This document shows positions 1 to 64,000 of a DNA stretch of 64,000 bases, one piece after another. This stretch comes from Commensalibacter nepenthis. GTDB lineage: Bacteria; Pseudomonadota; Alphaproteobacteria; Acetobacterales; Acetobacteraceae. The stretch lies in assembly GCF_029953305.1 (NCBI RefSeq), contig NZ_JASBAN010000001.1, positions 1,263,501 through 1,327,500 of the forward strand, given 5' to 3'. The position numbers were made by a program, and so were the translations under genes. The notes beneath the pieces were generated by a model. The model had not been told where the DNA came from. It was given only the letters and a program-made list of their open reading frames with translations, and did no database searches. How positions within the stretch are numbered: the stretch's first letter is position 1; every line of letters starts with the position of its first letter.

Positions 1-337
1 GGCTTGCTGTTTGAATTTGGGTAAATAACACATTTTTTGGTCTTTTTGTACTGGATAAATTAAGGCTGCCAATAAGCAATAAAGGTTTTTCATTGCGTTG
101 CATGGCAAAATTCATATCTGATTGATTTAATAAACGTGCCGTATTTTCTAATGCAGTTCCTGGTTGAGAGGTTAACATGACCTTGCCCAGAGGTGTCTTT
201 TGAGCATGAGATTGCGTCCTTTTATGACGGCGTGAAACGGCGGCTTCTGCCGAAGATGAAAAAAGGAATGCTGCGATTAAAAAAAGGGAAAGCCATTGGT
301 GTAATTTAGAGTAAGGCGCATATCGATGGAAACTCAT
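1..337 (-). CDS. secreted protein, partial (3' end outside window)
   Basis: Open frame of 112 codons running off the left edge. It starts at ATG 337 and has an N-terminal signal peptide: a hydrophobic core around residues 14-27 ending in Ser-Ala-Glu-Ala, with likely cleavage before Ala-Val-Ser. A basic Arg/His/Lys stretch follows. I do not recognise the family; the rest resembles a periplasmic protein with alternating beta-type sequence. It is divergent from metX, with about 160 bp of AT-rich DNA between. The frame is clean to the edge, so it is likely real, but function cannot be given. Confidence 0.6.
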   Translation of the reverse strand, partial: MSFHRYAPYSKLHQWLSLFLIAAFLFSSSAEAAVSRRHKRTQSHAQKTPLGKVMLTSQPGTALENTARLLNQSDMNFAMQRNEKPLLLIGSLNLSSTKRPKNVLFTQIQTAS

Positions 338-497
338 GGTATGTTTCTTCCTAAAATATCTAAATATGAAAGTTTAGACCTTATCTTATTTTAATAAATT
401 ACTTTAATATATATTTTATTAAAAAAGAAAGATATATAGTATGTGTTGAATAAGTCATATATCTTGATTGTTATAAGGGGGATAATCGTTAATATTT

Positions 498-1685
498 ATG
501 GTTATATCAGAAAAACAAGATGAAATATGTGAAACGAATCAAGATCAACTGATTCAAAAATTGGTATTTCCAGAAGGTATAACATTAGAAAGCGGAAAAA
601 TAATTGCCCCTTTGGAAATAGCCTATCAAACTTATGGTCAGTTATCAGAATTTAAAGACAATGCCATTTTAATATGCCACGCTTTGACAGGGGATCAGTA
701 TGTTGCTGGGATTCACCCTGTTACAAAAAAGCCAGGCTGGTGGAGCAAGATGGTAGGTTCTGGCTTACCCATTGATACAGATAAATATTTTGTTATTTGT
801 ACCAATGTCTTGGGAAGTTGTATGGGAACGACGGGTCCTCGTTCTATAAGAGAGGATATTTCTCAACCACGATGTTGGGGGGCTGAATTTCCAGCCATTA
901 CCATAAAAGACATGGTGAATACGCAAAAAATACTGATTGATTATTGGGGAATAGAGCGTTTATTTGCCGTGATTGGTGGGTCGATGGGGGGAATGCAGGC
1001 ATTACAATGGGCGGTGAGTTACCCAGATCAGGTTTATTCTGTAATGCCGATTGCGACTTCTTCTTTTCATTCAGCCCAGAATATTGCTTTTAACGAGGTG
1101 GGAAGGCAGGCTATTTTTTCAGATCCTGATTGGCGTGATGGCGAGTATTGGCGTTATGGGGTAACTCCGTATCGTGGTCTGGCTGTGGCTAGAATGATGG
1201 CGCATATTACCTATTTATCCGAAGATGCATTAAATCGTAAATTTGGTCGTAAATTACAAGAAAGCCTCAAAGGTTCTTCTTTACCTATTTTTGGAGATAT
1301 GTTTCAGGTTGAAAGCTATTTGCATTATCAAGGGTCTAATTTTGTCAGACGTTTTGATGCAAATTCTTATGTGACGATTACCAGAGCGATGGATTGGTTT
1401 GATTTATCACAAACTCATGATGGTGATTTGGTCAAAGCATTTGCCCCTGTTCAGTCAAGATTTTGTGTGATTTCCTTATCATCTGACTGGTTATTTCCAA
1501 CGTCTCGATCAAGGGTGATTGTGCAGGCATTAAACCGCGTCGGTGCCAAAGTTTCATTCGTGGAAATTACGACGGACAAAGGGCATGACGCATTTTTATT
1601 AGAAGAACCCAACTTAGATTTAACCATTCAAGGGTTTTTAGTAGGAATTGAAGAACAAAGGCGGTTAGAAAATTATGCGTCTTGA
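498..1685 (+). CDS. metX: homoserine O-acetyltransferase (MetX, alpha/beta hydrolase)
   Basis: Acylates the hydroxyl of L-homoserine, the committed step toward methionine. The 395 residues form an alpha/beta-hydrolase fold. The nucleophile elbow Gly-Gly-Ser-Met-Gly-Gly gives Ser162, and the rest of the triad is probably Asp330 (Ser-Ser-Asp-Trp-Leu-Phe) and His363 (Lys-Gly-His-Asp). Full family length. ATG 498 follows a GGGGGA-type Shine-Dalgarno about 13 nt upstream. metW overlaps its 3' end by 11 nt, the usual metX-metW arrangement in Proteobacteria. Some MetX enzymes of this group use succinyl-CoA, so the acyl donor is not settled by sequence. Confidence 0.95.
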
Positions 1686-2271
1686 TCAACGTTGTATAGT
1701 GGAGATGATTAAACCACAGTCGAAAATATTGGATATTGGGTGTGGTGATGGTTCTTTGATTGACTATTTATGTCGAGATCATCAGTGCGATGCCAGAGGT
1801 ATCGAGTTGGATATGGCTTATGTAACACAATGTGTGGGTAAAGGATTACCTGTTATCCAAGGAAATGCAGATTTTGATTTGCAGCATTATCCAACAAATG
1901 GTTTTGATTATGTTGTATTGTCTCGGACATTACAGGCGGTTAATCATCCCAAAGAGGTATTACAACAAATGTTACGCATTGGTCGCCATGCCATTGTTTC
2001 TTTTCCTAATTTTGGGCATTGGACGTTAAGAGCGCAATTATTATTCAAGGGGCGCATGCCGATGACAACCGTTTGGGGAAAATATTGGTATGAAACCCCA
2101 AATATTCATCCTTGTACAATGACAGATTTTGTTCATTTATGTGAGGTAGAAGGACATCGTATAGAACGCTGGATGGCTATTGATGAACAAGGTGAGCGTG
2201 CGCCATGGCGTCGTTATGTAAGGCTTGCGAATTTCTTTGGAGAGCAAGCGTTATTTTTGTTAACGCGGTAA
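1675..2271 (+). CDS. metW: methionine biosynthesis protein MetW
   Basis: MetW is a class I SAM-methyltransferase-fold protein that partners MetX in homoserine acylation in several Proteobacteria; its own reaction is not established. The 198 residues contain the SAM-binding glycine motif Leu-Asp-Ile-Gly-Cys-Gly-Asp-Gly near residues 20-27 and the MetW-typical Phe-Pro-Asn-Phe-Gly-His-Trp segment around 110-117. The start ATG lies 11 nt before the metX stop, so the two are translationally coupled. It converges with the minus-strand gene ending 2 nt away, leaving no room for a separate terminator. Confidence 0.93.
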
Positions 2272-2272
2272 C

Positions 2273-2761
2273 TTACTTTATCATTGAAGAAAATTGTAAA
2301 GAGGTAAAAGGGCAGCTGATGCCATGCCATTCGTTACAGTTTTCTTCTTTGACAATAGTTATATTTTGATTGGTATGAATAAAAGTAACTTGGCATTGAT
2401 GCAGATCATCTTTTCTGGGGTCTGGAACGTCTGTGTGGATAACAAAGCGATTTCCTTGTTGTTTCGTATATCCTGATACATAAGCGCCACAATGAACATT
2501 CTTGATCTCGAGAATAGAATAAAGCTGATTCAATGGTATTTTTTTAATCTGTAAATATCCCATTGAACCTGTGGCATTGGTTCCAAAGAAAAGGCTGGAC
2601 TGTGCATGGATACATGATGGATAGATCATGCAAATCATTATTCCCGTTATCAATCGATAATTCTTATACTGATAACGGGACAAGAAATATAAAAATCTAG
2701 ATATAATATTCTTCAAGAGGGGTAAAGCCATTAAAACAGGTTGAGCAATAGGTAGAAACAT
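2273..2761 (-). CDS. small secreted hypothetical protein
   Basis: Unrecognised protein. The frame is open for 162 residues, but its first part overlaps the end of the decarboxylase gene by 65 nt. A signal-peptide-like stretch (a basic Tyr-Lys-Asn-Tyr-Arg region, then a hydrophobic run ending Ile-His-Ala-Gln-Ser) sits at residues 33-55, so the real start may be internal. No candidate start has a clear Shine-Dalgarno. The mature part holds four Cys (near residues 92, 123, 142, 150) that could form periplasmic disulfides. A perfect 10-bp inverted repeat (2642-2651 / 2671-2680) lies in the presumed leader. Confidence 0.5.
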   Translation of the reverse strand: MFLPIAQPVLMALPLLKNIISRFLYFLSRYQYKNYRLITGIMICMIYPSCIHAQSSLFFGTNATGSMGYLQIKKIPLNQLYSILEIKNVHCGAYVSGYTKQQGNRFVIHTDVPDPRKDDLHQCQVTFIHTNQNITIVKEENCNEWHGISCPFTSLQFSSMIK

Positions 2762-3827
2762 ACGCTCCTGTATTTAATAATGCAACACGATCCCCAGCCG
2801 TGAGTTGTAGAGGCAAATGATAGTTTGTTTTTTGGTATAAAACATCCACACCATCACAAGAGGGACCAGCTAAAATAACAGGACCAGTTGTTGAACCATC
2901 ATACATTGTTGTAATAGGATAGCGGATGGCTTCTCCTTCTGTTTCTGCCAAGCCACCAAATCGCCCAATGTCAAGATAAATCCAACGAGGACCATTTGCT
3001 TTGCCGCGTTGGCTCGATTGTATAATTTCAGTGGATACAACGCCTGCATTGCCAACAATATAACGACCTGGTTCCAAGATAATTCTGGGAATAGTATCCC
3101 CAAAATAGTGTGTTAAGCTGTTTTGTATAGTGGTTGTAAATTGACTGATTTCAGGAACATCTTTGTGATATTGTATTGGAAAACCACCCCCTAAATTAAT
3201 CATTTCCAAATAAATGTCTTGGGTAGCCAAAGCGTTAAATACCACAGCGGATTTTTCGATTGCATGAATATAAGCATGCGGATCAGTTTGTTGGCTGCCG
3301 ACATGGAATGAAACACCATACGGATAAAGACCAGCTTTTTTGGCTTCTAAGAGCAGCTTTATTGCATGTTCAGTCGTAGTACCGAACTTACCAGATAATG
3401 GCCAATCAGCCCCCATATTATCAACGGCAAGACGACAATATACTTTTGCCCCAGGTGCATGTTGTGTTAGTTTTTGTAATTCTTCCAGCGTATCAAAGGC
3501 ATAAAGTTCGATATTGGCTTGATATGCCGCTTGAATGGCAGAGACTTTTTTAATAGTATTTCCAAAAGATATCTGAGATGGCTTTGCCCCTGCACTCAGA
3601 CAAGAATGTATTTCTTCCCAAGAGGCAGCATCAAAAAAAGAATTTAAAGTAATAAGTTTATTTAGAATCGGCAGGGCAGGATTTGCCTTGACAGCATAAT
3701 ATATGTCTGCGCTAGGAATGGCGTGATGTAATTGTCGATAATTTTGCTCTATTCGATCAATATCAACAACCAAGCAAGGGGTTGTCAGTTGATTAGCATT
3801 TAAAAATTGTGAGATTTTAGGATTCAT
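2697..3827 (-). CDS. group IV ornithine/diamino acid decarboxylase, PLP-dependent
   Basis: Fold-type III (alanine racemase-like) PLP decarboxylase of 376 residues, probably making putrescine from ornithine as the first polyamine step. PLP-binding Lys47 lies in Tyr-Tyr-Ala-Val-Lys-Ala-Asn-Pro, His175 in Phe-His-Val-Gly-Ser-Gln, Glu-Pro-Gly-Arg at 252-255 and the catalytic Gly-Pro-Ser-Cys-Asp at 321-325 (Cys324). Two starts are adjacent (TTG 3830, ATG 3827). I chose the ATG, with GGGAT about 10 nt upstream inside the end of the preceding small ORF. Lysine or mixed specificity cannot be excluded. Confidence 0.85.
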   Translation of the reverse strand: MNPKISQFLNANQLTTPCLVVDIDRIEQNYRQLHHAIPSADIYYAVKANPALPILNKLITLNSFFDAASWEEIHSCLSAGAKPSQISFGNTIKKVSAIQAAYQANIELYAFDTLEELQKLTQHAPGAKVYCRLAVDNMGADWPLSGKFGTTTEHAIKLLLEAKKAGLYPYGVSFHVGSQQTDPHAYIHAIEKSAVVFNALATQDIYLEMINLGGGFPIQYHKDVPEISQFTTTIQNSLTHYFGDTIPRIILEPGRYIVGNAGVVSTEIIQSSQRGKANGPRWIYLDIGRFGGLAETEGEAIRYPITTMYDGSTTGPVILAGPSCDGVDVLYQKTNYHLPLQLTAGDRVALLNTGAYVSTYCSTCFNGFTPLEEYYI

Positions 3828-3833
3828 CAATTT

Positions 3834-4040
3834 TTATCCCTTATATAGTTCACTCTGTTTGTACAAATCAGAGCGATGTTGCGGAACGGTCAACGGGACC
3901 GGCGAAAATAATGGCTTTGAAAGTGTCCATAGCCATTTGCCAGGCGCTTGACGTCGTTGCGTAATTGCTTTTAACAAGCTGGGCACGTGCGTTGCTGCGT
4001 TTGTGTCGATATGAGCTTTTTTTATTGTAAAATCAACCAT
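3834..4040 (-). CDS. small ORF upstream of and coupled to the decarboxylase
   Basis: A 68-residue basic ORF whose stop lies 6 nt before the decarboxylase ATG; the decarboxylase Shine-Dalgarno lies within its last codons. Its base composition is richer in GC than the flanking spacer, which argues that it is coding. It has no signal peptide, membrane segment or family I recognise (one Arg-Arg-Gln-Ala-Pro-Gly-Lys-Trp-Leu-Trp stretch in the middle). No good ribosome site is visible at the ATG. It could be an independent protein or a leader ORF controlling decarboxylase translation. Confidence 0.45.
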   Translation of the reverse strand: MVDFTIKKAHIDTNAATHVPSLLKAITQRRQAPGKWLWTLSKPLFSPVPLTVPQHRSDLYKQSELYKG

Positions 4041-4188
4041 AAAATAAATTTATTTTAACTTGTTTTGATGTTTGTTTTGGTAAGATATTGTTTTTGAATA
4101 ATCTGGTTATAGAAATTTTATGCTTTTTCATGTAAAAGAAATAAGTATTTGTTAAAATGACAATAAAAAGGTTTGGAAAATAACAGTA

Positions 4189-5145
4189 ATGAGTGACGTT
4201 AATCCATCACATTTATCAGAAATTCTTCAAGAAAAAAATTATTCCCCTTTGAAAATTTCTTTTCGTGGATGGAAGTTGATTGTTGTTAATACAGTTAAAA
4301 CGTTAATTCAGGGACCTTCTATGTTGGTTGCTGCAGGATGTGCTTTTTTTACGACCCTTTCATTATTTCCAACAATTAGTAGCTTAATATCTATGTATGG
4401 GCTGGTTTTTGATCCACAAACGGTTGAGCCTCAATTAAACTTTTTGCAACATTTTTTACCCCCATCCGTATATAAATTTTTGCAACAAATGATTCATACG
4501 ATTATTGACCAAACAGAATCAACTTTGACGATACAGTTGGCAATTTCTATTGTTTTAGCGTTATGGGCTTCTGCAGTAGGAACCAAGGCATTAATCACAG
4601 GGCTAAATGTTGTTTATAATAGAAAAGAGGAGCGTAATTTCTTTAAGTTCCAATTATTAGCATTGGCACTGACTTTTTGTGCTATTTTGGGGACGTCTTT
4701 AACTTTAGCTACTATTGTCGCAATACCGGCAATTATTAAGCTGCTGCCTTTAAATGTTTTTTACGAAATTATGAATTATTTTCCCAATCTTGATGAGTAT
4801 TTGCCCGCAATTAATATGGCTCGAACCATCAGTAATATTGTGGTGCTAGTTTTTGTAATTTGGACATTTTCATTAATTTATCGTTTTGGTCCTTGTCGTG
4901 CCCTTGTGTTATGGCGTTGGATTTTACCAGGGGCTATTTTATCAACGATTTTATGGTTATTGGCTGCGTTTGGGTTTTCTTTTTACGTTGCGCATCTGGC
5001 AAATTTTACCAGTACTTATGGTCCATTAGGAACCATTGCGGCAGTTATGATGTGGTTTTGGGTTTCTTGTTACGTTGTATTGCTGGGGGCTCAGTTTAAT
5101 TCTAAGATAGAAGAACATATCATAGAAAAAAGCCCGACCTTATGA
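4189..5145 (+). CDS. YihY/BrkB family inner membrane protein
   Basis: 318 residues with about six hydrophobic helices, and family signatures such as Gly-Pro-Ser-Met-Leu-Val-Ala-Ala-Gly near 43-51 and the C-terminal helix containing Gly-Ala-Gln-Phe-Asn-Ser. YihY/BrkB proteins (formerly misnamed RNase BN) are inner-membrane proteins of uncertain role; some homologues are implicated in transport or envelope integrity. ATG 4189 is preceded by GGAAAATAACAGTA. It stands alone, convergent with rlpA, and a short inverted repeat (CGACCT / AGGTCG) straddles the stop codon. Confidence 0.88.
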   Translation: MSDVNPSHLSEILQEKNYSPLKISFRGWKLIVVNTVKTLIQGPSMLVAAGCAFFTTLSLFPTISSLISMYGLVFDPQTVEPQLNFLQHFLPPSVYKFLQQMIHTIIDQTESTLTIQLAISIVLALWASAVGTKALITGLNVVYNRKEERNFFKFQLLALALTFCAILGTSLTLATIVAIPAIIKLLPLNVFYEIMNYFPNLDEYLPAINMARTISNIVVLVFVIWTFSLIYRFGPCRALVLWRWILPGAILSTILWLLAAFGFSFYVAHLANFTSTYGPLGTIAAVMMWFWVSCYVVLLGAQFNSKIEEHIIEKSPTL

Positions 5146-5190
5146 AAATAGGTCGAACTCTTTGAGATAATTACTGATGTATAATATAGG

Positions 5191-5751
5191 CTATTCAGGA
5201 GCCATAGCAACTTCTGTATTGTCAATCGGGGTGACTGTTACGTGGGCTGTGCCTTGACGTAACATACCAATTTTGCCTGCGGCTGCTTTGGATAGGTCAA
5301 TGATACGATTGCCCTTATAGGGACCTCTATCATTAATGGTTACAACCACTGAATTACCACTATCTTCAGAGCGGACTAAAACTTTCGTCCCTAGCGGCAA
5401 TGTTGGGTGCGCAGCTGTAAGCTGTTTACTGTTGAATTTGCTACCAGAAGCAGTTCTTATTCTATTATGCCGTCCACCATACCAGCTGGCAGTACCACTC
5501 TCAGCTTGGGTATCGTCTAAATGATAGGCATTGGTTTGAGGTTCAGGATCAGCATTAGCATTAACTGTATCATCTTGGTATAAAGATTTTCTGTAGCGGT
5601 TACGGTGAGGTTTAACTTTTGTTTTGGTATGTTTAATTATCTTACGATAGGCACTCTTGTGAGTAGTATGCGCTTGTGCTGTTTGTGCAGCTTGGAATCC
5701 GATTCCAGTAATTAAGCAAAGACCCAATAATTTTGTACAACTTCGTCGCAT
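5191..5751 (-). CDS. rlpA: RlpA-like septal ring lytic transglycosylase / DPBB protein
   Basis: RlpA-type double-psi beta-barrel proteins cleave or bind denuded peptidoglycan at division septa. 186 residues: signal peptide at about 1-27 (Ala-Gln-Ala cleavage), a basic linker, then the DPBB domain at 85-178 with Ser-Gly-Thr-Ala-Ser-Trp-Tyr-Gly-Gly, the conserved Asn-Asp-Arg-Gly-Pro-Tyr (140-145) and Arg-Ile-Ile-Asp-Leu-Ser. There is no C-terminal SPOR domain, so it is a short RlpA. No lipobox is seen in the leader, so it is probably periplasmic rather than an outer-membrane lipoprotein. Confidence 0.88.
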   Translation of the reverse strand: MRRSCTKLLGLCLITGIGFQAAQTAQAHTTHKSAYRKIIKHTKTKVKPHRNRYRKSLYQDDTVNANADPEPQTNAYHLDDTQAESGTASWYGGRHNRIRTASGSKFNSKQLTAAHPTLPLGTKVLVRSEDSGNSVVVTINDRGPYKGNRIIDLSKAAAGKIGMLRQGTAHVTVTPIDNTEVAMAPE

Positions 5752-6084
5752 TTTTCTTTCTGTTTACCTTGTTTAATCTCAGTTTTAAGATCACTCAGTA
5801 ACACTGTCCAAATTGTTATATTTTACTTATCAAAACATCATTTTATCATAAAACACTATAAAGATGGCAAAAAAAAGATTATTTTCAAGTTGTTGCTGTC
5901 AAGTGTGGTACATAAGTTTTTACAATTTGGAAAATTAAGATATTTTATTCTTTTAATAAATAAAGTTCTTTATTATATAATATACAGTTTAATCCAAATT
6001 TAATTTGGTGTAATCTTAACAGTTGCCTATTAAAAAAAGTAGTTATATTGAGTTAAGATATATTTGTCTGAGAGTGTAACAGGT
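5752..6084. other. AT-rich divergent intergenic region
   Basis: About 330 bp between rlpA (minus) and aroQ (plus), very AT-rich and holding no supported gene. It must carry the promoters of both divergent units. I could not single out a convincing sigma-70 element. Confidence 0.5.
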
Positions 6085-6537
6085 ATGGAATTACCACTGG
6101 TATATGTTCTGAATGGACCCAATTTGAATATGCTTGGGATGCGTCAACCCGAAATTTACGGGAGTGCAACCCTTGATGACGTAGAGCAAATTTGTATTCA
6201 AAATGCAGAAAATCTTGAGATAGCTATTGATTTTCGTCAGACAAATGACGAGGGTGAGTTGATTTCTTGGATACAAGAATGCAAAGGTAAAGCAAAAGGG
6301 ATTATTATTAATGCAGGTGCATATAGTCATACCTCGATTGCGACTTTGGATGCATTGCTGTCGGTGGAATTACCTGTTATAGAAGTTCATATTTCTAATA
6401 TTTATCGTCGAGAATCTTTTCGACATCATTCTTATGTTTCGCATGCAGCAACAGGGGTTATTTGTGGACTAGGTCTGCAAGGATACGCTCTGGCTTTGGC
6501 TGCAATCGCTGATCTTATTCTAGAAGAGGATAATTAA
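6085..6537 (+). CDS. aroQ: type II 3-dehydroquinate dehydratase
   Basis: Dehydrates 3-dehydroquinate to 3-dehydroshikimate in the shikimate pathway. 150 residues from ATG 6085. An in-frame TTG at 6064 would add seven residues, but the family starts just before the Asn-Gly-Pro-Asn-Leu-Asn motif seen here at residues 10-15. The type II catalytic Tyr (Glu-Ile-Tyr-Gly, near residue 25), Asn-Ala-Gly-Ala-Tyr-Ser-His-Thr-Ser and the Glu-Val-His-Ile-Ser-Asn segment are present. The stop overlaps the accB ATG by one base, making a tight aroQ-accB-accC operon, a common order in Alphaproteobacteria. Confidence 0.95.
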   Translation: MELPLVYVLNGPNLNMLGMRQPEIYGSATLDDVEQICIQNAENLEIAIDFRQTNDEGELISWIQECKGKAKGIIINAGAYSHTSIATLDALLSVELPVIEVHISNIYRRESFRHHSYVSHAATGVICGLGLQGYALALAAIADLILEEDN

Positions 6538-6986
6538 TGAGCAAGCTGCTCGTCGATGCCGAAGTTATTCGTGCTTTAGCAGATATTTTAACCGAAACCG
6601 GTTTAAGTGAAATTGAAATTGCAGAAAAGGATCAACGGATTCGTGTTGCTAGAAACCTTGGTGGCAGCACGGTTGTTGCACCTGTGGCAGCACCTGTTGT
6701 TGGTGGTGCGGTAGCCGAACAAGTTGTATCAAATCAAGATTTATCCAAAGATCCTGGGGCTGTTTTAAGCCCAATGATTGGGGTTGCTTATTTGACACCT
6801 GAGCCATCTGCGCCTCCGTTTGTAACCGTTGGGCAAATCGTGCAATCAGGGCAAGTCATTTTATTGATTGAAGCAATGAAAACATTTAATCAAATCCGTG
6901 CCCATAAATCAGGAAAAATCAAAAATATCCTTGTTTCATCAGGGGATCCTGTTGAATATGGTGAAGTGTTGGTAGTAATAGAATAA
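6537..6986 (+). CDS. accB: acetyl-CoA carboxylase biotin carboxyl carrier protein
   Basis: BCCP carries CO2 on biotin between biotin carboxylase and carboxyltransferase in fatty acid synthesis. 149 residues: an N-terminal AccC-interacting helix region, an Ala/Pro/Val linker (about 45-60) and a C-terminal biotinyl domain. The biotinylated residue is Lys115 in Glu-Ala-Met-Lys; the following Thr-Phe replaces the commoner Met-Asn or Thr-Met. It is coupled to aroQ by a one-base overlap, and accC follows after 4 nt. Confidence 0.96.
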
Positions 6987-6990
6987 AAGA

Positions 6991-8340
6991 ATGTTCTCAA
7001 AAATTTTAATTGCTAATCGTGGTGAAATTGCGCTTCGTGTTTTAAGGGCTTGTCGTGAGATGGGTATTAAAACGGTGGCTGTGCATTCAACGGCGGATGC
7101 TGACGCGATGCATGTGCGTCTTGCGGATGAAAGTGTTTGTATTGGACCGCCATCCCTTGCAGAAAGTTATTTGAACAAGGCAGCAATTTTGTCTGCGGCA
7201 GTGGTAACGGGTGCAGAGGCTATTCATCCAGGATATGGTTTTTTATCCGAAAATGCTGATTTTGCAGAGTTGGTTGAGGAACATGGATTGGTTTTTATTG
7301 GTCCATCTCCTCAACATATTCGTACAATGGGTGATAAGATCCAAGCCAAAACAACAATGGAAAGGTTCAATGTCCCATTGGTGCCTGGATCTGACGGGGC
7401 ATTAAAAAACCTTGCTGATGCTCAAGAAGTTGCTGAAAGAATTAGCTATCCAGTATTAATTAAAGCAACAGCTGGGGGCGGTGGTCGTGGGATGAAAGTT
7501 GCCCACAGTGCCGAAGAGCTAGAAGAAGCATGGCAAGTTGCTAGAACAGAAGCAAAAATGGCTTTTGGTAATGATGAAGTTTATATGGAGAAATATCTCG
7601 ATAAACCTCGTCATATCGAGATTCAAATTATGGCGGATCAACACGGCAATGTTGTGTATCTAGGTGAACGAGATTGCTCTTTACAACGTAGGCATCAAAA
7701 AGTACTAGAGGAAGCAACTTCTCCTGTGCTAACCGATGAGCAACGTCAATCAATTGGCGAAATTGCCTCTAATGCGATGCGTGAACTTGGTTATCGCAAT
7801 GCTGGAACCTTAGAGTTTTTATATCAAGATGGTCATTTTTGTTTTATTGAAATGAACACGCGGTTACAAGTTGAACATCCAGTAACTGAGTTTATTTCAG
7901 GTGTTGATCTGGTCAGGGAACAAATTTGCGTTGCTGCTGGTGAAAAGTTAAGCGTTAAACAAGAAGATATTAAATTGCAAGGACATTCAATTGAATGTCG
8001 TATTAACGCCGAAGATCCAGAAACATTCGTTCCAAATCCTGGAAAAATCCAAGTGTTCCATGCACCAGGAGGTCTTGGTGTACGTTTAGACAGTGCATTA
8101 TATGTTGGGTACTCTATTCCGCCTTATTATGACAGCATGATTGCAAAAGTTATCGTTCATGCCCCAGATCGTCCTTCAGCAATTGCACGTATGCAACGTG
8201 CTTTGGGGGAAATGGCGATTGACGGCGTGAAAACCACAATTCCTCTACAATTACAAATTCTAGCAGATAAAGAATTTCAAAAAGGGGAATATACCATTCA
8301 TTGGTTAGAAAACTTTATTGAAAAAAATAAGAAAGTATAA
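6991..8340 (+). CDS. accC: acetyl-CoA carboxylase biotin carboxylase subunit
   Basis: ATP-dependent carboxylation of BCCP-biotin, the first half-reaction of acetyl-CoA carboxylase. 449 residues, full length: N-terminal pre-ATP-grasp domain starting [12 protein letters not shown], glycine-rich loop Gly-Gly-Gly-Gly-Arg-Gly-Met-Lys at 162-169, and the metal and biotin-site segment [11 protein letters not shown] near 288-298. Last gene of aroQ-accB-accC; a terminator stem overlaps its stop codon. Confidence 0.97.
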
Positions 8341-8360
8341 AATACTTTCTTATCATTTTT
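8327..8360. terminator. rho-independent terminator after accC
   Basis: A 12-bp perfect stem (8327-8338 with 8342-8353, loop AAA) that includes the accC stop region and is followed by a T-rich tract. The A/T-rich flanks are roughly symmetric, so it could also end the convergent apt transcript that stops at 8363. Confidence 0.7.
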
Positions 8361-8362
8361 AG

Positions 8363-8914
8363 TTATTTATAAGTAATAACAGAATGTAAAGGGACGTCGA
8401 TTTTTTCACGTCCCTTTAATTCTTTTAATTCAATTAAAGCAGCTGCTCCAACGACGTTTGCACCGACTTTGCGTAATAGCTCAATAGAGGCTTGTAAAGT
8501 GCCTCCCGTTGCGAGTAAATCATCAATGACGACAACATTTTGACCGGGTTGAACGGCATCTTCTTGGATATGAAGGCAGTTTTGCCCATATTCTAGATCA
8601 TAATTCAAAGAAATTGTTTTTCCAGGTAATTTTCCAGGCTTACGAATCATAATCATACCACAGCCTAGCGAAGAGGCTAGGGGGGATGCGCTGACAAAGC
8701 CTCTGGATTCAATACCGGCCACTAAATCCGGATTCCATTTTGCAACGCCATTTGCCATACGAGCAGCGGCAATTTGCCATGCGTCAGCATTTCTTAGGAG
8801 CGTTGAGATATCATAAAACAATATTCCTTTTTTAGGATAGTCAGGAATAGAGCGTATATATTGTTTTAAATCAATTTTAGGAGGATTGAATGATTCTGAT
8901 TGTGTTGCGTTCAT
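8363..8914 (-). CDS. apt: adenine phosphoribosyltransferase
   Basis: Salvages adenine with PRPP to AMP. 183 residues with the type I PRTase PRPP-binding motif [13 protein letters not shown] near 126-138, the N-terminal [13 protein letters not shown] region and the Gly-Ile-Glu-Ser-Arg-Gly-Phe segment typical of Apt. Family length. It is convergent with accC and followed upstream by the SDR gene on the same strand after a 99-bp spacer. Confidence 0.94.
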
Positions 8915-9013
8915 TTTCTATAGATCGTTCTTTTTATTAATAAAAAAATTAAAAGTAAACCTTTGTATGTAAAAGGTTCACCTTAATAGCGCAATCAATT
9001 TTTACATATCTAT

Positions 9014-9850
9014 TTATTTTGGTGAGGATGATATTTGTTTATTATGCCAAGCTTTTTGACCTTGTCGACCCATTTTTTCTAATAATGGCATGATAAATCT
9101 GATTAAACCAGGCAGCAGCATCAATGGTTTAATTTGAAGTCCACTCCATTTAGGCAGGAAATATTCCAATTTACGTTGTCGAATGGCTTTGATCACTGTG
9201 GAGCAAACAATTTCTGTTGAAAGCGGTGGAGAACAAAAATTAAGGATCGAACCGCCACATTGCATTTCTTTATGCAACATTTGTGTTTCTATCGCGCCGG
9301 GGAAGATAGAGGAAACATAGATACGTTTGGGGCGTAATTCTAGTGACAAAGCTAGGGCAAAACCACGCAACCCAAATTTACTGGCGGAATATAAAGCACT
9401 ATGTTTAAGGGGTAATAATCCACCCAAAGAGTTGATAAAAATAACTGAGCTGTTACGCTTTAATAAAGGGAGTAATCCTTTGGTAATAAGAATAGCACCT
9501 GTGAGATTAACCTGTATTTGATTGGCTATCATTTCATCGGTTTGTGTATCTAATGATCCAGGGCTGATTGTACCGGCACTGTGAATTAAAACATTAATTT
9601 GCCCAAAGCGAGACCGTATGTCATGGCATAAATAAGCAATTTCATTATTATGGGAAATATCGCAAAGACATCCTGTGACATCCTGGCCAAATTGTAGAGA
9701 AATTTGTTCAAGTTGTCTCATATTTCTTGCGATCATGATGATGCGATATTGTTTCTCTCGTAATCGTTTAACTAGGTCTTTGCCTAACCCACCCGTAGCC
9801 CCTGTAATCACAGCGACTTTTTTTGAACGTTTAAAAAATTTAAAGCGCAT
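9014..9850 (-). CDS. short-chain dehydrogenase/reductase (SDR)
   Basis: Classical SDR of 278 residues: cofactor motif Thr-Gly-Ala-Thr-Gly-Gly-Leu-Gly at 17-24, Asn-Val-Leu-Ile-His-Ser-Ala-Gly near 85-92, and the catalytic Tyr-Ser-Ala-Ser-Lys motif with an upstream Ser-Leu-Gly. A basic N-terminus (Phe-Lys-Arg-Ser-Lys-Lys) and a hydrophobic C-terminal segment (Pro-Leu-Met-Leu-Leu-Pro-Gly-Leu-Ile-Arg-Phe) suggest membrane association, as in fatty-acyl or retinol-type SDRs. The substrate is unknown. Confidence 0.85.
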   Translation of the reverse strand: MRFKFFKRSKKVAVITGATGGLGKDLVKRLREKQYRIIMIARNMRQLEQISLQFGQDVTGCLCDISHNNEIAYLCHDIRSRFGQINVLIHSAGTISPGSLDTQTDEMIANQIQVNLTGAILITKGLLPLLKRNSSVIFINSLGGLLPLKHSALYSASKFGLRGFALALSLELRPKRIYVSSIFPGAIETQMLHKEMQCGGSILNFCSPPLSTEIVCSTVIKAIRQRKLEYFLPKWSGLQIKPLMLLPGLIRFIMPLLEKMGRQGQKAWHNKQISSSPK

Positions 9851-9983
9851 TTGACAAATCTCTGTCCCAGTAAAAATAGAATATATTTAATCTATGATAA
9901 TTGTGAAAAATTATTTTAATGTGTTTTTTATGCATCTGTAAATGATTATAATAAATTTATTTAATATTTTCGAAGGATGAATA

Positions 9984-10697
9984 ATGAAAAAGATTGTGGT
10001 TTTAACTGGCGCAGGGGTCAGCAAGGAATCTGGTCTAGATACTTTTCGAGATGCGAATGGAATCTGGGCAAAATATAATATGGAAGATGTCTGTACACCA
10101 GAAGGGTTTCGAAGGAATCCACAAAAGCTTCATGAGTTTTATAATAAATTACGACAAGATTTGCCCAACGTACACCCAAATGCAGCACATATTGCATTGG
10201 CTGAACTGGGAAATGCCATTGAGCGGAAACAAATCGAAGCACAATTAACATTGATTACACAAAATATTGACGATTTGCATGAAAGAGCAGGCAGCAAACA
10301 TCCAATTCATATGCATGGGGATCTGTATCAATTATGGTGTTGCGGATGTGATGCCAAATTGGAGTGGCATCAAGCCTGTTTCATAGATACGCCTTGCCCT
10401 TCTTGTGGTCAGAATAAATTACGCCCTGATATTGTGTGGTTTGGTGAGATGCCGTACGATATGGATAAAATTCAAACAGCCTTGTTATCGTGCGATATAT
10501 TTGTATCGATTGGAACTTCTGGAGTTGTATATCCAGCGGCTGGATTTGTGCAAATGGCTTCGTCTGCACATGCGAAAACAATAGAGTTGAATTTAGAAAT
10601 TTCAGCAGGAACGTCTCTTTTTAACGAGAGTTTTTTGGGACCAGCCACTCAATTGGTTCCGCAATTTGTAGAGAAGCTATTAAAAGGAGAAATTTGA
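9984..10697 (+). CDS. cobB: NAD-dependent protein deacylase, sirtuin CobB-like
   Basis: Removes acyl groups from protein lysines using NAD+. 237 residues: Thr-Gly-Ala-Gly-Val-Ser-Lys-Glu-Ser-Gly (8-17), Thr-Gln-Asn-Ile-Asp-Asp-Leu-His (92-99), catalytic His111 in His-Met-His-Gly-Asp, and a zinc site from Cys119/122 and Cys138/141. In E. coli CobB and SIRT5 a Tyr-x2-Arg pair reads succinyl-lysine. Here Tyr53 is kept, but Leu occupies the Arg position (Arg one residue later), so desuccinylation may be weak. SD GAAGGAT lies before ATG 9984. The stop overlaps the next start (TTGA). Confidence 0.92.
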   Translation: MKKIVVLTGAGVSKESGLDTFRDANGIWAKYNMEDVCTPEGFRRNPQKLHEFYNKLRQDLPNVHPNAAHIALAELGNAIERKQIEAQLTLITQNIDDLHERAGSKHPIHMHGDLYQLWCCGCDAKLEWHQACFIDTPCPSCGQNKLRPDIVWFGEMPYDMDKIQTALLSCDIFVSIGTSGVVYPAAGFVQMASSAHAKTIELNLEISAGTSLFNESFLGPATQLVPQFVEKLLKGEI

Positions 10698-11259
10698 AAA
10701 GGGGATCGATACAAGTATTAGAAAAACTATTGCAAGAGGTAGAGATTTGTCATTTTTGTGAAAGGTTACCCTTTGACCCTAAACCTATTTTACAAGTTGG
10801 TTCTTCCAAGGCGCGTTTGTTAATCACAGGTCAAGCCCCAGGAACGCTGGCGCATGAAACTAGAATAACCTTTAATAATTCTTCTGGAGATCGGTTGAGG
10901 GAGTGGTTACAAATTGATCGGGAAATATTTTACAATCCATCTTTGATTGCGATTGTTCCGATGGGGTTTTGTTACCTTGGAAAGTTAAAGCATGGCGGTG
11001 ATCTACCACCACGAAAAGAGTGTGCTCCTCGGTGGTGGAATAAGATATTGCAACAATTATCAGAATTACAAATGATGTTATTGGTCGGCTCGTATGCTCA
11101 AAATTATGTGTTAGGTAAAGGCAGGGTGACGAATCGTGTAAAAAATTATAAGGATTATTTACCTAATTTTTTCGTTTGCCTCATTCCTCGTGGCGGACTT
11201 TGGCTTGGAAAAAAAGAACCCATATTTTTGAAGATGAGATATTGAATGAGTTGAGGTAA
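10694..11259 (+). pseudogene. uracil-DNA glycosylase family gene, C-terminus frameshifted
   Basis: The N-terminal frame (TTG 10694 overlapping the cobB stop, SD AAAAGGAG) reads as a family 4/5-like uracil-DNA glycosylase: two Cys near 18-21, Gly-Gln-Ala-Pro-Gly (52-56) and Pro-Pro-Arg-Lys-Glu-Cys-Ala-Pro-Arg-Trp. In frame it ends at 11245 with an abnormal tail. The expected tail is spread over other frames: Leu-Pro-His at 11176-11184 (frame shifted), Lys-Lys-Asn-Pro-Tyr-Phe at about 11211-11228 (a third frame) and Glu-Asp-Glu-Ile-Leu-Asn-Glu-Leu-Arg-stop ending 11259. At least three small indels, several at homopolymers, remove the catalytic His motif. Either a dead gene or a cluster of sequencing errors; the unbroken 183-residue frame may still yield an inactive protein. 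Confidence 0.65.
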
Positions 11260-11284
11260 AAAGTGAAACAGATATTAAAGTAAG

Positions 11285-11332
11285 TGATTATCTTATCCAA
11301 TAGTTTAAAAACGATATTGTATAAGATAATCA
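11285..11332. terminator. long hairpin between convergent genes
   Basis: A perfect 12-bp inverted repeat (11285-11296 with 11321-11332), continued after one mismatch by a 5-bp inner stem (11298-11302 / 11315-11319). It lies between the uracil-DNA glycosylase remnant and marC, which converge. There is no clear T run on either side, so it is a probable but atypical bidirectional terminator. Confidence 0.45.
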
Positions 11333-11341
11333 TATTAGGAT

Positions 11342-12058
11342 TTAGGTCTGATGGAAAATAGGTATCAAGAAGCCTTGTATCCCCGTGCCGACAATTTGCA
11401 CGCCAATACATAATAAAACAAGTGCAGCCAAGCGGGATAAAATGCGTGCTCTGGATTTTCCGAGAACTTTCATAATTTTATCGCAAAATGTATATGCTAA
11501 TAGAATGATAAGGCATACGCTGACAATTGCTACAAGCAATCCACCATAAAAGTTAAATATTTTGGTAATATTTTCAGCAGGTCTGTAAGAGCTTAATGAA
11601 ATTGCAACAGCGATACAGCCTGGTCCAATTGTAAAAGGCATGGTCAGAGGAAAGAATGCTGCATCAAGTCCATTAGGTAACGCCATCGTTCGCCCACCTT
11701 GTTCAGCTTCTTTTTGTTTACGATCTGCGTTTTGTTCTGGTGCGTTGAGCAAAGACCATGCTCTAACGGCAATAACCAATCCACCAGCAATACGAACCGC
11801 ATGAAGACTGATCCCAAAAAAACGCAGTGCAAATTCACCAATAAACACAGAAAATGCTAGTATGAAAAAGGCATAGATGGCAATTTTTTTTGCTAAAAGC
11901 TGACGTTCTGCATCCCCTCGCTCTTCGGTAACTTGATAAAAAATGAGGCAAGAACCAAGCGGATCCGCAATTGGAATTAATGCAAAGAATGCAAATAAAA
12001 AACTGCCAGAAACGCTTGTAAAAGTATGGAGTAAAGGGAGGGATTCAGTAAGATGCAT
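11342..12058 (-). CDS. MarC family integral membrane protein
   Basis: 238 residues with six predicted helices. MarC signatures are present: Phe-Ala-Leu-Ile-Pro-Ile-Ala-Asp-Pro-Leu-Gly (about 24-34, usually Asn-Pro-Xaa-Gly) and the second-half Pro-Leu-Thr-Met-Pro-Phe-Thr-Ile-Gly-Pro-Gly, equivalent to the family Pro-Leu-Ala-x-Pro-x-x-x-Gly-Pro-Gly. The transported substrate of the family is not established; the old link to multiple antibiotic resistance was withdrawn. It is monocistronic by layout, upstream of and codirectional with nothing close except the channel gene 80 bp away. Confidence 0.88.
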   Translation of the reverse strand: MHLTESLPLLHTFTSVSGSFLFAFFALIPIADPLGSCLIFYQVTEERGDAERQLLAKKIAIYAFFILAFSVFIGEFALRFFGISLHAVRIAGGLVIAVRAWSLLNAPEQNADRKQKEAEQGGRTMALPNGLDAAFFPLTMPFTIGPGCIAVAISLSSYRPAENITKIFNFYGGLLVAIVSVCLIILLAYTFCDKIMKVLGKSRARILSRLAALVLLCIGVQIVGTGIQGFLIPIFHQT

Positions 12059-12140
12059 AATTTTACTTTGATATCATAAATGGAAAGATAGGATCTGAGT
12101 ATATCTTTCCATGTTGTTTTTGAATATTTTCTCTTATAGA

Positions 12141-14615
12141 TTACTCTTGTTCAGATGCAAGGGATTCTTCTGGTTCTGATTTCTCCAATCTTGGTGTTGT
12201 GGCAATTTTGCTGATTTCATTTAGATATTGCGATAAAATATCGCTTTTAACCGCATCTACACTGCTGGTTGGATTGACATAACAGGTAATTGAAATAACC
12301 AGAGCAATTTCTGTAATACTGTCAACTAAAACACTGGGTTTGGGTGTTTCAACGACCTCGGGATGATTATTCATAATCTCTAAAATAAGATTTTTGGCGA
12401 TTTCCAGTTGCTTGGGTGTAATGACAGGGAGTTTGATTGAAATTAATCCCATGTGACGGCTGCGGGTAGAGTTTTGAACTGATGAAGTGATAAGTTGAGA
12501 ATTTGGTACGATAAGGGTTGAAAAATCACTGAGTTGTATTTCAGTTGCACGTACTTTAATACTTTTAACCGTGCCTTTGACTCCACCAACGGTCACAGTA
12601 TCGCCAAGGCGAACGGGACGCTCGGTTAAGAGAATGAGACCCGAGACAAAATTCTGAACAATTGCTTGTAAACCAAAACCAATACCAACAGACAATGCGC
12701 TGACGATCCAAGTGATATTCTGTGTTGTGACCCCAAGTGTGGATAAAATAATGACTGCAACAATAATCCAGCAACAATAATTAAAGATCGTGTCGATGGA
12801 GTTGCGTGTTGCATGATCCAATGTTGTTTTTGGAAATAATTTCTCATTAAGCCAATTTCGAATAATACCAATACAGTAAATGCTGACAATAAAGATGATA
12901 AATGCTTGGGTAATAGAAGCAAAAGAAATCGAAATATTTCCGATTTTTTGAGTTTGTAAAATCAGAGATAAATGTTGAGCAAATATTACGAGATCAAAAT
13001 TTCCTGGTGATAGGAAAGAGGCAATAATTAATAATACAGTTAAAACGGTGATGGCTCCGGTAATAACGGTGGCAAGTTGCTCCATACGTTGAGGCTTAAT
13101 GCCTAATAAGCGAATTTTTTGCCCCACCCATCTATCTGGATCGAAGAATAAGTTGGTTATGTCAATTAAGAGGATTTTAAGTAAGCTCAAAGTACTAAAA
13201 ACGAGAATGACCCAGTTTAACCAAACGGACATTGAATAACCAAGATGGATATATCCTGTTAAAACAGTAATAATAGATATTATACAGAAAATAGGTAATC
13301 CAATGGCGATAAAGAAGAAACCAAGACCTGGACCGTTATTTGTTCCAGAGGATAATCTTTCGCTGCCTATTTGTCGCAATTTAATGGGAATGGATAAAAA
13401 TAAAAAAGCAGCCAGAATGGTAAAAAACCCGTTACATAATTGTTGTGCAAAGATGCTGACACCGCTTGTAGAATTAATATACTTTACGACACCTAGTAAA
13501 AAAACCATCAAAGCATAAATGATGGGTAATATATTAACGGCTTGAGCTGTTTTATCGCCAATCGGTAATAATCGCCATTGTGGGCTTTTTACAGCCAGAA
13601 ATCCACGATATAACCCTAAAATAAATCCACAAAAATAAAGTTGATGGATAATATGTTGTGAAAACTCATAGGCAGAATGGTTAATATTATCTTGATATCC
13701 CAAAGACGCAAAAATAACCGTTGCGGACACCCCAGCAGTAATAGAGGATAAAATTGCAGCACAAAGTGTCATTAAGCTACGTCTTAGACGCGTAGGGGGT
13801 ACAGTCCTTTCAACAATTTTGGTAATAATTTTTTCGATAAAAGGGCGAGCGAAGAATATGATTAATAACGCAACAAGGATTCCCCCTAACATCTGTACAC
13901 GGCTAAATGAATCATTATTCCATGTTTGTGAAAATAAATTACTGAAATCGGTATAGATTTTAGTTAGTCGTGCTTGATCAGATTTATGATATAAGTTTAT
14001 CTGCACCCAAAAATCCCCACTTAAAGGAGAGGGAAGGTGGGTAAACATTTGCACTTGCTGAATGTTATCAAGGGCTTGTTGAATTCGTGCAATCTGACTA
14101 TTGGCTTCAAGCTGAATGATGGTTGCTTGTTGAATTTTCAATTGTAAATCGCGACGGTTTTTCGCCAAAGATTGTTGGTAATCATCGACCGTTGCATTGC
14201 TGGGATCAGTGGTGGTTTTGTTTTCATCAGCCTTGGTCGTTGTGGTGTCTTTGGTTGTCTCCAATACTTTTAAGGCATTTGTGTATCCTGCTAGTCGAGG
14301 TTGTAAAACCTTAATAAGATCGGTTGCAGTTATTGAGATGTCTTGAACTTGACTTAATAAATTTTTAAAAGCATTTCGATCCTCAGATTTCCCCATCGAT
14401 TGTAAGGATTTGCTGATTGATTTTAATTGCTTTGTCATTGAATCAAGTTGTGGTTGTGTTGTCGTATCAGGAAGATTCACAAAAACAGAAGGGGTAGAGG
14501 AACTACTCGTTGTCGTGGTTGTGGTAGTTTGTTGAGCAAGGGCTAAGTTTGCACTGTTAGTACTTACCCCCAGCGTCAATAATAATATAAAAAAAGAACG
14601 TATAATGAGTCTCAT
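12141..14615 (-). CDS. large mechanosensitive channel, DUF3772 + MscS type
   Basis: 824 residues. Signal peptide at 1-27, then a periplasmic helical domain rich in Gln/Thr (about 40-200, DUF3772-like). About ten membrane helices follow, with the MscS pore helix (Gly-Ile-Gly-Phe-Gly-Leu-Gln-Ala-Ile-Val-Gln-Asn-Phe-Val-Ser-Gly) near 653-668 and the cytoplasmic MscS beta domain (Arg-Pro-Val-Arg-Leu-Gly-Asp, then Pro-Asn-Ser-Gln-Leu) toward 680-720. Acts as a tension-gated release valve under hypo-osmotic shock. A low-complexity Thr/Ser repeat occurs after the signal peptide. Confidence 0.9.
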   Translation of the reverse strand: MRLIIRSFFILLLTLGVSTNSANLALAQQTTTTTTTSSSSTPSVFVNLPDTTTQPQLDSMTKQLKSISKSLQSMGKSEDRNAFKNLLSQVQDISITATDLIKVLQPRLAGYTNALKVLETTKDTTTTKADENKTTTDPSNATVDDYQQSLAKNRRDLQLKIQQATIIQLEANSQIARIQQALDNIQQVQMFTHLPSPLSGDFWVQINLYHKSDQARLTKIYTDFSNLFSQTWNNDSFSRVQMLGGILVALLIIFFARPFIEKIITKIVERTVPPTRLRRSLMTLCAAILSSITAGVSATVIFASLGYQDNINHSAYEFSQHIIHQLYFCGFILGLYRGFLAVKSPQWRLLPIGDKTAQAVNILPIIYALMVFLLGVVKYINSTSGVSIFAQQLCNGFFTILAAFLFLSIPIKLRQIGSERLSSGTNNGPGLGFFFIAIGLPIFCIISIITVLTGYIHLGYSMSVWLNWVILVFSTLSLLKILLIDITNLFFDPDRWVGQKIRLLGIKPQRMEQLATVITGAITVLTVLLIIASFLSPGNFDLVIFAQHLSLILQTQKIGNISISFASITQAFIIFIVSIYCIGIIRNWLNEKLFPKTTLDHATRNSIDTIFNYCCWIIVAVIILSTLGVTTQNITWIVSALSVGIGFGLQAIVQNFVSGLILLTERPVRLGDTVTVGGVKGTVKSIKVRATEIQLSDFSTLIVPNSQLITSSVQNSTRSRHMGLISIKLPVITPKQLEIAKNLILEIMNNHPEVVETPKPSVLVDSITEIALVISITCYVNPTSSVDAVKSDILSQYLNEISKIATTPRLEKSEPEESLASEQE

Positions 14616-14849
14616 GAATATGCTTTCTGATAAGAAAAGAAAAAAAGATATTTATGTTAAGTATTATAAAAAGAAATGTTTTTATCAGGGAATTTTATAA
14701 TCTTTCTTATAAAAAACCATAGTTTATCTGGATAAAAAATCAAGTTTTCTTGTGATATTTTTGTAAATAGGCATTCGTTAATATTCCAAATTACCAAATT
14801 TAACCCAAAGTAACTCAAATATTGCCATACCTTCAATAAGTCTTAAAAT
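14616..14849. other. AT-rich spacer upstream of the MscS gene
   Basis: No gene supported. It carries the presumed promoter of the minus-strand channel gene and abuts the inverted-repeat element at 14850. Confidence 0.4.
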
Positions 14850-15000
14850 GGTCTTGTCGCAAAGTTTTAATTATAGGGGTTTTTAATATTATTTCTTCAA
14901 AATAGGATTTTTTAATTTATTGAATTATATAGATATTTTATAATAGCTAATGCTAGTAAAAACTTAAAATTTTATAAAGATTAAACTTTGCGACAAAACC
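14850..15000. mobile_element. 151-bp inverted-repeat element, MITE-like (IS6-type ends?)
   Basis: The ends are a near-perfect inverted repeat of about 18-20 bp. The left end begins GGTCTTGTCGCAAAGTTT at 14850, and the right end read from 15000 begins GGTTTTGTCGCAAAGTTT. One mismatch in 18, with 14 consecutive matches (14854-14867 / 14983-14996). The interior is about 115 bp of very AT-rich, non-coding DNA. The termini resemble, from memory, the GG..CTGTTGCAAA ends of IS6-family elements. I see no target duplication (left flank CTTAAAAT, right flank GTAATTTA). A MITE or collapsed IS is the likely reading; a regulatory cruciform before yigZ is the alternative. Confidence 0.5.
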
Positions 15001-15023
15001 GTAATTTAGGTAATGGGTAATAT

Positions 15024-15620
15024 ATGAATACTGCTGATACTATTTATCGATTAGTTGAGTCATATCAATATGAGAAGGAAATCAAGAAAAGTATTTTCCT
15101 TGCATATGCGATCCCAGTGGCATCAGAAGAACAAGCACAGGAATGGTTGCAAAAAATCAGCGTGCCAGAGGCAACTCATAATTGCTGGGCATATCGAATT
15201 GGACAGAACTATCGCAGCGACGATGACGGTGAGCCGTCAGGAACCGCTGGGCGCCCCATTTTGCAAGTTATTGAGAAGCAAAATTTCGATCAGCTGTTGA
15301 TTTTGGTTATTCGATGGTTTGGTGGGATTAAACTTGGCGCGGGAGGATTAATCCGAGCCTATAGCGGTACTGCAGCAGAGTGTTTGCGCCAAGCACCCCG
15401 TATAGAATATATTCCGCAAAAAACAGCAAGTATTTTATGTTCTTTTTCAGATTATGAATTGCTAAAAGCGCGTATGGCTGAATACGATGCCCAAATTATC
15501 AATGAAGCGTTTGGGGCAGAGGTGGAAATGAAAATCACTGTTCCTGAAGATGCTTATATAGCACTATATGAACGTGTGTTGGATATTACACGGGGGCAGG
15601 CTGTTATTGTGGAATGTTGA
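15024..15620 (+). CDS. YigZ/IMPACT family protein (UPF0029)
   Basis: 198 residues with the UPF0029 N-terminal domain: Asp-Asp-Gly-Glu-Pro-Ser-Gly-Thr-Ala-Gly-Arg-Pro-Ile near 71-83 and Arg-Trp-Phe-Gly-Gly-Ile-Lys-Leu-Gly-Ala-Gly-Gly-Leu near 97-109, followed by a ferredoxin-like C-terminal DUF1949 domain. The bacterial role is unclear; eukaryotic IMPACT binds the translation regulator GCN1. It begins 23 bp after the inverted-repeat element, so its promoter may lie inside that element. Confidence 0.9.
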   Translation: MNTADTIYRLVESYQYEKEIKKSIFLAYAIPVASEEQAQEWLQKISVPEATHNCWAYRIGQNYRSDDDGEPSGTAGRPILQVIEKQNFDQLLILVIRWFGGIKLGAGGLIRAYSGTAAECLRQAPRIEYIPQKTASILCSFSDYELLKARMAEYDAQIINEAFGAEVEMKITVPEDAYIALYERVLDITRGQAVIVEC

Positions 15621-15645
15621 TAATACACAGAATTTTGCGTTGCTT

Positions 15646-16764
15646 TTAACGCTTTAAAACGTCGAGTATATGTGGAATAGAAATCTGATGAGAGGCCCAT
15701 GCTGGGGGAATTCCTTCATTTTCAGAATTGCTCTGTGTAATGATACATTGATAAGGTAAATCTGCTACCATCGCAATTTGACGATAACACCAACGTACTA
15801 ACGTATGTGGCATTAATTCAATGATTTGAGTACCTGGTTTACAAAAAACCATATTGGCTAACCCTGCTCCGTGTGCCCCGATAATATGGTCAGCATTGGC
15901 GAATAGATGTAATTGTTCATCAAAAGTCAGATACTCTAATTGAATAATTGCAAACTCATGTTGTTCTAAAATTTCGATAAGTTCATCTTCATTTTGTAAT
16001 ACACGATTAGAAGCCGCCCGCCGATCAATATAAAATTTTGTGGGTAAAGGCACCTCTAAAGGATCCAATACAAGGCTTAATTGCCGAAAAAAAGAAATAA
16101 CACCTGAATGTGTATATCCAAAAAATACGGCAACAGCGTTCCATGGAAAAAATATTTTTTCAACTTCTATAGACTGTCCCCATTGAATCTTTTTAATTTC
16201 AATGGCTCGATCTCCAAAAACGAGTTTTAAAGCTACTTTAACAGCTCTATACTCAACATCAGTCAAATGATGGGGGATTAATACGCCATCGATCATTATG
16301 GCTTCATAAGGATTAATTTGAAATAGTTTCCCTATATTCATCACCAAACAATGATAATAATTATCTTGATTGGAAGATAATAAAGAAAGCCAACAGCCCG
16401 TAATTTTTTCTTGGGGTTTTGGAATGGCGACATGATGTGGATCGGTATATTGGAACAAATCCAAAGAAGATTGTGCATGATCGAATGTATCTGCGACCAT
16501 ACGACCATCGTGCGTTCGAATAAGACCGCTCTCAGAGCTAATAACAACTTGTTCGAACAATAAATTATAAGCAACATGTCGATAAGGGGGGGTGGTATCC
16601 CATTCGTCCTCTAATGAGAACTGCTGAAGACGATGATATGAAGAGGAAAAGTCAGGTTTGACCCATTCTTTATTATCTTTGATCGCTCTGATTATTTTTA
16701 CCTCTGGATCAAAATCAGGGGGTGCCAATCGAAATATAAAAGAAGAAGGCAAATACTCAATCAT
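15646..16764 (-). CDS. glycosyltransferase family 61 protein (DUF563)
   Basis: 372 residues without a signal peptide. The C-terminal half carries the GT61 pattern: Tyr-Ile-Asp-Arg-Arg near 245 (a nucleotide-sugar-binding motif in the family), then Ala-Asp-His-Ile-Ile-Gly-Ala-His-Gly-Ala-Gly-Leu-Ala-Asn-Met-Val-Phe near 294-310, and Ile-Glu-Leu-Met-Pro. GT61 enzymes transfer xylose, GlcNAc or similar sugars in surface glycan assembly; the acceptor cannot be told. No other glycan genes are adjacent, so it is a stand-alone surface-glycan enzyme. Confidence 0.85.
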   Translation of the reverse strand: MIEYLPSSFIFRLAPPDFDPEVKIIRAIKDNKEWVKPDFSSSYHRLQQFSLEDEWDTTPPYRHVAYNLLFEQVVISSESGLIRTHDGRMVADTFDHAQSSLDLFQYTDPHHVAIPKPQEKITGCWLSLLSSNQDNYYHCLVMNIGKLFQINPYEAIMIDGVLIPHHLTDVEYRAVKVALKLVFGDRAIEIKKIQWGQSIEVEKIFFPWNAVAVFFGYTHSGVISFFRQLSLVLDPLEVPLPTKFYIDRRAASNRVLQNEDELIEILEQHEFAIIQLEYLTFDEQLHLFANADHIIGAHGAGLANMVFCKPGTQIIELMPHTLVRWCYRQIAMVADLPYQCIITQSNSENEGIPPAWASHQISIPHILDVLKR

Positions 16765-16785
16765 ATCATTGTCCCAATTGTAAAA

Positions 16786-17397
16786 TTAAATCAATCCTTC
16801 AGCTTTAAATGCTGCTTGTACACCTTGATCTTTTTGCATTTTATTAAAATAGTTTTGTAAATTGGTAAAACCAGACAAATCGATATTCAAACGTTTTGCC
16901 CAAGTCAAAGTCATAAAGAAATACGGATCTGCAACACTACGGAAGCCCGCAATCCATTCTTTACCATTTAACTGTTCGTTAGCTTGTTCAAATAGCTTGT
17001 GCAAAATTGTACGAGCACCTTTTGATAATGCCTCAATCACAGCAGGATCGGAACTATATTTTGTGCCACCAAAAATCAATGTAAATTTGGGGTGAACATC
17101 AGAATTTACAAAAGATAACCAACGTAAAGCCTCTGTTTTTTGTTGTAGACTGCCATCACCTAACAATTTGGCATTCGGAAAAGATTCCGCAATATAGGTT
17201 AAAATTGCAACATTTTGGGTTATAACAAAATCCCCGTCTACTAAAACAGGGATTTGACCCATTGGATTTAATTCTAAAAATTTAGGATCTTTTAATAATT
17301 CAGGGGTTACATTATGAGATACAAACTTGGCATCACACCAACATAATGCAATATGATCTGCGGTAGAGCATGCGCCTGGTTTTGTATATAATTTCAT
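16786..17397 (-). CDS. glutathione S-transferase
   Basis: 203 residues: an N-terminal thioredoxin-like domain beginning Met-Lys-Leu-Tyr-Thr-Lys-Pro-Gly-Ala-Cys-Ser, with Ser/Cys near position 10-11 as in beta-class bacterial GSTs, and the cis-Pro Gly-Gln-Ile-Pro-Val-Leu segment at 48-53. The C-terminal domain is all helical. A conjugating or reducing role in detoxification is typical. It is 21 bp upstream of the GT61 gene on the same strand, probably cotranscribed without functional linkage. Confidence 0.9.
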   Translation of the reverse strand: MKLYTKPGACSTADHIALCWCDAKFVSHNVTPELLKDPKFLELNPMGQIPVLVDGDFVITQNVAILTYIAESFPNAKLLGDGSLQQKTEALRWLSFVNSDVHPKFTLIFGGTKYSSDPAVIEALSKGARTILHKLFEQANEQLNGKEWIAGFRSVADPYFFMTLTWAKRLNIDLSGFTNLQNYFNKMQKDQGVQAAFKAEGLI

Positions 17398-17444
17398 GGT
17401 TATATTCCTTTTTGTTAAATTATTTAACCACTATAAAAAGGAAA

Positions 17445-18137
17445 TTAAGGTGATAACAAGTCATTTTTCTTCGAAAAAGAACGTTTCATCAAAAATATCC
17501 CTAGCCCTGCAGACAGCGTAAATAAAACTGCGCTCAGGATAATTTGCCCGGTATGACCGATACGAACCCCACCACCTAGTAAAACAAATACAATCGTCTG
17601 AGGCATACTACCTAAAATGGTCGCAGCTAGGAAAGGGAGGTACCCCACGCCAACAACACCAGCTGTTGTATTCAAAACGACTGAGGATCCCACTGGCATT
17701 AAACGACACATTAATACGGCACTAAATGGATTGCTTCTGATAAAATGACTGATTTTCTTTAACTTAGAATGTGCCAAATATTTTGCACCCCAATCTTTAC
17801 CCAACCACAATGCCCAACTATAAGTAATTACTGCACCAACAATCGTTGCTATTGTTGCATATAAAAATCCCAACCAAAACCCGTACACAACACCTGCTGT
17901 TAAACAAACAACTTGCCTGGGAAAACCAACAGCACACATTAAAATCGCAATGAGTAAAAATATAATCTGTCCTTGAATACCACTTTTTAACAAACGATGA
18001 TCTTTTAAAAATAAATCTAGCCCATGAAAATAACGTGCAAAAAAAGCAACAAGAATAATACCTAAAACCATCAAACAAGGTTTGTAAAACTGTTTTAAAA
18101 TAGAAGTTAAATTTGACGACTTTACATTATTATTCAT
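17445..18137 (-). CDS. TVP38/TMEM64 (DedA-like) membrane protein
   Basis: 230 residues with about six helices. The SNARE-associated/VTT domain is visible: Gly-Phe-Pro-Arg-Gln-Val near 68-73, Gly-Val-Val-Tyr-Gly-Phe-Trp-Leu-Gly-Phe, and the re-entrant Arg-Leu-Met-Pro-Val-Gly-Ser segment near 145-151. Family members are candidate lipid scramblases or flippases; no substrate is assigned here. Stands alone, divergent from ctaA. Confidence 0.88.
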   Translation of the reverse strand: MNNNVKSSNLTSILKQFYKPCLMVLGIILVAFFARYFHGLDLFLKDHRLLKSGIQGQIIFLLIAILMCAVGFPRQVVCLTAGVVYGFWLGFLYATIATIVGAVITYSWALWLGKDWGAKYLAHSKLKKISHFIRSNPFSAVLMCRLMPVGSSVVLNTTAGVVGVGYLPFLAATILGSMPQTIVFVLLGGGVRIGHTGQIILSAVLFTLSAGLGIFLMKRSFSKKNDLLSP

Positions 18138-18268
18138 AATCTATCTTTTAATCACTATTTAAAAGTGCGACTTGCTAAAAGCTGTTTATAAGACTAAAAA
18201 TCAAACTAGAATATGTTTTTTCTTATAAAATACAACCTTATAACCCTTATGAAAATAATTCTCTAGCC

Positions 18269-19312
18269 ATGCAATATAATAAATCTATCTCAAACTGGTT
18301 ATTTTTTATTTGTTTCATGCTCTTGTGCATGATTGCTCTTGGTGGATATACACGCCTGACAGGCTCGGGTTTATCTATTATGGATTGGAAGCCCATTACA
18401 GGGATGATTCCCCCGTTAAATCATGCAGAATGGGTCAGAGAGTTTGAGCTCTATAAAACTATTCCACAATATAAAATTATCAATGATGGTTTTGGTTTGG
18501 ATGGCTTTAAACAAATTTTCTGGGCTGAATGGAGCCATCGTTTTTTAGGACGGTTAATCGGGTTTGTGGTTCTGTTGCCGTTGATCTATTTCATGATTAA
18601 ACGCGCAATTACCAAAAAATTAGCCATCATCCTCTTTGTCATTTTTATTCTAGGTGGTCTGCAAGGTGGCATTGGATGGTTTATGGTTCATTCAGGCTTT
18701 CGTCCAGATAGTACAGCCGTTGAACCCGTTCGCTTAGTCCTGCATTTATCTTGTGCTATTGCCCTTTACATCGCAATTTTATGGACTGGACTTTCTGTCA
18801 GAACTCCTCAACCAGACCTTTCCTTGGATAAAAATACCATTAAACCAATACGCACTTTATTATGGATTGATATTGTTTTGCTCTGTATCACAATTATTGC
18901 GGGTGGTTTTACTGCGGGAACCCATGCAGGGCACTCATTCAATACATTTCCTTTGATGAATGGACACTTAATTCCCACTGATTATGCTTCTCTTTCTCCT
19001 TTTCTAAACAATTTTATCGATAACGTTGCGACCATTCAATTTAATCATCGTCTCTTGGCAACAATCACAGCGATTATGATTTTGATTACCCTTTTCCTAG
19101 GATTAAAAGCCCCATTAACAAAACATATCAAAGATTCATTGATGCTGATGGGATGGGCTGTACTTATTCAATATGTGCTTGGAGTCACTACATTATTATT
19201 GGTTGTTCCCGTATGGGCTGGAACCATTCATCAAACATTTGCTGTTATTTTACTGACAACTTTAATTATTGCTCTACATCGTACTCGTATTAAAAATGCA
19301 ATTTCTTTATAA
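18269..19312 (+). CDS. ctaA: heme A synthase, COX15/CtaA
   Basis: Oxidises the C8 methyl of heme O to the formyl of heme A for aa3-type oxidases. 347 residues with eight helices and internal duplication. The signature [12 protein letters not shown] lies at 25-36, and conserved His are at His90-region (Trp-Ser-His-Arg-Phe), His156-region and the second-half Asn-His-Arg-Leu and Ile-His-Gln. No ctaB or oxidase subunits are in the window. tldD follows after 39 bp on the same strand. Confidence 0.93.
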
Positions 19313-19351
19313 TTTCTAACGCTTATTTTACATCAGGAAAGCTTATACCCT

Positions 19352-20803
19352 ATGACGGATTCCATTAATGCCCTTACAATGACAGATGATCTTTTCTTTA
19401 ATTCTGCCTCCAGTCAGTTGGATCGTAACAAAACTGAAAAATCGGTTCATAACACATTAAACGGTATGGATGATGGAGAGCTTTTCTTAGAATATTGCGA
19501 AAGCGAGATGATATCTATTGATGATGGGACTATTCGCACAGCCACAACCGATATTACTTCTGGTTTCGGTTTGCGCTCTGTTTTAGATACAGAAACAGGC
19601 TTTGCACATTCAAATGAACTGAACGATCAGGCATTAACTCGTGCTGGTGAAACTGTCAGCCAACTTAAAATGGGACGCAGTGGCACTATGTCAGACAATC
19701 CCATTGCAACCAATCAACGTTTATATCATCCAGAAAATCCTTTGCAACAAGGCAGCTTTTCTGCCAGAGCACATTTACTCCATGAAATTGATGCCTATGC
19801 TCGTGGCAAAGATAAACGAGTAGTGCAAGTCAGTGCGTCTATTTCTGGGGAATGGCAAGCGATTCAAATTATTCGCGCTAATCATTTTAGAACAGCCGAT
19901 ATTCGTCCGCTTGTTCGTCTGAATGTATCGATCATTACCGAAGAAGATGGACGCAGAGAAATTGGCTCTTATGGATGTGGTGGTCGTTATGGATATGATG
20001 AAATTACCCAGGAATCCCTTTGGAAATCAGCTGTAGACGAGGCTTTGCGTCAGTCTTTAGTCAATCAAAAAAGCAAACCTGCCCCTGCTGGGGAAATGGA
20101 TGTTGTTTTAGGAGCTGGCTGGCCTGGAATTTTATTACATGAAGCGATTGGACATGGGCTTGAAGGTGATTTCAACCGTAAAGGCACCTCTGCTTTTGCG
20201 GGCTTGATGGGGCAACGCATTGCTGCCCCTGGTGTAACTGTCGTGGATGATGGTACGATTGCTAGTCGTCGTGGCAGCCTGAGCATCGATGATGAAGGAA
20301 CCCCAACACAACGTACGACTTTAATTGAAGATGGAATTTTAACAGGATTTATTTATGATCGTCTCAATGCACGGTTAATGGGGAAACAATCCACAGGAAA
20401 TGGACGCAGACAATCTTTTGCGTATACGCCTATTCCTCGTATGACCAACACCTTCATGATGGAAGGTCAAGATTCCCTTGACGATATGATTGCCAATACT
20501 AAACGTGGCATTTACGCGGTTAATTTTGGCGGTGGGCAAGTGGATATTACCTCTGGTAAATTTGTTTTTTCTACCTCTGAAGCCTATCTGATCGAAAATG
20601 GTCAAGTAACGCATCCTGTTAAAGGGGCAACCTTGATTGGCAATGGTCCTGATGCATTAACAAAAATTACCATGATTGGTAATAAAATGGAGCTTGATAG
20701 AGGCGTTGGTACTTGTGGCAAAGCAGGACAAGGGGTTCCCGTTGGCGTTGGACAACCAGCGCTTAAGATGTCAGGATTGACCGTTGGAGGAACTGACCTT
20801 TAA
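19352..20803 (+). CDS. tldD: TldD metalloprotease
   Basis: TldD pairs with TldE (PmbA) to form a heterodimeric zinc protease that degrades unstructured peptides and matures microcin/CcdA-type substrates. 483 residues, full length, with the zinc motif His-Glu-Ala-Ile-Gly-His at 263-268 and the C-terminal cysteine-bearing Gly-Thr-Cys-Gly-Lys region. No tldE lies in the window, which is normal since the two are usually unlinked. SD AGGAAAG precedes the ATG. Confidence 0.94.
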   Translation: MTDSINALTMTDDLFFNSASSQLDRNKTEKSVHNTLNGMDDGELFLEYCESEMISIDDGTIRTATTDITSGFGLRSVLDTETGFAHSNELNDQALTRAGETVSQLKMGRSGTMSDNPIATNQRLYHPENPLQQGSFSARAHLLHEIDAYARGKDKRVVQVSASISGEWQAIQIIRANHFRTADIRPLVRLNVSIITEEDGRREIGSYGCGGRYGYDEITQESLWKSAVDEALRQSLVNQKSKPAPAGEMDVVLGAGWPGILLHEAIGHGLEGDFNRKGTSAFAGLMGQRIAAPGVTVVDDGTIASRRGSLSIDDEGTPTQRTTLIEDGILTGFIYDRLNARLMGKQSTGNGRRQSFAYTPIPRMTNTFMMEGQDSLDDMIANTKRGIYAVNFGGGQVDITSGKFVFSTSEAYLIENGQVTHPVKGATLIGNGPDALTKITMIGNKMELDRGVGTCGKAGQGVPVGVGQPALKMSGLTVGGTDL

Positions 20804-20970
20804 TAATTGTCAATTCATAATCATAATAATATTGTCGATGTGAAAAATAGAGTGATGATGGGTTTTATAAATGCTTAACTTTTCGTCACTCTCGAATAGT
20901 CAGTTATTCTTTCGTGTGCTTTACTTCAATAGTTGACATTATTGTTCACACAGCAGATAATTTCCACATA

Positions 20971-22008
20971 TTAATGTGTATAGTCTAGTATTTTATTTTC
21001 ATTATTAGGTAATTCTTGATAATGTAAAACGGCTTGTATAATTCCATCCATTACCATTCTTGCAGCAAAGGGACGATAATGAATAGGATCCCAAAAGCTT
21101 GTCCTTTGTTGGGTAAAATGGTTTGGAATTGCAAAATCAATGACTGTGCTGTTCGGTGCAGTTCGTGCAACAGAGGCAATATACGCCTTGCATGACTTCC
21201 AACTTGTATCTGTCCACCCACCCTCTTTACCATAAAATTCAGCAGAAAACGGTGGAATAATAATAATTTTAATAGTCTCTTTGGGCAGCTTATCGATCAT
21301 TCGCTTTAATCTAGGCAGGGCAGGATGAACGGGGATACGACCATTGGGTGATGAGTTATCTTCTTGGGTCCACTCTGCAAAAGTTTTGTTGACTTTGCTA
21401 GGATCATAGACAGAGGATATTGGTAGCAAAGGCGTATAGCCATCAGACCCATAACGCTGTTTTTTTAACCCGATTAACCATGCAAATTGATTGACTGCCT
21501 CTTGCAGTGCATATTGGTTCGCCATTTTTAAATATCCAATCCATACAGATCCTTCGTACATCCATAAAGGCATTGGTCTTGCAGAATGCTGTGGGTCTTC
21601 AAAGCACCATATATTATCGGTATTAAAAATCATGACTTTTGGATTGGGATGATGTTTAAAGAAAAGATTGAGCATCTTTTCTTGTTCCCAAGGTGTAGAA
21701 GCATTCATCGACAAATTGACAAAGTGCGCGTTAAAAGCTGGGTTAAGGATCGCAGGTTGTAAAGGACGGCTGGTAGAGGTGCCAAGAATAGCCGAATCAA
21801 ATTTGGTATCGATGGCTAATGCGGGGAAGCTGTAGCGTGCATTGGTGGAAATAGGAATACGATGAAATGGAGGAGACAATGGCAGCATTCCCCATGGATC
21901 GACAATGATGATAAACAACCAAACTAACAATGTTGCGCCACCAGTAATGCCAAGAAAAATAAAAGCAAATTTACGCCAAGAATTAGAAACGGAAGTAGAT
22001 GAAGGCAT
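20971..22008 (-). CDS. SGNH/AlgX-like O-acyltransferase partner protein
   Basis: 345 residues from ATG 22008 (SD GGGGACG); the frame opens 18 nt earlier. One N-terminal membrane anchor (about 14-35), then an extracytoplasmic SGNH-hydrolase-like domain: Leu-Gly-Thr-Ser-Thr-Ser-Arg near 74-80 and a late Asp-Pro-Ile-His-Tyr-Arg (Asp-x-x-His catalytic pair) near 314-319. Such proteins receive an acyl group from the MBOAT partner and pass it to a glycan. It overlaps the end of the MBOAT gene by 26 nt. The glycan substrate is unknown. Confidence 0.82.
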   Translation of the reverse strand: MPSSTSVSNSWRKFAFIFLGITGGATLLVWLFIIIVDPWGMLPLSPPFHRIPISTNARYSFPALAIDTKFDSAILGTSTSRPLQPAILNPAFNAHFVNLSMNASTPWEQEKMLNLFFKHHPNPKVMIFNTDNIWCFEDPQHSARPMPLWMYEGSVWIGYLKMANQYALQEAVNQFAWLIGLKKQRYGSDGYTPLLPISSVYDPSKVNKTFAEWTQEDNSSPNGRIPVHPALPRLKRMIDKLPKETIKIIIIPPFSAEFYGKEGGWTDTSWKSCKAYIASVARTAPNSTVIDFAIPNHFTQQRTSFWDPIHYRPFAARMVMDGIIQAVLHYQELPNNENKILDYTH

Positions 22009-23362
22009 CAGGAATGCGTCCCCCAATCAAAAGAATGAAAAATGCAGCCGCAATGCCTCCAACAATGGCAATCCATTTCGAAGGACGTAGATAATTATTG
22101 ATTAAATTTTGGCTGGCAGGGCAAAATAATACTAATAAGATAGCCAGATAAAAAATGATATTATGACGGATTCTATAGGTTCCAAAGCCATTTAATCCGA
22201 TCATTGATTGCCAAATATGAGCTGCGGTTAAAAAACTTTCAGCACGAAACAACACCCAGCTAAATATCAAAAATAACAAGGTAACGATCCAAGCAATTGG
22301 CTTTGGCAAAGCGAAAGGTGCAATTTTCTTCCATCCATGATTAATTGTTAATCCAACGCCATGCATTCCTCCCCATGCGATAAAACTCCATCCAGCACCA
22401 TGCCATAATCCTGCCAGTAGCATCGTGGTGATTAAGTTGCCACTTTGTCGAACAGGGCCACATCGATTGCCACCTAATGGAATATAAAGATAATCTTTAA
22501 GGAAACGAGATAATGTCATATGCCAACGTCGCCAGAATTCTTGTAGATTATGAGATTGATATGGGGCATTGAAATTATAAGGAAGTTGTAAACCAAATAG
22601 CAACGCAGTACCAATAGCCATATCTGAATAACCAGAGAAATCAAAAAAGATTTGTAAGCTATATGCAATCGCAGCAACCCATGCTTCGGTGATATTTAAA
22701 AGATGTCCTTGTGCGGCTTGATCGAACAAGGGATTACAGGTCATTGCAATACTCTCAGCAATGCCTGCTTTTTTAACCAAGCCGATCAGGATTAAACACA
22801 GCCCTTTGCTGATATTTTCCCATAATTGAGGATTAACAGGATTTTTCTCAAATTGAGGGATAATCTCATTATGGCGGACAATAGGCCCAGAAATAAGTTG
22901 CGGAAAGAACGTCACAAATTCAAAAAAATCAACAAGGTTATAAATATGTTTATCGCCTCGCCTTAAATCGATCAAGTAAGAGATTTTTTGAAAGACAAAG
23001 AATGAAATCCCCAATGGCATGATAATATTCCATGGGGTATGATGAATCCCGAACAAATGATCAATATTCTCAGTAAAGAAATTGGCATATTTAAAGAAAC
23101 CCAGCATGGCAAGATTCAAAATTACACCGCTTGTTAGCCAGATTTTATTTAAATTCTTGCTGTATTGGCATGCAATTGCCCAATTAATCAACGTCAGTAA
23201 AATTAAGAAAGGGACAAAGTGCCAATTCCACATACCATAAAATATTAAAGAGGCTGTGATAATAATCAGCTGTCTTGCCATTCTGACTTGAGCAAAGCTA
23301 TAAAAAGCAATAAGGAAAAGAGGAAGAAATAGAATTAGAAATTCTTGCGTGCTAAATAACAT
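21983..23362 (-). CDS. MBOAT family O-acyltransferase (AlgI/DltB-like)
   Basis: 459 residues with about 11 helices. The AlgI-type core Trp-Arg-Arg-Trp-His-Met-Thr-Leu-Ser at about 292-300 and the catalytic His in Leu-Trp-His-Gly-Ala-Gly-Trp-Ser-Phe near 328-336 are present. It moves acetyl (or another acyl) across the inner membrane for polysaccharide O-acylation together with the overlapping SGNH protein. No alginate or teichoic genes are nearby, so the target is most likely an acetylated surface polysaccharide; this is inference. Confidence 0.88.
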   Translation of the reverse strand: MLFSTQEFLILFLPLFLIAFYSFAQVRMARQLIIITASLIFYGMWNWHFVPFLILLTLINWAIACQYSKNLNKIWLTSGVILNLAMLGFFKYANFFTENIDHLFGIHHTPWNIIMPLGISFFVFQKISYLIDLRRGDKHIYNLVDFFEFVTFFPQLISGPIVRHNEIIPQFEKNPVNPQLWENISKGLCLILIGLVKKAGIAESIAMTCNPLFDQAAQGHLLNITEAWVAAIAYSLQIFFDFSGYSDMAIGTALLFGLQLPYNFNAPYQSHNLQEFWRRWHMTLSRFLKDYLYIPLGGNRCGPVRQSGNLITTMLLAGLWHGAGWSFIAWGGMHGVGLTINHGWKKIAPFALPKPIAWIVTLLFLIFSWVLFRAESFLTAAHIWQSMIGLNGFGTYRIRHNIIFYLAILLVLFCPASQNLINNYLRPSKWIAIVGGIAAAFFILLIGGRIPDAFIYFRF

Positions 23363-23387
23363 GGACTCATTTCATTGGAATTGAAAA

Positions 23388-23852
23388 CTATAGTTCTTCT
23401 TTTAGCTGAATGTTGGCATGGTTGATGATCTGATCTTCATTTAAAAGATAAAGCGTATCAAGTAAAGCCATTTGCAAACTTCCTGGACCTTTGGCATGTT
23501 GCGTTGCAATATCTCCGGCTATACCAATTAAAGCCATAGCATGTGCTGATGCTGCTAAATTATTTGTTTCTACGGCTAAACATGCGGCAGTTATGGCGGT
23601 TGGGCTGCATCCTGATCCTGTTACCTTGGTCATCATAATATGTCCATTATGATTTTCTATGACCTGATAACCATCAGTAATATAGTCTGTTATCCGCTAA
23701 TTGATACGATGGTTTGACAAGATAAAGCCAATTTTTTTGCCGCTTCTAAGGCTTGTTAAGGCGGGGCTTTACTATCAACGCCTTGACCACTATGATGGGA
23801 CGCTTGCTGCGTATATAACGCATATAAAGCGACCAATTCCTACATTTAATGT
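23388..23852 (-). pseudogene. thiM: hydroxyethylthiazole kinase (thiM) remnant
   Basis: Translating the minus strand from about 23850 gives a ThiM C-terminal half: Gly-Val-Asp-Ser-Lys (near 23775), then an in-frame TAA, then Glu-Ala-Ala-Lys-Lys-Leu-Ala. A one-base deletion follows after Ile-Ser-Gly, and then Thr-Asp-Tyr-Ile-Thr-Asp-Gly and Met-Thr-Lys-Val-Thr-Gly-Ser-Gly-Cys, the ThiM anion hole/catalytic Cys region. The last 82 codons (23388-23636) are open. The 5' half is missing; the universal stress gene ends inside the region. The thiazole salvage function is lost at this locus. Confidence 0.8.
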
Positions 23853-24640
23853 AAATGGAGAATGGGGATATTTAAGAATTTCAGTAAATCCACTGTCTTA
23901 CTTCCGAAAACCATATTATAAAGCGAATTATTTTCAAATGCACCCATAAATAAAATATCGATACATTGTTCCTGCACAGTACGGATAACGGTATCCTCAA
24001 TATTTCCGCCCCCTAAAATAAAAGAGGAAATGACCTTATATCCAGCATCTGCCAAGGTATGATGCGCCCAATCCAATTCCTCTTGGCGTTCGTCGGTTTG
24101 ATTGCCCGACATGATCAAATATAAAGGGATAGATAAACAGTATTTTTCTTGTGCTAGATGTTTTACAAGACGTTTAGAAATCTCGCTGCCACTGAATGCC
24201 AACATACTATTCTTGGGTGTCTTAAACTCTTCAGCAATCGTTAAAATCGGTTTATGCAGAGTACGCATAATTTGTTGAATACTTTTACCAATAACCTCTT
24301 GATGTTTTTGGGTTTGTTCACCTCGTCTGCCCATGACTAACAAATCAATTTTTGACTCATATTGAATAATCTTTTCAATAAAATAGCCATATTCTTCATG
24401 GATGCCCAATAATGATGGTTCTACACCATTTTCCAAGGCGCGTTTATAATAGGTATTTAATAGTTGGCGACGAGGGGTTTTTTGATTAATGTTATTTGTT
24501 TCATTTGGGGATGGACAATCGCCAATATGAAGTAACTCTAGCGGTTTGTTTAAAGTATTTGCAAACCAAGCAGCATAATCGGTTACGTAAGCAGAGTAGG
24601 TTGATTGATCGATACAAGCAACGATTTTCGTGTTTTCCAT
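23846..24640 (-). CDS. tandem UspA universal stress protein
   Basis: 264 residues in two USP domains (about 1-140 and 160-264). Domain 1 starts Lys-Ile-Val-Ala-Cys-Ile-Asp-Gln-Ser and includes Asp-Leu-Leu-Val-Met-Gly-Arg-Arg-Gly, close to the ATP-binding Gly-x2-Gly-x9-Gly pattern. Domain 2 ends Gly-Ser-Lys-Thr-Val-Asp-Leu-Leu-Lys-Phe. Tandem USPs are stress-induced cytoplasmic proteins. Its 3' end runs a few bases into the thiM remnant, suggesting a deletion joined the two. Confidence 0.85.
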   Translation of the reverse strand: MENTKIVACIDQSTYSAYVTDYAAWFANTLNKPLELLHIGDCPSPNETNNINQKTPRRQLLNTYYKRALENGVEPSLLGIHEEYGYFIEKIIQYESKIDLLVMGRRGEQTQKHQEVIGKSIQQIMRTLHKPILTIAEEFKTPKNSMLAFSGSEISKRLVKHLAQEKYCLSIPLYLIMSGNQTDERQEELDWAHHTLADAGYKVISSFILGGGNIEDTVIRTVQEQCIDILFMGAFENNSLYNMVFGSKTVDLLKFLNIPILHLH

Positions 24641-24773
24641 AAAGATATTCCTACCCTTCGTTATTGTAGAATTTATTGTTACCCATAATACGTAAATTAA
24701 TCAAATATATTCATTGTTTATTATATAAAATTACTTGGGTGTTGCTAAAATAAATAGTGGTTCATCAGTTTAT

Positions 24774-24808
24774 AAAAAAGAGCTATCCAGTTTATTGGAA
24801 TAGCTCTT
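24774..24808 (-). terminator. rho-independent terminator of the MFS gene
   Basis: A 9-bp perfect stem (24778-24786 with 24800-24808) and, read on the minus strand, a following T6 tract, 6 bp beyond the stop of the MFS gene. Confidence 0.8.
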
Positions 24809-24814
24809 GTTGTA

Positions 24815-26101
24815 TTAAGTCATTTTGTAATCAACACCAGGTTGTTTTAATCGAATAAAATAAGTCAGGACAGCAGCAAAATAATATAAAAGTCCATAAA
24901 TAATAAAGACCCCATAATTCCCAAAACCAATAAAGTAAATAACAGATACTAAGGCATTCCCAAGGAATTGGCTCAGACCTCCCCCAAGGTTTTGAATAGA
25001 AACAGCAGCTCCTTTTCTTTCGGGGGCTAACATTGGAAAAATAGCCCCCATTGGAACAAAGGAGGTAATGGTTAATGCAAAAAAGAGCATTGCTGCGATA
25101 CTAGCGTAAACATTTCCTGGAAATAAGGTTGGAATATAATACAATAAGATGGTTGCTGTTCCACAACCAACAAATCCAACCCAGCGCATTTGTTTTAACC
25201 ACCCAATACGATCCCCAATAATACCCCACAAGACATTGGTAAACGGTTGAATTGGATAGATAAAAATACTGATTAACTGCCATTGATGTAAAGTAAACTG
25301 TCCACCATCATTAGCGGTCATAAAATTCGGTAAAACAACTGTTAGCACGCCAAAAAGAGAGAAATTACAAATTGCTCTGATAATCAGTGCAATGGCCAGA
25401 TCTCGGCTACGAAAAACAAGGGTTAAATCACTGCAAATTTCGCCTACTCTGGTGCCGAATGACACGTGTACTTTTTGCTCTTTTTCACTTTTCCTTTCGG
25501 CAGGCGTTTTTAAGAGAAATATTGTAATTGCGGCACCAGCAGTTGCCCAAATTAATGCTTGCCACAGGGTAAATTCTTCCCCCATTTTTTCGACAAAGAA
25601 ATAAGGAATGCAATAGCCGATAATACCATATCCAATGGTAAACATTGACCAAATCCAACCAACAGCAGAGGCGAGTTGATTATCTGGCGTTTCCTTGACT
25701 ACCCAATAAAAGAATCCATAAAAGAATAAAGGATAGGCAAATCCTCTTAATCCATAAAAAGCAAAAATTGCGTAATAATTATGTGGAACAATCCCAAATT
25801 GCATAAACGCAGCATGCAAAATAATCCACATGATGACACCAATAATCATAATTCTTTTGGCACCAAAGGTTTCAGCAAAAACCCCTGATAACCAACTGGA
25901 TATCGCAGCAGTCAATCCGTAAATGGAGAAAATTAAACTGCCTTTATCCTCGGCTATACCTAAATTATGATGAATATAATGAGCCAAAAAGCTCTGTTCA
26001 AAGCCATCACCAGCCATAAAAAGGGCAACAGCAATATATCCCCAAAAAAGGGAAACGGGCATGCCAATTACCATACGCGATTTTGCTTGGGAGTTACTCA
26101 T
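24815..26101 (-). CDS. MFS polyol permease, RbtT/DalT/CsbX-like
   Basis: 428 residues with 12 helices. The N-terminal Gly-Asp-Gly-Phe-Glu-Gln-Ser segment in TM1, Leu-Ser-Gly-Val-Phe-Ala-Glu-Thr-Phe-Gly-Ala-Lys-Arg between TM2 and TM3, and Gly-Ile-Ile-Gly-Asp-Arg-Ile-Gly-Trp in the middle match the ribitol/arabinitol permease branch of the MFS. A clear paralogue is encoded at 30022 in the rightward arm. It lies downstream of the xylitol-type dehydrogenase, separated from it by a strong terminator, so xylitol or another pentitol is the likely substrate (inferred from context). Confidence 0.82.
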   Translation of the reverse strand: MSNSQAKSRMVIGMPVSLFWGYIAVALFMAGDGFEQSFLAHYIHHNLGIAEDKGSLIFSIYGLTAAISSWLSGVFAETFGAKRIMIIGVIMWIILHAAFMQFGIVPHNYYAIFAFYGLRGFAYPLFFYGFFYWVVKETPDNQLASAVGWIWSMFTIGYGIIGYCIPYFFVEKMGEEFTLWQALIWATAGAAITIFLLKTPAERKSEKEQKVHVSFGTRVGEICSDLTLVFRSRDLAIALIIRAICNFSLFGVLTVVLPNFMTANDGGQFTLHQWQLISIFIYPIQPFTNVLWGIIGDRIGWLKQMRWVGFVGCGTATILLYYIPTLFPGNVYASIAAMLFFALTITSFVPMGAIFPMLAPERKGAAVSIQNLGGGLSQFLGNALVSVIYFIGFGNYGVFIIYGLLYYFAAVLTYFIRLKQPGVDYKMT

Positions 26102-26141
26102 TTGTCATATCCACAAAAAGAGAAATAATAATTAAGGGGAA

Positions 26142-26180
26142 AAAAGCCCGTCATAATCATCATTATTATGACGGGCTTTT
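26142..26180 (-). terminator. strong hairpin between dehydrogenase and permease
   Basis: A perfect 16-bp stem (26142-26157 with 26165-26180, 7-nt loop), GC-rich at its base and followed on the minus strand by T5-6. It ends the dehydrogenase transcript before the permease gene, or attenuates it. Confidence 0.85.
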
Positions 26181-26203
26181 AATAGTCAAAAAAGTAAAAT
26201 GAT

Positions 26204-27247
26204 TTATTCAACCAGTTGGATTTGTAGCTTTACATCATCAGGTTTTGCAGATGCTGCACGTTCAAATGCTTCAATTGCTTTTTCAAATGGATAAACGCCA
26301 GAAATCAACGGTTTTAAATTAACTTTTCCAGACGCAATTAAGCTAACGGCACGATCATATACATTTGCATAGCGGAAGACTGTTTCCATACGTAATTCTT
26401 TACTTTGTGCTGTAACCAAGTCAAATGGAACTTTGTCAACAGGCATTCCCACAAATACAATGGTTCCACCAGGTCTGACACAAGCAAGCAACGGATCGTA
26501 AGAAGAAGGATGTCCAGATGCTTCCAATGCTACATCGACGCCCCAATCTTTGCCACATTCAGCTTTAACCTTATCAACCAAGGATTCTTTGGTAATATTA
26601 ACAGGGATTAATCCTTCATATTGACCTGCGATTGCCAATTTTGGTGCCGCAACATCGGAAATAAAGACTTTACTTGCACCTGAAGCTAATGCAGCTAATG
26701 CGGTTAAAATACCAATAGGACCACATCCAGCAACTAAACAAACATCTCCTGGCTTGATTTGTGCTTTGACACAAGCATGTACGCCAGTTGCAAAAGGTTC
26801 GACAAAAGCACCTTCGGCAAATGAAACATTATCTGGTAATTTAAATGTATAAGCAGCAGGATGAACAACAGTTTCCGTTAAACATCCATGAATAGGAGGG
26901 GTCGCCCAGAAACGCACATCAGGATCAACATTATAAATTCCCAGTTGTGTTGCTTTGGAGTGTAGGTTTGGAATACCAGGTTCCATACAAACACGATCAC
27001 CAACTTTGAGATTGGTAACGTCTTTACCGACTTCGATCACTGTGCCAGAAGCTTCATGCCCAAGAACCATCGGTTCATTAACAACAAAAGGTCCAATTTT
27101 TCCATGTGTGTAATAATGGACGTCACTGCCACAGACACCAACATTATGGATTTTGATTTTGACATCGTTTGCCCCGACATGACTGGGTAAATCAATGTCA
27201 CGAATGCTCAGCTTACCTTTGCTTTCTAAAACAAGAGCTTTTGCCAT
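26204..27247 (-). CDS. xylitol dehydrogenase / D-xylulose reductase type MDR
   Basis: Zinc-dependent polyol dehydrogenase of 347 residues, very like the Morganella xylitol dehydrogenase as I recall it, including the shared stretches Gly-Ser-Asp-Val-His-Tyr-Tyr and Arg-Val-Cys-Met-Glu-Pro-Gly-Ile-Pro. Catalytic zinc ligands are Cys39, His64 and Glu65; the NAD motif is Gly-Cys-Gly-Pro-Ile-Gly near 172-177. The four structural-zinc cysteines are absent, as in other sorbitol/xylitol dehydrogenases. A strong SD AGGAGG precedes the ATG. Reaction: xylitol (or a related polyol) to D-xylulose with NAD+. Xylulokinase is not in the window. Confidence 0.85.
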
Positions 27248-27391
27248 AAAAAACCTCCTAAAAGACGAGAAAAAACAGTGTTATAGCGATAGCACCAACC
27301 TCATCCCTTTAACAATCACAAAAAAGTGATTTCAATAAAAGAAAGATTAGATAGCTGAGTTATTCGTTAATTTATTTGATTTGGTATTTGC

Positions 27392-27426
27392 CAGAAAAAC
27401 GCTTTGCCTACCATAAGGAAGCGTTT
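27392..27426 (-). terminator. terminator after the 40-residue ORF
   Basis: An 8-bp stem (27397-27404 with 27419-27426, 14-nt loop) followed on the minus strand by T5, three bases after the small ORF's stop codon. Confidence 0.7.
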
Positions 27427-27428
27427 GA

Positions 27429-27551
27429 TTATTCCCAAGTCATTAAGAGGTTAATAAGGAATTCTGTATCATCAAGCATAGGTTTTATTAGAATAATGGT
27501 TGCACTGATGACAAAAGCTTTGAACCAGTTTATAAGCTTAAGAATATGCAT
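27429..27551 (-). CDS. 40-residue small membrane protein
   Basis: Short ORF with ATG at 27551, a perfect Shine-Dalgarno AGGAGG at 27556-27561 (4-nt gap) and a stop three bases before a rho-independent hairpin. The product has one amphipathic/hydrophobic helix (residues 9-26: Trp-Phe-Lys-Ala-Phe-Val-Ile-Ser-Ala-Thr-Ile-Ile-Leu-Ile) and an acidic C-terminal part. The combination of a strong ribosome site, start, helix, stop and terminator in a very AT-rich spacer is unlikely by chance. I do not recognise it. It could be a regulatory membrane peptide, a type I toxin-like peptide, or a small accessory protein of the polyol arm. Confidence 0.6.
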   Translation of the reverse strand: MHILKLINWFKAFVISATIILIKPMLDDTEFLINLLMTWE

Positions 27552-27747
27552 TTTGCCTCCTATAAAATTATTAAAGGTCAAACCCTAATAAATGAACTAT
27601 GCTTTGTTATGTTACGTATTAAGTTATCTTTCTGAAAAACTTCAATATTTGTCTGATTTTATGATAGCATATTGAAAATTAAGAGCAATTTATTCTTTTA
27701 CATATTTTGGTCAAAATCATGTGATATCATTATTATGGGTTATAATA

Positions 27748-28080
27748 ATGAGTAATCAAGATGAAAATCTAGTCTGTTATAAAATACTTTCTGTTTAGAC
27801 TGTGCAAACGATTCCAGAGGGTTTTAAAAATCGTCACAATACTAAAATGGGAACATGGGCAAAATTGGTAATTTTATCTGGCTATTTAACGATGGAATTT
27901 ATGTCAGATGATGGAGAAACTACCGATCAAGTTGAATATTCGAAAGAGTAGCAAGCGCTCTTCATTAAACCGCAACATTATCATCAGATTGCGTCTTATA
28001 GTGAGGATATTCGTTGTCAACTTTCTTTCTATACCAAAGTGTCTGTCGTAAATGAAAAGCCATTCTTAAAAAATAGTTAA
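27748..28080 (+). pseudogene. DUF1971/TehB N-terminal-like gene with two amber stops
   Basis: ATG 27748 opens a 110-codon frame interrupted by TAG at 27796-27798 and TAG at 27949-27951, and closed by TAA at 28078-28080. Reading through gives a continuous cupin-like DUF1971 protein with Thr-Ile-Pro-Glu-Gly-Phe, Arg-His-Asn-Thr-Lys-Met-Gly-Thr-Trp, Gly-Tyr-Leu-Thr-Met-Glu-Phe and Lys-Pro-Gln-His-Tyr-His-Gln. Both stops sit where Gln fits well, so each looks like a CAG to TAG transition. It is recently decayed, or readable only with amber suppression. The family is linked with tellurite/TehB proteins. Confidence 0.8.
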
Positions 28081-28095
28081 GAATGGCTTTTCATT
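28051..28095. terminator. bidirectional rho-independent terminator
   Basis: A perfect 19-bp stem (28051-28069 with 28077-28095, 7-nt loop) lying over the end of the DUF1971 remnant and just past the end of the rpiB-like gene, which converge here. T/A tracts are present on both sides. Confidence 0.85.
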
Positions 28096-28114
28096 CATAT
28101 CAAACACTCAATTC

Positions 28115-28573
28115 TTAGGAAGAAATAGCTTTCTTTTCATAATAAGAAATACGTTCTACCTTAGGTGTTGAGCCACCACCAGAAAATTCAGAATCCAACC
28201 AGGCTTTAACAACGGTTTTTGCTAATTCTGGTCCAATAACTCTTTCACCCAAAGTGATGATTTGTGCATCGTTGCTTTTTCTGGCACGTTCAGCAGAAAA
28301 TGTATCATGACATTGCGCTGCACGAATTCCGGGGATTTTGTTGGCAGTAATTGCCATGCCAATGCCTGTTCCACAAACTAAGATTCCGCGTTCATGTTTT
28401 CCTTCTCTGATTGCTTGACCTACAGACCATGCAATATCAGGATAGAAATTGGATTCACGATTGGCATCTGTGCTGTAATCAACGACTTTGATGCCGATGG
28501 ATTCTAACCATTCCACAAGTGTATTTTTTAAATTAACCGCTGCATCGTCACAGCCAATAGCAATAGGTAACAT
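28115..28573 (-). CDS. RpiB/LacAB family sugar-phosphate isomerase (DerI-like candidate)
   Basis: 152 residues with the RpiB fold: Gly-Cys-Asp-Asp-Ala-Ala near 7-12 and the catalytic Cys67 in Cys-Gly-Thr-Gly-Ile-Gly-Met. rpiA is encoded at 55.5 kb, so this copy is not needed for ribose-5-phosphate isomerisation. Its position, divergent from an erythritol/L-threitol-type dehydrogenase and a DhaK-DhaL kinase, matches the tetritol pathways described in Mycobacterium smegmatis and Brucella, where RpiB homologues make D-erythrose 4-phosphate from erythrulose phosphate. That specific reaction is inference from context. An allose- or galactose-6-phosphate role is the alternative. Confidence 0.85.
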   Translation of the reverse strand: MLPIAIGCDDAAVNLKNTLVEWLESIGIKVVDYSTDANRESNFYPDIAWSVGQAIREGKHERGILVCGTGIGMAITANKIPGIRAAQCHDTFSAERARKSNDAQIITLGERVIGPELAKTVVKAWLDSEFSGGGSTPKVERISYYEKKAISS

Positions 28574-28841
28574 TACTTTTTCCTACGGTTTAAAGTTGTT
28601 GTTAATTAAAATTCTTAATTCGCTCTTAATAAATATCACGAAGAGTTCAATTATAACATATAAAAAATATATAATTTTTCACTATAATTGTTCTTGTAGA
28701 ACGAGAATTTTTCTTAATTTACCCTTGTTGTTCTAATAATCTTCAAAGTCAAATCACAAGTATTTTATTTGTATAAAAAACCAAATTGTTAAATGATGTC
28801 AGGCTAGAATTAAACCTATAAAATGTTCAAGAAAGAGTAAC

Positions 28842-29960
28842 ATGATGACAGAAGTTAAAACTGGCCCAGTTGCTAAATTAGATAATATTCCTAAAACGAT
28901 GCGTGCGATTGTTGCATACGCGCCTGGCGATTATCGTTTTGAGGAAGTGCCTGTTCCTGAAATTGGACCAAATGAAATTTTAGTCAAGGTCGAAGCATGC
29001 GGTATTTGTGCAGGAGATATTAAATCTTTTGAAGGCGCACCAAGTTTTTGGGGCGATGAAAAACAGCCTGCTTATATCAAAGCGCCAATGATTCCAGGTC
29101 ATGAATTTATTGGTCACGTTGTTGCTTATGGTGAAGGGATTAGCGATTTTAAATTAAATGATCGTATTACCTCTGAGCAAATTGTTCCTTGTTGGGATTG
29201 TCGCTTTTGTAATCGTGGTGAATATTGGATGTGTGAAAAGCACGATTTGTATGGTTTCCAAAAGAACGTCAATGGTGCAATGGCTGAATACATAAAACTT
29301 CCAAAAGAAGGGATCAATCACCATGTTCCTGATGATTTGCCAATGGAAAAAGCTGTATTGATCGAACCATACGCATGTTCAATGCATGCTGTGCAACGTG
29401 CAAGCGTTAAATTGGGCGATGTTGTTGTGCTTTCTGGTGCAGGTACGCTTGGTTTAGGGATGATTGGCGCAATTAAAAAATCTGGTCCAGACAAATTGGT
29501 TGTTCTTGATTTAAACGAAGATCGCCTTGCTATGGCTAAAAAATTTGGTGCGGATATTGTGATGAACCCAGCTAAGGAAGATGTGGTTCAAAAAATCAAA
29601 GATATGACCGAAGGCTATGGTTGCGATATTTATATTGAAGCAACAGGTGCTGGTAAATCTGTTGAACAAGGATTGGCGATGATCCGTAAATTGGGTCGTT
29701 TTGTTGAATTTTCAGTGTTCAAAGACCCTGTGGCTGTAGATTGGAGCATCATTAGTGATCGTAAAGAGTTGGATGTATTGGGATCTCATTTAGGTCCATA
29801 TTGTTATCCAATGACGATTAAAGGGATCCAAAATGGAGATTTCCCAACAGAAGGCGTTGTAACACACGTGTTTGCATTAGAGGACTATCAAGAAGCCTTT
29901 GGGTTAATGAAAAAAGGTGTTGGTTCTTTGAAAATTGTTTTGGATCCAAATAGAAAATAA
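28842..29960 (+). CDS. erythritol/L-threitol dehydrogenase-like (EltD-like) zinc MDR
   Basis: 372 residues. Catalytic zinc ligands are probably Cys53 or Cys56, His87 and Glu88; the structural zinc cysteines are Cys117, 120, 123 and 131. The stretches Ser-Glu-Gln-Ile-Val-Pro-Cys-Trp, His-Asp-Leu-Tyr-Gly-Phe and Val-Asp-Trp-Ser-Ile-Ile-Ser-Asp with Leu-Gly-Pro-Tyr-Cys recall the M. smegmatis erythritol/L-threitol dehydrogenase EltD closely (from memory, no search run). It would oxidise a tetritol to erythrulose with NAD+. Two ATGs are adjacent (28842, 28845), preceded by AAAGAG. A strong hairpin separates it from the permease gene downstream. Confidence 0.8.
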   Translation: MMTEVKTGPVAKLDNIPKTMRAIVAYAPGDYRFEEVPVPEIGPNEILVKVEACGICAGDIKSFEGAPSFWGDEKQPAYIKAPMIPGHEFIGHVVAYGEGISDFKLNDRITSEQIVPCWDCRFCNRGEYWMCEKHDLYGFQKNVNGAMAEYIKLPKEGINHHVPDDLPMEKAVLIEPYACSMHAVQRASVKLGDVVVLSGAGTLGLGMIGAIKKSGPDKLVVLDLNEDRLAMAKKFGADIVMNPAKEDVVQKIKDMTEGYGCDIYIEATGAGKSVEQGLAMIRKLGRFVEFSVFKDPVAVDWSIISDRKELDVLGSHLGPYCYPMTIKGIQNGDFPTEGVVTHVFALEDYQEAFGLMKKGVGSLKIVLDPNRK

Positions 29961-29977
29961 CTATTTTGGCCGATACA

Positions 29978-30006
29978 AAGCCTAGCGGATGGCTAGGCTT
30001 TTGTTT
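29978..30006 (+). terminator. hairpin between the EltD-like gene and its permease gene
   Basis: A perfect 9-bp stem (29978-29986 with 29992-30000, 5-nt loop) with 3' TTTGTTT. It lies 18 bp after the dehydrogenase stop and just before the permease ribosome site, so read-through is needed for cotranscription. Confidence 0.8.
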
Positions 30007-30021
30007 ATAAGGGAAGAGTGT

Positions 30022-31296
30022 ATGGGCAATATAATAAATAAAATCTTTGTTTCACCAAAATTGATGCTGGGTTATTTTGGGGTGATGATTTTTATGGCTG
30101 GTGAAGGTTTAGAACTTAACTGGTTACCTGACTATTTACAGCATAATGGTATGACTGAGGCTCAAACGGGTCTGATTTACACAATCTATGGACTGATGGT
30201 TGCCATTTCATCATGGTTTTCTGGCGTTTTGGCAGAAATCTTTGGTGTCAGACGCGTTATGTTCATAGGACTGGTTTTATTTTATATTGGTTCATTCTTC
30301 TTTCTGACCTTTGGTATCCCTACAAATAGTTTATATTGGATAATTCCGACTTATGCTGTTCGCGGGTTGGCTTATCCATTATTTGCTTATGGATTTTTGG
30401 TGTGGGTTGCTTATGAAGCCCCCGCAGAACGTTTAGGCTCAGCAGTTGGAATTTTTTGGTTTATGTATTCTGGCGGTGTTGCGGTAATTGGTACTAAATA
30501 TTCCGATATTATGTTGAATTATTTTCACATGCAGCATTTGCATCTATTATGGACTGCATTAATTTTCGTCACATTGGGTGCGATTATTGCTTTGGCTCTA
30601 AGTGGCGGTGATTCTTCTGGCAATAATAATCGAAAATCAGAAAAAGCATCTTTTTCTTATTTACTTAATGGATTAACAATTTTAGCCAAGAAACCAAAAG
30701 TTGCAATGGGCGGTATTGTTCGTATAATTAATACCAGTGCTGCTTATGGTTTTCCTGTATTTATTCCAGCACTTTTAATTGCTGAAAGTTATGACAAAGC
30801 TGTTTGGTTGTCTGTTGTTTTCTGGTTATGGATGACCAATGTTGTCTTTAATTTGTTGTGGGGTATTATCGCAGACAGATTGGGTTGGCGTAATGTTGTG
30901 ATGTGGTTTGGTTGTGTTGGCTGTGCGATTACAACATTCTTATTCTATTATGCGATAACATCACATGCATCAGTTTTAACAATTACAATTATTGCCAGTG
31001 TTTATGGTTGTTTTCTTGCTGCGTTTGTTCCGTTATCTGCAATTATGCCAATGTTGGCTCCAAATGACAAAGGTGCAGCGATGTCTATCCTTAATTTTGG
31101 CGCAGGGATGAGTTATTTCTTTGGATATTTTATTGTAACCTTGTTTATTTCTTCTATTGGCAGTGGTGGCGTGATTTATATCTATACAGCATTATATGTG
31201 GTCGCTGCTGTATTAATGATTTTTGTAAATGTGAAACAGCCTTCTGGAGATAGTGTTGAGCATGAGTTAAGCGTTGCAGTTAAAGAAGCTTTGTAA
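30022..31296 (+). CDS. MFS polyol permease, second RbtT-like paralogue
   Basis: 424 residues from ATG 30022, which has SD AAGGGAAGAG. The open frame begins 33 nt earlier inside the terminator, an unlikely start. Twelve helices; shares with the permease at 24.8-26.1 kb the TM1 Ala-Gly-Glu-Gly-Leu-Glu, the Ile-Tyr-Gly-Leu-x-x-Ala-Ile-Ser-Ser-Trp segment and Gly-Ile-Ile-Ala-Asp-Arg-Leu-Gly-Trp. By position it should import the tetritol or tetrulose substrate of this arm. An SDR gene follows after 33 bp. Confidence 0.82.
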   Translation: MGNIINKIFVSPKLMLGYFGVMIFMAGEGLELNWLPDYLQHNGMTEAQTGLIYTIYGLMVAISSWFSGVLAEIFGVRRVMFIGLVLFYIGSFFFLTFGIPTNSLYWIIPTYAVRGLAYPLFAYGFLVWVAYEAPAERLGSAVGIFWFMYSGGVAVIGTKYSDIMLNYFHMQHLHLLWTALIFVTLGAIIALALSGGDSSGNNNRKSEKASFSYLLNGLTILAKKPKVAMGGIVRIINTSAAYGFPVFIPALLIAESYDKAVWLSVVFWLWMTNVVFNLLWGIIADRLGWRNVVMWFGCVGCAITTFLFYYAITSHASVLTITIIASVYGCFLAAFVPLSAIMPMLAPNDKGAAMSILNFGAGMSYFFGYFIVTLFISSIGSGGVIYIYTALYVVAAVLMIFVNVKQPSGDSVEHELSVAVKEAL

Positions 31297-31329
31297 ATTG
31301 TTAATAATTTGATCGTAAGGGATAAAATA

Positions 31330-32085
31330 ATGTCTCAAAAAGAAATGTTTGATTTATCTGGTAAAGTTGCCGTTATTACGGGTGGTGGTGCAGGTATTGG
31401 CAATGAAATTGCCAAGGCATATTTGGAAAAAAATGTCAAAGTTGCATTACTAGATCGTGCAGAAAATATTGCAGAAATCGCCAAAGAATTAAGTGCAGAC
31501 AATGTGATTGGATTACAACTTGATGTAACTAAAAAAGATCAAATTGATCAAACAATCAAAAGAGTCGTCGATCATTATGGTCGTATTGATATTTTGGTGA
31601 ATTGCGCTGGCGTCGCAATATTAGATGCGGCTGAAGATGTCAGTGAAGAAGGTTGGGATGCAACGATTGCAATTAATTTAAAAGGTACATTTTTTGTTTC
31701 CCAAGCTGTCGGTAAGGTGATGTTGAAACAAAAACAAGGTTCAATTATCAATTTTGCGTCTCAAGCAGGCGTTGTTGCCCTTCCAAACCACCTGTCCTAT
31801 TGTGCCAGCAAAGCTGGGGTTATTGGGTTAACCAAAGTATTGGCTTTGGAATGGGGGCCTTCTAATATTAATGTGAATTCGATTTCTCCGACTGTTGTAT
31901 TAACGGCAATGGGTAAAACCGTATGGGCTGGTGCTGTGGGTGATGAATTTAAAGCAAAAATTCCATCACGCCGCTTTGCCGAACCTGAACAAATTGCTGC
32001 TGCTGCTGTTTATTTAGCAAGTAGTGAAGCATCCATTATTAATGGTGCAAATTTAGTTATTGATGGTGGTTTTACAATTCAGTAA
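31330..32085 (+). CDS. SDR polyol dehydrogenase (threitol dehydrogenase candidate)
   Basis: 251 residues from ATG 31330 (SD AAGGGAT); the frame opens at 31309 without a ribosome site. Classical SDR: Thr-Gly-Gly-Gly-Ala-Gly-Ile-Gly near 17-24, Asn-Cys-Ala-Gly-Val near 91-95, the Ser of the catalytic triad, then Tyr-Cys-Ala-Ser-Lys near 157-161. Sugar-alcohol or 3-oxoacyl type by sequence. Its place between a polyol permease and dhaK suggests that it oxidises a second stereoisomer, as the SDR DthD (D-threitol dehydrogenase) does in M. smegmatis; this is inferred. Confidence 0.82.
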   Translation: MSQKEMFDLSGKVAVITGGGAGIGNEIAKAYLEKNVKVALLDRAENIAEIAKELSADNVIGLQLDVTKKDQIDQTIKRVVDHYGRIDILVNCAGVAILDAAEDVSEEGWDATIAINLKGTFFVSQAVGKVMLKQKQGSIINFASQAGVVALPNHLSYCASKAGVIGLTKVLALEWGPSNINVNSISPTVVLTAMGKTVWAGAVGDEFKAKIPSRRFAEPEQIAAAAVYLASSEASIINGANLVIDGGFTIQ

Positions 32086-32123
32086 GATAATCACATATTT
32101 GTTAATCAAGCCAAAGTGAATGA

Positions 32124-33131
32124 ATGATGAAATTAAACAGAATTATTAATGATCCTAATCTTGTTGTTGAAGATGCAATTGAAGGATATGTAGCAGCTCA
32201 TCCAGAGCTTTTTGCAAAAACAGATCATGAGAGAGTATTGAAATATCCATCTATCCCACAACAAGGAAAAGTTGGGATTGTTACAGGTGGTGGTTCTGGT
32301 CATGAGCCTGCGTTCTTGGGCTATGTTGGTAAAAACATGGTTGATGCTGTGGCTATTGGAGAGATTTTTTCTTCACCAACCGCAGGTGCTTTTCTTGATG
32401 CGATGAAAGCTGCTGACGGTGGGGCAGGTGTTGCTTGTCTTTATGGAAATTATGCTGGCGACAATATGAATGTCAAAATGGCGGTTAAAAAAGCGGCTGC
32501 TGCGGGTATTACTGTAAAAACAGTGGTTGCTAATGATGATGTTGCTTCTGCACCGATTGATGAAAAAGAAAAACGTCGTGGTGTTGCTGGTGAAATCCTG
32601 ATGTGGAAAGTGGGCGGTGCAGCTGCAGCGGCTGGCTATGATCTGGATGGTGTTATTGCTGTTGCTCAAAAAGCTATTGATAATTGTCGTTCTATTGGCG
32701 TTGGTCTAAGTTCTTGTATTATTCCAGCTGTGGGTCATCCTAATTTCAATATTGATAATGGGATGATGGAAGTTGGTATCGGTCATCATGGTGAGCCTGG
32801 TATCAATGTTGTTCCTTTACAACCTGCCAAAGAAATGGCAGAAACCATGTTGGAACCTATTTTAAAAGAAGGACTTTTTGAATCTGGTTCTGAAGTTGTT
32901 GTTTTAGTTTCTGGTTTGGGTGCAACCCCTACGATGGAGCTTTATATTTATTATGCAGAAGTCGATCGCATTTTAAAAGAAAAAGGCGTTAAGGTTCATC
33001 GTAGCTACGTGGGTAACTATTTTACCTCTCTTGAAATGATGGGTGTTACTCTTTCTATGATGAAATTAGATGACGAGTTGAAAAAACTTGTTGATGCTCC
33101 CGTTCATTCTCTTGGTATGGTTCAAGGTTAA
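32124..33131 (+). CDS. dihydroxyacetone kinase DhaK-like subunit (ketose kinase)
   Basis: 335 residues, the complete K domain that covalently binds the ketose through a His: Gly-Ile-Gly-His-His-Gly-Glu-Pro-Gly places it at His222. The substrate-site motif Gly-Gly-Gly-Ser-Gly-His-Glu-Pro-Ala lies at 55-63. dhaL follows after 4 nt. DHA and erythrulose are both known substrates in the family. The neighbours here (EltD-like, SDR, RpiB-like) favour erythrulose, giving erythrulose phosphate; DHA or glycerol use is the alternative. Two adjacent ATGs mark the start. Confidence 0.88.
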   Translation: MMKLNRIINDPNLVVEDAIEGYVAAHPELFAKTDHERVLKYPSIPQQGKVGIVTGGGSGHEPAFLGYVGKNMVDAVAIGEIFSSPTAGAFLDAMKAADGGAGVACLYGNYAGDNMNVKMAVKKAAAAGITVKTVVANDDVASAPIDEKEKRRGVAGEILMWKVGGAAAAAGYDLDGVIAVAQKAIDNCRSIGVGLSSCIIPAVGHPNFNIDNGMMEVGIGHHGEPGINVVPLQPAKEMAETMLEPILKEGLFESGSEVVVLVSGLGATPTMELYIYYAEVDRILKEKGVKVHRSYVGNYFTSLEMMGVTLSMMKLDDELKKLVDAPVHSLGMVQG

Positions 33132-33135
33132 TAAA

Positions 33136-33780
33136 ATGTCTGAAGTTATTGTTATTAAAAATGGTGTTGATATCGTTGATGATTTAATCAATGTAATCGT
33201 TAGCAATCGGGACTACTTAAGTGAAATCGATGGTGCTATTGGGGACGGAGATCACGGTATTAATATGGCCAAAGGGTTTAATATTTGTAAAACCCGCATT
33301 GATGGTAAACAATTAACCCTATCTGAGGCTTTGGCTGAACTTAGTGATTCTTTAATGGAAGGCATTGGTGGTTCTATGGGACCATTATATGGTTGCATTT
33401 TCACAGGTTGGTCAGACAGCGTTCAAGGTAAAACAGAGCTGACCAAAGAAGATGTGCAAGCCATGTTGGCAAATGGGATGAGCGAACTGCAAGATATTAG
33501 CCCGGCTCAAAAAGGTGACAAATGTTTGGTAGATACTTTATTTCCAGCCGTTGAAAGTTTTGCACAAGCTGTTAAAGAAGAGAAAACTTTTAAAGAAGCA
33601 TTAAATATTATGAAAGATGCTGCTGCAAAAGGGCGAGATTCGACCAAAGATTTAGTGGCTAAAATTGGTCGTGCAAGCCGCCTTGGCGAACGTTCAAAAG
33701 GTGTGTTAGATGCTGGTGCGACTTCTTGTTGTTTATTGGTAACTCAATTAGCAGATAGCCTTGAGGCAAAAATGAATTAA
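33136..33780 (+). CDS. dihydroxyacetone kinase DhaL-like subunit
   Basis: 214 residues from ATG 33136; the frame opens at 33088 inside dhaK. The nucleotide/Mg site Asp32-x4-Asp37-x-Asp39 is seen in Ile-Asp-Gly-Ala-Ile-Gly-Asp-Gly-Asp-His-Gly, and the phosphate loop Gly-Gly-Ser-Met-Gly-Pro-Leu-Tyr-Gly near 77-85 is kept. In PTS-type DHA kinases DhaL holds ADP that is rephosphorylated by DhaM; in single-chain kinases it uses ATP. No dhaM or other PTS gene is nearby, so exchangeable ATP is the likelier donor. A strong terminator follows. Confidence 0.88.
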   Translation: MSEVIVIKNGVDIVDDLINVIVSNRDYLSEIDGAIGDGDHGINMAKGFNICKTRIDGKQLTLSEALAELSDSLMEGIGGSMGPLYGCIFTGWSDSVQGKTELTKEDVQAMLANGMSELQDISPAQKGDKCLVDTLFPAVESFAQAVKEEKTFKEALNIMKDAAAKGRDSTKDLVAKIGRASRLGERSKGVLDAGATSCCLLVTQLADSLEAKMN

Positions 33781-33806
33781 TTCTTTTTATCTATTGGCTT
33801 AATTTT

Positions 33807-33843
33807 AAAACCGTGCTTTTGCCAAAAAAGCACGGTTTTTTGT
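33807..33843 (+). terminator. terminator of the tetritol operon
   Basis: A perfect 14-bp stem (33807-33820 with 33826-33839, 5-nt loop) and a T6 tract, 26 bp after the dhaL stop. Confidence 0.9.
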
Positions 33844-34158
33844 TTATAATAAAGGATATCCTCTTACAAATGATTGATATAGTGATAGGTTAAGATATTA
33901 TTTGTCTAGCAGATAAGTTGAAGGAGTGTTGAGGTTTAGTTTTACCCAAAAATCCTTTAAAGCAATATCTTGCGAAATATAGAATGATGACAGTTGATGA
34001 TGGTAAAGCAAGCGACATCACAATGCATTATTTTTAGGAATTATAGAAAATAAAGTTTCACTAACTTTTGCGAAAATCAAACAAAGTAATATAAAGATAT
34101 GTAAAAGGATAATTTCCACTTGGCTAGTGAATAAGATATTAACAGTATTAAAAAAGTC
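33844..34158. other. 315-bp spacer, no supported gene
   Basis: Lies between the tetritol-operon terminator and the end of the OprB gene. One 31-codon stretch (33942-34037, plus) has a protein-like composition but lacks a start and a family. No terminator hairpin for oprB was recognised. Confidence 0.4.
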
Positions 34159-35712
34159 CTAGAAGTTGACTGTTGATCTTAATCCAAAAACAGCCTCATT
34201 TTGTATGCGTTTATGATAGCCCTCTTCTAAATTTAATCCTCCACCAGGATTGAATATATATTGGAAATCGGGTTTTATTTCCCACCAAGGCGTTGCTTGG
34301 ATTTGCCATGCTAATTCTATGTGATGTTCTGTTTTTCTGGTGCGCCATGAGGGGTCATTGTTAAAGTAACGATAATCACGATCATATTGTCTGGCTCTAT
34401 CTCCAAAACTACCAAATCCCCACGCAAACCCAAGAGAGTCGTCCTCTCTATTAAAAATACCTTTATAAACAATACCTGCATCACCCCCTAGATTAACGGG
34501 ACTGCGATCGCCTGGTGATGTTTGGATGCGACCAAAGAGACCGACGGAATGGGTTTTATCTTTGTTACGCCAAATCATTTGATCGATAATGCCATATACA
34601 GACCAATTATGTCGGTGTTTCCACATGGTTTGGTCGTTATTAGGATCGGCAAGTGGTAGTCTTTGTGCATTATATCGTTGATCGGGAAAACCTGCACTGT
34701 CAAAATAAGCACCGATTCTGTATGTGCCTGGATAGCCAGTAGATACTGTTTTATCTTTTGCATCATCAGGGGCAGGGTTTAAATGATATTGTAATTCATT
34801 GATAATGAATACGCCTGTGTTAAAATTAAAATGTGTTCCAGAAAGGTGTGCTGCTTGTGGATCGCAAGTAAAGGCACCTGATGGGTTACAAAAAGGAACA
34901 TCGTTAGGATTATCATTGGTGACTGCAAATAAATTGGTCCAATTAGCATTGGGTTGAAATGCGAATCGAATGCCAGGGGCAGCCAAAGGATAGTCAACAC
35001 CACCACTATAGGTATCAACAGAGCTGACCATTGACCAACCAAAAGAAGAGTTGATAAACATGGTTGCGTAATCACTAATATTAAATTCTTGGTCTAAACT
35101 TAATTTACCAATACGTACTGTAAATTTATCATCCCAAAATCCTTGTTGGTACCACAGCTCCCATAATCTTGTGGAACGATCGGCTTCAATACCACTGATA
35201 TTATTTAAGTCGCTTAGATTTTCACCTGTAAATTGGCGACCTCTAATTTGTAAAGCACTGATATTAAATACCCCATGTTTTATTCCTAGAACTTTTTCAG
35301 GATCCCAGTTTAAGGTAAGCGTGGTCATCCCTTCATAGGCGGCGCCTTGTTTCGTCCCACCATATGGATTTCCCCAAACTTCGTTAATATCAACAGCGGT
35401 GAACGTGATTCCATATTGTGCCAACCAAGGGCGAACGCCCCACATATCTTTTAACAACATATCCTGATCTTCTGGATGTTGCCCTGTATTTTGATCTAGA
35501 ACTTTTGCGGGAGGCGGTGTTTTCTTTGTAGGGTTAGCACTGCTATTATTTGTTGAGGGTGATGCGTCTTGGCTAATAATAGCAGAAGAGCGGGCTGCAT
35601 GGGCGTGATTTGTGTAAATAATTAAGGATAGAGGCACATAAACAGAAATGGAAGTTAGTTTTTTTCTATAGTATGAGGGGATATGTGCAAGATATTTCAA
35701 GAGTTTTTTCAT
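34159..35712 (-). CDS. OprB-type carbohydrate porin
   Basis: 517 residues from ATG 35712 (GAGAT about 10 nt upstream; the frame begins 15 nt earlier). Long signal peptide to about residue 40 (Asn-His-Ala-His-Ala), a Ser/Pro/Thr-rich linker, then an OprB beta-barrel starting with Trp-Gly-Val-Arg-Pro-Trp-Leu-Ala-Gln-Tyr-Gly-Ile and ending in the Phe-terminated strand Ser-Thr-Val-Asn-Phe typical of outer-membrane barrels. OprB porins admit glucose and other sugars or polyols. A Fur-like site lies about 30 bp upstream, suggesting iron control, odd for a sugar porin but shared with the divergent iron operon. Confidence 0.88.
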   Translation of the reverse strand: MKKLLKYLAHIPSYYRKKLTSISVYVPLSLIIYTNHAHAARSSAIISQDASPSTNNSSANPTKKTPPPAKVLDQNTGQHPEDQDMLLKDMWGVRPWLAQYGITFTAVDINEVWGNPYGGTKQGAAYEGMTTLTLNWDPEKVLGIKHGVFNISALQIRGRQFTGENLSDLNNISGIEADRSTRLWELWYQQGFWDDKFTVRIGKLSLDQEFNISDYATMFINSSFGWSMVSSVDTYSGGVDYPLAAPGIRFAFQPNANWTNLFAVTNDNPNDVPFCNPSGAFTCDPQAAHLSGTHFNFNTGVFIINELQYHLNPAPDDAKDKTVSTGYPGTYRIGAYFDSAGFPDQRYNAQRLPLADPNNDQTMWKHRHNWSVYGIIDQMIWRNKDKTHSVGLFGRIQTSPGDRSPVNLGGDAGIVYKGIFNREDDSLGFAWGFGSFGDRARQYDRDYRYFNNDPSWRTRKTEHHIELAWQIQATPWWEIKPDFQYIFNPGGGLNLEEGYHKRIQNEAVFGLRSTVNF

Positions 35713-35740
35713 TGTCTGATATCTCATATAAAAATGAAAT

Positions 35741-35760
35741 TGATAATTATTATTAACAAT
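35741..35760. promoter_or_regulatory. Fur-box-like site between oprB and the ftr operon
   Basis: TGATAATTATTATTAACAAT contains a match of about 12 of 19 positions to the Fur consensus GATAATGATAATCATTATC. It sits close to the oprB start (about 30 bp) and just upstream of a predicted plus-strand promoter for the iron uptake operon, so one site could control both. Confidence 0.4.
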
Positions 35761-35779
35761 TAAGATTAATATTTTACAC

Positions 35780-35809
35780 TTGTCAATTTGATATAACGGT
35801 ATATATAAT
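35780..35809 (+). promoter_or_regulatory. predicted sigma-70 promoter of the ftr operon
   Basis: TTGTCA at 35780-35785 and TATAAT at 35804-35809 with an 18-bp spacer. A 5' leader of about 165 nt would precede the first gene. Prediction from sequence only. Confidence 0.4.
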
Positions 35810-35979
35810 TCTACATCAAAACTGTGGCATTTATATGTAGTTATCAGTTGAATTTTTCAGAAATCTGTTTCATATTGATGCAAGTAATTTGCATTTGCAT
35901 ATTAAATTAAGATAGCGAAATGTTACTTATACGATTGTCGATTCCATTAAAAAATAAATAATTTACAAGGAGATACCTT

Positions 35980-36516
35980 ATGTGTATTAAAAAAACCCTT
36001 TTAGCAACAGGCTGTGCATTGCTTTTTTCAAGTCCTGCTTTTGCGGTTGAATATCCGATTGGTAAACCCCAAACATGCGGAGGGATGGAGATCGCTGCGG
36101 TCTATTTGCAACCGATTGAAATGGATCCCGAAGGGGTTATGCTGCCAGCATCTAAATCTGATATCCATCTTGAAACAGATATTCATGCAACCGCAGACAA
36201 CAAAAATGGTTTCCCAGAAGGCAGCTGGATGCCATATCTGCAAGTTGCTTATGAGCTGAATAAAGTGAATGATACAAAAATTACCAAAGGAATTTTGCAT
36301 CCAATGGTTGCAAATGATGGTCCACATTATGGTGAAAATATCAAAATGATGGGACCTGGAAAATATCATTTAAAAGTAACCATTTTACCCCCTTCTCGTG
36401 AATCAATGTTCGGCAGACATGTTGATAAAGAAACAGGGGTTGCACCATGGTTTAAACAATGTGTAACGGAATTTGATTTTACCTATGCTGGCACAGGTAA
36501 AAAAGGCGGATATTAA
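35980..36516 (+). CDS. ftrA: periplasmic P19/Tpd-type iron-binding protein (FtrA)
   Basis: 178 residues with a signal peptide (about 1-22, Ala-Phe-Ala cleavage) and the P19/Tpd immunoglobulin-like domain. Metal-ligand candidates Met and His are in Gly-Gly-Met-Glu-Ile near 35, Thr-Asp-Ile-His-Ala near 69 and Gly-Pro-His-Tyr-Gly near 113. P19-type proteins bind copper and iron and deliver or oxidise Fe(II) for the FTR1 permease. Excellent SD AAGGAGAT. First gene of ftrABCD as described in Bordetella and Brucella. Confidence 0.9.
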   Translation: MCIKKTLLATGCALLFSSPAFAVEYPIGKPQTCGGMEIAAVYLQPIEMDPEGVMLPASKSDIHLETDIHATADNKNGFPEGSWMPYLQVAYELNKVNDTKITKGILHPMVANDGPHYGENIKMMGPGKYHLKVTILPPSRESMFGRHVDKETGVAPWFKQCVTEFDFTYAGTGKKGGY

Positions 36517-36702
36517 TTAGTTGTTATTTTGTGTTTAAAAAAAGTTGTTAGGATATTGGAAAGATGAAAAGTTACTTCAAATATCCTGATAATTTTTGTG
36601 TAAGTTAACTCATTTAAAATCGTAATTTTACAGAGTTATTTTTATTGTTTTTAAATAAGTATTTTTATTGAGTGTTTGCATGTAAGCCTAAGAGGTTTTG
36701 AT

Positions 36703-37032
36703 ATGAGAAAATTGCGGACTATTTTGTTTTTGTTTTTGTTTATACCAATACCAGTATTTGCGACACCGCTTGCAAATTATGATATTACAATTAAAGATGG
36801 TGTTTTTTCCCCACAATCTATCGAGGTTCCATCCGATCAACGGTTTAAAATTACGATTAAAAATATTGGTCAAGGTCCAGCGGAATTTGAAAATTTATCA
36901 TTAAGAGTTGAAAAAGTTTTGGCTGCAGGGGTTACGTCATTTGTTGTAATTCATCCATTGAAACCTAATACTTATCATTTTATTGATGAATTTCATATGG
37001 ATATGCAAGGGTTTAATATCATTTCCAAATAG
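36703..37032 (+). CDS. ftrB: periplasmic cupredoxin-like protein FtrB
   Basis: 109 residues from ATG 36703 (AAGAGG upstream; the frame opens 27 nt earlier). Signal peptide at 1-20 (Val-Phe-Ala), then a small cupredoxin fold with Asp-Gly-Val-Phe-Ser-Pro and Pro-Ala-Glu-Phe-Glu-Asn, the motif of EfeO/FtrB domains. A classical blue-copper Cys ligand is not seen, so redox activity would depend on other ligands. Second gene of the iron uptake operon; ftrC follows after 11 nt. Confidence 0.86.
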   Translation: MRKLRTILFLFLFIPIPVFATPLANYDITIKDGVFSPQSIEVPSDQRFKITIKNIGQGPAEFENLSLRVEKVLAAGVTSFVVIHPLKPNTYHFIDEFHMDMQGFNIISK

Positions 37033-37043
37033 GAGTTTTCACT

Positions 37044-37883
37044 ATGGGTGCGCCCTTATTTATCGTATGGCGTGAAAGCGTAGAAGCATTACTGGTTATT
37101 GGTATTCTATATGCGTGGTTACGAAGAGAAAATTTATTATTATTAACTAAACAGCTTTGGATTGGCACGGCTCTGGGCTTATTGCTTGCAGGATTATTGG
37201 CGGTTGCCTTTTGGGTGGCAGGTAGTTGGTTTGCAGGATCGGGTGGGGAATGGTTTTTTACCATCATGATGTTTGTTGCATCATTGTTAATTTTACAAAT
37301 GGTGATTTGGATGCATCGTCATGGCAGTGGTATGAAAAAACACCTTGAACAAGAAGCTGCGGAAAGTTTGCACAAATCAGGTGGAGGCTTTGGAATTCTG
37401 ATTCTAGCCATGTTGGCTGTTGCAAGAGAAGGATCGGAAACGGTTGTTTTCCTTGCTGGCATTGGTGCTCAACAAAAAGGAACGTCGATTGGTTTATTTA
37501 TACTTGGGGGTGTGGTTGGTTTATTACTTGCGCTGTTGACATTCTGGCTTTTACAAAAATGCTCTAAGATCATTGCATGGAAATGGTTCTTCTTGATTAG
37601 TGAGTTTTTATTACTTCTGATCGGAGGAGGATTAATGATTAGTGCTTTTGATAAAGCAGCAGCACAAATTTCAGATTATGATTTGCCAGAATGGCTTTTT
37701 AATTTTATGGATAATGCGTTATGGAGTACATCTTGGCTGGTTCCAGATAATAGTACATTAACAGGATTAACAGGGTATCATGCTGAGCCTTCTTTGATGC
37801 AAGTATCTGTAATATTACTTTATTGGTTATGTGCGATCTTGTTGTGCAATATATCGTTCACGAAGAATCCAAGCACAAAATAA
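37044..37883 (+). CDS. ftrC: FTR1 family high-affinity iron permease FtrC
   Basis: 279 residues with seven helices. The two FTR1 iron-exchange motifs Arg-Glu-x-x-Glu are intact: Arg10-Glu-Ser-Val-Glu14 in helix 1 and Arg128-Glu-Gly-Ser-Glu132 in helix 4. SD AGGAG lies 8 nt before ATG. It moves ferric iron across the inner membrane after oxidation of ferrous iron by FtrA/FtrB. Confidence 0.94.
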   Translation: MGAPLFIVWRESVEALLVIGILYAWLRRENLLLLTKQLWIGTALGLLLAGLLAVAFWVAGSWFAGSGGEWFFTIMMFVASLLILQMVIWMHRHGSGMKKHLEQEAAESLHKSGGGFGILILAMLAVAREGSETVVFLAGIGAQQKGTSIGLFILGGVVGLLLALLTFWLLQKCSKIIAWKWFFLISEFLLLLIGGGLMISAFDKAAAQISDYDLPEWLFNFMDNALWSTSWLVPDNSTLTGLTGYHAEPSLMQVSVILLYWLCAILLCNISFTKNPSTK

Positions 37884-37902
37884 TAGGTTTAAGTTACATT
37901 AT

Positions 37903-39279
37903 ATGATCAGTTCTTTATTTAAAATAACGACATATCGACTGGGTGCTGCGATGCAGCGTCATAAGGGGATTATACAAACCATTCAATGGATCATTGTTGG
38001 TTTTTATGTTGTATTGCTGGTGATCCCCGCTTTTATGGATTTACCTCCAAGACAAGCACATATACTTAATAATCTTGTTTTATTTGCTCAATTTGTTTTT
38101 TGGGGCATTTGGTGGCCATTTGTTATTTTATCGATGTTGGTTATAGGGCGTGTATGGTGTGGTGTCTTCTGCCCAGAGGGTGCTATTAGTGAATGGACTT
38201 CTAAAAAATTTGGTAAAAATAAAAAGATACCGCGTTGGATTAAATGGAAGGCGTGGCCCGCGATTGCTTTCATTTTAACGACATTATATGGGCAGTTGAT
38301 TAGCGTGTATGATTATGCAGATTCTGCATTATTAATTCTTGGTGGATCAACGGTGGCTGCTATTCTTATTGGTTATTTATACGGCAGAGAAAATCGCGTA
38401 TGGTGTCGGTATTTATGTCCAGTGAATGGTGTATTTAATCTGCTTTCACGGCTTTCACCGTTTTCGTTTAAAAGTGATGCCAAAAAATGGTCTGAATATC
38501 ACGGGAATTCTGTAAGTAATCCTCATTGCCCACCAATGATTAATATCCGACAACTTCACGGTGTTTCTGGGTGTCATATGTGTGGACGTTGTGCTGGTTT
38601 AAGGGATGCAGTCAGCTTACAGCCAAGGTCTGTTAATGAAGAAATTATTACTTATGGCAATGAAAAAGATAATTTGTGGGAAACGCGCCTTTTATTGTTT
38701 GGAATGATTGGTGTTGCCATTGGGGCATTTACATGGACTGTTTCCCCTTGGTTTGTAACAGCGAAACAGTTTTTGGCGAATTGGTTAATTAATCATGACA
38801 TATTATGGCCAATGAATGCTACGGCACCTTGGTGGATATTAACCAATCATCCTGAGAATAATGATAGTTTTAATTGGCTTGATGGGTTTTGCGTTACGTT
38901 CTATATTCTTGGTTCGGGGCTTTTATATGGGTTCGGACTAACAGGTGTTTATAAGTCATTGGCTAAGTTTTTATACAGACCTAATCTTTATTCCTATATC
39001 GCACAAGCATTAATACCCATAGCAGCGGCTGGTCTGTTTTTAGGTCTGACTGCTACGAGTGTTAAATTGTTACAATATGATGGGATCGTTTTCTGGTGGT
39101 TAAAGGATGCCCGTGTAACCATACTAGCGTTTTTCAGTCTGTGGAGCTTATATTTAGGGTATAATATCCTCAGAAAATCTACAGATATTTTTTATAAATT
39201 CATAATCTCATTTGGTTTGTTCGCTTTGTCTTTGGTGCCGATTGTTGGGGCATGGTGGTTAATGTTTATGGGGTGGTGA
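37903..39279 (+). CDS. ftrD: membrane ferredoxin FtrD (NapH/CcoG-like)
   Basis: 458 residues from ATG 37903; the frame opens in the ftrC end. Several membrane helices flank the cysteine clusters Trp-Cys-Gly-Val-Phe-Cys-Pro-Glu-Gly (about 85-93), Trp-Cys-Arg-Tyr-Leu-Cys-Pro (about 167-173) and Cys-His-Met-Cys-Gly-Arg-Cys (about 224-230), giving polyferredoxin-type Fe-S sites. It is thought to pass electrons between FtrB and the membrane. Last gene of ftrABCD; it converges with hisC about 50 bp away with no clear terminator. Confidence 0.88.
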   Translation: MISSLFKITTYRLGAAMQRHKGIIQTIQWIIVGFYVVLLVIPAFMDLPPRQAHILNNLVLFAQFVFWGIWWPFVILSMLVIGRVWCGVFCPEGAISEWTSKKFGKNKKIPRWIKWKAWPAIAFILTTLYGQLISVYDYADSALLILGGSTVAAILIGYLYGRENRVWCRYLCPVNGVFNLLSRLSPFSFKSDAKKWSEYHGNSVSNPHCPPMINIRQLHGVSGCHMCGRCAGLRDAVSLQPRSVNEEIITYGNEKDNLWETRLLLFGMIGVAIGAFTWTVSPWFVTAKQFLANWLINHDILWPMNATAPWWILTNHPENNDSFNWLDGFCVTFYILGSGLLYGFGLTGVYKSLAKFLYRPNLYSYIAQALIPIAAAGLFLGLTATSVKLLQYDGIVFWWLKDARVTILAFFSLWSLYLGYNILRKSTDIFYKFIISFGLFALSLVPIVGAWWLMFMGW

Positions 39280-39327
39280 CACAAGGGGATTGTAACAAGT
39301 CGAAAGTGTCTTATGGTGATGAATTCA

Positions 39328-40401
39328 TTATTTATCTATAGGATAAATACTACCAATTGCTTGTATGAGCTTGTTACATTCTTCTTCGTTTCCGACCGTA
39401 ATACGCAACCATTCTTTGATTCGAGCGGTGCTGAAGTGACGGATTAGAATATTCTTTTCTCTGAGTTTAGAGGCAAGTTCATCCCCAGCAATTTGGGGGT
39501 GGGAAACAAAAAGAAAGTTCGATTTCGAATCTAATACTTTAAATCCAAAATTTTGTAGAGATTTGGTTAAATAGTCTCTATTTTCAATAATACGATCAGC
39601 ATTATTAATAGACCATTGAATGTCTTGTACGGCTGTTGTTGCTGCAATTTGTGCTAATCTATCCAAAGGATAAGAGTTAAAGCTGTCCTTGACGCGTCTG
39701 ATGCCTTCGATTAATTCTGCATTACCAACAGCATAGCCAACTCTTAGTCCCGCCAGTCCATAGAATTTTGAAAAAGTTCGGACAACTAATAAATTGGGAA
39801 ATTGATTAATTAAAGTAACGACAGATTCTCCACCAAAATCAATATAGGCTTCATCAACAATCACCACTTGTTGTGGGTGTTTGATAAGATATTTTTTGAT
39901 GAGTTGTGGATTCAGTAATAATCCTGTTGGTGCATTCGGATTGGTAATAACAATTCCAGCACAATCTTCTTTTTCATAATCAGCAAGGTTGATTTCAAAA
40001 TCATCTGTTAAAGGAATTATTTTGTAATTGATATTAAATAAATTACAATAAACAGGATAAAAGCTATAGGTAATATCAGGAAATAAAATGGGCTTTTCAT
40101 GTTTTAATAATGCAAAAAATGCAAAGCCGAGAACTTCATCAGAACCATTTCCAACAAAGATATTATTCGTGTTAACAGAATGCAATTTTGCAAGTTCAGA
40201 ACAGAGTTGTTGTGATGTTGGATCTGGATATAATTTTAAATGGTCATTAACAGCATCTTTTAAGGCTTGTAGTACTTTAGGCGAAACACCATAAGCATTT
40301 TCATTCGTGTTGAGTTTAATAAGGTTGGTTACTTTGGGTTGTTCCCCTGGCGTATAGGGAACAATATCATTCACAAAGGGACTCCAATATGGATTATTCA
40401 T
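39328..40401 (-). CDS. hisC: histidinol-phosphate aminotransferase
   Basis: PLP fold-type I aminotransferase of 357 residues: Asn-Glu-Asn-Ala-Tyr-Gly near 33-38, Asn-Pro-Asn-Ala-Pro-Thr-Gly (154-160), Asp-Glu-Ala-Tyr-Ile-Asp-Phe near 183-189 and the PLP lysine Lys212 in Ser-Lys-Phe-Tyr-Gly-Leu-Ala-Gly-Leu-Arg. Family length. Converts imidazole acetol phosphate to histidinol phosphate, and in some bacteria also serves in Tyr/Phe synthesis. It is 33 bp downstream of the ankyrin gene, probably cotranscribed; no other his genes are here. Confidence 0.92.
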   Translation of the reverse strand: MNNPYWSPFVNDIVPYTPGEQPKVTNLIKLNTNENAYGVSPKVLQALKDAVNDHLKLYPDPTSQQLCSELAKLHSVNTNNIFVGNGSDEVLGFAFFALLKHEKPILFPDITYSFYPVYCNLFNINYKIIPLTDDFEINLADYEKEDCAGIVITNPNAPTGLLLNPQLIKKYLIKHPQQVVIVDEAYIDFGGESVVTLINQFPNLLVVRTFSKFYGLAGLRVGYAVGNAELIEGIRRVKDSFNSYPLDRLAQIAATTAVQDIQWSINNADRIIENRDYLTKSLQNFGFKVLDSKSNFLFVSHPQIAGDELASKLREKNILIRHFSTARIKEWLRITVGNEEECNKLIQAIGSIYPIDK

Positions 40402-40434
40402 TACGACTTCCTGAAATAGTAATTTTAAATAATA

Positions 40435-40947
40435 TTAATTTTGACTTTTTAATAAGTTAATCAGTTCTGCATCACCTTGGCGTTCTGCTAGTTGAATAGG
40501 GGTTACGCCTTCACCATCAGTATGGTGTGGATTAGCGCCTGATTCTATTAGAAATTGTGCCATGTCATTTCGTCCAAATAGGATTGCAAACATCAAGGCC
40601 GTGCGTTTCAGATTATTTTCGGAATCAATTTTAGCACCAGCGTTGACTAGTAATTTTGCAATAGGAATATATCCTTTGAATGCAACACCAGTCAAAGCAG
40701 TGGCGCCTTTATTATCGACAATGTTGGGGTCAGCGCCTTTTTCTAATAAGAGTTCAACAGCTTCAAGATGATTATGATAGCAAGCCAAGATTAGAGCGGT
40801 ATGCCCTTCCTGATTTTGGTGATTGATGTCCATGCCAGCTCTGATAAATTCAGCCAGTAATTCTGTGTCCCCTTGGCGCGCGACATTGAAATATAAGGCT
40901 TCGATTTCTTCAGGGGTAAAAGTAGGTTTTGGTGTTGAATCAGACAT
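40435..40947 (-). CDS. ankyrin-repeat protein
   Basis: 170 residues with about four ankyrin repeats (33-residue period): Gly-Asp-Thr-Glu-Leu-Leu-Ala-Glu-Phe, His-Thr-Ala-Leu-Ile-Leu-Ala-Cys-Tyr-His-Asn-His-Leu-Glu-Ala-Val, Ala-Thr-Ala-Leu-Thr-Gly-Val-Ala-Phe-Lys-Gly and Arg-Thr-Ala-Leu-Met-Phe-Ala. No signal peptide, so cytoplasmic. Ankyrin proteins mediate protein binding; the partner is unknown. Such short forms are common in free-living proteobacteria and need not be host effectors. Confidence 0.88.
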   Translation of the reverse strand: MSDSTPKPTFTPEEIEALYFNVARQGDTELLAEFIRAGMDINHQNQEGHTALILACYHNHLEAVELLLEKGADPNIVDNKGATALTGVAFKGYIPIAKLLVNAGAKIDSENNLKRTALMFAILFGRNDMAQFLIESGANPHHTDGEGVTPIQLAERQGDAELINLLKSQN

Positions 40948-41801
40948 GATGACTTACCTTGGCTATTTACGCTGAATGGTAGAATGATTTATTGCATTTT
41001 ATCGTGATCGAGTAAAAAGGAAAGTAATCCTTTATAATTTTAATGTTTTTATCACTGTCACAAGTCCACAAAATAAAGTATTTCATTGCTAAAATTCAAA
41101 CTTTCCTAGATATTTCAATTGATTATAGGAAGCTTTATATGGTTTTTGTGTATTTATTAAATTTGTTCTATACTGAGATTGTATATTTGTTATGTGATTT
41201 TTTGCTCGCAAGAGAAATATAAACCTAATAGTTTTTTTAATCAGTTTGTCGATGAGGAGTAAGGTTATTATTGAAATGGTTTATATTCTTTACGCAAACA
41301 ATCACTTTTATCTGGGTATGCTTTTTGGTATAGTTTTTCGGATTTAATCGGCGCAATTGCTTTGTCTTTTTATCGTACGCTTACACGGTCGATGTAAGGG
41401 GATTTGCTTGTCGATCGTAGCTATTTTCTGTGTGCTATGTTTGAGGAAACTATTCTTGTCGCGGGAATAATAATAGTCATTGTTTTTGTTGGTATAGTTG
41501 AAAAAATAGTTGGTTGATGATTGATTGTTTTTATATATAACGTTATCGTAATACAATGATTTCTCTTATATTGAAAATGAATGATTTTTGTAGTTTTTAA
41601 CATAATTTTGTGTTAATAATGACACGTGAAAACGATTAATAGCTTTTATTAGAATGAATACTTGCATTTTTTGATAAGTTTAAAATGGGTAATTTGATTT
41701 TATCAAGATTTTTGTTTTCTTTTTTTTAATGAGTATTAAGATCATATGTTAAGTATCCTAGGATTCAAGTTGGGATAAAAGACTTTTTAGGAGATATTTG
41801 A
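40948..41801. other. 850-bp AT-rich region upstream of tkt, no supported gene
   Basis: The longest gene-free stretch in the window. Short frames exist on both strands (for example 41344-41556 minus), but none has a ribosome site, family or stable composition. A GAGGAGTAAGG sequence at about 41252 precedes only a 23-codon ORF (ATG 41275). The segment at 41340-41410 is locally GC-richer. It holds the tkt promoter and may contain a decayed gene or an unannotated RNA. Confidence 0.4.
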
Positions 41802-43865
41802 ATGAATATTGATGAGCTTTGTATTAATACTATTCGTGGTTTAGCCATTGACCAAGTACAGGCTGCGAACTCAGGACATCCTGGAACCCCAATGGGTTTG
41901 GCACCAGCAGCTTATGCGTTGTGGAATAATGCGTTAAATTATGACCCAGCAAACCCATTATGGCCTGCACGTGATCGTTTCGTGCTTTCTGGTGGTCATG
42001 CATCGGCTTTATTATATTCAATGATTCATTTAGCTGGAATTCATAACGTTACTCATGATGGTAAAGTTGAACAAAAACCAGCGTTGACCCTGCAAGATTT
42101 AGAACAATTCAGACAGTTTAATTCAAAAACTCCTGGTCATCCAGAATATCGTCACACAACAGGTGTTGAAACAACAACAGGTCCTTTGGGTCAAGGGTTG
42201 GCAACTTCTGTGGGTATGGCAATTGCTCAGAAATGGTTATCCACAAGATATAATCAACAAGGTTTTCCTTTGTTTGACTATCACGTATATACATTCTGTG
42301 GTGATGGCGATTTAATGGAAGGCATTTCTTATGAGGCGGCTTCTATTGCGGGTCATTTAAAACTAGGAAATTTGGTCTGGGTATATGACCGTAATCGTAT
42401 TTCTATCGAAGGCAATATTAATATTGCCTTTACCGATGATGTTGCAAAACGTTTCAAAGCCCAAGGATGGCATATCCACGAAGTAAAAGATGCAAATAAT
42501 ATTGCAGATTTCCAAGTAAAATTAAACGAAGCACGTCAAGCATCTGATGCGCCAAGTTTGATTATCCTTGATAGCATTATTGGATATGGTTCCCCTAACA
42601 AAGCTGGAACACATGGTGTTCATGGTGAACCTTTGGGTCCTGATGAAGTAAAGGCAACCAAAAAAGTGTATGGGATGCCTGAAGACAAAACATTCTATGT
42701 TCCAGATGGTGTCAAAGAGCATTTTGCAGCTGGGATTGGTAAACGTGGTGCAGAAGCAAGTAAAAAATGGAATGCGTTGTTTGCTGAATATAAAACAAAA
42801 CATCCAGAGCTTGCTCAAGAAGTTGAAGATATTATTCATCATCGTCTTCCAAAAGGGTGGGACAAGGATATTCCAATTTTTGCTGCGGATCCAAAGGGTA
42901 TTGCTTCTCGCGCAAGCTCAGGAAAAGTATTAAACGCAATTGCGAAAAATATTCCTTGGATGGTTGGTGGATCTGCTGACCTTGCTCCTTCTAACAAAAG
43001 TTGGTTAGAATTCGCAGATGCAGGTGTGTTCCAAAGTCCAAATTATCCAGAAGGTAATGGTACTTTTGGTGGGCGTAATATTCACTATGGTGTTCGTGAA
43101 CATGCAATGGGCGCGGTTGCCAATGGGATTGCATTAAGTGGTCTTAGAACTTATGCGGCTGGGTTCTTTATTTTCTCTGATTATATGAAAAACCCAATTC
43201 GCTTGGCTTCTTTGATGCAGTTGCCAGTTGTTTATATCTTTACGCATGACAGTATCGGTGTGGGTGAAGATGGTCCAACCCATCAACCGATTGAACAATT
43301 GGTACATTTCCGTGCAACACCTGGAATTCGTATGATTCGTCCAGCAGATGCTAATGAAGTTGTCGAAGCATGGAAAATGACGTTGGAAAGTGCTTCTCAT
43401 CCAACAATTTTGGCATTAAGTCGTCAAAATCTTCCAACCATTGATCGTTCAAAATATAATTCTGCTGCTGGTTTACGCAAGGGTGGATATATTGTTGCAT
43501 GTTGTGGTGAACTGCCTGAAGTCATCTTAATTGCTTCTGGTAGTGAAGTTGGCTTGGCGATGGAAGCCTATGAAGTATTGATTAAAGAGGGGCAAAAGGC
43601 TCGTGTAGTTTCAATGCCTTCATGGGAAATTTTTGAGGAGCAACCACAATCTTATCGTGATGAAGTGTTGCCTCCACATATCACTGGTCGTGTTGCTATT
43701 GAGCAAGGATCCCCAATTGGTTGGGATCGTTACGCAGGTCCAACAGGAACGATTATTGCAATGCGTAGTTTTGGGGCATCTGCACCTTATGATAAATTAC
43801 GGGAGCATTTTGGTTTTACACTAGAAAATGTGTTGGCTGCAGCAAAAGAGCAGCTTAAAAAATAA
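41802..43865 (+). CDS. tkt: transketolase
   Basis: ThDP enzyme moving two-carbon units in the non-oxidative pentose phosphate pathway. 687 residues, full length: His-Pro-Gly-Thr-Pro-Met-Gly near 27-33, the ThDP/Mg motif Gly-Asp-Gly-Asp-Leu-Met-Glu-Gly near 167-174 with Asn later, and the pyrimidine-domain Val-Arg-Glu-His-Ala-Met-Gly and Gly-Glu-Asp-Gly-Pro-Thr-His-Gln-Pro segments. SD AGGAGAT lies 9 nt from the ATG. First gene of the carbohydrate block; accepts erythrose 4-phosphate and xylulose 5-phosphate expected from the polyol arms. Confidence 0.96.
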   Translation: MNIDELCINTIRGLAIDQVQAANSGHPGTPMGLAPAAYALWNNALNYDPANPLWPARDRFVLSGGHASALLYSMIHLAGIHNVTHDGKVEQKPALTLQDLEQFRQFNSKTPGHPEYRHTTGVETTTGPLGQGLATSVGMAIAQKWLSTRYNQQGFPLFDYHVYTFCGDGDLMEGISYEAASIAGHLKLGNLVWVYDRNRISIEGNINIAFTDDVAKRFKAQGWHIHEVKDANNIADFQVKLNEARQASDAPSLIILDSIIGYGSPNKAGTHGVHGEPLGPDEVKATKKVYGMPEDKTFYVPDGVKEHFAAGIGKRGAEASKKWNALFAEYKTKHPELAQEVEDIIHHRLPKGWDKDIPIFAADPKGIASRASSGKVLNAIAKNIPWMVGGSADLAPSNKSWLEFADAGVFQSPNYPEGNGTFGGRNIHYGVREHAMGAVANGIALSGLRTYAAGFFIFSDYMKNPIRLASLMQLPVVYIFTHDSIGVGEDGPTHQPIEQLVHFRATPGIRMIRPADANEVVEAWKMTLESASHPTILALSRQNLPTIDRSKYNSAAGLRKGGYIVACCGELPEVILIASGSEVGLAMEAYEVLIKEGQKARVVSMPSWEIFEEQPQSYRDEVLPPHITGRVAIEQGSPIGWDRYAGPTGTIIAMRSFGASAPYDKLREHFGFTLENVLAAAKEQLKK

Positions 43866-43876
43866 AGTTTAAACTC

Positions 43877-43920
43877 AATAAAGCCTTCTTTACAATAGCG
43901 TAAAAGAGGGCTTTATTATT
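43877..43920 (+). terminator. rho-independent terminator after tkt
   Basis: Stem 43877-43891 with 43903-43917 (15 bp with one G-T pair), followed by a T-rich tract. It separates tkt from tal, which has its own ribosome site and presumably its own promoter. Confidence 0.75.
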
Positions 43921-43987
43921 TGTAATATTATATCAATAGTACATAATTTGTTTTTATATAAATTAATTTTAGAAGGAAAAACATCAA

Positions 43988-45124
43988 ATGGCTGAGAATC
44001 CTCTTGTTCAACTTGAAAAATATGGACAATCTCCTTGGTTGGATTTTATCCAACGTTCTTTTACAGCGAATGGCAGTCTTAAAAAGCTGGTTGATGAAGA
44101 TAACCTTAAAGGGGTGACTTCTAATCCTGCAATTTTTGAAAAAGCCATGGGTCATGGAACTGAATATGATCCTCAATTCAAAGAATTGATTGCATCAGGG
44201 GTAACGGATGTTTCAACATTATATGAAACCGCAGCGATTGAAGATATCCGTAATACATGTAAGGTGATGTTTCCTGTATGGGAAAAAACCAAAGGCGTGG
44301 ATGGATATGTAAGTCTTGAAGTTTCCCCTTATATTGCGATGGATGGTCAAAAAACCATTGAGGAAGCACGCCGTTTATGGAAACAAGTTGCAGAAAAAAA
44401 TCTGATGATTAAGATTCCAGCAACAGCCCCATGTATTCCTGCGATTGAAACTGCTATTTCTGAAGGGATTAATGTGAATGTAACGCTATTATTCTCTTTG
44501 GAAGCATATAAAAATGTTTTGGAAGCCTATATTTCTGGTTTGGAAAAACATTTAGCCAAAGGACATCATATTGGTCATATTGCCAGTGTTGCTTCTTTCT
44601 TTGTAAGCCGTATTGATACAGCGATTGATAAAGAAATTGATACGCGTGTTGCAGCGGGTGATAAAGAAAGTGCAGCATTAAAAGCTGTTCGTGGTAAGGT
44701 TGCGCTTGCAAATGCAAAAATGGCATATCAATATTATCTTGAAGTGATGAAAAGCGATCGTTGGAAAAAGCTGGCTGCTGCTGGTGCGCATCCTCAACGT
44801 TTGTTATGGGCAAGCACAGGGTGTAAAGATAAATCTTTCCCTGATACGATTTATGTTGACGGGTTGATTGGTCAAGATACAGTGAATACAATTCCTCCTG
44901 CAACAATGGACGCTTTTCGCGATCATGGAACCGCTTCTCAGACCTTAGATAAAGATATTGAAGGTGCTAAGAAAATATTATCAGAAGCTCAACGATTGAA
45001 TTTAGATCTAGCAGGCGTTACAGATAAATTATTAGCCGATGGTGTTGCTCAATTTGCCACTGCGTTTGACCAATTATTAGGTTCTGTTAAAGAAAAATTA
45101 GAAACTTTAAAAAGTGGGAAATAA
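43988..45124 (+). CDS. tal: transaldolase
   Basis: Moves a dihydroxyacetone unit from sedoheptulose 7-phosphate to glyceraldehyde 3-phosphate. 378 residues, the long bacterial subclass: Gly-Val-Thr-Ser-Asn-Pro-Ala-Ile-Phe-Glu-Lys at 42-52 and the Schiff-base Lys142 in Met-Ile-Lys-Ile-Pro-Ala-Thr. In many acetic acid bacteria this sequence is the N-terminal half of a roughly 950-residue transaldolase/phosphoglucose isomerase fusion. Here it stops (TAA 45122-45124) and the isomerase part lies 4 nt on in another frame. Confidence 0.94.
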   Translation: MAENPLVQLEKYGQSPWLDFIQRSFTANGSLKKLVDEDNLKGVTSNPAIFEKAMGHGTEYDPQFKELIASGVTDVSTLYETAAIEDIRNTCKVMFPVWEKTKGVDGYVSLEVSPYIAMDGQKTIEEARRLWKQVAEKNLMIKIPATAPCIPAIETAISEGINVNVTLLFSLEAYKNVLEAYISGLEKHLAKGHHIGHIASVASFFVSRIDTAIDKEIDTRVAAGDKESAALKAVRGKVALANAKMAYQYYLEVMKSDRWKKLAAAGAHPQRLLWASTGCKDKSFPDTIYVDGLIGQDTVNTIPPATMDAFRDHGTASQTLDKDIEGAKKILSEAQRLNLDLAGVTDKLLADGVAQFATAFDQLLGSVKEKLETLKSGK

Positions 45125-45128
45125 TTCA

Positions 45129-46850
45129 ATGCAGGGTGAACAATTAATTCAAATGCAATCTGCACTGCCTGCAGAGCATGAAAAAGCAGTGCAAGAAGGT
45201 TTAAATGCTTGGGATAAAGATGGTAAAGTCAGAAAACTCTGGGCACGTGATGCATCTGTTTGGACGGGTAAAGATGAAAGCAAGTGGCTAGGTTGGTTGG
45301 ATATTGTTGATGAACAAATCGGCGATCTTGCAGCTCTTGAAGCGTTTCAAAATGAAGTGAAAGCCAGAGGCTTTACGGATATTTTATTGTTGGGAATGGG
45401 TGGTTCTAGCCTTGGACCAGAAGTTTTAGGTGAAGTATTTGGACATCAAGCTGGTTTTCCAACCTTACATGTGTTGGATAGTACTGACCCACAGCAAGTC
45501 TTTACGTTTCAACAAAAAGTTGATTTAGGGAAAACGTTATTTATCGTTTCTTCTAAATCAGGTGGAACGTTAGAGCCAAATATTCTCAAGGCTTATTTTT
45601 ATAACGAAGCCAAAAAGGTTGTTGGAGACACGGTTGGAAGTCACTTTGTAACAGTAACTGATCCTGGGTCTCATATGGAAGATGTTGCCAAGCAAGATGG
45701 TTTTTGGAAAATCTTTTATGGTAAGAAAGATATTGGCGGACGATATTCTGTATTATCAAACTTTGGTATTATCCCCGCAGCCGCAGCCGGTCTTCCATTA
45801 AGAGCTTTGTTAGAATCTGCTCATAAAATGCAAAAAGCATGTGCCGCAGAGACTTCTGTAGCGAATAATCTTGGTCTTCAGTTGGGCACCATTTGGGGAA
45901 CTGCGGTTGCGCGATTTAACAAAGATAAATTCACGATTATTGCTTCTCCTGCCATTAACTCTTTGGGTGCTTGGTTGGAACAATTGCTTGCTGAATCAAC
46001 AGGCAAGATCGGCAAGGGCATTATTCCTATTGACGAAGAAACTTTGACAACGCCAGATCATTATGGAAAAGATCGTTTGTTTGTTTATTTGCGTTTGAAT
46101 GGCAATGTTGATGCAACTCAAGATAAAGCACTAGAAGCCCTTAAAGCAGCTGGTCATCCAGTGGTTACCTTGAATTTGCAAGACAAACATCAAATCACAC
46201 AAGTGTTCTTTCAAACTGAGTTCGCAACCGCAGTAGCAGGCTCTTTCATTGGTATTGATCCATTCGATCAACCTGATGTTGAAGCCAGCAAAGTTGAAAC
46301 CAAAAAAATTACCAATGCTTATAACAATCATGGAAAATTACCAGAAATTACCCCTGTGGTTCGTGATGGTAATTTCGAAGTCTATGCGGGTAAGGTTGAA
46401 GTTGAAAAGTTAAAAAATGCTTCTTCTTTAACGGAGGCGTTAAGGGAGGTATTCTCTCAGGTTCAAGCAGGTGATTATGTGGGCGTATTGGCTTATATCG
46501 AACGTGACCTTGCAACCCGTGCTTGGATTCAAAAAATACGTTTAGCTATTCGTGATAAGAAAAAAGTCGCGACGGCTGCGGAATTTGGTCCTCGTTTCTT
46601 GCACTCAACGGGTCAAGCTTATAAAGGTGGACCAAAAACGGGTGTGTTTTTACAAATTACGGTTGATGATGTCAAAGACTTGCCTGTTCCAGCTGAAAAA
46701 TATACATTTGGAATTGTGAAAGAAGCTCAGGCTCGTGGTGACTTTGATGTTTTATCAGAACGTGATAGAAGAGTTATTCGCATCCATGTAAAAGGGGATA
46801 TGAAAACAGGCTTGGAAACTTTGAGTAAAACTATTTTAAGCGCTTTGTAG
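45129..46850 (+). CDS. pgi: glucose-6-phosphate isomerase (unfused half of tal-pgi)
   Basis: 573 residues from ATG 45129; the frame also offers GTG 45114 inside tal. Interconverts glucose 6-phosphate and fructose 6-phosphate. Sugar-isomerase domains: [11 protein letters not shown] near 91-101, [10 protein letters not shown] near 142-151 and the catalytic Gly-Gly-Arg-Tyr-Ser-Val-Leu-Ser near 203-210. The length and N-terminus match the C-terminal part of the acetic acid bacterial fusion protein rather than stand-alone E. coli Pgi. Tight coupling to tal. Confidence 0.92.
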
Positions 46851-46926
46851 TCTAAAACAGACAGTGTCTTGTAGAAGAAGCCACAAGGCACCGTCATTTT
46901 ATGATATTAATTTAAAGGAAATTATT

Positions 46927-47910
46927 ATGAAATTAGGTATGTATGGTTTAGGCAGAATGGGTGGCAATATGGCTGTTCGTTTGGCTCGTCATGGTCATGA
47001 AGTTGTTTTATTAAACCGTACGCGTGCAGTCAGTGATAAAATTCATGCTGAAGCACCTAAAAGCAGTGTTGTTGATAATTTAGAAGAATTGGTTGCAGCA
47101 CTTCCTTCTCCTAAAATTATTTGGGTGATGTTACCTTCTGGTGATGTGACTGAGAGAGCGATTGAAACGCTTGGGAATATGCTCAGCAAGGGGGATATCG
47201 TTATTGATGGTGGTAACACTTGTTACAAAGACGATGTTCGTCGTGCAAAAATCTTACATGCAAAAGGTATCCATTACGTTGATGTTGGGACTTCTGGGGG
47301 TGTTTGGGGGCTAGAACGTGGTTATTGTATGATGTATGGTGGAAACCAAGAAGCTGTAGATCATATTGATCCAATTCTTGAATCTTTGGCACCTGGAATT
47401 GGTGATATTCCTCGCACAAAAAACCGTGGTTCTAATTTAAACCCACGTGCGGAAAAAGGATATTTACATTGCGGTCCAGCAGGTTCTGGTCACTTTGTGA
47501 AAATGGTTCACAACGGTATTGAATACGGAATGATGCAAGCCTATGCAGAAGGGTTTGATATTATGCGTATGAAAGGATCTGATCGTTTACCAGAAGATCA
47601 ACGTTTTGATTTAAATATGGCTGATATTGCCGAAGTATGGCGTCGTGGTAGTGTGATCCCTTCATGGTTATTGGATCTGTGTGCTGATGCATTGGCTGTT
47701 GATGGTGACCTTTCTAAATTCCAAGGGGACGTTGCTGACACAGGCGAAGGTCGTTGGACAATCGAAGCAGCAATTGAAGAAGCTGTTCCTGCACCTGTTA
47801 TTACAGCAGCGTTATTTACACGTTTCCGTTCACGTTCAGGAAATACCTATGCTGAAAAAATGTTATCAGCAATGCGCTTTGGTTTCGGTGGGCACGTAGA
47901 AAAGAAATAA
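46927..47910 (+). CDS. gnd: 6-phosphogluconate dehydrogenase, decarboxylating, short NAD-type
   Basis: 327 residues from ATG 46927 with SD AAAGGAA; the open frame begins 63 nt upstream at a GTG without ribosome site. This is the short (about 330 residue) class found in acetic acid bacteria and Bacillus YqeC, usually NAD-preferring: Gly-Leu-Gly-Arg-Met-Gly-Gly-Asn-Met at 7-15, Asp-Gly-Gly-Asn-Thr, the substrate Gly-Thr-Ser-Gly-Gly-Val-Trp-Gly and catalytic Lys in [12 protein letters not shown]. Produces ribulose 5-phosphate, CO2 and reduced cofactor. Confidence 0.94.
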
Positions 47911-47934
47911 AATTTTCATAAATTTTATTGAAAC

Positions 47935-47968
47935 AAAAGCTTTAATCGTAAAGGTTAAAGCTTTTTTT
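47935..47968 (+). terminator. rho-independent terminator after gnd
   Basis: A perfect 11-bp stem (47935-47945 with 47955-47965) and a T7 tract. It closes the tal-pgi-gnd unit. Confidence 0.85.
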
Positions 47969-48294
47969 TATGTCGTTTATTTCTCTTTTTGTTTTAAAAA
48001 TATAATTTTATAATTTTTAATGTTTTTTTGTATTTTTTTTTAAAAAAGTAACTTATTTGTTATATATTCTTTGACATATTATACTATAGAATGACAGTTA
48101 AATGGCAATCTTATGCATATTATTAAGGATAAAAGGTAAAGAATTTATGAGCCAATAGTCATATGTTCTCATTTTAACTATCAAAAAATTATTCGATATA
48201 ACTATCGTAATTATAAAAAATTAATTTAATTATTCAAGAAACAAAATAATGAATATGGCATAGATGATGTCTATTCATACGAGGAGGTCATGGT
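47969..48294. other. 325-bp extremely AT-rich spacer before the PFOR module
   Basis: No gene. The base composition drops well below that of the flanks, with long T and A runs (47990-48060). It must hold the promoter of the redox module; the ribosome site GAGGAGGT at about 48281 serves the next gene. Confidence 0.5.
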
Positions 48295-49926
48295 ATGACA
48301 ATCAAACAACATGATATGAGTCCCCAAATCAATATGGAGAAAAAGGATTTCGCTGGACCCGTTCGAACGGTAGTACCTGTTTATAATCACCATTTACCTC
48401 CTTGTAATCATGCTTGTCCAGCAGGTGAGGATATTCAAGGGTGGCTTTCGTTAGCACAAGCGGGTAAATTCCAAGAGGCTTGGGAGCATATTTTGATGAA
48501 TAACCCTATGCCTGCGGTGCATGGACGTGCTTGTTATCATCCTTGTGAAGATTCCTGTAACCGTGGGGATTTGGATGGTTCAATTACAATTCACGCGGTT
48601 GAACGATTCCTGGGTGATATGGCGAATGCCAGTGGTTGGAAAGTTCCAGTTGCAGATAATAAAAATAGCAAAAAGATTTTGATTATTGGTGCGGGTCCTG
48701 GTGGGTTGTCTGCGGCGTATCATTTGCGGCGTATGGGGCATGAAGTTGAAATCAGAGAAGCATTTTCCATTCCTGGTGGTATGATGCAATACGGTATTCC
48801 AGCCTATCGTTTGCCACGTGATATTTTGAAACAAGATATCGATCGCATTGTTGAAATGGGTGTTAAGATTGTTTGTAACCATCGTGTTGAAGATTTAGAG
48901 CAAGAAAGAAAAGATGGTAAGTTTGATGCTGTATTTCTTGGGATTGGTGCAGGCAAGCCGTCTTTGATCGATATTCCCACACAAGAAGGATCTCACGTTT
49001 TATCAGCTGCTGAATTTTTACATGATGTCAGTGCTGGAAATCAGCCTAAGGTTGGCGCAAATGTATTAGTTTATGGTGCTGGAAATACCGCGATGGATGC
49101 AGCACGCTCTGCATTTCGTATGGGTGCAAAGACGGTTAAGATCATTTTCTTTTGGGATCGCCCTCATATGGAAGCACATGATTTTGAAATCGTTGATGCT
49201 GATGCTGAAGGAACCCAATTTAAATGTATGAGCACGATTGCTTCGATTGAAAAAAATAAAGTTGTTTTGAGGAAAATGGTTGTTGGCGATACAGGTCGCC
49301 CAGAGCCGACCGAAGAATTTGAAGATATGCCAATGGATACTGTGATTATGGCATTGGGACAAAGACCAGAAAGTAGTTTTCTTAGTAAGGTCGCTGGAAT
49401 TGAATTAAATTCAGATGGGACGATTGTTATTGGCAAAGATATGATGACGGGTGCCGAGGGTATTTTTGCTGGTGGGGATGCCATTCGTGGACCACGCAGC
49501 GTTACCACTGCGGTTGGTTTGGGTAAAAAAGCAGCCAGATTTATTAATGGTTGGCTCAGTGCAAATGCATACCAGATTCCTGATAAAAATCCTATTTCTT
49601 ACTATAAAGATTTACACTTACCTTTATTGGCAAATACACCTCAGACCATTCAAAAAGAACTGCCAGTTGATGAACGTATTGGATTTAAAGAAACTTTGAT
49701 TGGTTTTTCTGAAGATGAAGCGGTTTACGAGGCACAACGATGCTTGTCTTGTGGAAATTGTTATGAGTGTGACAACTGTTTGGCAGCATGCCCAGAGCAA
49801 GCATTAACAAAATTAGGTCCAGGAAATGGGTACGAAGTCAATATGGATCGTTGCACAGGCTGTTCAGCTTGTTTTGAAACATGTCCATGTCAAGCCATTG
49901 ATATGGTTACAGAGCAACGGGTGTAA
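48295..49926 (+). CDS. GltD-like NADPH:ferredoxin oxidoreductase with two C-terminal 4Fe-4S sites
   Basis: 543 residues. N-terminal Fe-S helical domain with Cys-Asn-His-Ala-Cys-Pro-Ala-Gly (about 37-44) and Ala-Cys-Tyr-His-Pro-Cys-Glu-Asp-Ser-Cys (about 80-89), FAD motif Gly-Ala-Gly-Pro-Gly-Gly near 131-136, NADPH motif Gly-Ala-Gly-Asn-Thr-Ala near 261-266 and Gly-Asp-Ala near 400. A C-terminal ferredoxin domain has Cys-x2-Cys clusters at about 483-503 and 521-535. This is not the glutamate synthase small subunit: the extra ferredoxin domain and the PFOR gene 19 bp downstream suggest it moves electrons between ferredoxin-type carriers and NADP(H). Strong SD GAGGAGGT. Confidence 0.85.
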   Translation: MTIKQHDMSPQINMEKKDFAGPVRTVVPVYNHHLPPCNHACPAGEDIQGWLSLAQAGKFQEAWEHILMNNPMPAVHGRACYHPCEDSCNRGDLDGSITIHAVERFLGDMANASGWKVPVADNKNSKKILIIGAGPGGLSAAYHLRRMGHEVEIREAFSIPGGMMQYGIPAYRLPRDILKQDIDRIVEMGVKIVCNHRVEDLEQERKDGKFDAVFLGIGAGKPSLIDIPTQEGSHVLSAAEFLHDVSAGNQPKVGANVLVYGAGNTAMDAARSAFRMGAKTVKIIFFWDRPHMEAHDFEIVDADAEGTQFKCMSTIASIEKNKVVLRKMVVGDTGRPEPTEEFEDMPMDTVIMALGQRPESSFLSKVAGIELNSDGTIVIGKDMMTGAEGIFAGGDAIRGPRSVTTAVGLGKKAARFINGWLSANAYQIPDKNPISYYKDLHLPLLANTPQTIQKELPVDERIGFKETLIGFSEDEAVYEAQRCLSCGNCYECDNCLAACPEQALTKLGPGNGYEVNMDRCTGCSACFETCPCQAIDMVTEQRV

Positions 49927-49945
49927 GGTAAGGGAGAATATATAA

Positions 49946-52900
49946 ATGTCTAAAACAATTATGGATGCCAATACAGCGGTTGCGCATATTGCTTATCGTG
50001 TCAATGAAGTTTGTGCTATTTTCCCAATTACGCCTTCGTCTCCGATGGCAGAAGATATTGATGATTGGGCTGCTAAAGGCAAGAAGAATATTTGGGGAAA
50101 TACCCCATTTGTACAACAAATGCAAAGTGAAGGTGGTGCTGCAGGGGCTGTGCATGGAGCATTGCAATCTGGTGCGTTAACAACAACATTTACAGCGTCT
50201 CAAGGATTGTTGCTAATGTTGCCAAATATGTATAAAATTGCTGGTGAGTTGACATCAACTGTTTTCCATGTTGCTGCACGTTCTATTGCGACTTCTGCGT
50301 TATCGATCTTTGGCGATCATTCTGACGTAATGGCTGCTAGAATGACGGGCTTTGCGTTGCTTTGTTCTGATTCTGTGCAAGAAGCACATGATTTATCGTT
50401 GATTGTGCATGCTGCGACATTAAAAGCGCGTGTTCCGTTTATTCATTTTTTTGATGGTTTCAGAACGTCTCATGAATTAAATACGCTTGATATGATTTCT
50501 GATGATATTATCGAGAAAATGATCGATGACGATTTGGTTGCGGCTCATCGTGAACGTGCATTGAGCCCCGAAAATCCTTTTATTCGTGGAACAGCACATA
50601 ATCCAGATACATTCTTTCAAGCACGTGAAGCCGTTAATCCTTATTATAATAAAACGGCTGAAATTGTTGAAGAATATATGGCTCGTTTTGAAAAATTAAC
50701 GGGTCGTCATTATGATTTGGTAGAATATATCGGCGATCCAAATGCTGAATATGTTGTTGCATTAATGGGCTCAGCTGCGGAAACAGCAGAACAAACCGTT
50801 GCAAAATTGCGTGAAGAAGGAGAATCTGTTGGTATTTTAAAAATACGTCTTTATCGACCATTCCCAGCACAACAAGTATTGGCAGCGTTACCGAAAACAG
50901 TCAAAAGAATTGCTGTCATGGATCGTACCAAAGAATCTGGTGCGATTGGTGAGCCTTTATATTTAGATATGATTGCAACATTAGCAGAGGCAGTTGCAAG
51001 AGGTCATCGTGAGAATCTACCATTGATTATTGGTGGACGTTATGGGTTGTCTTCCAAAGATTTCACACCAGCGATGGTTAAAGCGGTTTATGATGAATTA
51101 AAAGTTGAAAAGCCGCGTCATGGTTTTACCGTTGGGATTAAAGATGATTTAACGCATACCAGCCTTGATTATGATCCTGCATATAATATTGAAAAAACAG
51201 ACACAAAACGTGCAATGTTCTTTGGCTTGGGATCAGATGGTACGGTTGGTGCGAACAAAAACAGTGTGAAAATTATTTCCGAAGATGTCGGACAATATGC
51301 CCAAGGATATTTTGTGTATGATTCTCGTAAAGCGGGTGCGCAAACAGTTTCTCATTTGCGTTTTGGTCATGAACCTATCAAAGCAGCTTATCTAGTACAA
51401 CAAGCTGATTTTGTTGGGTGTCACCAATTCCACTTCTTATATCGTCAAGATATCTTGGAACATGCTGCCGATAATGGAACATTCTTGCTTAACTCTCATT
51501 ATAGTGCAGAGGAGGTTTGGCAACATTTACCACGTTTGACCCAACAACGTATTATTGAGAAGAAACTAAAATTCTTTGTAGTTAATGCTTCTAAAGTTGC
51601 TCAGGAAGTTGGTCTTGGAATGCGTACAAATACCATTCTACAAACTTGTTTCTTTGCAATTTCTGGCGTGTTACCTCGTGATGAAGCGATTGATTATATT
51701 AAAAAATCAATTCACAAAACATATTCTTCTAAGGGGGATGCGGTTGTTCAAAAGAACTACAAAGCAGTTGATGCCGCTTGTGACCATTTGTTTGAAGTTA
51801 AGGTTCCTGAATATGCATCCAGTAACTTAGCACAGGAAAATCCAGTGCCAGCCGATGCGCCTAAATTTATTCATGATGTAATCGTACCAATGTTTTCTGG
51901 TCGTGGTGAAAGCTTACCCGTTAGTTTAATGCCTGCGGATGGAACATTCCCCTCTGGAACAGCGGCTTATGAAAAACGTAATATTTCTGATTTTGTGCCT
52001 GAATGGCGTGAAGATTTATGTATTCAATGTGGTCAATGTGGATATGTTTGCCCACATAGTGTGATCCGTGCAAAGACCTATGATAAAAAAGAGCTGGAAA
52101 ATGCGCCAGATGACTTTAAAACAGCCCCTGTGAATGCACGTGGATATCCAAATACAAACTTTACGTTGCAGTTTTATGTAGAGGATTGCACTGGCTGTAC
52201 TTTATGTGTCAGCGTTTGTCCTGCACGTAGTACCACAGAACCTGAAGTTAGAGCGATTAATATGACAGCGAAGGAAACTTTGTTGGATCGTGAAAAACGG
52301 AATCTTGACTTCTTTAATACTCTTCCAGTGAATGATCGCAGCAAGATTAATTTTTCTAACGTGCGTGGTGTGCAGTTCCTTGAACCGTTATTTGAGTTCT
52401 CTGGTGCTTGTGCAGGATGTGGTGAAACCCCTTATTTAAAAGTATTAACCCAGTTATTTGGTGATCGTCTACAAGTCGCAAATGCAACAGGGTGTTCCTC
52501 TATTTATGGTGGAAACATGCCTGTAACTCCTTGGGCGATGAATAAAGAGGGAAAAGGACCAGCTTGGTCTAATTCGCTTTATGAGGATAATGCGGAATTT
52601 GGATTAGGCTTTAGAGTAGCTGCGGATAAGCAATTGGAAGTTGCTTCTAATTTGTTATTGAAAATGAAAGAGGATGTTGGGGAAGAATTAGTGAATGCTA
52701 TTCTTACATCTACTCAGGTTCATGAATCAGAAATTAGAGCACAACGTTTACGTGTAGGAGAGCTTAAAACAAGATTAGCCCAGATTAATACTGTCAATGC
52801 TAAACGTTTATTAACCTTAACAGATCATTTTATTCGCCGTAGTATCTGGATTGTTGGGGGTGATGGTTGGGCTTATGATATTGGATATGGTGGTTTGGAT

Positions 52901-53524
52901 CATGTTCTTGCCTCTGGTCAAAATGTCAATATTTTGGTGATGGATACCGAAATGTATTCTAATACAGGTGGACAAGCCTCTAAAGCATCTCCATTTGGTT
53001 CTGTTGCCAAGTTCGCATCTTCGGGTAAAGAAACAGTTCGTAAGGATTTGGCTTTAATGGCAATGACTTATGATAATGTGTATGTGGCTCAGGTTGCGAT
53101 GGGTGCTAGCCCACAACATACTTTGGATGTGTTCCGTCAAGCAGAAGCCTATGATGGTCCCTCTTTGATTGTTGCGTATAGTCATTGTATTGGTCAAGGA
53201 TTGGATATGCGTCAAGGATTGGTACAACAAGGATTAGCCACAGATTCAGGGTACTGGCCTTTGTTTAGATTTGATCCAATGATGCGTAAAATTGGTAAAA
53301 ATCCATTTCAATTAGATTCTCCTAAACCCTCTATTCCATTAAAACAATATGCAGGGAATGAAATTCGTTATCGTAATCTTGCACGAGTTCGTCCAAATGA
53401 AGCAGAAGAAATGATGGATATGGCACAACAAGCCGTATTGCGTAAATATAAACAATATGAAGCATTAGCAGGGATTGAAGGTGGCGAAGTGAACCCCGTC
53501 GTCTTTGGGCTTAAAACGCGTTAA
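49946..53524 (+). CDS. nifJ: pyruvate:ferredoxin (flavodoxin) oxidoreductase
   Basis: Single-chain PFOR of 1192 residues, full length: pyruvate plus CoA to acetyl-CoA and CO2 with two low-potential electrons. Domain order as in the family. The N-terminal domain has Ile-Phe-Pro-Ile-Thr-Pro-Ser-Ser-Pro-Met-Ala-Glu (about 27-38). The two-cluster ferredoxin domain has Cys-Ile-Gln-Cys-Gly-Gln-Cys near 690 and Cys-Thr-Gly-Cys-Thr-Leu-Cys near 748. The proximal cluster has Cys-Ala-Gly-Cys-Gly near 820 and a late Cys near 1080. ThDP motif Gly-Asp-Gly-Trp-Ala-Tyr-Asp-Ile-Gly lies near 971. No obvious truncation. Oxygen-sensitive in most organisms, so use in microoxic niches is likely. Confidence 0.94.
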   Translation: MSKTIMDANTAVAHIAYRVNEVCAIFPITPSSPMAEDIDDWAAKGKKNIWGNTPFVQQMQSEGGAAGAVHGALQSGALTTTFTASQGLLLMLPNMYKIAGELTSTVFHVAARSIATSALSIFGDHSDVMAARMTGFALLCSDSVQEAHDLSLIVHAATLKARVPFIHFFDGFRTSHELNTLDMISDDIIEKMIDDDLVAAHRERALSPENPFIRGTAHNPDTFFQAREAVNPYYNKTAEIVEEYMARFEKLTGRHYDLVEYIGDPNAEYVVALMGSAAETAEQTVAKLREEGESVGILKIRLYRPFPAQQVLAALPKTVKRIAVMDRTKESGAIGEPLYLDMIATLAEAVARGHRENLPLIIGGRYGLSSKDFTPAMVKAVYDELKVEKPRHGFTVGIKDDLTHTSLDYDPAYNIEKTDTKRAMFFGLGSDGTVGANKNSVKIISEDVGQYAQGYFVYDSRKAGAQTVSHLRFGHEPIKAAYLVQQADFVGCHQFHFLYRQDILEHAADNGTFLLNSHYSAEEVWQHLPRLTQQRIIEKKLKFFVVNASKVAQEVGLGMRTNTILQTCFFAISGVLPRDEAIDYIKKSIHKTYSSKGDAVVQKNYKAVDAACDHLFEVKVPEYASSNLAQENPVPADAPKFIHDVIVPMFSGRGESLPVSLMPADGTFPSGTAAYEKRNISDFVPEWREDLCIQCGQCGYVCPHSVIRAKTYDKKELENAPDDFKTAPVNARGYPNTNFTLQFYVEDCTGCTLCVSVCPARSTTEPEVRAINMTAKETLLDREKRNLDFFNTLPVNDRSKINFSNVRGVQFLEPLFEFSGACAGCGETPYLKVLTQLFGDRLQVANATGCSSIYGGNMPVTPWAMNKEGKGPAWSNSLYEDNAEFGLGFRVAADKQLEVASNLLLKMKEDVGEELVNAILTSTQVHESEIRAQRLRVGELKTRLAQINTVNAKRLLTLTDHFIRRSIWIVGGDGWAYDIGYGGLDHVLASGQNVNILVMDTEMYSNTGGQASKASPFGSVAKFASSGKETVRKDLALMAMTYDNVYVAQVAMGASPQHTLDVFRQAEAYDGPSLIVAYSHCIGQGLDMRQGLVQQGLATDSGYWPLFRFDPMMRKIGKNPFQLDSPKPSIPLKQYAGNEIRYRNLARVRPNEAEEMMDMAQQAVLRKYKQYEALAGIEGGEVNPVVFGLKTR

Positions 53525-53547
53525 TGCAATGAGAGTTTGATAAGATG

Positions 53548-53577
53548 AACCCTGCCATGAAAGTGGCGGGGTTTTTT
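53548..53577 (+). terminator. rho-independent terminator after nifJ
   Basis: A 10-bp stem (53548-53557 with 53564-53573, one mismatch or wobble), GC-rich core and T6 tract, 24 bp after the nifJ stop. Confidence 0.88.
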
Positions 53578-53701
53578 ATTGGAATGAAAGGATATCGAGT
53601 TCATATATATTCTACTTTATAGAGATGTTTTCCTTAGAGACAGTTTTAATTTTCATGATAGGATAAACAATAAATAACTATATTTTGTGAAGGAGGTTAG
53701 G

Positions 53702-54553
53702 TTGAATTTCTCTACTATGAGTCATATGAAAAAGACAAAAGAAGTATCAGGTAAAATAAAATTACTGGTTTCCGATATTGATGGAACCTTAGTAACAAAT
53801 GATAAAAAGATAACACCAGAGGCATTTGCCGCTGCTGAAAAATTACAAAAAGCAGGCATTCATTTATGTCTGGTCAGCAGCAGACCCCCGCAAGGGATTC
53901 AGATGTTTTTTAAAGAGTTGAATATATTAACTCCTTTTGCAGCGTTGAATGGTGGGGAAATTATTGGCAATGATGGTACTGTTGTATCCAGTATGGCGAT
54001 GAATACTCAGGATGCGCATGAAGTCTATGAATTGCTGCATAGTCGTGACGTAAAAGCGTGGGTTTTTGGAGGGTTTGATTGGGTTGTGTTTGATATGAAT
54101 GACCCCTATATTTCTCATGAAAAGGCGGTGGTGGGTTCTGATCCAGAGCTTTTGAAACATATTAATGACTATCGAAATAGAATTGTAAAAATCGAGGGTG
54201 TGTCCTCTAATACAGCATTGCTGGATGAGTTAGCGGCACATATCAATGAAAAATATCCCAATACAGTCAGAGCTTTACGTTCCTCAGATCATTATTTAGA
54301 TATTACCCATCCCAAAGCCAACAAAGGGTCAGCAGCGATTGAATTGGGCAAGCAATATGGAATAGATATTTCAGAGATTGCCTGTATTGGCGATATGGAT
54401 AATGATATTCCTATGCTGGAAATTGCGGGTCTATCTATTGCTATGGGACAATCAACTGCAAATGTTCACCAACACGCGCATTTTCAAACGAAGAGCAACG
54501 AGGAGAATGGTTGGGCTTATGCGGTAGAACATTATATTTTACCAAGGGCATAA
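53702..54553 (+). CDS. Cof-type HAD phosphatase
   Basis: HAD superfamily IIB (Cof) sugar-phosphate phosphatase. Nucleophile motif Asp-Ile-Asp-Gly-Thr-Leu-Val near residues 24-30 of the 283-residue product, and late Gly-Asp-Met-Asp-Asn-Asp-Ile-Pro-Met-Leu. AGGAGG at 53691-53696 is 5 nt before TTG 53702, so I take that TTG as start; ATG 53717 would be too far from it and GTG 53687 overlaps the ribosome site. A HAD gene at the same place is, to my recollection, typical of the acetic acid bacterial pentose-phosphate block. The substrate is not known. Confidence 0.85.
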   Translation: MNFSTMSHMKKTKEVSGKIKLLVSDIDGTLVTNDKKITPEAFAAAEKLQKAGIHLCLVSSRPPQGIQMFFKELNILTPFAALNGGEIIGNDGTVVSSMAMNTQDAHEVYELLHSRDVKAWVFGGFDWVVFDMNDPYISHEKAVVGSDPELLKHINDYRNRIVKIEGVSSNTALLDELAAHINEKYPNTVRALRSSDHYLDITHPKANKGSAAIELGKQYGIDISEIACIGDMDNDIPMLEIAGLSIAMGQSTANVHQHAHFQTKSNEENGWAYAVEHYILPRA

Positions 54554-54639
54554 TGGCGCTTTATTTTATAGTGAAAATAGTAAATTTTCGTTATGATTTA
54601 TTTTAATTAAAAATTATTGTGTACAAAAAGGATTTTATA

Positions 54640-55404
54640 ATGAGTGATAAAATAGAAGATATAGGGGAAAAAGGCCATACAGCGACAACAGGGTATGTGC
54701 TGGTATTATCCGATGTAATTGCGCAAGCAGAGTATTTAGCCAGTTCTATTTTACATCATGCAGAAGAAAAAAAGGGGGAACCCCTGCGTATTGCTTTGTC
54801 AGGCGGATCGACGCCTAAAAGATTATATGAATTATTAGGCAGTTCTGAATATACAGATCGCATGCCATGGCACAAAATTCATTTGTTCTTTGGCGATGAA
54901 AGAATGGTTCCACATACCGATTCAGACAGTAATTTTCATATGGTCAAAGAATCTTTGTTGGCTCATATTGATATTCCTTTTCGTAATGTCCATCCAATGC
55001 CGGTGTTGGATGATCCAGTAAAAGCGGCTGAAATCTATCAAGCTGAGTTACAAGCGATTTATGGTTCTGATACGCTACAAAAAGGGAAGCCATTATTTGA
55101 TATAGTCTTGTTGGGTTTGGGTGGTGATGGTCATACAGCGTCTTTATTTCCTGGCACGCCTGTTTTACACGAGCAAGAGAAATGGGTATCTTGGAGTCAA
55201 CCCTCTGATGCTCCTCATAAAAGAATGACATTAACCTATCCTGCGATTGCTTCCAGTCGTTTTGTGATGTTCGTGGTCAGTGGCGAAAGTAAAGCGCAAA
55301 TTATTCGCGAAGTGCGTGATGAAAACAAACCCTATCCTTCTGCAGCAATCACAACCGAGGGAGAGTTACATTGGATTCTTGATCGTGCAGCAGGTGGTGA
55401 GTAA
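54640..55404 (+). CDS. pgl: 6-phosphogluconolactonase
   Basis: 254 residues from ATG 54640 (AAAAGGA upstream; the frame opens at GTG 54619). SugarP-isomerase-like lactonase: Leu-Ser-Gly-Gly-Ser-Thr-Pro-Lys near 52-59, His-Leu-Phe-Phe-Gly-Asp-Glu-Arg-Met-Val near 85-94 and Gly-Leu-Gly-Gly-Asp-Gly-His-Thr-Ala-Ser-Leu-Phe-Pro-Gly near 160-173. Hydrolyses 6-phosphogluconolactone to 6-phosphogluconate for Gnd. No zwf is in the window. Confidence 0.95.
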   Translation: MSDKIEDIGEKGHTATTGYVLVLSDVIAQAEYLASSILHHAEEKKGEPLRIALSGGSTPKRLYELLGSSEYTDRMPWHKIHLFFGDERMVPHTDSDSNFHMVKESLLAHIDIPFRNVHPMPVLDDPVKAAEIYQAELQAIYGSDTLQKGKPLFDIVLLGLGGDGHTASLFPGTPVLHEQEKWVSWSQPSDAPHKRMTLTYPAIASSRFVMFVVSGESKAQIIREVRDENKPYPSAAITTEGELHWILDRAAGGE

Positions 55405-55420
55405 GTTATATAAAGAATAA

Positions 55421-55460
55421 CTCTATAGCCGATCACGAGTGGAGGGTATAGAGGATTTGT
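55421..55460 (+). terminator. possible terminator between pgl and rpiA
   Basis: A 10-bp stem with one mismatch (55421-55430 with 55444-55453) followed by a T-rich tract. rpiA has its own ribosome site 20 bp on, so it may be an attenuator or a weak terminator. Confidence 0.45.
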
Positions 55461-55486
55461 TTTGCTATATCAGGGGAAAATAGTTG

Positions 55487-56188
55487 ATGAGTATGGACGT
55501 AAGTCAAATAGAAATTTATAAACAACAAGTAGGAAAGGTTGCTGCTTCTTTAGTCACTTCGGGGATGATAGTGGGGTTAGGGAGTGGCAGTACTTCTGCT
55601 TGTGTTGTGCGTGCTTTGGGAAAACGATGGCAAGAAGAGGGCTTGCGTTTTATTGGTGTGCCAACGTCTGTGGAGACAGCACATTTGGCGCAGTCTTTTG
55701 GTATCGAATTGGCGACTTTGGGTCAATGTCCAGAGCTGGATTTGGATATTGATGGTGCTGACGAGGTTACGCATCAGCATTATCATTTAATCAAAGGGTT
55801 GGGGGGCGCATTATTAAGGGAAAAAATTGTTCGTTATGCAGCTAAGAAATTTGTAGTGGTGGTTGATGAGCGTAAGATGGTGGATCAATTAGGCGATCAT
55901 ACACCAGTGCCTGTAGAGGTAACTCCTTTTGGATGGGAAGCAACCGCCAAACATCTTGAAAAGATTGGTGCAAAAATTTCTATTCGTTTGAAAAAAGAGA
56001 GTAAGGAATTTTTTTTAACAGATGGTGCCAATATGATTTTGGATTGTAATTTTGGATTAATTACAGAGCCTGCACAATTAGAAAAAGCAATTAATGAAAT
56101 TGTCGGGGTGATGGAAAATGGTTTATTTGTCCATTGTACGGATGAGGTTTTAATTGCAGGGCATGATGGAATACAACATTTAAAATAG
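55487..56188 (+). CDS. rpiA: ribose-5-phosphate isomerase A
   Basis: 233 residues from ATG 55487 (AGGGGAAA upstream; TTG 55484 is adjacent). Interconverts ribose and ribulose 5-phosphate. Gly-Leu-Gly-Ser-Gly-Ser-Thr-Ser near 27-34, Asp-Ile-Asp-Gly-Ala-Asp-Glu-Val near 83-90, Lys-Gly-Leu-Gly-Gly-Ala-Leu-Leu-Arg-Glu-Lys near 98-108 with the catalytic Glu107-region, and Asp-Gly-Ala-Asn near 180. Full length. gntK follows after 16 nt. Confidence 0.95.
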   Translation: MSMDVSQIEIYKQQVGKVAASLVTSGMIVGLGSGSTSACVVRALGKRWQEEGLRFIGVPTSVETAHLAQSFGIELATLGQCPELDLDIDGADEVTHQHYHLIKGLGGALLREKIVRYAAKKFVVVVDERKMVDQLGDHTPVPVEVTPFGWEATAKHLEKIGAKISIRLKKESKEFFLTDGANMILDCNFGLITEPAQLEKAINEIVGVMENGLFVHCTDEVLIAGHDGIQHLK

Positions 56189-56204
56189 ATGGAGTACCTT
56201 TTTA

Positions 56205-56762
56205 ATGAATAATCCCATAGCTGATCTTTCTTTGATCACACCTTGTTTACTGGTTATAATGGGTGTTTCTGGTTGTGGGAAAAGCAAGCTTGCCAAAGGA
56301 TTGCAACAACAATTAAATTGGCCTTTTCAAGAAGGAGATAACCTGCATTCCGAGCATAATATTCAAAAAATGTCACAGGGAATTCCTTTGACCGATGAAG
56401 ACCGTATGCCTTGGTTGCAAAAGTGCCATGATTGGCTAAAGGAACGTCAAACCAAAAGTAATGGCTGTGGGATTTTGACCTGTTCGGCTTTGAAAAAGAG
56501 TTATCGTGATATTTTAAGAAAAGATATTTATGGCTCTTTTTATTTTATTTATATTGATGTGCCTCCAGAAATATTGTTACAGCGTTTGCAAAAACGGAAA
56601 GGGCATTTTATGCCTGCCAGTTTGCTATCAAGTCAACTCGAAACGTTAGATACTCCAGAAGCAGATGAGGATTTTATCAAGATTACTGTAGCAAACGATC
56701 CTTTTGAAGAGGTGCTGCAAAAGGTATTACTCCGATTACAGCAAATCTCAATTAAAAGCTAG
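56205..56762 (+). CDS. gntK: gluconokinase
   Basis: Phosphorylates gluconate to 6-phosphogluconate, important where periplasmic glucose oxidation yields gluconate. 185 residues: P-loop Gly-Val-Ser-Gly-Cys-Gly-Lys-Ser at 20-27, Glu-Gly-Asp-Asn-Leu-His near 45-50, Leu-Thr-Asp-Glu-Asp-Arg-Met-Pro-Trp-Leu near 64-73 and Lys-Arg-Lys-Gly-His-Phe-Met-Pro near 142-149. Last gene of the pentose-phosphate block; its end overlaps the convergent TonB receptor gene by 11 bp. Confidence 0.94.
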   Translation: MNNPIADLSLITPCLLVIMGVSGCGKSKLAKGLQQQLNWPFQEGDNLHSEHNIQKMSQGIPLTDEDRMPWLQKCHDWLKERQTKSNGCGILTCSALKKSYRDILRKDIYGSFYFIYIDVPPEILLQRLQKRKGHFMPASLLSSQLETLDTPEADEDFIKITVANDPFEEVLQKVLLRLQQISIKS

Positions 56763-58956
56763 CGGTTAAGGAAACGTTAAAAGAGCGTCCAATGCCCGGT
56801 AAAGCACGGACTTGATTGTTTGCTATTAAATCTCCAATGGATAATCCACCCATTGGTAAGTAATATTTTTTATTCATAACGTTTTCGATACTGGCATCAA
56901 GACGGAACATATTCCAAGTATAGCTGGTGCCTAGGTTCAATAAAATATAACCAGGTGTTTTTGGTTCACGACGTAGTGGATCGGTTAGACCTTTGGCATT
57001 CACAAATTCCCCTTCAATACGACCGCTCCATGCCCCAATATATTGATTAAGACTTAGAGTGCCATTGACGGGCATCATATGATAGAGGTTCGTGTGATTG
57101 GTTAAATCTGTGCCTCTGACCCAGTTTAAATTACCGCGTAAAACGCCTTTACCAAATTTCTTATTATTCCATACATTATAGGTTCCAACAGAATTGACCC
57201 CATATAATTGCGCATTATGATTGGCAAACTGCAAGTTTGAAATGGTGGTTCCTGCACGCCCTGAGGCACTGCCGAGATAATTGACGTTAATATAATGATG
57301 GATATAGGTATAATAAGGTTGGATTTTTAACTCCCAGACTTCTTGTTTGACATCATGGAAATTAAAGCTGGTGCTGATGGTATTGGCGATTTCAGGTTTG
57401 AGGTTAATATCTCCTCTATATCCATTTCCATCTCCAAACCAACCAACCATACGCATTGCCATGCCTGTAGTTCCCCAAGAATAGCGTTCATATAAATTAG
57501 GAGAACGTGTTTTCCTGGCGTATCCTGTTTCCCAAGTTAAATGGGGATCAACTTTGTAGCGTACAAGGGCGGTGACGTCGAAATTAACATCTGTTTTTCC
57601 ACGATCTGCACGATTAAAACGATTGATTGCGGCGCGTTCTGCGGCATTCATGCCAGTGAAGCCTTGATATCCAGAAACTTGCCCAGTATTCATCATGACC
57701 ACATCGTTTCTGACACCCAGCAATGTTGTTACTTTGCGGTTCCATTGGGTTTCAAGCTCAGCATAGGTTCCTAAACGATTGCGATGACCGTTATTGATGT
57801 TATGATAAGTATTTGGACCCATCATCATGCTGCCTTGCAAGGCTGGCCACCAGTCATTGAGGGTATAATATGCGAATTCATTACCGATACGCAGGGTGTT
57901 TTTATTGTCCAAATAAATACTGCTTTTGATATCATATCCAGCCAGACGTCCGATATTATTCATGGGCATACCTGTGGTTGCGGTGTGCCCACCTTTGTCC
58001 CCAAGCATATTCATGGCGTGGGTGACACGTTGCCAATAACCACGTGCTTCCAAAGTCCCCCAATCAAAGTCACCTTTATAGTTACCGTTTATAAATACAG
58101 ACTGGTTTTTTGTCATATCCATATAGGCATTGGGAAAGCCTTCGTAAGGTGTGTCTGTTTGACCTAGGTTTAACGATAATACATGGTTGTCTTTTTTATA
58201 GGCTAAGGTCACATCATGGTTAAACATTTTATATTGAGTAGACTTCACCTGACCCCCACCAGCGCCAGCGTGATAATTTCTTGATTGAGACCATCCGCCG
58301 TTATAGCGGATACTGAGATGGTCATTAGCAACCGTAACATCCCCAGAAGCGCCTAATCCTTTACCATTACTATGGAAAAAGCCAGAGACTTGTCCGTTGA
58401 CGACGATTTTGTCTTTTTTCTTGGAAAAAACGGGGGATTTTCGTTTTATATCGATGGTTCCTCCTGTGCTGTCTCCACCTAGACTGACGGGGGTTATTCC
58501 AGCCATGATGTTAATAACGGATACATCATGGGGGTTCAAATATGAAAGCGCTGGATTCATATGATTGGGGCAATCCCCAGTAATGCGCATCCCATCAATG
58601 ACGGTAGCCACCCGATCATCTGCCATTCCGTTTAAAGCTGGTAAAGAGGCAATACGTCCTGATTTATAGAGGCTAACCCCCATTTGGTTTTCCAATAAAG
58701 CACCTGTATCGGGGCTGTTATTGACAATGCTTTTTAGCTGATCAGCTTTTAGAAGGGTATTGCCTGGTGTGATTTCTGTTGGGTTATCAGAGACATCATC
58801 GGCGTTAATATTAATCGTTGGAATAGGAGCTGTGTTTGTGGATACTGACTGTGCAGAAGAAGACGGTGTTTCTGCTGCAAAAGTGGATGCTGTATGAATA
58901 AAAAAGACAGAAAGCATCAACGAGAGTTTATAGCTTGAGCGTTTAGAAGGGAACAT
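56752..58956 (-). CDS. TonB-dependent receptor, OprC/NosA copper type
   Basis: 734 residues. Signal peptide at 1-28, plug domain at about 60-175, and a 22-strand barrel ending in Ser-Leu-Thr-Ala-Ser-Phe. Two copper-site signatures known from OprC are present: Cys-x3-Met at Cys129-Met133 (Cys-Pro-Asn-His-Met) and His-x-Met at His313-Met315 (Thr-His-Ala-Met-Asn-Met). Met-rich loops (Ser-Met-Met-Met-Gly, Gly-Met-Ala-Met-Arg-Met) fit copper binding. The DUF2946 gene upstream and tonB nearby support copper import across the outer membrane. A TonB box is not certain. Confidence 0.87.
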   Translation of the reverse strand: MFPSKRSSYKLSLMLSVFFIHTASTFAAETPSSSAQSVSTNTAPIPTININADDVSDNPTEITPGNTLLKADQLKSIVNNSPDTGALLENQMGVSLYKSGRIASLPALNGMADDRVATVIDGMRITGDCPNHMNPALSYLNPHDVSVINIMAGITPVSLGGDSTGGTIDIKRKSPVFSKKKDKIVVNGQVSGFFHSNGKGLGASGDVTVANDHLSIRYNGGWSQSRNYHAGAGGGQVKSTQYKMFNHDVTLAYKKDNHVLSLNLGQTDTPYEGFPNAYMDMTKNQSVFINGNYKGDFDWGTLEARGYWQRVTHAMNMLGDKGGHTATTGMPMNNIGRLAGYDIKSSIYLDNKNTLRIGNEFAYYTLNDWWPALQGSMMMGPNTYHNINNGHRNRLGTYAELETQWNRKVTTLLGVRNDVVMMNTGQVSGYQGFTGMNAAERAAINRFNRADRGKTDVNFDVTALVRYKVDPHLTWETGYARKTRSPNLYERYSWGTTGMAMRMVGWFGDGNGYRGDINLKPEIANTISTSFNFHDVKQEVWELKIQPYYTYIHHYINVNYLGSASGRAGTTISNLQFANHNAQLYGVNSVGTYNVWNNKKFGKGVLRGNLNWVRGTDLTNHTNLYHMMPVNGTLSLNQYIGAWSGRIEGEFVNAKGLTDPLRREPKTPGYILLNLGTSYTWNMFRLDASIENVMNKKYYLPMGGLSIGDLIANNQVRALPGIGRSFNVSLTASF

Positions 58957-59015
58957 GGTTCGACTCTGATCTGATATAAATTAGATAAAAATAGAGTAAG
59001 CTCTCTTTAAATTAT

Positions 59016-59492
59016 TTAAAGAGAAGCAGTATCAGAATCAAAAGATGGAGGCGCTCGGGGAGGGTTGCTTTTAGTTAAAGGGGTTGGAGGTGCTTGAGAG
59101 AAATAAGCTTTGATCTGAAAAGCAATAAGAACAACACTTAATGCGGGAAGTTCAGGATTGCCTGATAATAGAGGAGTAGGTAAGGCAAAACTGGTGCATA
59201 GAGGGCATAAAACCATTCCATGTTGAGATTTTTGATGGTGATCTTGCTTTGTTTCTTTGGATTGCTGCATATGCTCCATATGCATGCAGTCTTCCATATC
59301 CATCGATGTCATAGAAGAAGCGGTTTCACCCATCATCATTGGGCAATGCCACCAATTACTGAATGTTAAAGGTGAAATCAGTAATTGGAGGATAAAGAGC
59401 GTCAAAACGACATAGATCATGTACAAAAAACCAGAATGCTGGATTTTATTTCTATTTTGTATCCAATTAATATGTAAATTAAAAGGCTGCAT
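59016..59492 (-). CDS. DUF2946-like Met/His-rich membrane protein
   Basis: 158 residues: one helix at about 21-43, then a loop at 50-92 packed with Met and His (Cys-Pro-Met-Met-Met, Ser-Met-Asp-Met-Glu-Asp-Cys-Met-His-Met-Glu-His-Met), a Cys-Pro-Leu-Cys pair at 96-99, a second helix and a C-terminal Pro-Pro-Arg-Ala-Pro-Pro. This is the DUF2946 layout commonly found beside copper TonB receptors. It ends 60 bp upstream of the receptor gene on the same strand, probably one operon. The likely role is periplasmic copper binding or transfer; no enzyme motif is seen. Confidence 0.8.
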   Translation of the reverse strand: MQPFNLHINWIQNRNKIQHSGFLYMIYVVLTLFILQLLISPLTFSNWWHCPMMMGETASSMTSMDMEDCMHMEHMQQSKETKQDHHQKSQHGMVLCPLCTSFALPTPLLSGNPELPALSVVLIAFQIKAYFSQAPPTPLTKSNPPRAPPSFDSDTASL

Positions 59493-59654
59493 TGACGATC
59501 TTACATTTTATACTGTGTTTCTTTTCTGGTTAAAAAGAACGCGATTGTCAAATATCATTTTATTGGAATAGAGAATTGCTTTCTTGGTGTGGCAGGTATA
59601 TCAACAAAACAAAGAATAAAACTATATCAATAAATATGGTTGCAAAATGAAACG

Positions 59655-60452
59655 ATGAAACAGGAACCGATTTTACCATCTATGCATGTTCTAGAGATGG
59701 CTGTTCCACCAAAGCGTATGATACCTGCTTTGACAAAAATAGGTAAAGGGCGTTTGGTAGGGGATGGGTTCGTTGCTGTCTTGTTGCATGGTTTCTGTTT
59801 GTTGATTGCTTTTTGGTGCATGGATATTCCAAAGCAAGATAATCCTTTGCATTCAACGATAGAAGTGGCTTTTGAAGCGCCTGAAACACTTCCTATTCCT
59901 GAACAAGTCCCAGAATTACCTGATATAGTAAATAAAGACCTTCAAAGTCTATCAATAGATTCTTCTACACCATCAGAGTCGTTGCCTCAAAGTGATTCTA
60001 TTGCGCCTTTACCAGTCGTTAAACCTCAACCTTTGGTACAAGAAAAAGTTTCTTCTCGCCCACAATCATCAGTAAGACCAAAGAAGAGTGAAGTGACACG
60101 TTCCGCGTTTTCTCAAGTTGGACAACAGGCAACACAGCCATCAGAGAATGCGGTTCATGCGAGTAAACCTGTGGTTAAAAATATTTCTGTAGCACAACGA
60201 TGCAGTGCTTTATCCAAAGAATATCCAATGGCTGCGCGTCGGCGACATGAAGAAGGAACAGTTCAAGTAGGATATCAACTCTTGCCTGATGGGCAGATAC
60301 AGCATGTCGAGGTGATTGAAACAAGCGGCTTTTCAGCTTTGGATCGTGCCGCAGTGAGTTCTGTGCGGGCAATTAAATGCCAGCCTGCACCAGGGCAGCC
60401 AGTCATCAAAACAAGTGTGCCTGTCAACTTTTCATTAAATAAAAATAATTAA
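59655..60452 (+). CDS. tonB: TonB energy-transducing protein
   Basis: 265 residues from ATG 59655; an in-frame TTG lies 15 nt earlier and no start has a convincing ribosome site, so the start is uncertain. One N-terminal membrane helix (about 32-53), a Pro/Ser-rich periplasmic linker (about 65-170) and a C-terminal TonB domain with Tyr-Pro-Met-Ala-Ala-Arg-Arg-Arg near 196-203, Gly-Thr-Val-Gln-Val-Gly-Tyr and Ser-Ser-Val-Arg-Ala-Ile-Lys-Cys-Gln-Pro. It energises the divergent copper-type receptor; exbB/exbD are not in the window. Confidence 0.85.
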   Translation: MKQEPILPSMHVLEMAVPPKRMIPALTKIGKGRLVGDGFVAVLLHGFCLLIAFWCMDIPKQDNPLHSTIEVAFEAPETLPIPEQVPELPDIVNKDLQSLSIDSSTPSESLPQSDSIAPLPVVKPQPLVQEKVSSRPQSSVRPKKSEVTRSAFSQVGQQATQPSENAVHASKPVVKNISVAQRCSALSKEYPMAARRRHEEGTVQVGYQLLPDGQIQHVEVIETSGFSALDRAAVSSVRAIKCQPAPGQPVIKTSVPVNFSLNKNN

Positions 60453-60482
60453 CCTTTAATTATGTATTCATAAGGGAAATAG

Positions 60483-61487
60483 GTGAGAAAAAATATTAAT
60501 ATTGAAGTATTAAGATGCCTTGCAATTCTTGCTGTAATTTTAATACATAACTCTGCACCTTATTTCGTTGATAATAGTTTGATGCACAGAGATATTCTGG
60601 GATGGGGTGTTATTTATTTTTATTACACAATATCCAGATTTTGTGTGCCTGTTTTTTTTATCATTAGTGCTTATCTTTATTTTACCAGTAATAAACCATT
60701 TCAATATATGAAACGGGTAAAAAGGCTTATACTTCCTTTCTTAGCATGGTCGTTGATTTATTGGTATTTTTTAAACCCGCATAGTTGGGGAACATTTTGG
60801 GGAATATTAAGCAGCCCAAGGGTCTATCATTTGTGGTTTTTATATATATTTATTGGATATTCGTTTCTGTTACCGTTATTAATGTCTTTTGCAAAAAACG
60901 CTAATAAAAATGAGTATAAACCTATTGTTATTCTTGTGTTTATATTTGCAATAACATTGCCTTCTTTATATCAATTTTTGCTGCTTTTCGGAATAAAAAT
61001 AGTTCCTATTTCAGGGTTTTATTTTGATATCCCAGCCTATTTGGTTTTTGCTTTGGTTGTGCCGTTTATTTTAAAGAAAATGAAAAAGGCGTACGGCATC
61101 GCTTTATATAGCGCATTGATTATTATGAATATGATCTTAGCAATGATTTCAACCTATCAAAACAGAAGCTTTGTTGATTATTGGTTTACAGATACAACGT
61201 TCTTTGTTTTTACTTCTTCTTTGGTATTGTTTAATGGCTTTATTCATGCTGATTTGAGTTTTATTAAAGGAAAATTGGCTTGGTTGATTTATAAGATTGG
61301 AGAATGCTCTTTTGGTATTTATCTATGTCATGTGCTTGTTACAGAAATCATGTTCCGTTATGGTTTTTGTTATTTTGGCTCGCCAATCATAGGACCACTT
61401 GTGAATAGTGCTATAGTATTCATTGCTTCTTTTATATTTTGTTTAGGATGTGGTTACATTAAATATATCCGAGCAATTTTGTTATGA
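60483..61487 (+). CDS. acyltransferase family 3 (OafA/WecH-like) membrane protein
   Basis: 334 residues with ten helices, GTG start with AAGGGAAA 5-6 nt upstream. The N-terminal Asn-Ile-Glu-Val-Leu-Arg-Cys-Leu-Ala-Ile-Leu-Ala-Val-Ile-Leu-Ile-His carries the Arg and His motif of acyltransferase 3 enzymes, which O-acetylate sugars of surface polymers. No glycan genes adjoin. The GC content is low even for this window and the Phe/Ile/Tyr content high. It is 31 bp after tonB but likely unrelated in function. Confidence 0.82.
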   Translation: MRKNINIEVLRCLAILAVILIHNSAPYFVDNSLMHRDILGWGVIYFYYTISRFCVPVFFIISAYLYFTSNKPFQYMKRVKRLILPFLAWSLIYWYFLNPHSWGTFWGILSSPRVYHLWFLYIFIGYSFLLPLLMSFAKNANKNEYKPIVILVFIFAITLPSLYQFLLLFGIKIVPISGFYFDIPAYLVFALVVPFILKKMKKAYGIALYSALIIMNMILAMISTYQNRSFVDYWFTDTTFFVFTSSLVLFNGFIHADLSFIKGKLAWLIYKIGECSFGIYLCHVLVTEIMFRYGFCYFGSPIIGPLVNSAIVFIASFIFCLGCGYIKYIRAILL

Positions 61488-61501
61488 TTTTTGATATAAA
61501 A

Positions 61502-61542
61502 TCAAAGATAGATTATTTAAAATATATATAATCTATGTTTGA
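61502..61542. terminator. convergent hairpin between acyltransferase and SCO genes
   Basis: A 9-bp perfect stem (61508-61516 with 61528-61536), extended after one mismatch by 5 further pairs (61502-61506 with 61538-61542). AT-rich, no long T tract, placed between converging genes. Confidence 0.45.
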
Positions 61543-61552
61543 TTATCATATA

Positions 61553-62161
61553 TTATTGAATAATCGTATTTAATGTTTCAGCCAATTGCTCTGCTGATTC
61601 ATTAACGCTGATCGAGCGATTATATTGTCCTGTTGGATTCATTAAAATAAATTGGTCATAAGGGTCAATCAATTTTGTTTTTTCAGTGACTTGAAGCGTT
61701 TTAAACGGAACATGATATAAAATAGAAATATCTCGGATAGCCAGTTCACCCCCTGATAATGCGATAATTTTACTATTGAAAGGTTTCATATATAACATCA
61801 ATCGTTCAGGAGTATCATATTGGCTATCAAAAGAAATAAAAATGGAGGCAAGTTGCGATGATTTATTCCCTAATAACTCTATCACTTTACCCATCTTGTT
61901 TAAATTTTGACTGCATACATCATGTAGACAGCGAGAGGCTCCAAAATACATTAACATCCATCGTCCTCTAAAGCTGCCGTTACTGACAACGTTTCCAGAA
62001 GGGCTGAGTAACTGAAATCCTCCACCAATTGTTGCAGTTTGTTGCGGTGGGGTTTGGATTGTTTTTTTGGTATAAAAGATCCCGAAGGCTCCACCACCTA
62101 AAGCGATTAAAAATGCAATGGCGATGATCGCCCAAAAGGGTATTTTCTTTTTCTGTGTCAT
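61553..62161 (-). CDS. SCO1/SenC-like protein with altered copper motif
   Basis: 202 residues: cytoplasmic basic N-terminus, one membrane anchor at about 9-30, then a thioredoxin-like domain. SCO proteins insert copper into cytochrome oxidase Cu-A sites using Cys-x3-Cys and a distal His. Here the site reads Cys78-Leu-His-Asp-Val-Cys83, Cys-x4-Cys with an extra residue, and the usual distal Asp-His segment is replaced by Ile-Asp-Pro-Tyr-Asp-Gln. Copper binding may be changed or lost. It lies in the copper locus and downstream of a small secreted protein on the same strand. Confidence 0.8.
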   Translation of the reverse strand: MTQKKKIPFWAIIAIAFLIALGGGAFGIFYTKKTIQTPPQQTATIGGGFQLLSPSGNVVSNGSFRGRWMLMYFGASRCLHDVCSQNLNKMGKVIELLGNKSSQLASIFISFDSQYDTPERLMLYMKPFNSKIIALSGGELAIRDISILYHVPFKTLQVTEKTKLIDPYDQFILMNPTGQYNRSISVNESAEQLAETLNTIIQ

Positions 62162-62226
62162 TGAACTTACTTGGGTTTATTGGTGTATAGAGGGTATAGT
62201 GAAAGGGGTAAATTGGGTGTGGTCTA

Positions 62227-62580
62227 TTATTGTTGGTTTATTTTACCTATATCAACTTGGGCGATGCTCGCTTTATGATTTATTTTTGCAAAACAGGTAG
62301 TAACAGGACTATCAAATACGGTATCAATAACAGCATCATTTTTAAGGGACTCTAATATTATTGCATATATGTTTCCATGAAGTAAACCCGTTACTTTTAC
62401 TTGGTTGTTTTGCGTGTCGATTTTGAAGAATGGCTTTCCAAGATGAGCATCGGCGAAATCTTGCATTATACTATTCATACCGCTAGAATCAAGAAAAGGA
62501 ATAATTTGAAATGTTCCCGTCATATTCTTACATTCCTCAGCATAAGCAGTCATGGATAACAACGACAAAGATATCAACAA
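62227..62580 (-). CDS. small secreted hypothetical protein
   Basis: 117 residues, not recognised. A hydrophobic leader ending Thr-Ala-Tyr-Ala-Glu-Glu suggests export; the mature part has two Cys (17 and 95) that could pair. The start is unclear: the frame begins at TTG codons, while directly upstream Lys-Phe-Tyr-Ile-Thr would complete a normal signal peptide but follows a TAA at 62596-62598. The n-region may therefore have been cut by a nonsense change, or a rare TTG/ATT start is used. It is 65 bp upstream of the SCO gene, probably cotranscribed. Confidence 0.55.
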   Translation of the reverse strand: MLISLSLLSMTAYAEECKNMTGTFQIIPFLDSSGMNSIMQDFADAHLGKPFFKIDTQNNQVKVTGLLHGNIYAIILESLKNDAVIDTVFDSPVTTCFAKINHKASIAQVDIGKINQQ

Positions 62581-62680
62581 GGTAATATAAAATTTTTATT
62601 TGATGCTATTCTTGACTAAGAGTGAATTATACTAGTTATTCATATATTTTGGCAGCTTGCAGGAAATCTGTAAATATATT

Positions 62681-62866
62681 TCATAAAATATGAGTGGGAG
62701 GATATTGGTTTATATTTTTATAATATTCCTCTACACTTTCGATCCATGTTCGCATTGCTTTGAGAAAAGAAGATAAATCTTTATTTTCCCATTCCTCTGG
62801 ATGGTTATGTAAGTTTTGACGAAAATTTTCTTTTAGTGGTAATAGGCTTTGTCATTGTTGTATTGA
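62681..62866 (-). pseudogene. DUF7660-like gene fragment
   Basis: The minus strand from about 62866 to the TGA at 62681-62683 reads as a small helical protein end: Asn-His-Pro-Glu-Glu-Trp-Glu-Asn-Lys-Asp-Leu, Ser-Phe-Leu-Lys-Ala-Met-Arg-Thr-Trp-Ile-Glu-Ser and Glu-Tyr-Tyr-Lys-Asn. This matches the Pro-x-x-Trp-Glu-Asn pattern I recall for DUF7660. An in-frame TGA, perhaps from a Trp codon, lies about ten codons into the segment, and no start is found. A decayed copy. The rest of the spacer 62581-62968 holds nothing else I can support. Confidence 0.55.
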
Positions 62867-62968
62867 TGAATGAAAATAAGTATGACTAGTTATACTATAA
62901 AATTTGTTAAAAAGTCGATCTGTACCCAAAGCAATCAAAGTCATATTATATGATTTTTATAATATAAT

Positions 62969-63937
62969 TTATTGATTATCGACCAAAATAACAATTTCAT
63001 TTGTAATTGTTGGTTGTAATGCATAGGCTGCTCTTGCTGCCCTGACACCAGTTTTGCACACACAAACAATACGTTGTGACAAAGGCGGTTGCCATGCAAC
63101 AATTTCATTGGGTAAAAGGCGGATCACATTCACTCTTACACTTTGTGGAGCTTCTCGACTATCTCTTAATTCGATAATGCAATCATCAGGTAGAAGATCA
63201 TTACGATCGATAAAGGTAATATTATTTTCTTGGGGTTCTTGAGCTTGGTCAAAACGGAAGTCGGTGAAATGCCATGTGCGACAATCGACATTAATTAATT
63301 GTCCTAATGGGGTAGGGGTAAAATCAAGTAAGACACTTAACGCCATTTGGGCTTGTATTGCTCCTAAAATAGATACGATCGGTCCCATTACCCCTACCGT
63401 ATTACAATTTCCATCTGCTAATAGCATTTTAGGAAATAAAGCTCTGTAACTGGGTGCGCTACCACAAAAGCCACCAACATATCCTTGTCTCTCAATTACA
63501 GAGGCGCTAATCAATGGTAGTGACAATTTCAGACATGCATCTGATAAGATATAGGTAACCATAAAGCTGTCTGAGGCATCAATAACCAAATCTATATTTT
63601 GCAAAGCTTGGTTGACATTGCTAGGCGTTAATCTTTCTTGATGCACATCTATGGCGCAATGAGGATTAGATTGATTTAATATTGTCTTTGCAGATATTGC
63701 TTTACTTTTACCGATATCCTCCATCCGATACAAAATTTGTCGATGTAAATTATGTTCTTCAACTATATCATGATCGTAAAGGCGAATATATCCAACACCA
63801 GCACCGCATAAAAGTGGTAAAACCGTGCAACCTAATCCACCACAACCCACAACTAGGACACGAGCAGCTTGTAACTTATGCTGCCCATTTTCACCAATTT
63901 CTGGCAATCGCATTTGTCTTTCATAGCGTTGCATCAT
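62969..63937 (-). CDS. ThiF/MoeB-family adenylyltransferase with rhodanese-like C-terminus
   Basis: 322 residues from ATG 63937, which overlaps the upstream stop (ATGA); the frame extends ten codons further. E1-like domain: Gly-Cys-Gly-Gly-Leu-Gly-Cys (ATP loop) near 31-37, Asn-Leu-His-Arg-Gln near 62-66, Ile-Asp-Ala-Ser-Asp-Ser near 120-125. The zinc Cys-x2-Cys usual in MoeB/ThiF is replaced by Ser-Tyr-Arg-Ala. The C-terminal 90 residues form a rhodanese-like domain with Cys-Val-Cys-Lys-Thr-Gly-Val-Arg-Ala-Ala. It activates a sulfur-carrier C-terminus for thiamin or molybdopterin synthesis; which one is open. Confidence 0.85.
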   Translation of the reverse strand: MMQRYERQMRLPEIGENGQHKLQAARVLVVGCGGLGCTVLPLLCGAGVGYIRLYDHDIVEEHNLHRQILYRMEDIGKSKAISAKTILNQSNPHCAIDVHQERLTPSNVNQALQNIDLVIDASDSFMVTYILSDACLKLSLPLISASVIERQGYVGGFCGSAPSYRALFPKMLLADGNCNTVGVMGPIVSILGAIQAQMALSVLLDFTPTPLGQLINVDCRTWHFTDFRFDQAQEPQENNITFIDRNDLLPDDCIIELRDSREAPQSVRVNVIRLLPNEIVAWQPPLSQRIVCVCKTGVRAARAAYALQPTITNEIVILVDNQ

Positions 63938-64000
63938 GAACAGCTTTTCCGAATTTGAGCAAGCCATTCATTACAACGATGGATAGGATCAACAGCGCAT
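63934..64000 (-). CDS. 3' end of an upstream gene, partial
   Basis: The last 21 codons (ending Glu-Trp-Leu-Ala-Gln-Ile-Arg-Lys-Ser-Cys-Ser-stop) of a minus-strand gene entering from the right edge. Its TGA overlaps the ATG of the ThiF-like gene in ATGA, so the two are translationally coupled. Too short to name; a thiamin or sulfur-transfer gene would fit. Confidence 0.6.
   Translation of the reverse strand, partial: CAVDPIHRCNEWLAQIRKSCS

Follow-up and report, generated by a model that had tools for sequence, protein, structure and literature searches.

Gene organization of the locus

The window, that is, the whole 64,000-nucleotide stretch of Commensalibacter nepenthis DNA analysed here, carries at 28115–33780 six intact open reading frames with clear family matches, of the types and in the places given by a preliminary description. 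A minus-strand gene for an RpiB/LacAB-family isomerase (28115–28573; PF02502, 176.8 bits) diverges from five plus-strand genes across 268 bases (28574–28841), the presumed control region of both transcripts. The plus-strand series starts with a zinc medium-chain (MDR) dehydrogenase (28842–29960; PF08240 and PF00107), a proposed erythritol (tetritol) dehydrogenase of EltD-like group 1, followed by an MFS polyol permease of the RbtT/DalT/CsbX family (30022–31296; TIGR00897, 465.6 bits, cut-off 375), a short-chain dehydrogenase (SDR) of the GolD/DthD family proposed to act on D-threitol (31330–32085), and the two subunits of a kinase, namely the ketose-binding DhaK, a proposed D-erythrulose kinase (32124–33131; PF02733, 386.4 bits), and the nucleotide-binding DhaL (33136–33780; PF02734, 172.2 bits; TIGR02365, 168.7, cut-off 138.3). 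Translation of the permease, SDR, and DhaL probably begins at 30022, 31330, and 33136 in place of the starts of the longest frames (29989, 31309, and 33088, respectively), the permease N-terminus then reading MGNIINKIF. Given these revised starts, the plus-strand intergenic gaps span 4 to 61 bases, with the dhaL ATG four bases past the dhaK stop. An intrinsic-terminator-like hairpin with a 14-pair stem and a T-rich tail lies 3' of dhaL on the plus strand (33807–33839), and such sites as a class were no commoner than chance (6 found, against a mean of 5.0 in shuffles).

Promoter-like matches within 28574–28841 were likewise no commoner than chance. The idea of an operator conserved within this divergent spacer was discarded, as an alignment of seven intergenic regions revealed little common to all, and so was a linked regulator, the sole match in this genome to the Salmonella plasmid regulator being 28% identical and ~1.03 Mb away. 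The GC content of the module genes (0.37–0.41) is like that of the window (0.379) and of the flanking genes, and base composition therefore gives no hint of transfer. A second dehydrogenase and permease pair lies next door (24815–27247), its permease also belonging to the RbtT/DalT/CsbX family.

A transketolase/transaldolase block had been described 8 kb downstream. Both genes are real (transketolase, 41802–43865; transaldolase, 43988–45124), but an OprB porin gene, an iron-transport block, a class I/II aminotransferase gene, and an ankyrin-repeat gene separate them from dhaL, which rules out their membership of the operon here. Elsewhere, transketolase was found within 7 kb of the dehydrogenase in 23/80 named loci, and in several enterobacterial relatives a transketolase or transaldolase gene adjoins the isomerase gene; an E. 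coli plasmid carries tkt-tal-rpiB and a Salmonella plasmid tal-rpiB.

Dehydrogenases, permease, and kinase

Residues C56, H87, E88, E175, C117, C120, C123, and C131 of the zinc dehydrogenase, which we take to have zinc-ligand roles, are invariant across 17 aligned sequences. The protein scored below every NCBIfam cut-off, its best matches being threonine dehydrogenase models (224 versus 458). Its initial designation as EltD-like relied on shared motifs that do occur in the sequence; however, a second dehydrogenase clade (group 2) carries them as well, so they are no proof, and identity with EltD was not established. That the label itself can mislead is evidenced by a Sphingomonas protein annotated as EltD (SpRDH), a ribitol/xylitol dehydrogenase with 2% activity on erythritol (PMC7343156); the database label thus covers at least one pentitol dehydrogenase, which is a warning. 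A Providencia plasmid 'erythritol/L-threitol dehydrogenase', which bears an EltD-type label only and is not the characterised M. smegmatis EltD, is 53.7% identical to the window enzyme and groups with group 2 (SH-aLRT 86, not starred). Since group 1 falls outside this labelled clade, it may, judging from sequence, be a family of its own among tetritol dehydrogenases that form D-erythrulose. Two group-2 loci were examined, one with an FGGY kinase and an ABC transporter and the other with an ABC transporter.

The SDR scored 370.5 bits with NF005309 (cut-off 286), which places it in the GolD/DthD family of the M. smegmatis-type pathway, and its nearest solved chain is 4npc, 'Sorbitol dehydrogenase'. 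The permease belongs to a family that takes its name from pentitol transporters, and tblastn found no match to the permease itself in the 17 other Acetobacteraceae group-1 loci. As for the kinase, the GHEP, NYAGD, and HGEPG stretches of DhaK align to solved DhaK chains, and among NCBIfam models it scored highest with the fused PRK14479 family (430.2, below the cut-off of 492). The split two-gene kinase remarked upon earlier is present but is nothing special to this cluster: most related loci give distinct DhaK and DhaL matches, and three plasmid loci of this kind have the two annotated as individual genes. A PTS-dependent kinase (DhaKLM) was rejected, the DhaM model TIGR02364 being without a match in the genome and positive in the E. 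coli control. Elsewhere the genome encodes another dihydroxyacetone kinase, a fused DhaK-DhaL whose nearest model is that of ATP-type glycerone kinase (561.6, narrowly missing the cut-off of 574.95).

Signature and co-occurrence of the RpiB-fold isomerase

The isomerase scored above the cut-offs of RpiB models (TIGR01120, 147.9 bits, cut-off 138.65; also PRK05571) and reached 174.1 and, in the wider genome comparison, 173.4 bits with the DerI model NF051858, below the curated cut-off of 240 that two rhizobial ery/oia proteins pass (255.7 and 257.1). CDDAA and SAERARKSNDAQ stand where RpiB has its CDH and HND stretches, and alignment with chain 3he8 and E. coli RpiB revealed Asp and Ser in both RpiB histidine columns. 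In E. coli RpiB, His10 and His99 are presumably the catalytic/phosphate-binding histidines. SN occupies the RpiB HN site in 73/74 RpiB-family proteins of eltD loci (the window included) and in 2/2 rhizobial ery/oia proteins, versus 0/33 other PF02502 proteins, a set made up of the 30 top-scoring loci (205/299 genomes matched) and three plasmid proteins, whose choice favours canonical RpiB. The 73 eltD-locus and two ery/oia isomerases also fall together in a tree, apart from RpiB (SH-aLRT 92, not starred; long branches flagged). With SN[ND]A in place of HND, and devoid of the CDH histidine, the window protein fits a wide DerI/EryI-like class as defined within this analysis; its identity to the rhizobial proteins is 49% and 44%, that to E. 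coli RpiB being only slightly lower at 41%. A plain housekeeping RpiB is judged unlikely because the genome has RpiA elsewhere and the RpiB histidines are missing. The Salmonella and Pseudalkalibacillus records label their isomerase ribose-5-phosphate isomerase B, and HND versus SN[ND]A would offer a cheap sequence test for sorting such 'RpiB' annotations into likely ribose-phosphate and likely erythrulose-phosphate isomerases.

Listed NF051858 scores fall into three sets (about 229–252, 143–184, and under 124 bits), and we called DerI-like any isomerase of at least 140 bits, a line drawn after seeing the gap. On this definition, a DerI-like isomerase occurs in 28/29 genomes with a group-1 dehydrogenase versus 28/270 without one (Fisher p 1e-22, without correction for kinship). 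Genome G132 has the dehydrogenase and no DerI-like isomerase, and the 28 genomes with the isomerase but no dehydrogenase indicate that it serves other routes too.

Distribution and origin of the module

DhaK and DhaL were found near the group-1 dehydrogenase, that is, within 7 kb, in 20/23 Acetobacteraceae and 69/80 named loci, versus 0/6 group-2 loci (six of nine matches at 47–52%). For SDRs, this count applied a minimum identity of 40%. The Acetobacteraceae loci cover 23 of the 28 genomes besides that of the window (G206, G085, G228, G259, and G108 left out), and at least three of the 80 named loci (L123, L127, and L129) share their dehydrogenase with L045, L048, and L049 of the 23, so that the counts overlap. 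No such pair was detected near the dehydrogenase in 11/80 named and 3/23 Acetobacteraceae loci, some of them cut by contig ends.

The identical six-gene order with a divergent isomerase recurs in Serratia (L069 and L071), Erwinia (L112), Edwardsiella (L079), and a Salmonella plasmid (L147), with identities to the window proteins of 75–78% for the dehydrogenase, 68–78% for DhaK, 67–73% for the isomerase, and 51–59% for the SDR. In an AU test on 75/122 rows of the dehydrogenase tree, a topology uniting the window enzyme with those of other Acetobacteraceae was rejected (p-AU 9.9e-48), which suggests lateral acquisition; by these phylogenetic and identity comparisons, the module groups with Enterobacterales and not with other Acetobacteraceae, and a C4-polyol route appears not to be something that this genus and its family inherited in common. 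We would give even odds to a broader proposal, namely that this is a mobile tetritol island of enterobacteria, carried also on plasmids, and of one acetic acid bacterial genus, and that its isomerase represents one more class, as yet uncurated, among RpiB-fold D-erythrulose-4-phosphate isomerases.

Proposed pathway and alternatives

With a probability of roughly 0.75, the cluster encodes a module for tetritol catabolism inside the cell, for which we infer the substrates, the stereoisomer handled by each dehydrogenase, the cofactors, and the direction. The permease would import a C4 polyol; the zinc dehydrogenase would oxidise erythritol, and the SDR D-threitol, to D-erythrulose with NAD; DhaK and DhaL would convert D-erythrulose and ATP to D-erythrulose 4-phosphate; and the RpiB-fold isomerase would yield D-erythrose 4-phosphate, which transketolase and transaldolase would pass into central metabolism. 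The conserved DhaKL association and the isomerase signature support the C4-polyol module ending at D-erythrose 4-phosphate that was first put forward. The accompanying statement that every step from a tetritol is encoded holds in part: the D-erythrulose branch (erythritol, D-threitol) looks complete, but it alone does, as the single TIM-family gene of the genome (C1:204081) lies ~1.09 Mb from the cluster, which leaves no dedicated L-erythrulose-1-phosphate isomerase of the TIM family. Acetic acid bacteria are known for polyol oxidation outside the cytoplasm, and a cytoplasmic C4-polyol route to erythrose 4-phosphate, if true, would be a different strategy among them. For a periplasmic PQQ route, TIGR03074, a model that may not cover SldAB, was without a match in the genome.

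It is unlikely that the genes instead form a C3 module, in which the SDR would be a GolD-type glycerol dehydrogenase, DhaKL a dihydroxyacetone kinase, and the isomerase an RpiB merely feeding the pentose phosphate pathway. The Listeria gol operon (GolD-DhaKLM) is of this kind, although a literature search found no report of it among the matches listed. The GolD/DthD name of the SDR family, the annotation of the DhaK and DhaL families for dihydroxyacetone, and the score above the TIGR01120 rpiB cut-off would all agree with such a module, whereas the genome has a separate fused DhaK-DhaL kinase along with RpiA, the isomerase is without the RpiB histidines, and a C3 route needs no such enzyme, though it tracks the dehydrogenase. 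Less probable again is a C5 module, in which the dehydrogenase substrates would be ribitol, xylitol, or arabitol, and that of the RpiB-like enzyme a pentulose phosphate: the activity of SpRDH, the family of both permeases, and the neighbouring dehydrogenase and permease pair are in line with it, but the ketoses for which kinases of the DhaK type are known are C3 and C4, and the cluster contains no FGGY pentulokinase, an FGGY kinase being found instead at a group-2 locus. The least probable reading has free tetrulose or tetrose, or D-threitol via the SDR, as main input, and the zinc dehydrogenase working reductively or on another polyol; some relatives do have DhaKL with the zinc dehydrogenase but no adjoining SDR of the window's kind, so the two dehydrogenases may bring different inputs to the same kinase, but DhaKL accompanies the zinc dehydrogenase at the frequencies given above (in a sample biased by having been gathered with that dehydrogenase), and a permease with two dehydrogenases points to polyol uptake.

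Comparison with known systems

The chemistry underlying the proposed tetritol module is already known elsewhere. The enterobacterial six-gene clusters, for which a literature search found no describing paper among the matches listed, differ from the window in having transketolase beyond the isomerase in L069, L071, and L112 and transaldolase there in L147, neither being detected in L079; two enteric plasmids further carry a 'sugar-binding transcriptional regulator' 3' of dhaL, which the window is without. Tetritol uptake in M. smegmatis relies on an ABC transporter. Excerpts of two accounts trace its pathways from a tetritol through erythrulose and erythrulose phosphate to D-erythrose 4-phosphate (PMC10733421, PMC12780249), and one of them relates that an E. 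coli tktAB mutant given EltD, LerK, LerI, and DerI was able to grow on erythritol and L-threitol (PMC10733421). As far as these excerpts go, the order is alike, with a polyol dehydrogenase first, a kinase second, and an isomerase last, whereas the window has an MFS permease and its cluster no LerI-type TIM.

According to excerpts of another account, the Brucella/rhizobial ery pathway likewise ends at D-erythrose 4-phosphate with an RpiB-fold enzyme, EryI, but there the kinase EryA acts first and EryB, EryC, and EryH are needed (PMC5992420). Neither the EryA (FGGY) nor the EryH (TIM) family is among those of the window cluster, and two EryH queries matched 3/113 loci. In the same excerpts, the erythritol cluster of Yarrowia, although fungal and containing a TIM-like isomerase, resembles that of the window in combining an erythritol dehydrogenase, a DHA-kinase-like erythrulose kinase, and an RpiB-like isomerase (PMC5992420).

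Organization of the candidate tetritol module and its flanks

All six genes of the candidate tetritol utilization module are intact and lie where the preliminary description had placed them. An RpiB/LacAB-family isomerase gene (28115-28573, minus strand) is divergent, across a 268-base region, from five plus-strand genes for a zinc dehydrogenase (28842-29960), an MFS permease, an SDR, DhaK (32124-33131) and DhaL; the probable start positions of the permease, SDR and dhaL genes are 30022, 31330 and 33136, respectively. Spacing between the five genes is 4 to 61 bases, and a hairpin with a T-rich tail follows them. A ten-pair stem-loop (29977-30001, plus strand) between the dehydrogenase and permease genes might tune expression inside the operon.

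Several features flank the module. An OprB-type carbohydrate-selective porin gene (34159-35727, minus strand; PF04966, 302.4 bits) converges on dhaL, occupies the same place in all five genus-mate loci examined, and might serve polyol passage through the outer membrane. It is followed by a plus-strand iron-uptake block (35980-39279) encoding an Fe2+ transport protein (PF10634), a cupredoxin-like protein, an FTR1 permease and a 4Fe-4S membrane protein. On the other side, the remains of a small plus-strand gene with in-frame stops (about 27740-28080; readable stretch TIPEGFKNRHNTKMGTWAKLVILSGYLTMEF) are probably a pseudogene, possibly cupin-like as judged by eye. Further out, two minus-strand genes encode a second RbtT/DalT/CsbX permease (24815-26101, NCBIfam match) and a dehydrogenase (26204-27247) whose best NCBIfam match, L-idonate 5-dehydrogenase, is below cut-off. 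This pair, which may be a locus for C5 or C6 polyols, is kept in four of the five genus-mate loci examined (L036, L037, L039 and L040, not L038), and none was seen in the locus L041 of G013, a genome of one further genus.

Family assignment and the predicted usable branch

Curated models placed the permease (TIGR00897, 465.6 against a cut-off of 375), the SDR (NF005309, GolD/DthD, 370.5 against 286) and DhaL (TIGR02365, 168.7 against 138.3) within their families. The best family for DhaK was the fused PRK14479, under its cut-off (430 versus 492), a score that might be expected from a single domain. The zinc dehydrogenase reached no cut-off, its top model being threonine dehydrogenase (224 versus 458). 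The isomerase scored above the cut-offs of RpiB models, and at 174 bits versus the 240 needed for NF051858, the curated model of the rhizobial D-erythrulose-4-phosphate isomerase DerI.

We then considered the module within its own genome. RpiA is encoded within the window, at about 55655 (C1:1319155), the module isomerase is the sole PF02502 gene, and a second, fused DhaK-DhaL kinase occurs, with an ATP-type glycerone kinase as nearest model (561.6 bits versus a cut-off of 574.95); no DhaM match was found in the genome. With RpiA and the fused kinase encoded elsewhere, the cluster kinase is probably dispensable for dihydroxyacetone and the isomerase for ribose 5-phosphate. The genome has one TIM gene, and EryH-like TIM genes occur in 3 of 113 related loci; given the lack of a TIM of the LerI/EryH type, the pathway is expected to handle D-erythrulose alone, in keeping with erythritol and D-threitol as substrates.

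An isomerase signature linked to the dehydrogenase

Alignment with RpiB revealed CDDAA in place of CDH.. in the module isomerase, and SAERARKSNDAQ at the stretch holding HND. SN at the HN place is shared by 73 of 74 RpiB-family proteins of the eltD loci, the window's included, as well as by two of two rhizobial proteins (R. leguminosarum, ery-type locus; R. phaseoli, oiaX locus), both of which score above the NF051858 cut-off; all 33 other PF02502 proteins lack it. The single exception among the 74 is a second copy in Dysgonomonas, whose locus L132 carries two RpiB-family genes (at 10936 and 15674), one of each type (SN and His), a natural pair for signature testing. Many proteins of Bacilli retain the first histidine (SDHN) and have SN at the second place. 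Identity of the module isomerase is 41% to E. coli RpiB and 49 and 44% to the two rhizobial proteins, a narrow gap that counts against a sharp RpiB/DerI split. In the R. phaseoli plasmid locus (L151), a DerI-type isomerase and a TIM adjoin oiaX (3-oxo-isoapionate-4-phosphate decarboxylase), which connects the degradation of apionate with these erythrulose-phosphate steps.

An SN-type isomerase was present somewhere in the genome in 14 of 15 dehydrogenase-bearing Acetobacteraceae genomes checked; 14 of the 15 have no isomerase match in the dehydrogenase locus itself, and one genome, G132, yielded no isomerase match at all. With a score of 140 bits or more to NF051858 taken to define a DerI-like isomerase, one was found, across 299 family genomes, in 28 of 29 with a dehydrogenase of the window's clade (group 1) versus 28 of 270 without it (Fisher p 1e-22, which overstates independence because the genomes are kin). 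That the latter 28 still carry one suggests that further erythrulose-phosphate routes may be common in Acetobacteraceae.

Dehydrogenase clades and their neighborhoods

At a threshold of 1e-40, dehydrogenase matches occurred in 50 of the 299 genomes: group 1, seen in 29 genomes at identities of about 64-100% and with one of its matches partial; a second clade, group 2 (47-52%, nine matches); and remote relatives (29-34%). The motifs named in the preliminary description as EltD-like are indeed present but, being common to both groups, are not diagnostic of EltD. The sole protein labeled erythritol/L-threitol dehydrogenase in the set joins group 2 (SH-aLRT 86, not starred), and a Sphingomonas enzyme so labeled acts as a ribitol dehydrogenase, its activity with erythritol being 2% (PMC7343156). 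The EltD name alone is thus weak proof, and the neighboring kinase genes are more informative. The group-1 dehydrogenase has both DhaK and DhaL within 7 kb in 20 of 23 Acetobacteraceae loci and in 69 of 80 named ones, the latter being the best 80 of at least 579 relatives (Bacilli, Gammaproteobacteria, Clostridia and others; several end at contig ends). Within the same distance, an RpiB-family gene occurs in 8 of the 23 family loci and in 56 of the 80 named ones, and transketolase in 23 of the 80. Neither DhaK nor DhaL was near the group-2 dehydrogenase in any of six loci; a Pfam scan of two identified an ABC transporter in each, accompanied in one of them by an FGGY kinase.

Related arrangements occur on enterobacterial plasmids, as tal-rpiB divergent from eltD-MFS-SDR-dhaK-dhaL-regulator in Salmonella, and as tkt-tal-rpiB and eltD-MFS-dhaK-dhaL-regulator, without the SDR, in E. 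coli. On the E. coli IncHI1B plasmid NZ_CP063469.1 (L146), the module, tkt and tal lie between IS1 and IS3 transposase genes, with the end of a predicted tet(A) some 5 kb away from tkt.

Affinity with enterobacterial modules

In the dehydrogenase tree, the genus and G013 cluster with the two enteric plasmids and with Serratia, Erwinia, Edwardsiella and Providencia (SH-aLRT 91, not starred). This cluster is nested in a clade, itself starred, from Bacilli and Gammaproteobacteria, and is separate from the 17 other loci of Acetobacteraceae as well as from the rows named Asaia and Swaminathania. The AU test rejected a single group of all 24 Acetobacteraceae rows (p-AU 9.9e-48) but did not reject one of the genus (with G013) plus Enterobacterales (p 0.745). 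Protein identities agree: comparison to seven Enterobacterales versus other Acetobacteraceae gave 75.2 versus 65.0% (17 loci) for the dehydrogenase, 66.1 versus 52.8% (3) for the isomerase, 75.8 versus 63.5% (16) for DhaK, 62.3 versus 47.9% (14) for DhaL and 55.0 versus 35.0% (4) for the SDR; the permease is 54.0% identical to the former and has no match in the other Acetobacteraceae loci. On these sequence comparisons the module appears nearer to Enterobacterales. Of the seven genomes of the genus that were compared, one, G173, has neither the dehydrogenase nor the isomerase. As an alternative to a possible lateral transfer, the genus may have retained an old paralogue.

Comparison with known systems

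Among the matches listed, by titles and abstract openings and with few subscription papers covered, no paper dealt with this module in acetic acid bacteria or Enterobacterales; the main text of PMC10149009 lacks the terms polyol, dihydroxyacetone, arabitol and PQQ. According to PMC5992420, a yeast erythritol cluster includes DHA-kinase-like and RpiB-like enzymes, so the general scheme was already known. In PMC10733421 an E. coli K-12 strain deleted for tktA and tktB, which depends on erythrose-4-phosphate supplements, served for selection, and PMC12542623 gives A0QXD8 as the accession of M. smegmatis EltD. The pathway is of an ordinary kind, with a substrate predicted from sequence and no report found for acetic acid bacteria; what sets it apart are variant details, namely a split kinase with an MFS permease, the D-branch only, an uncurated isomerase class, and grouping with enterobacteria.
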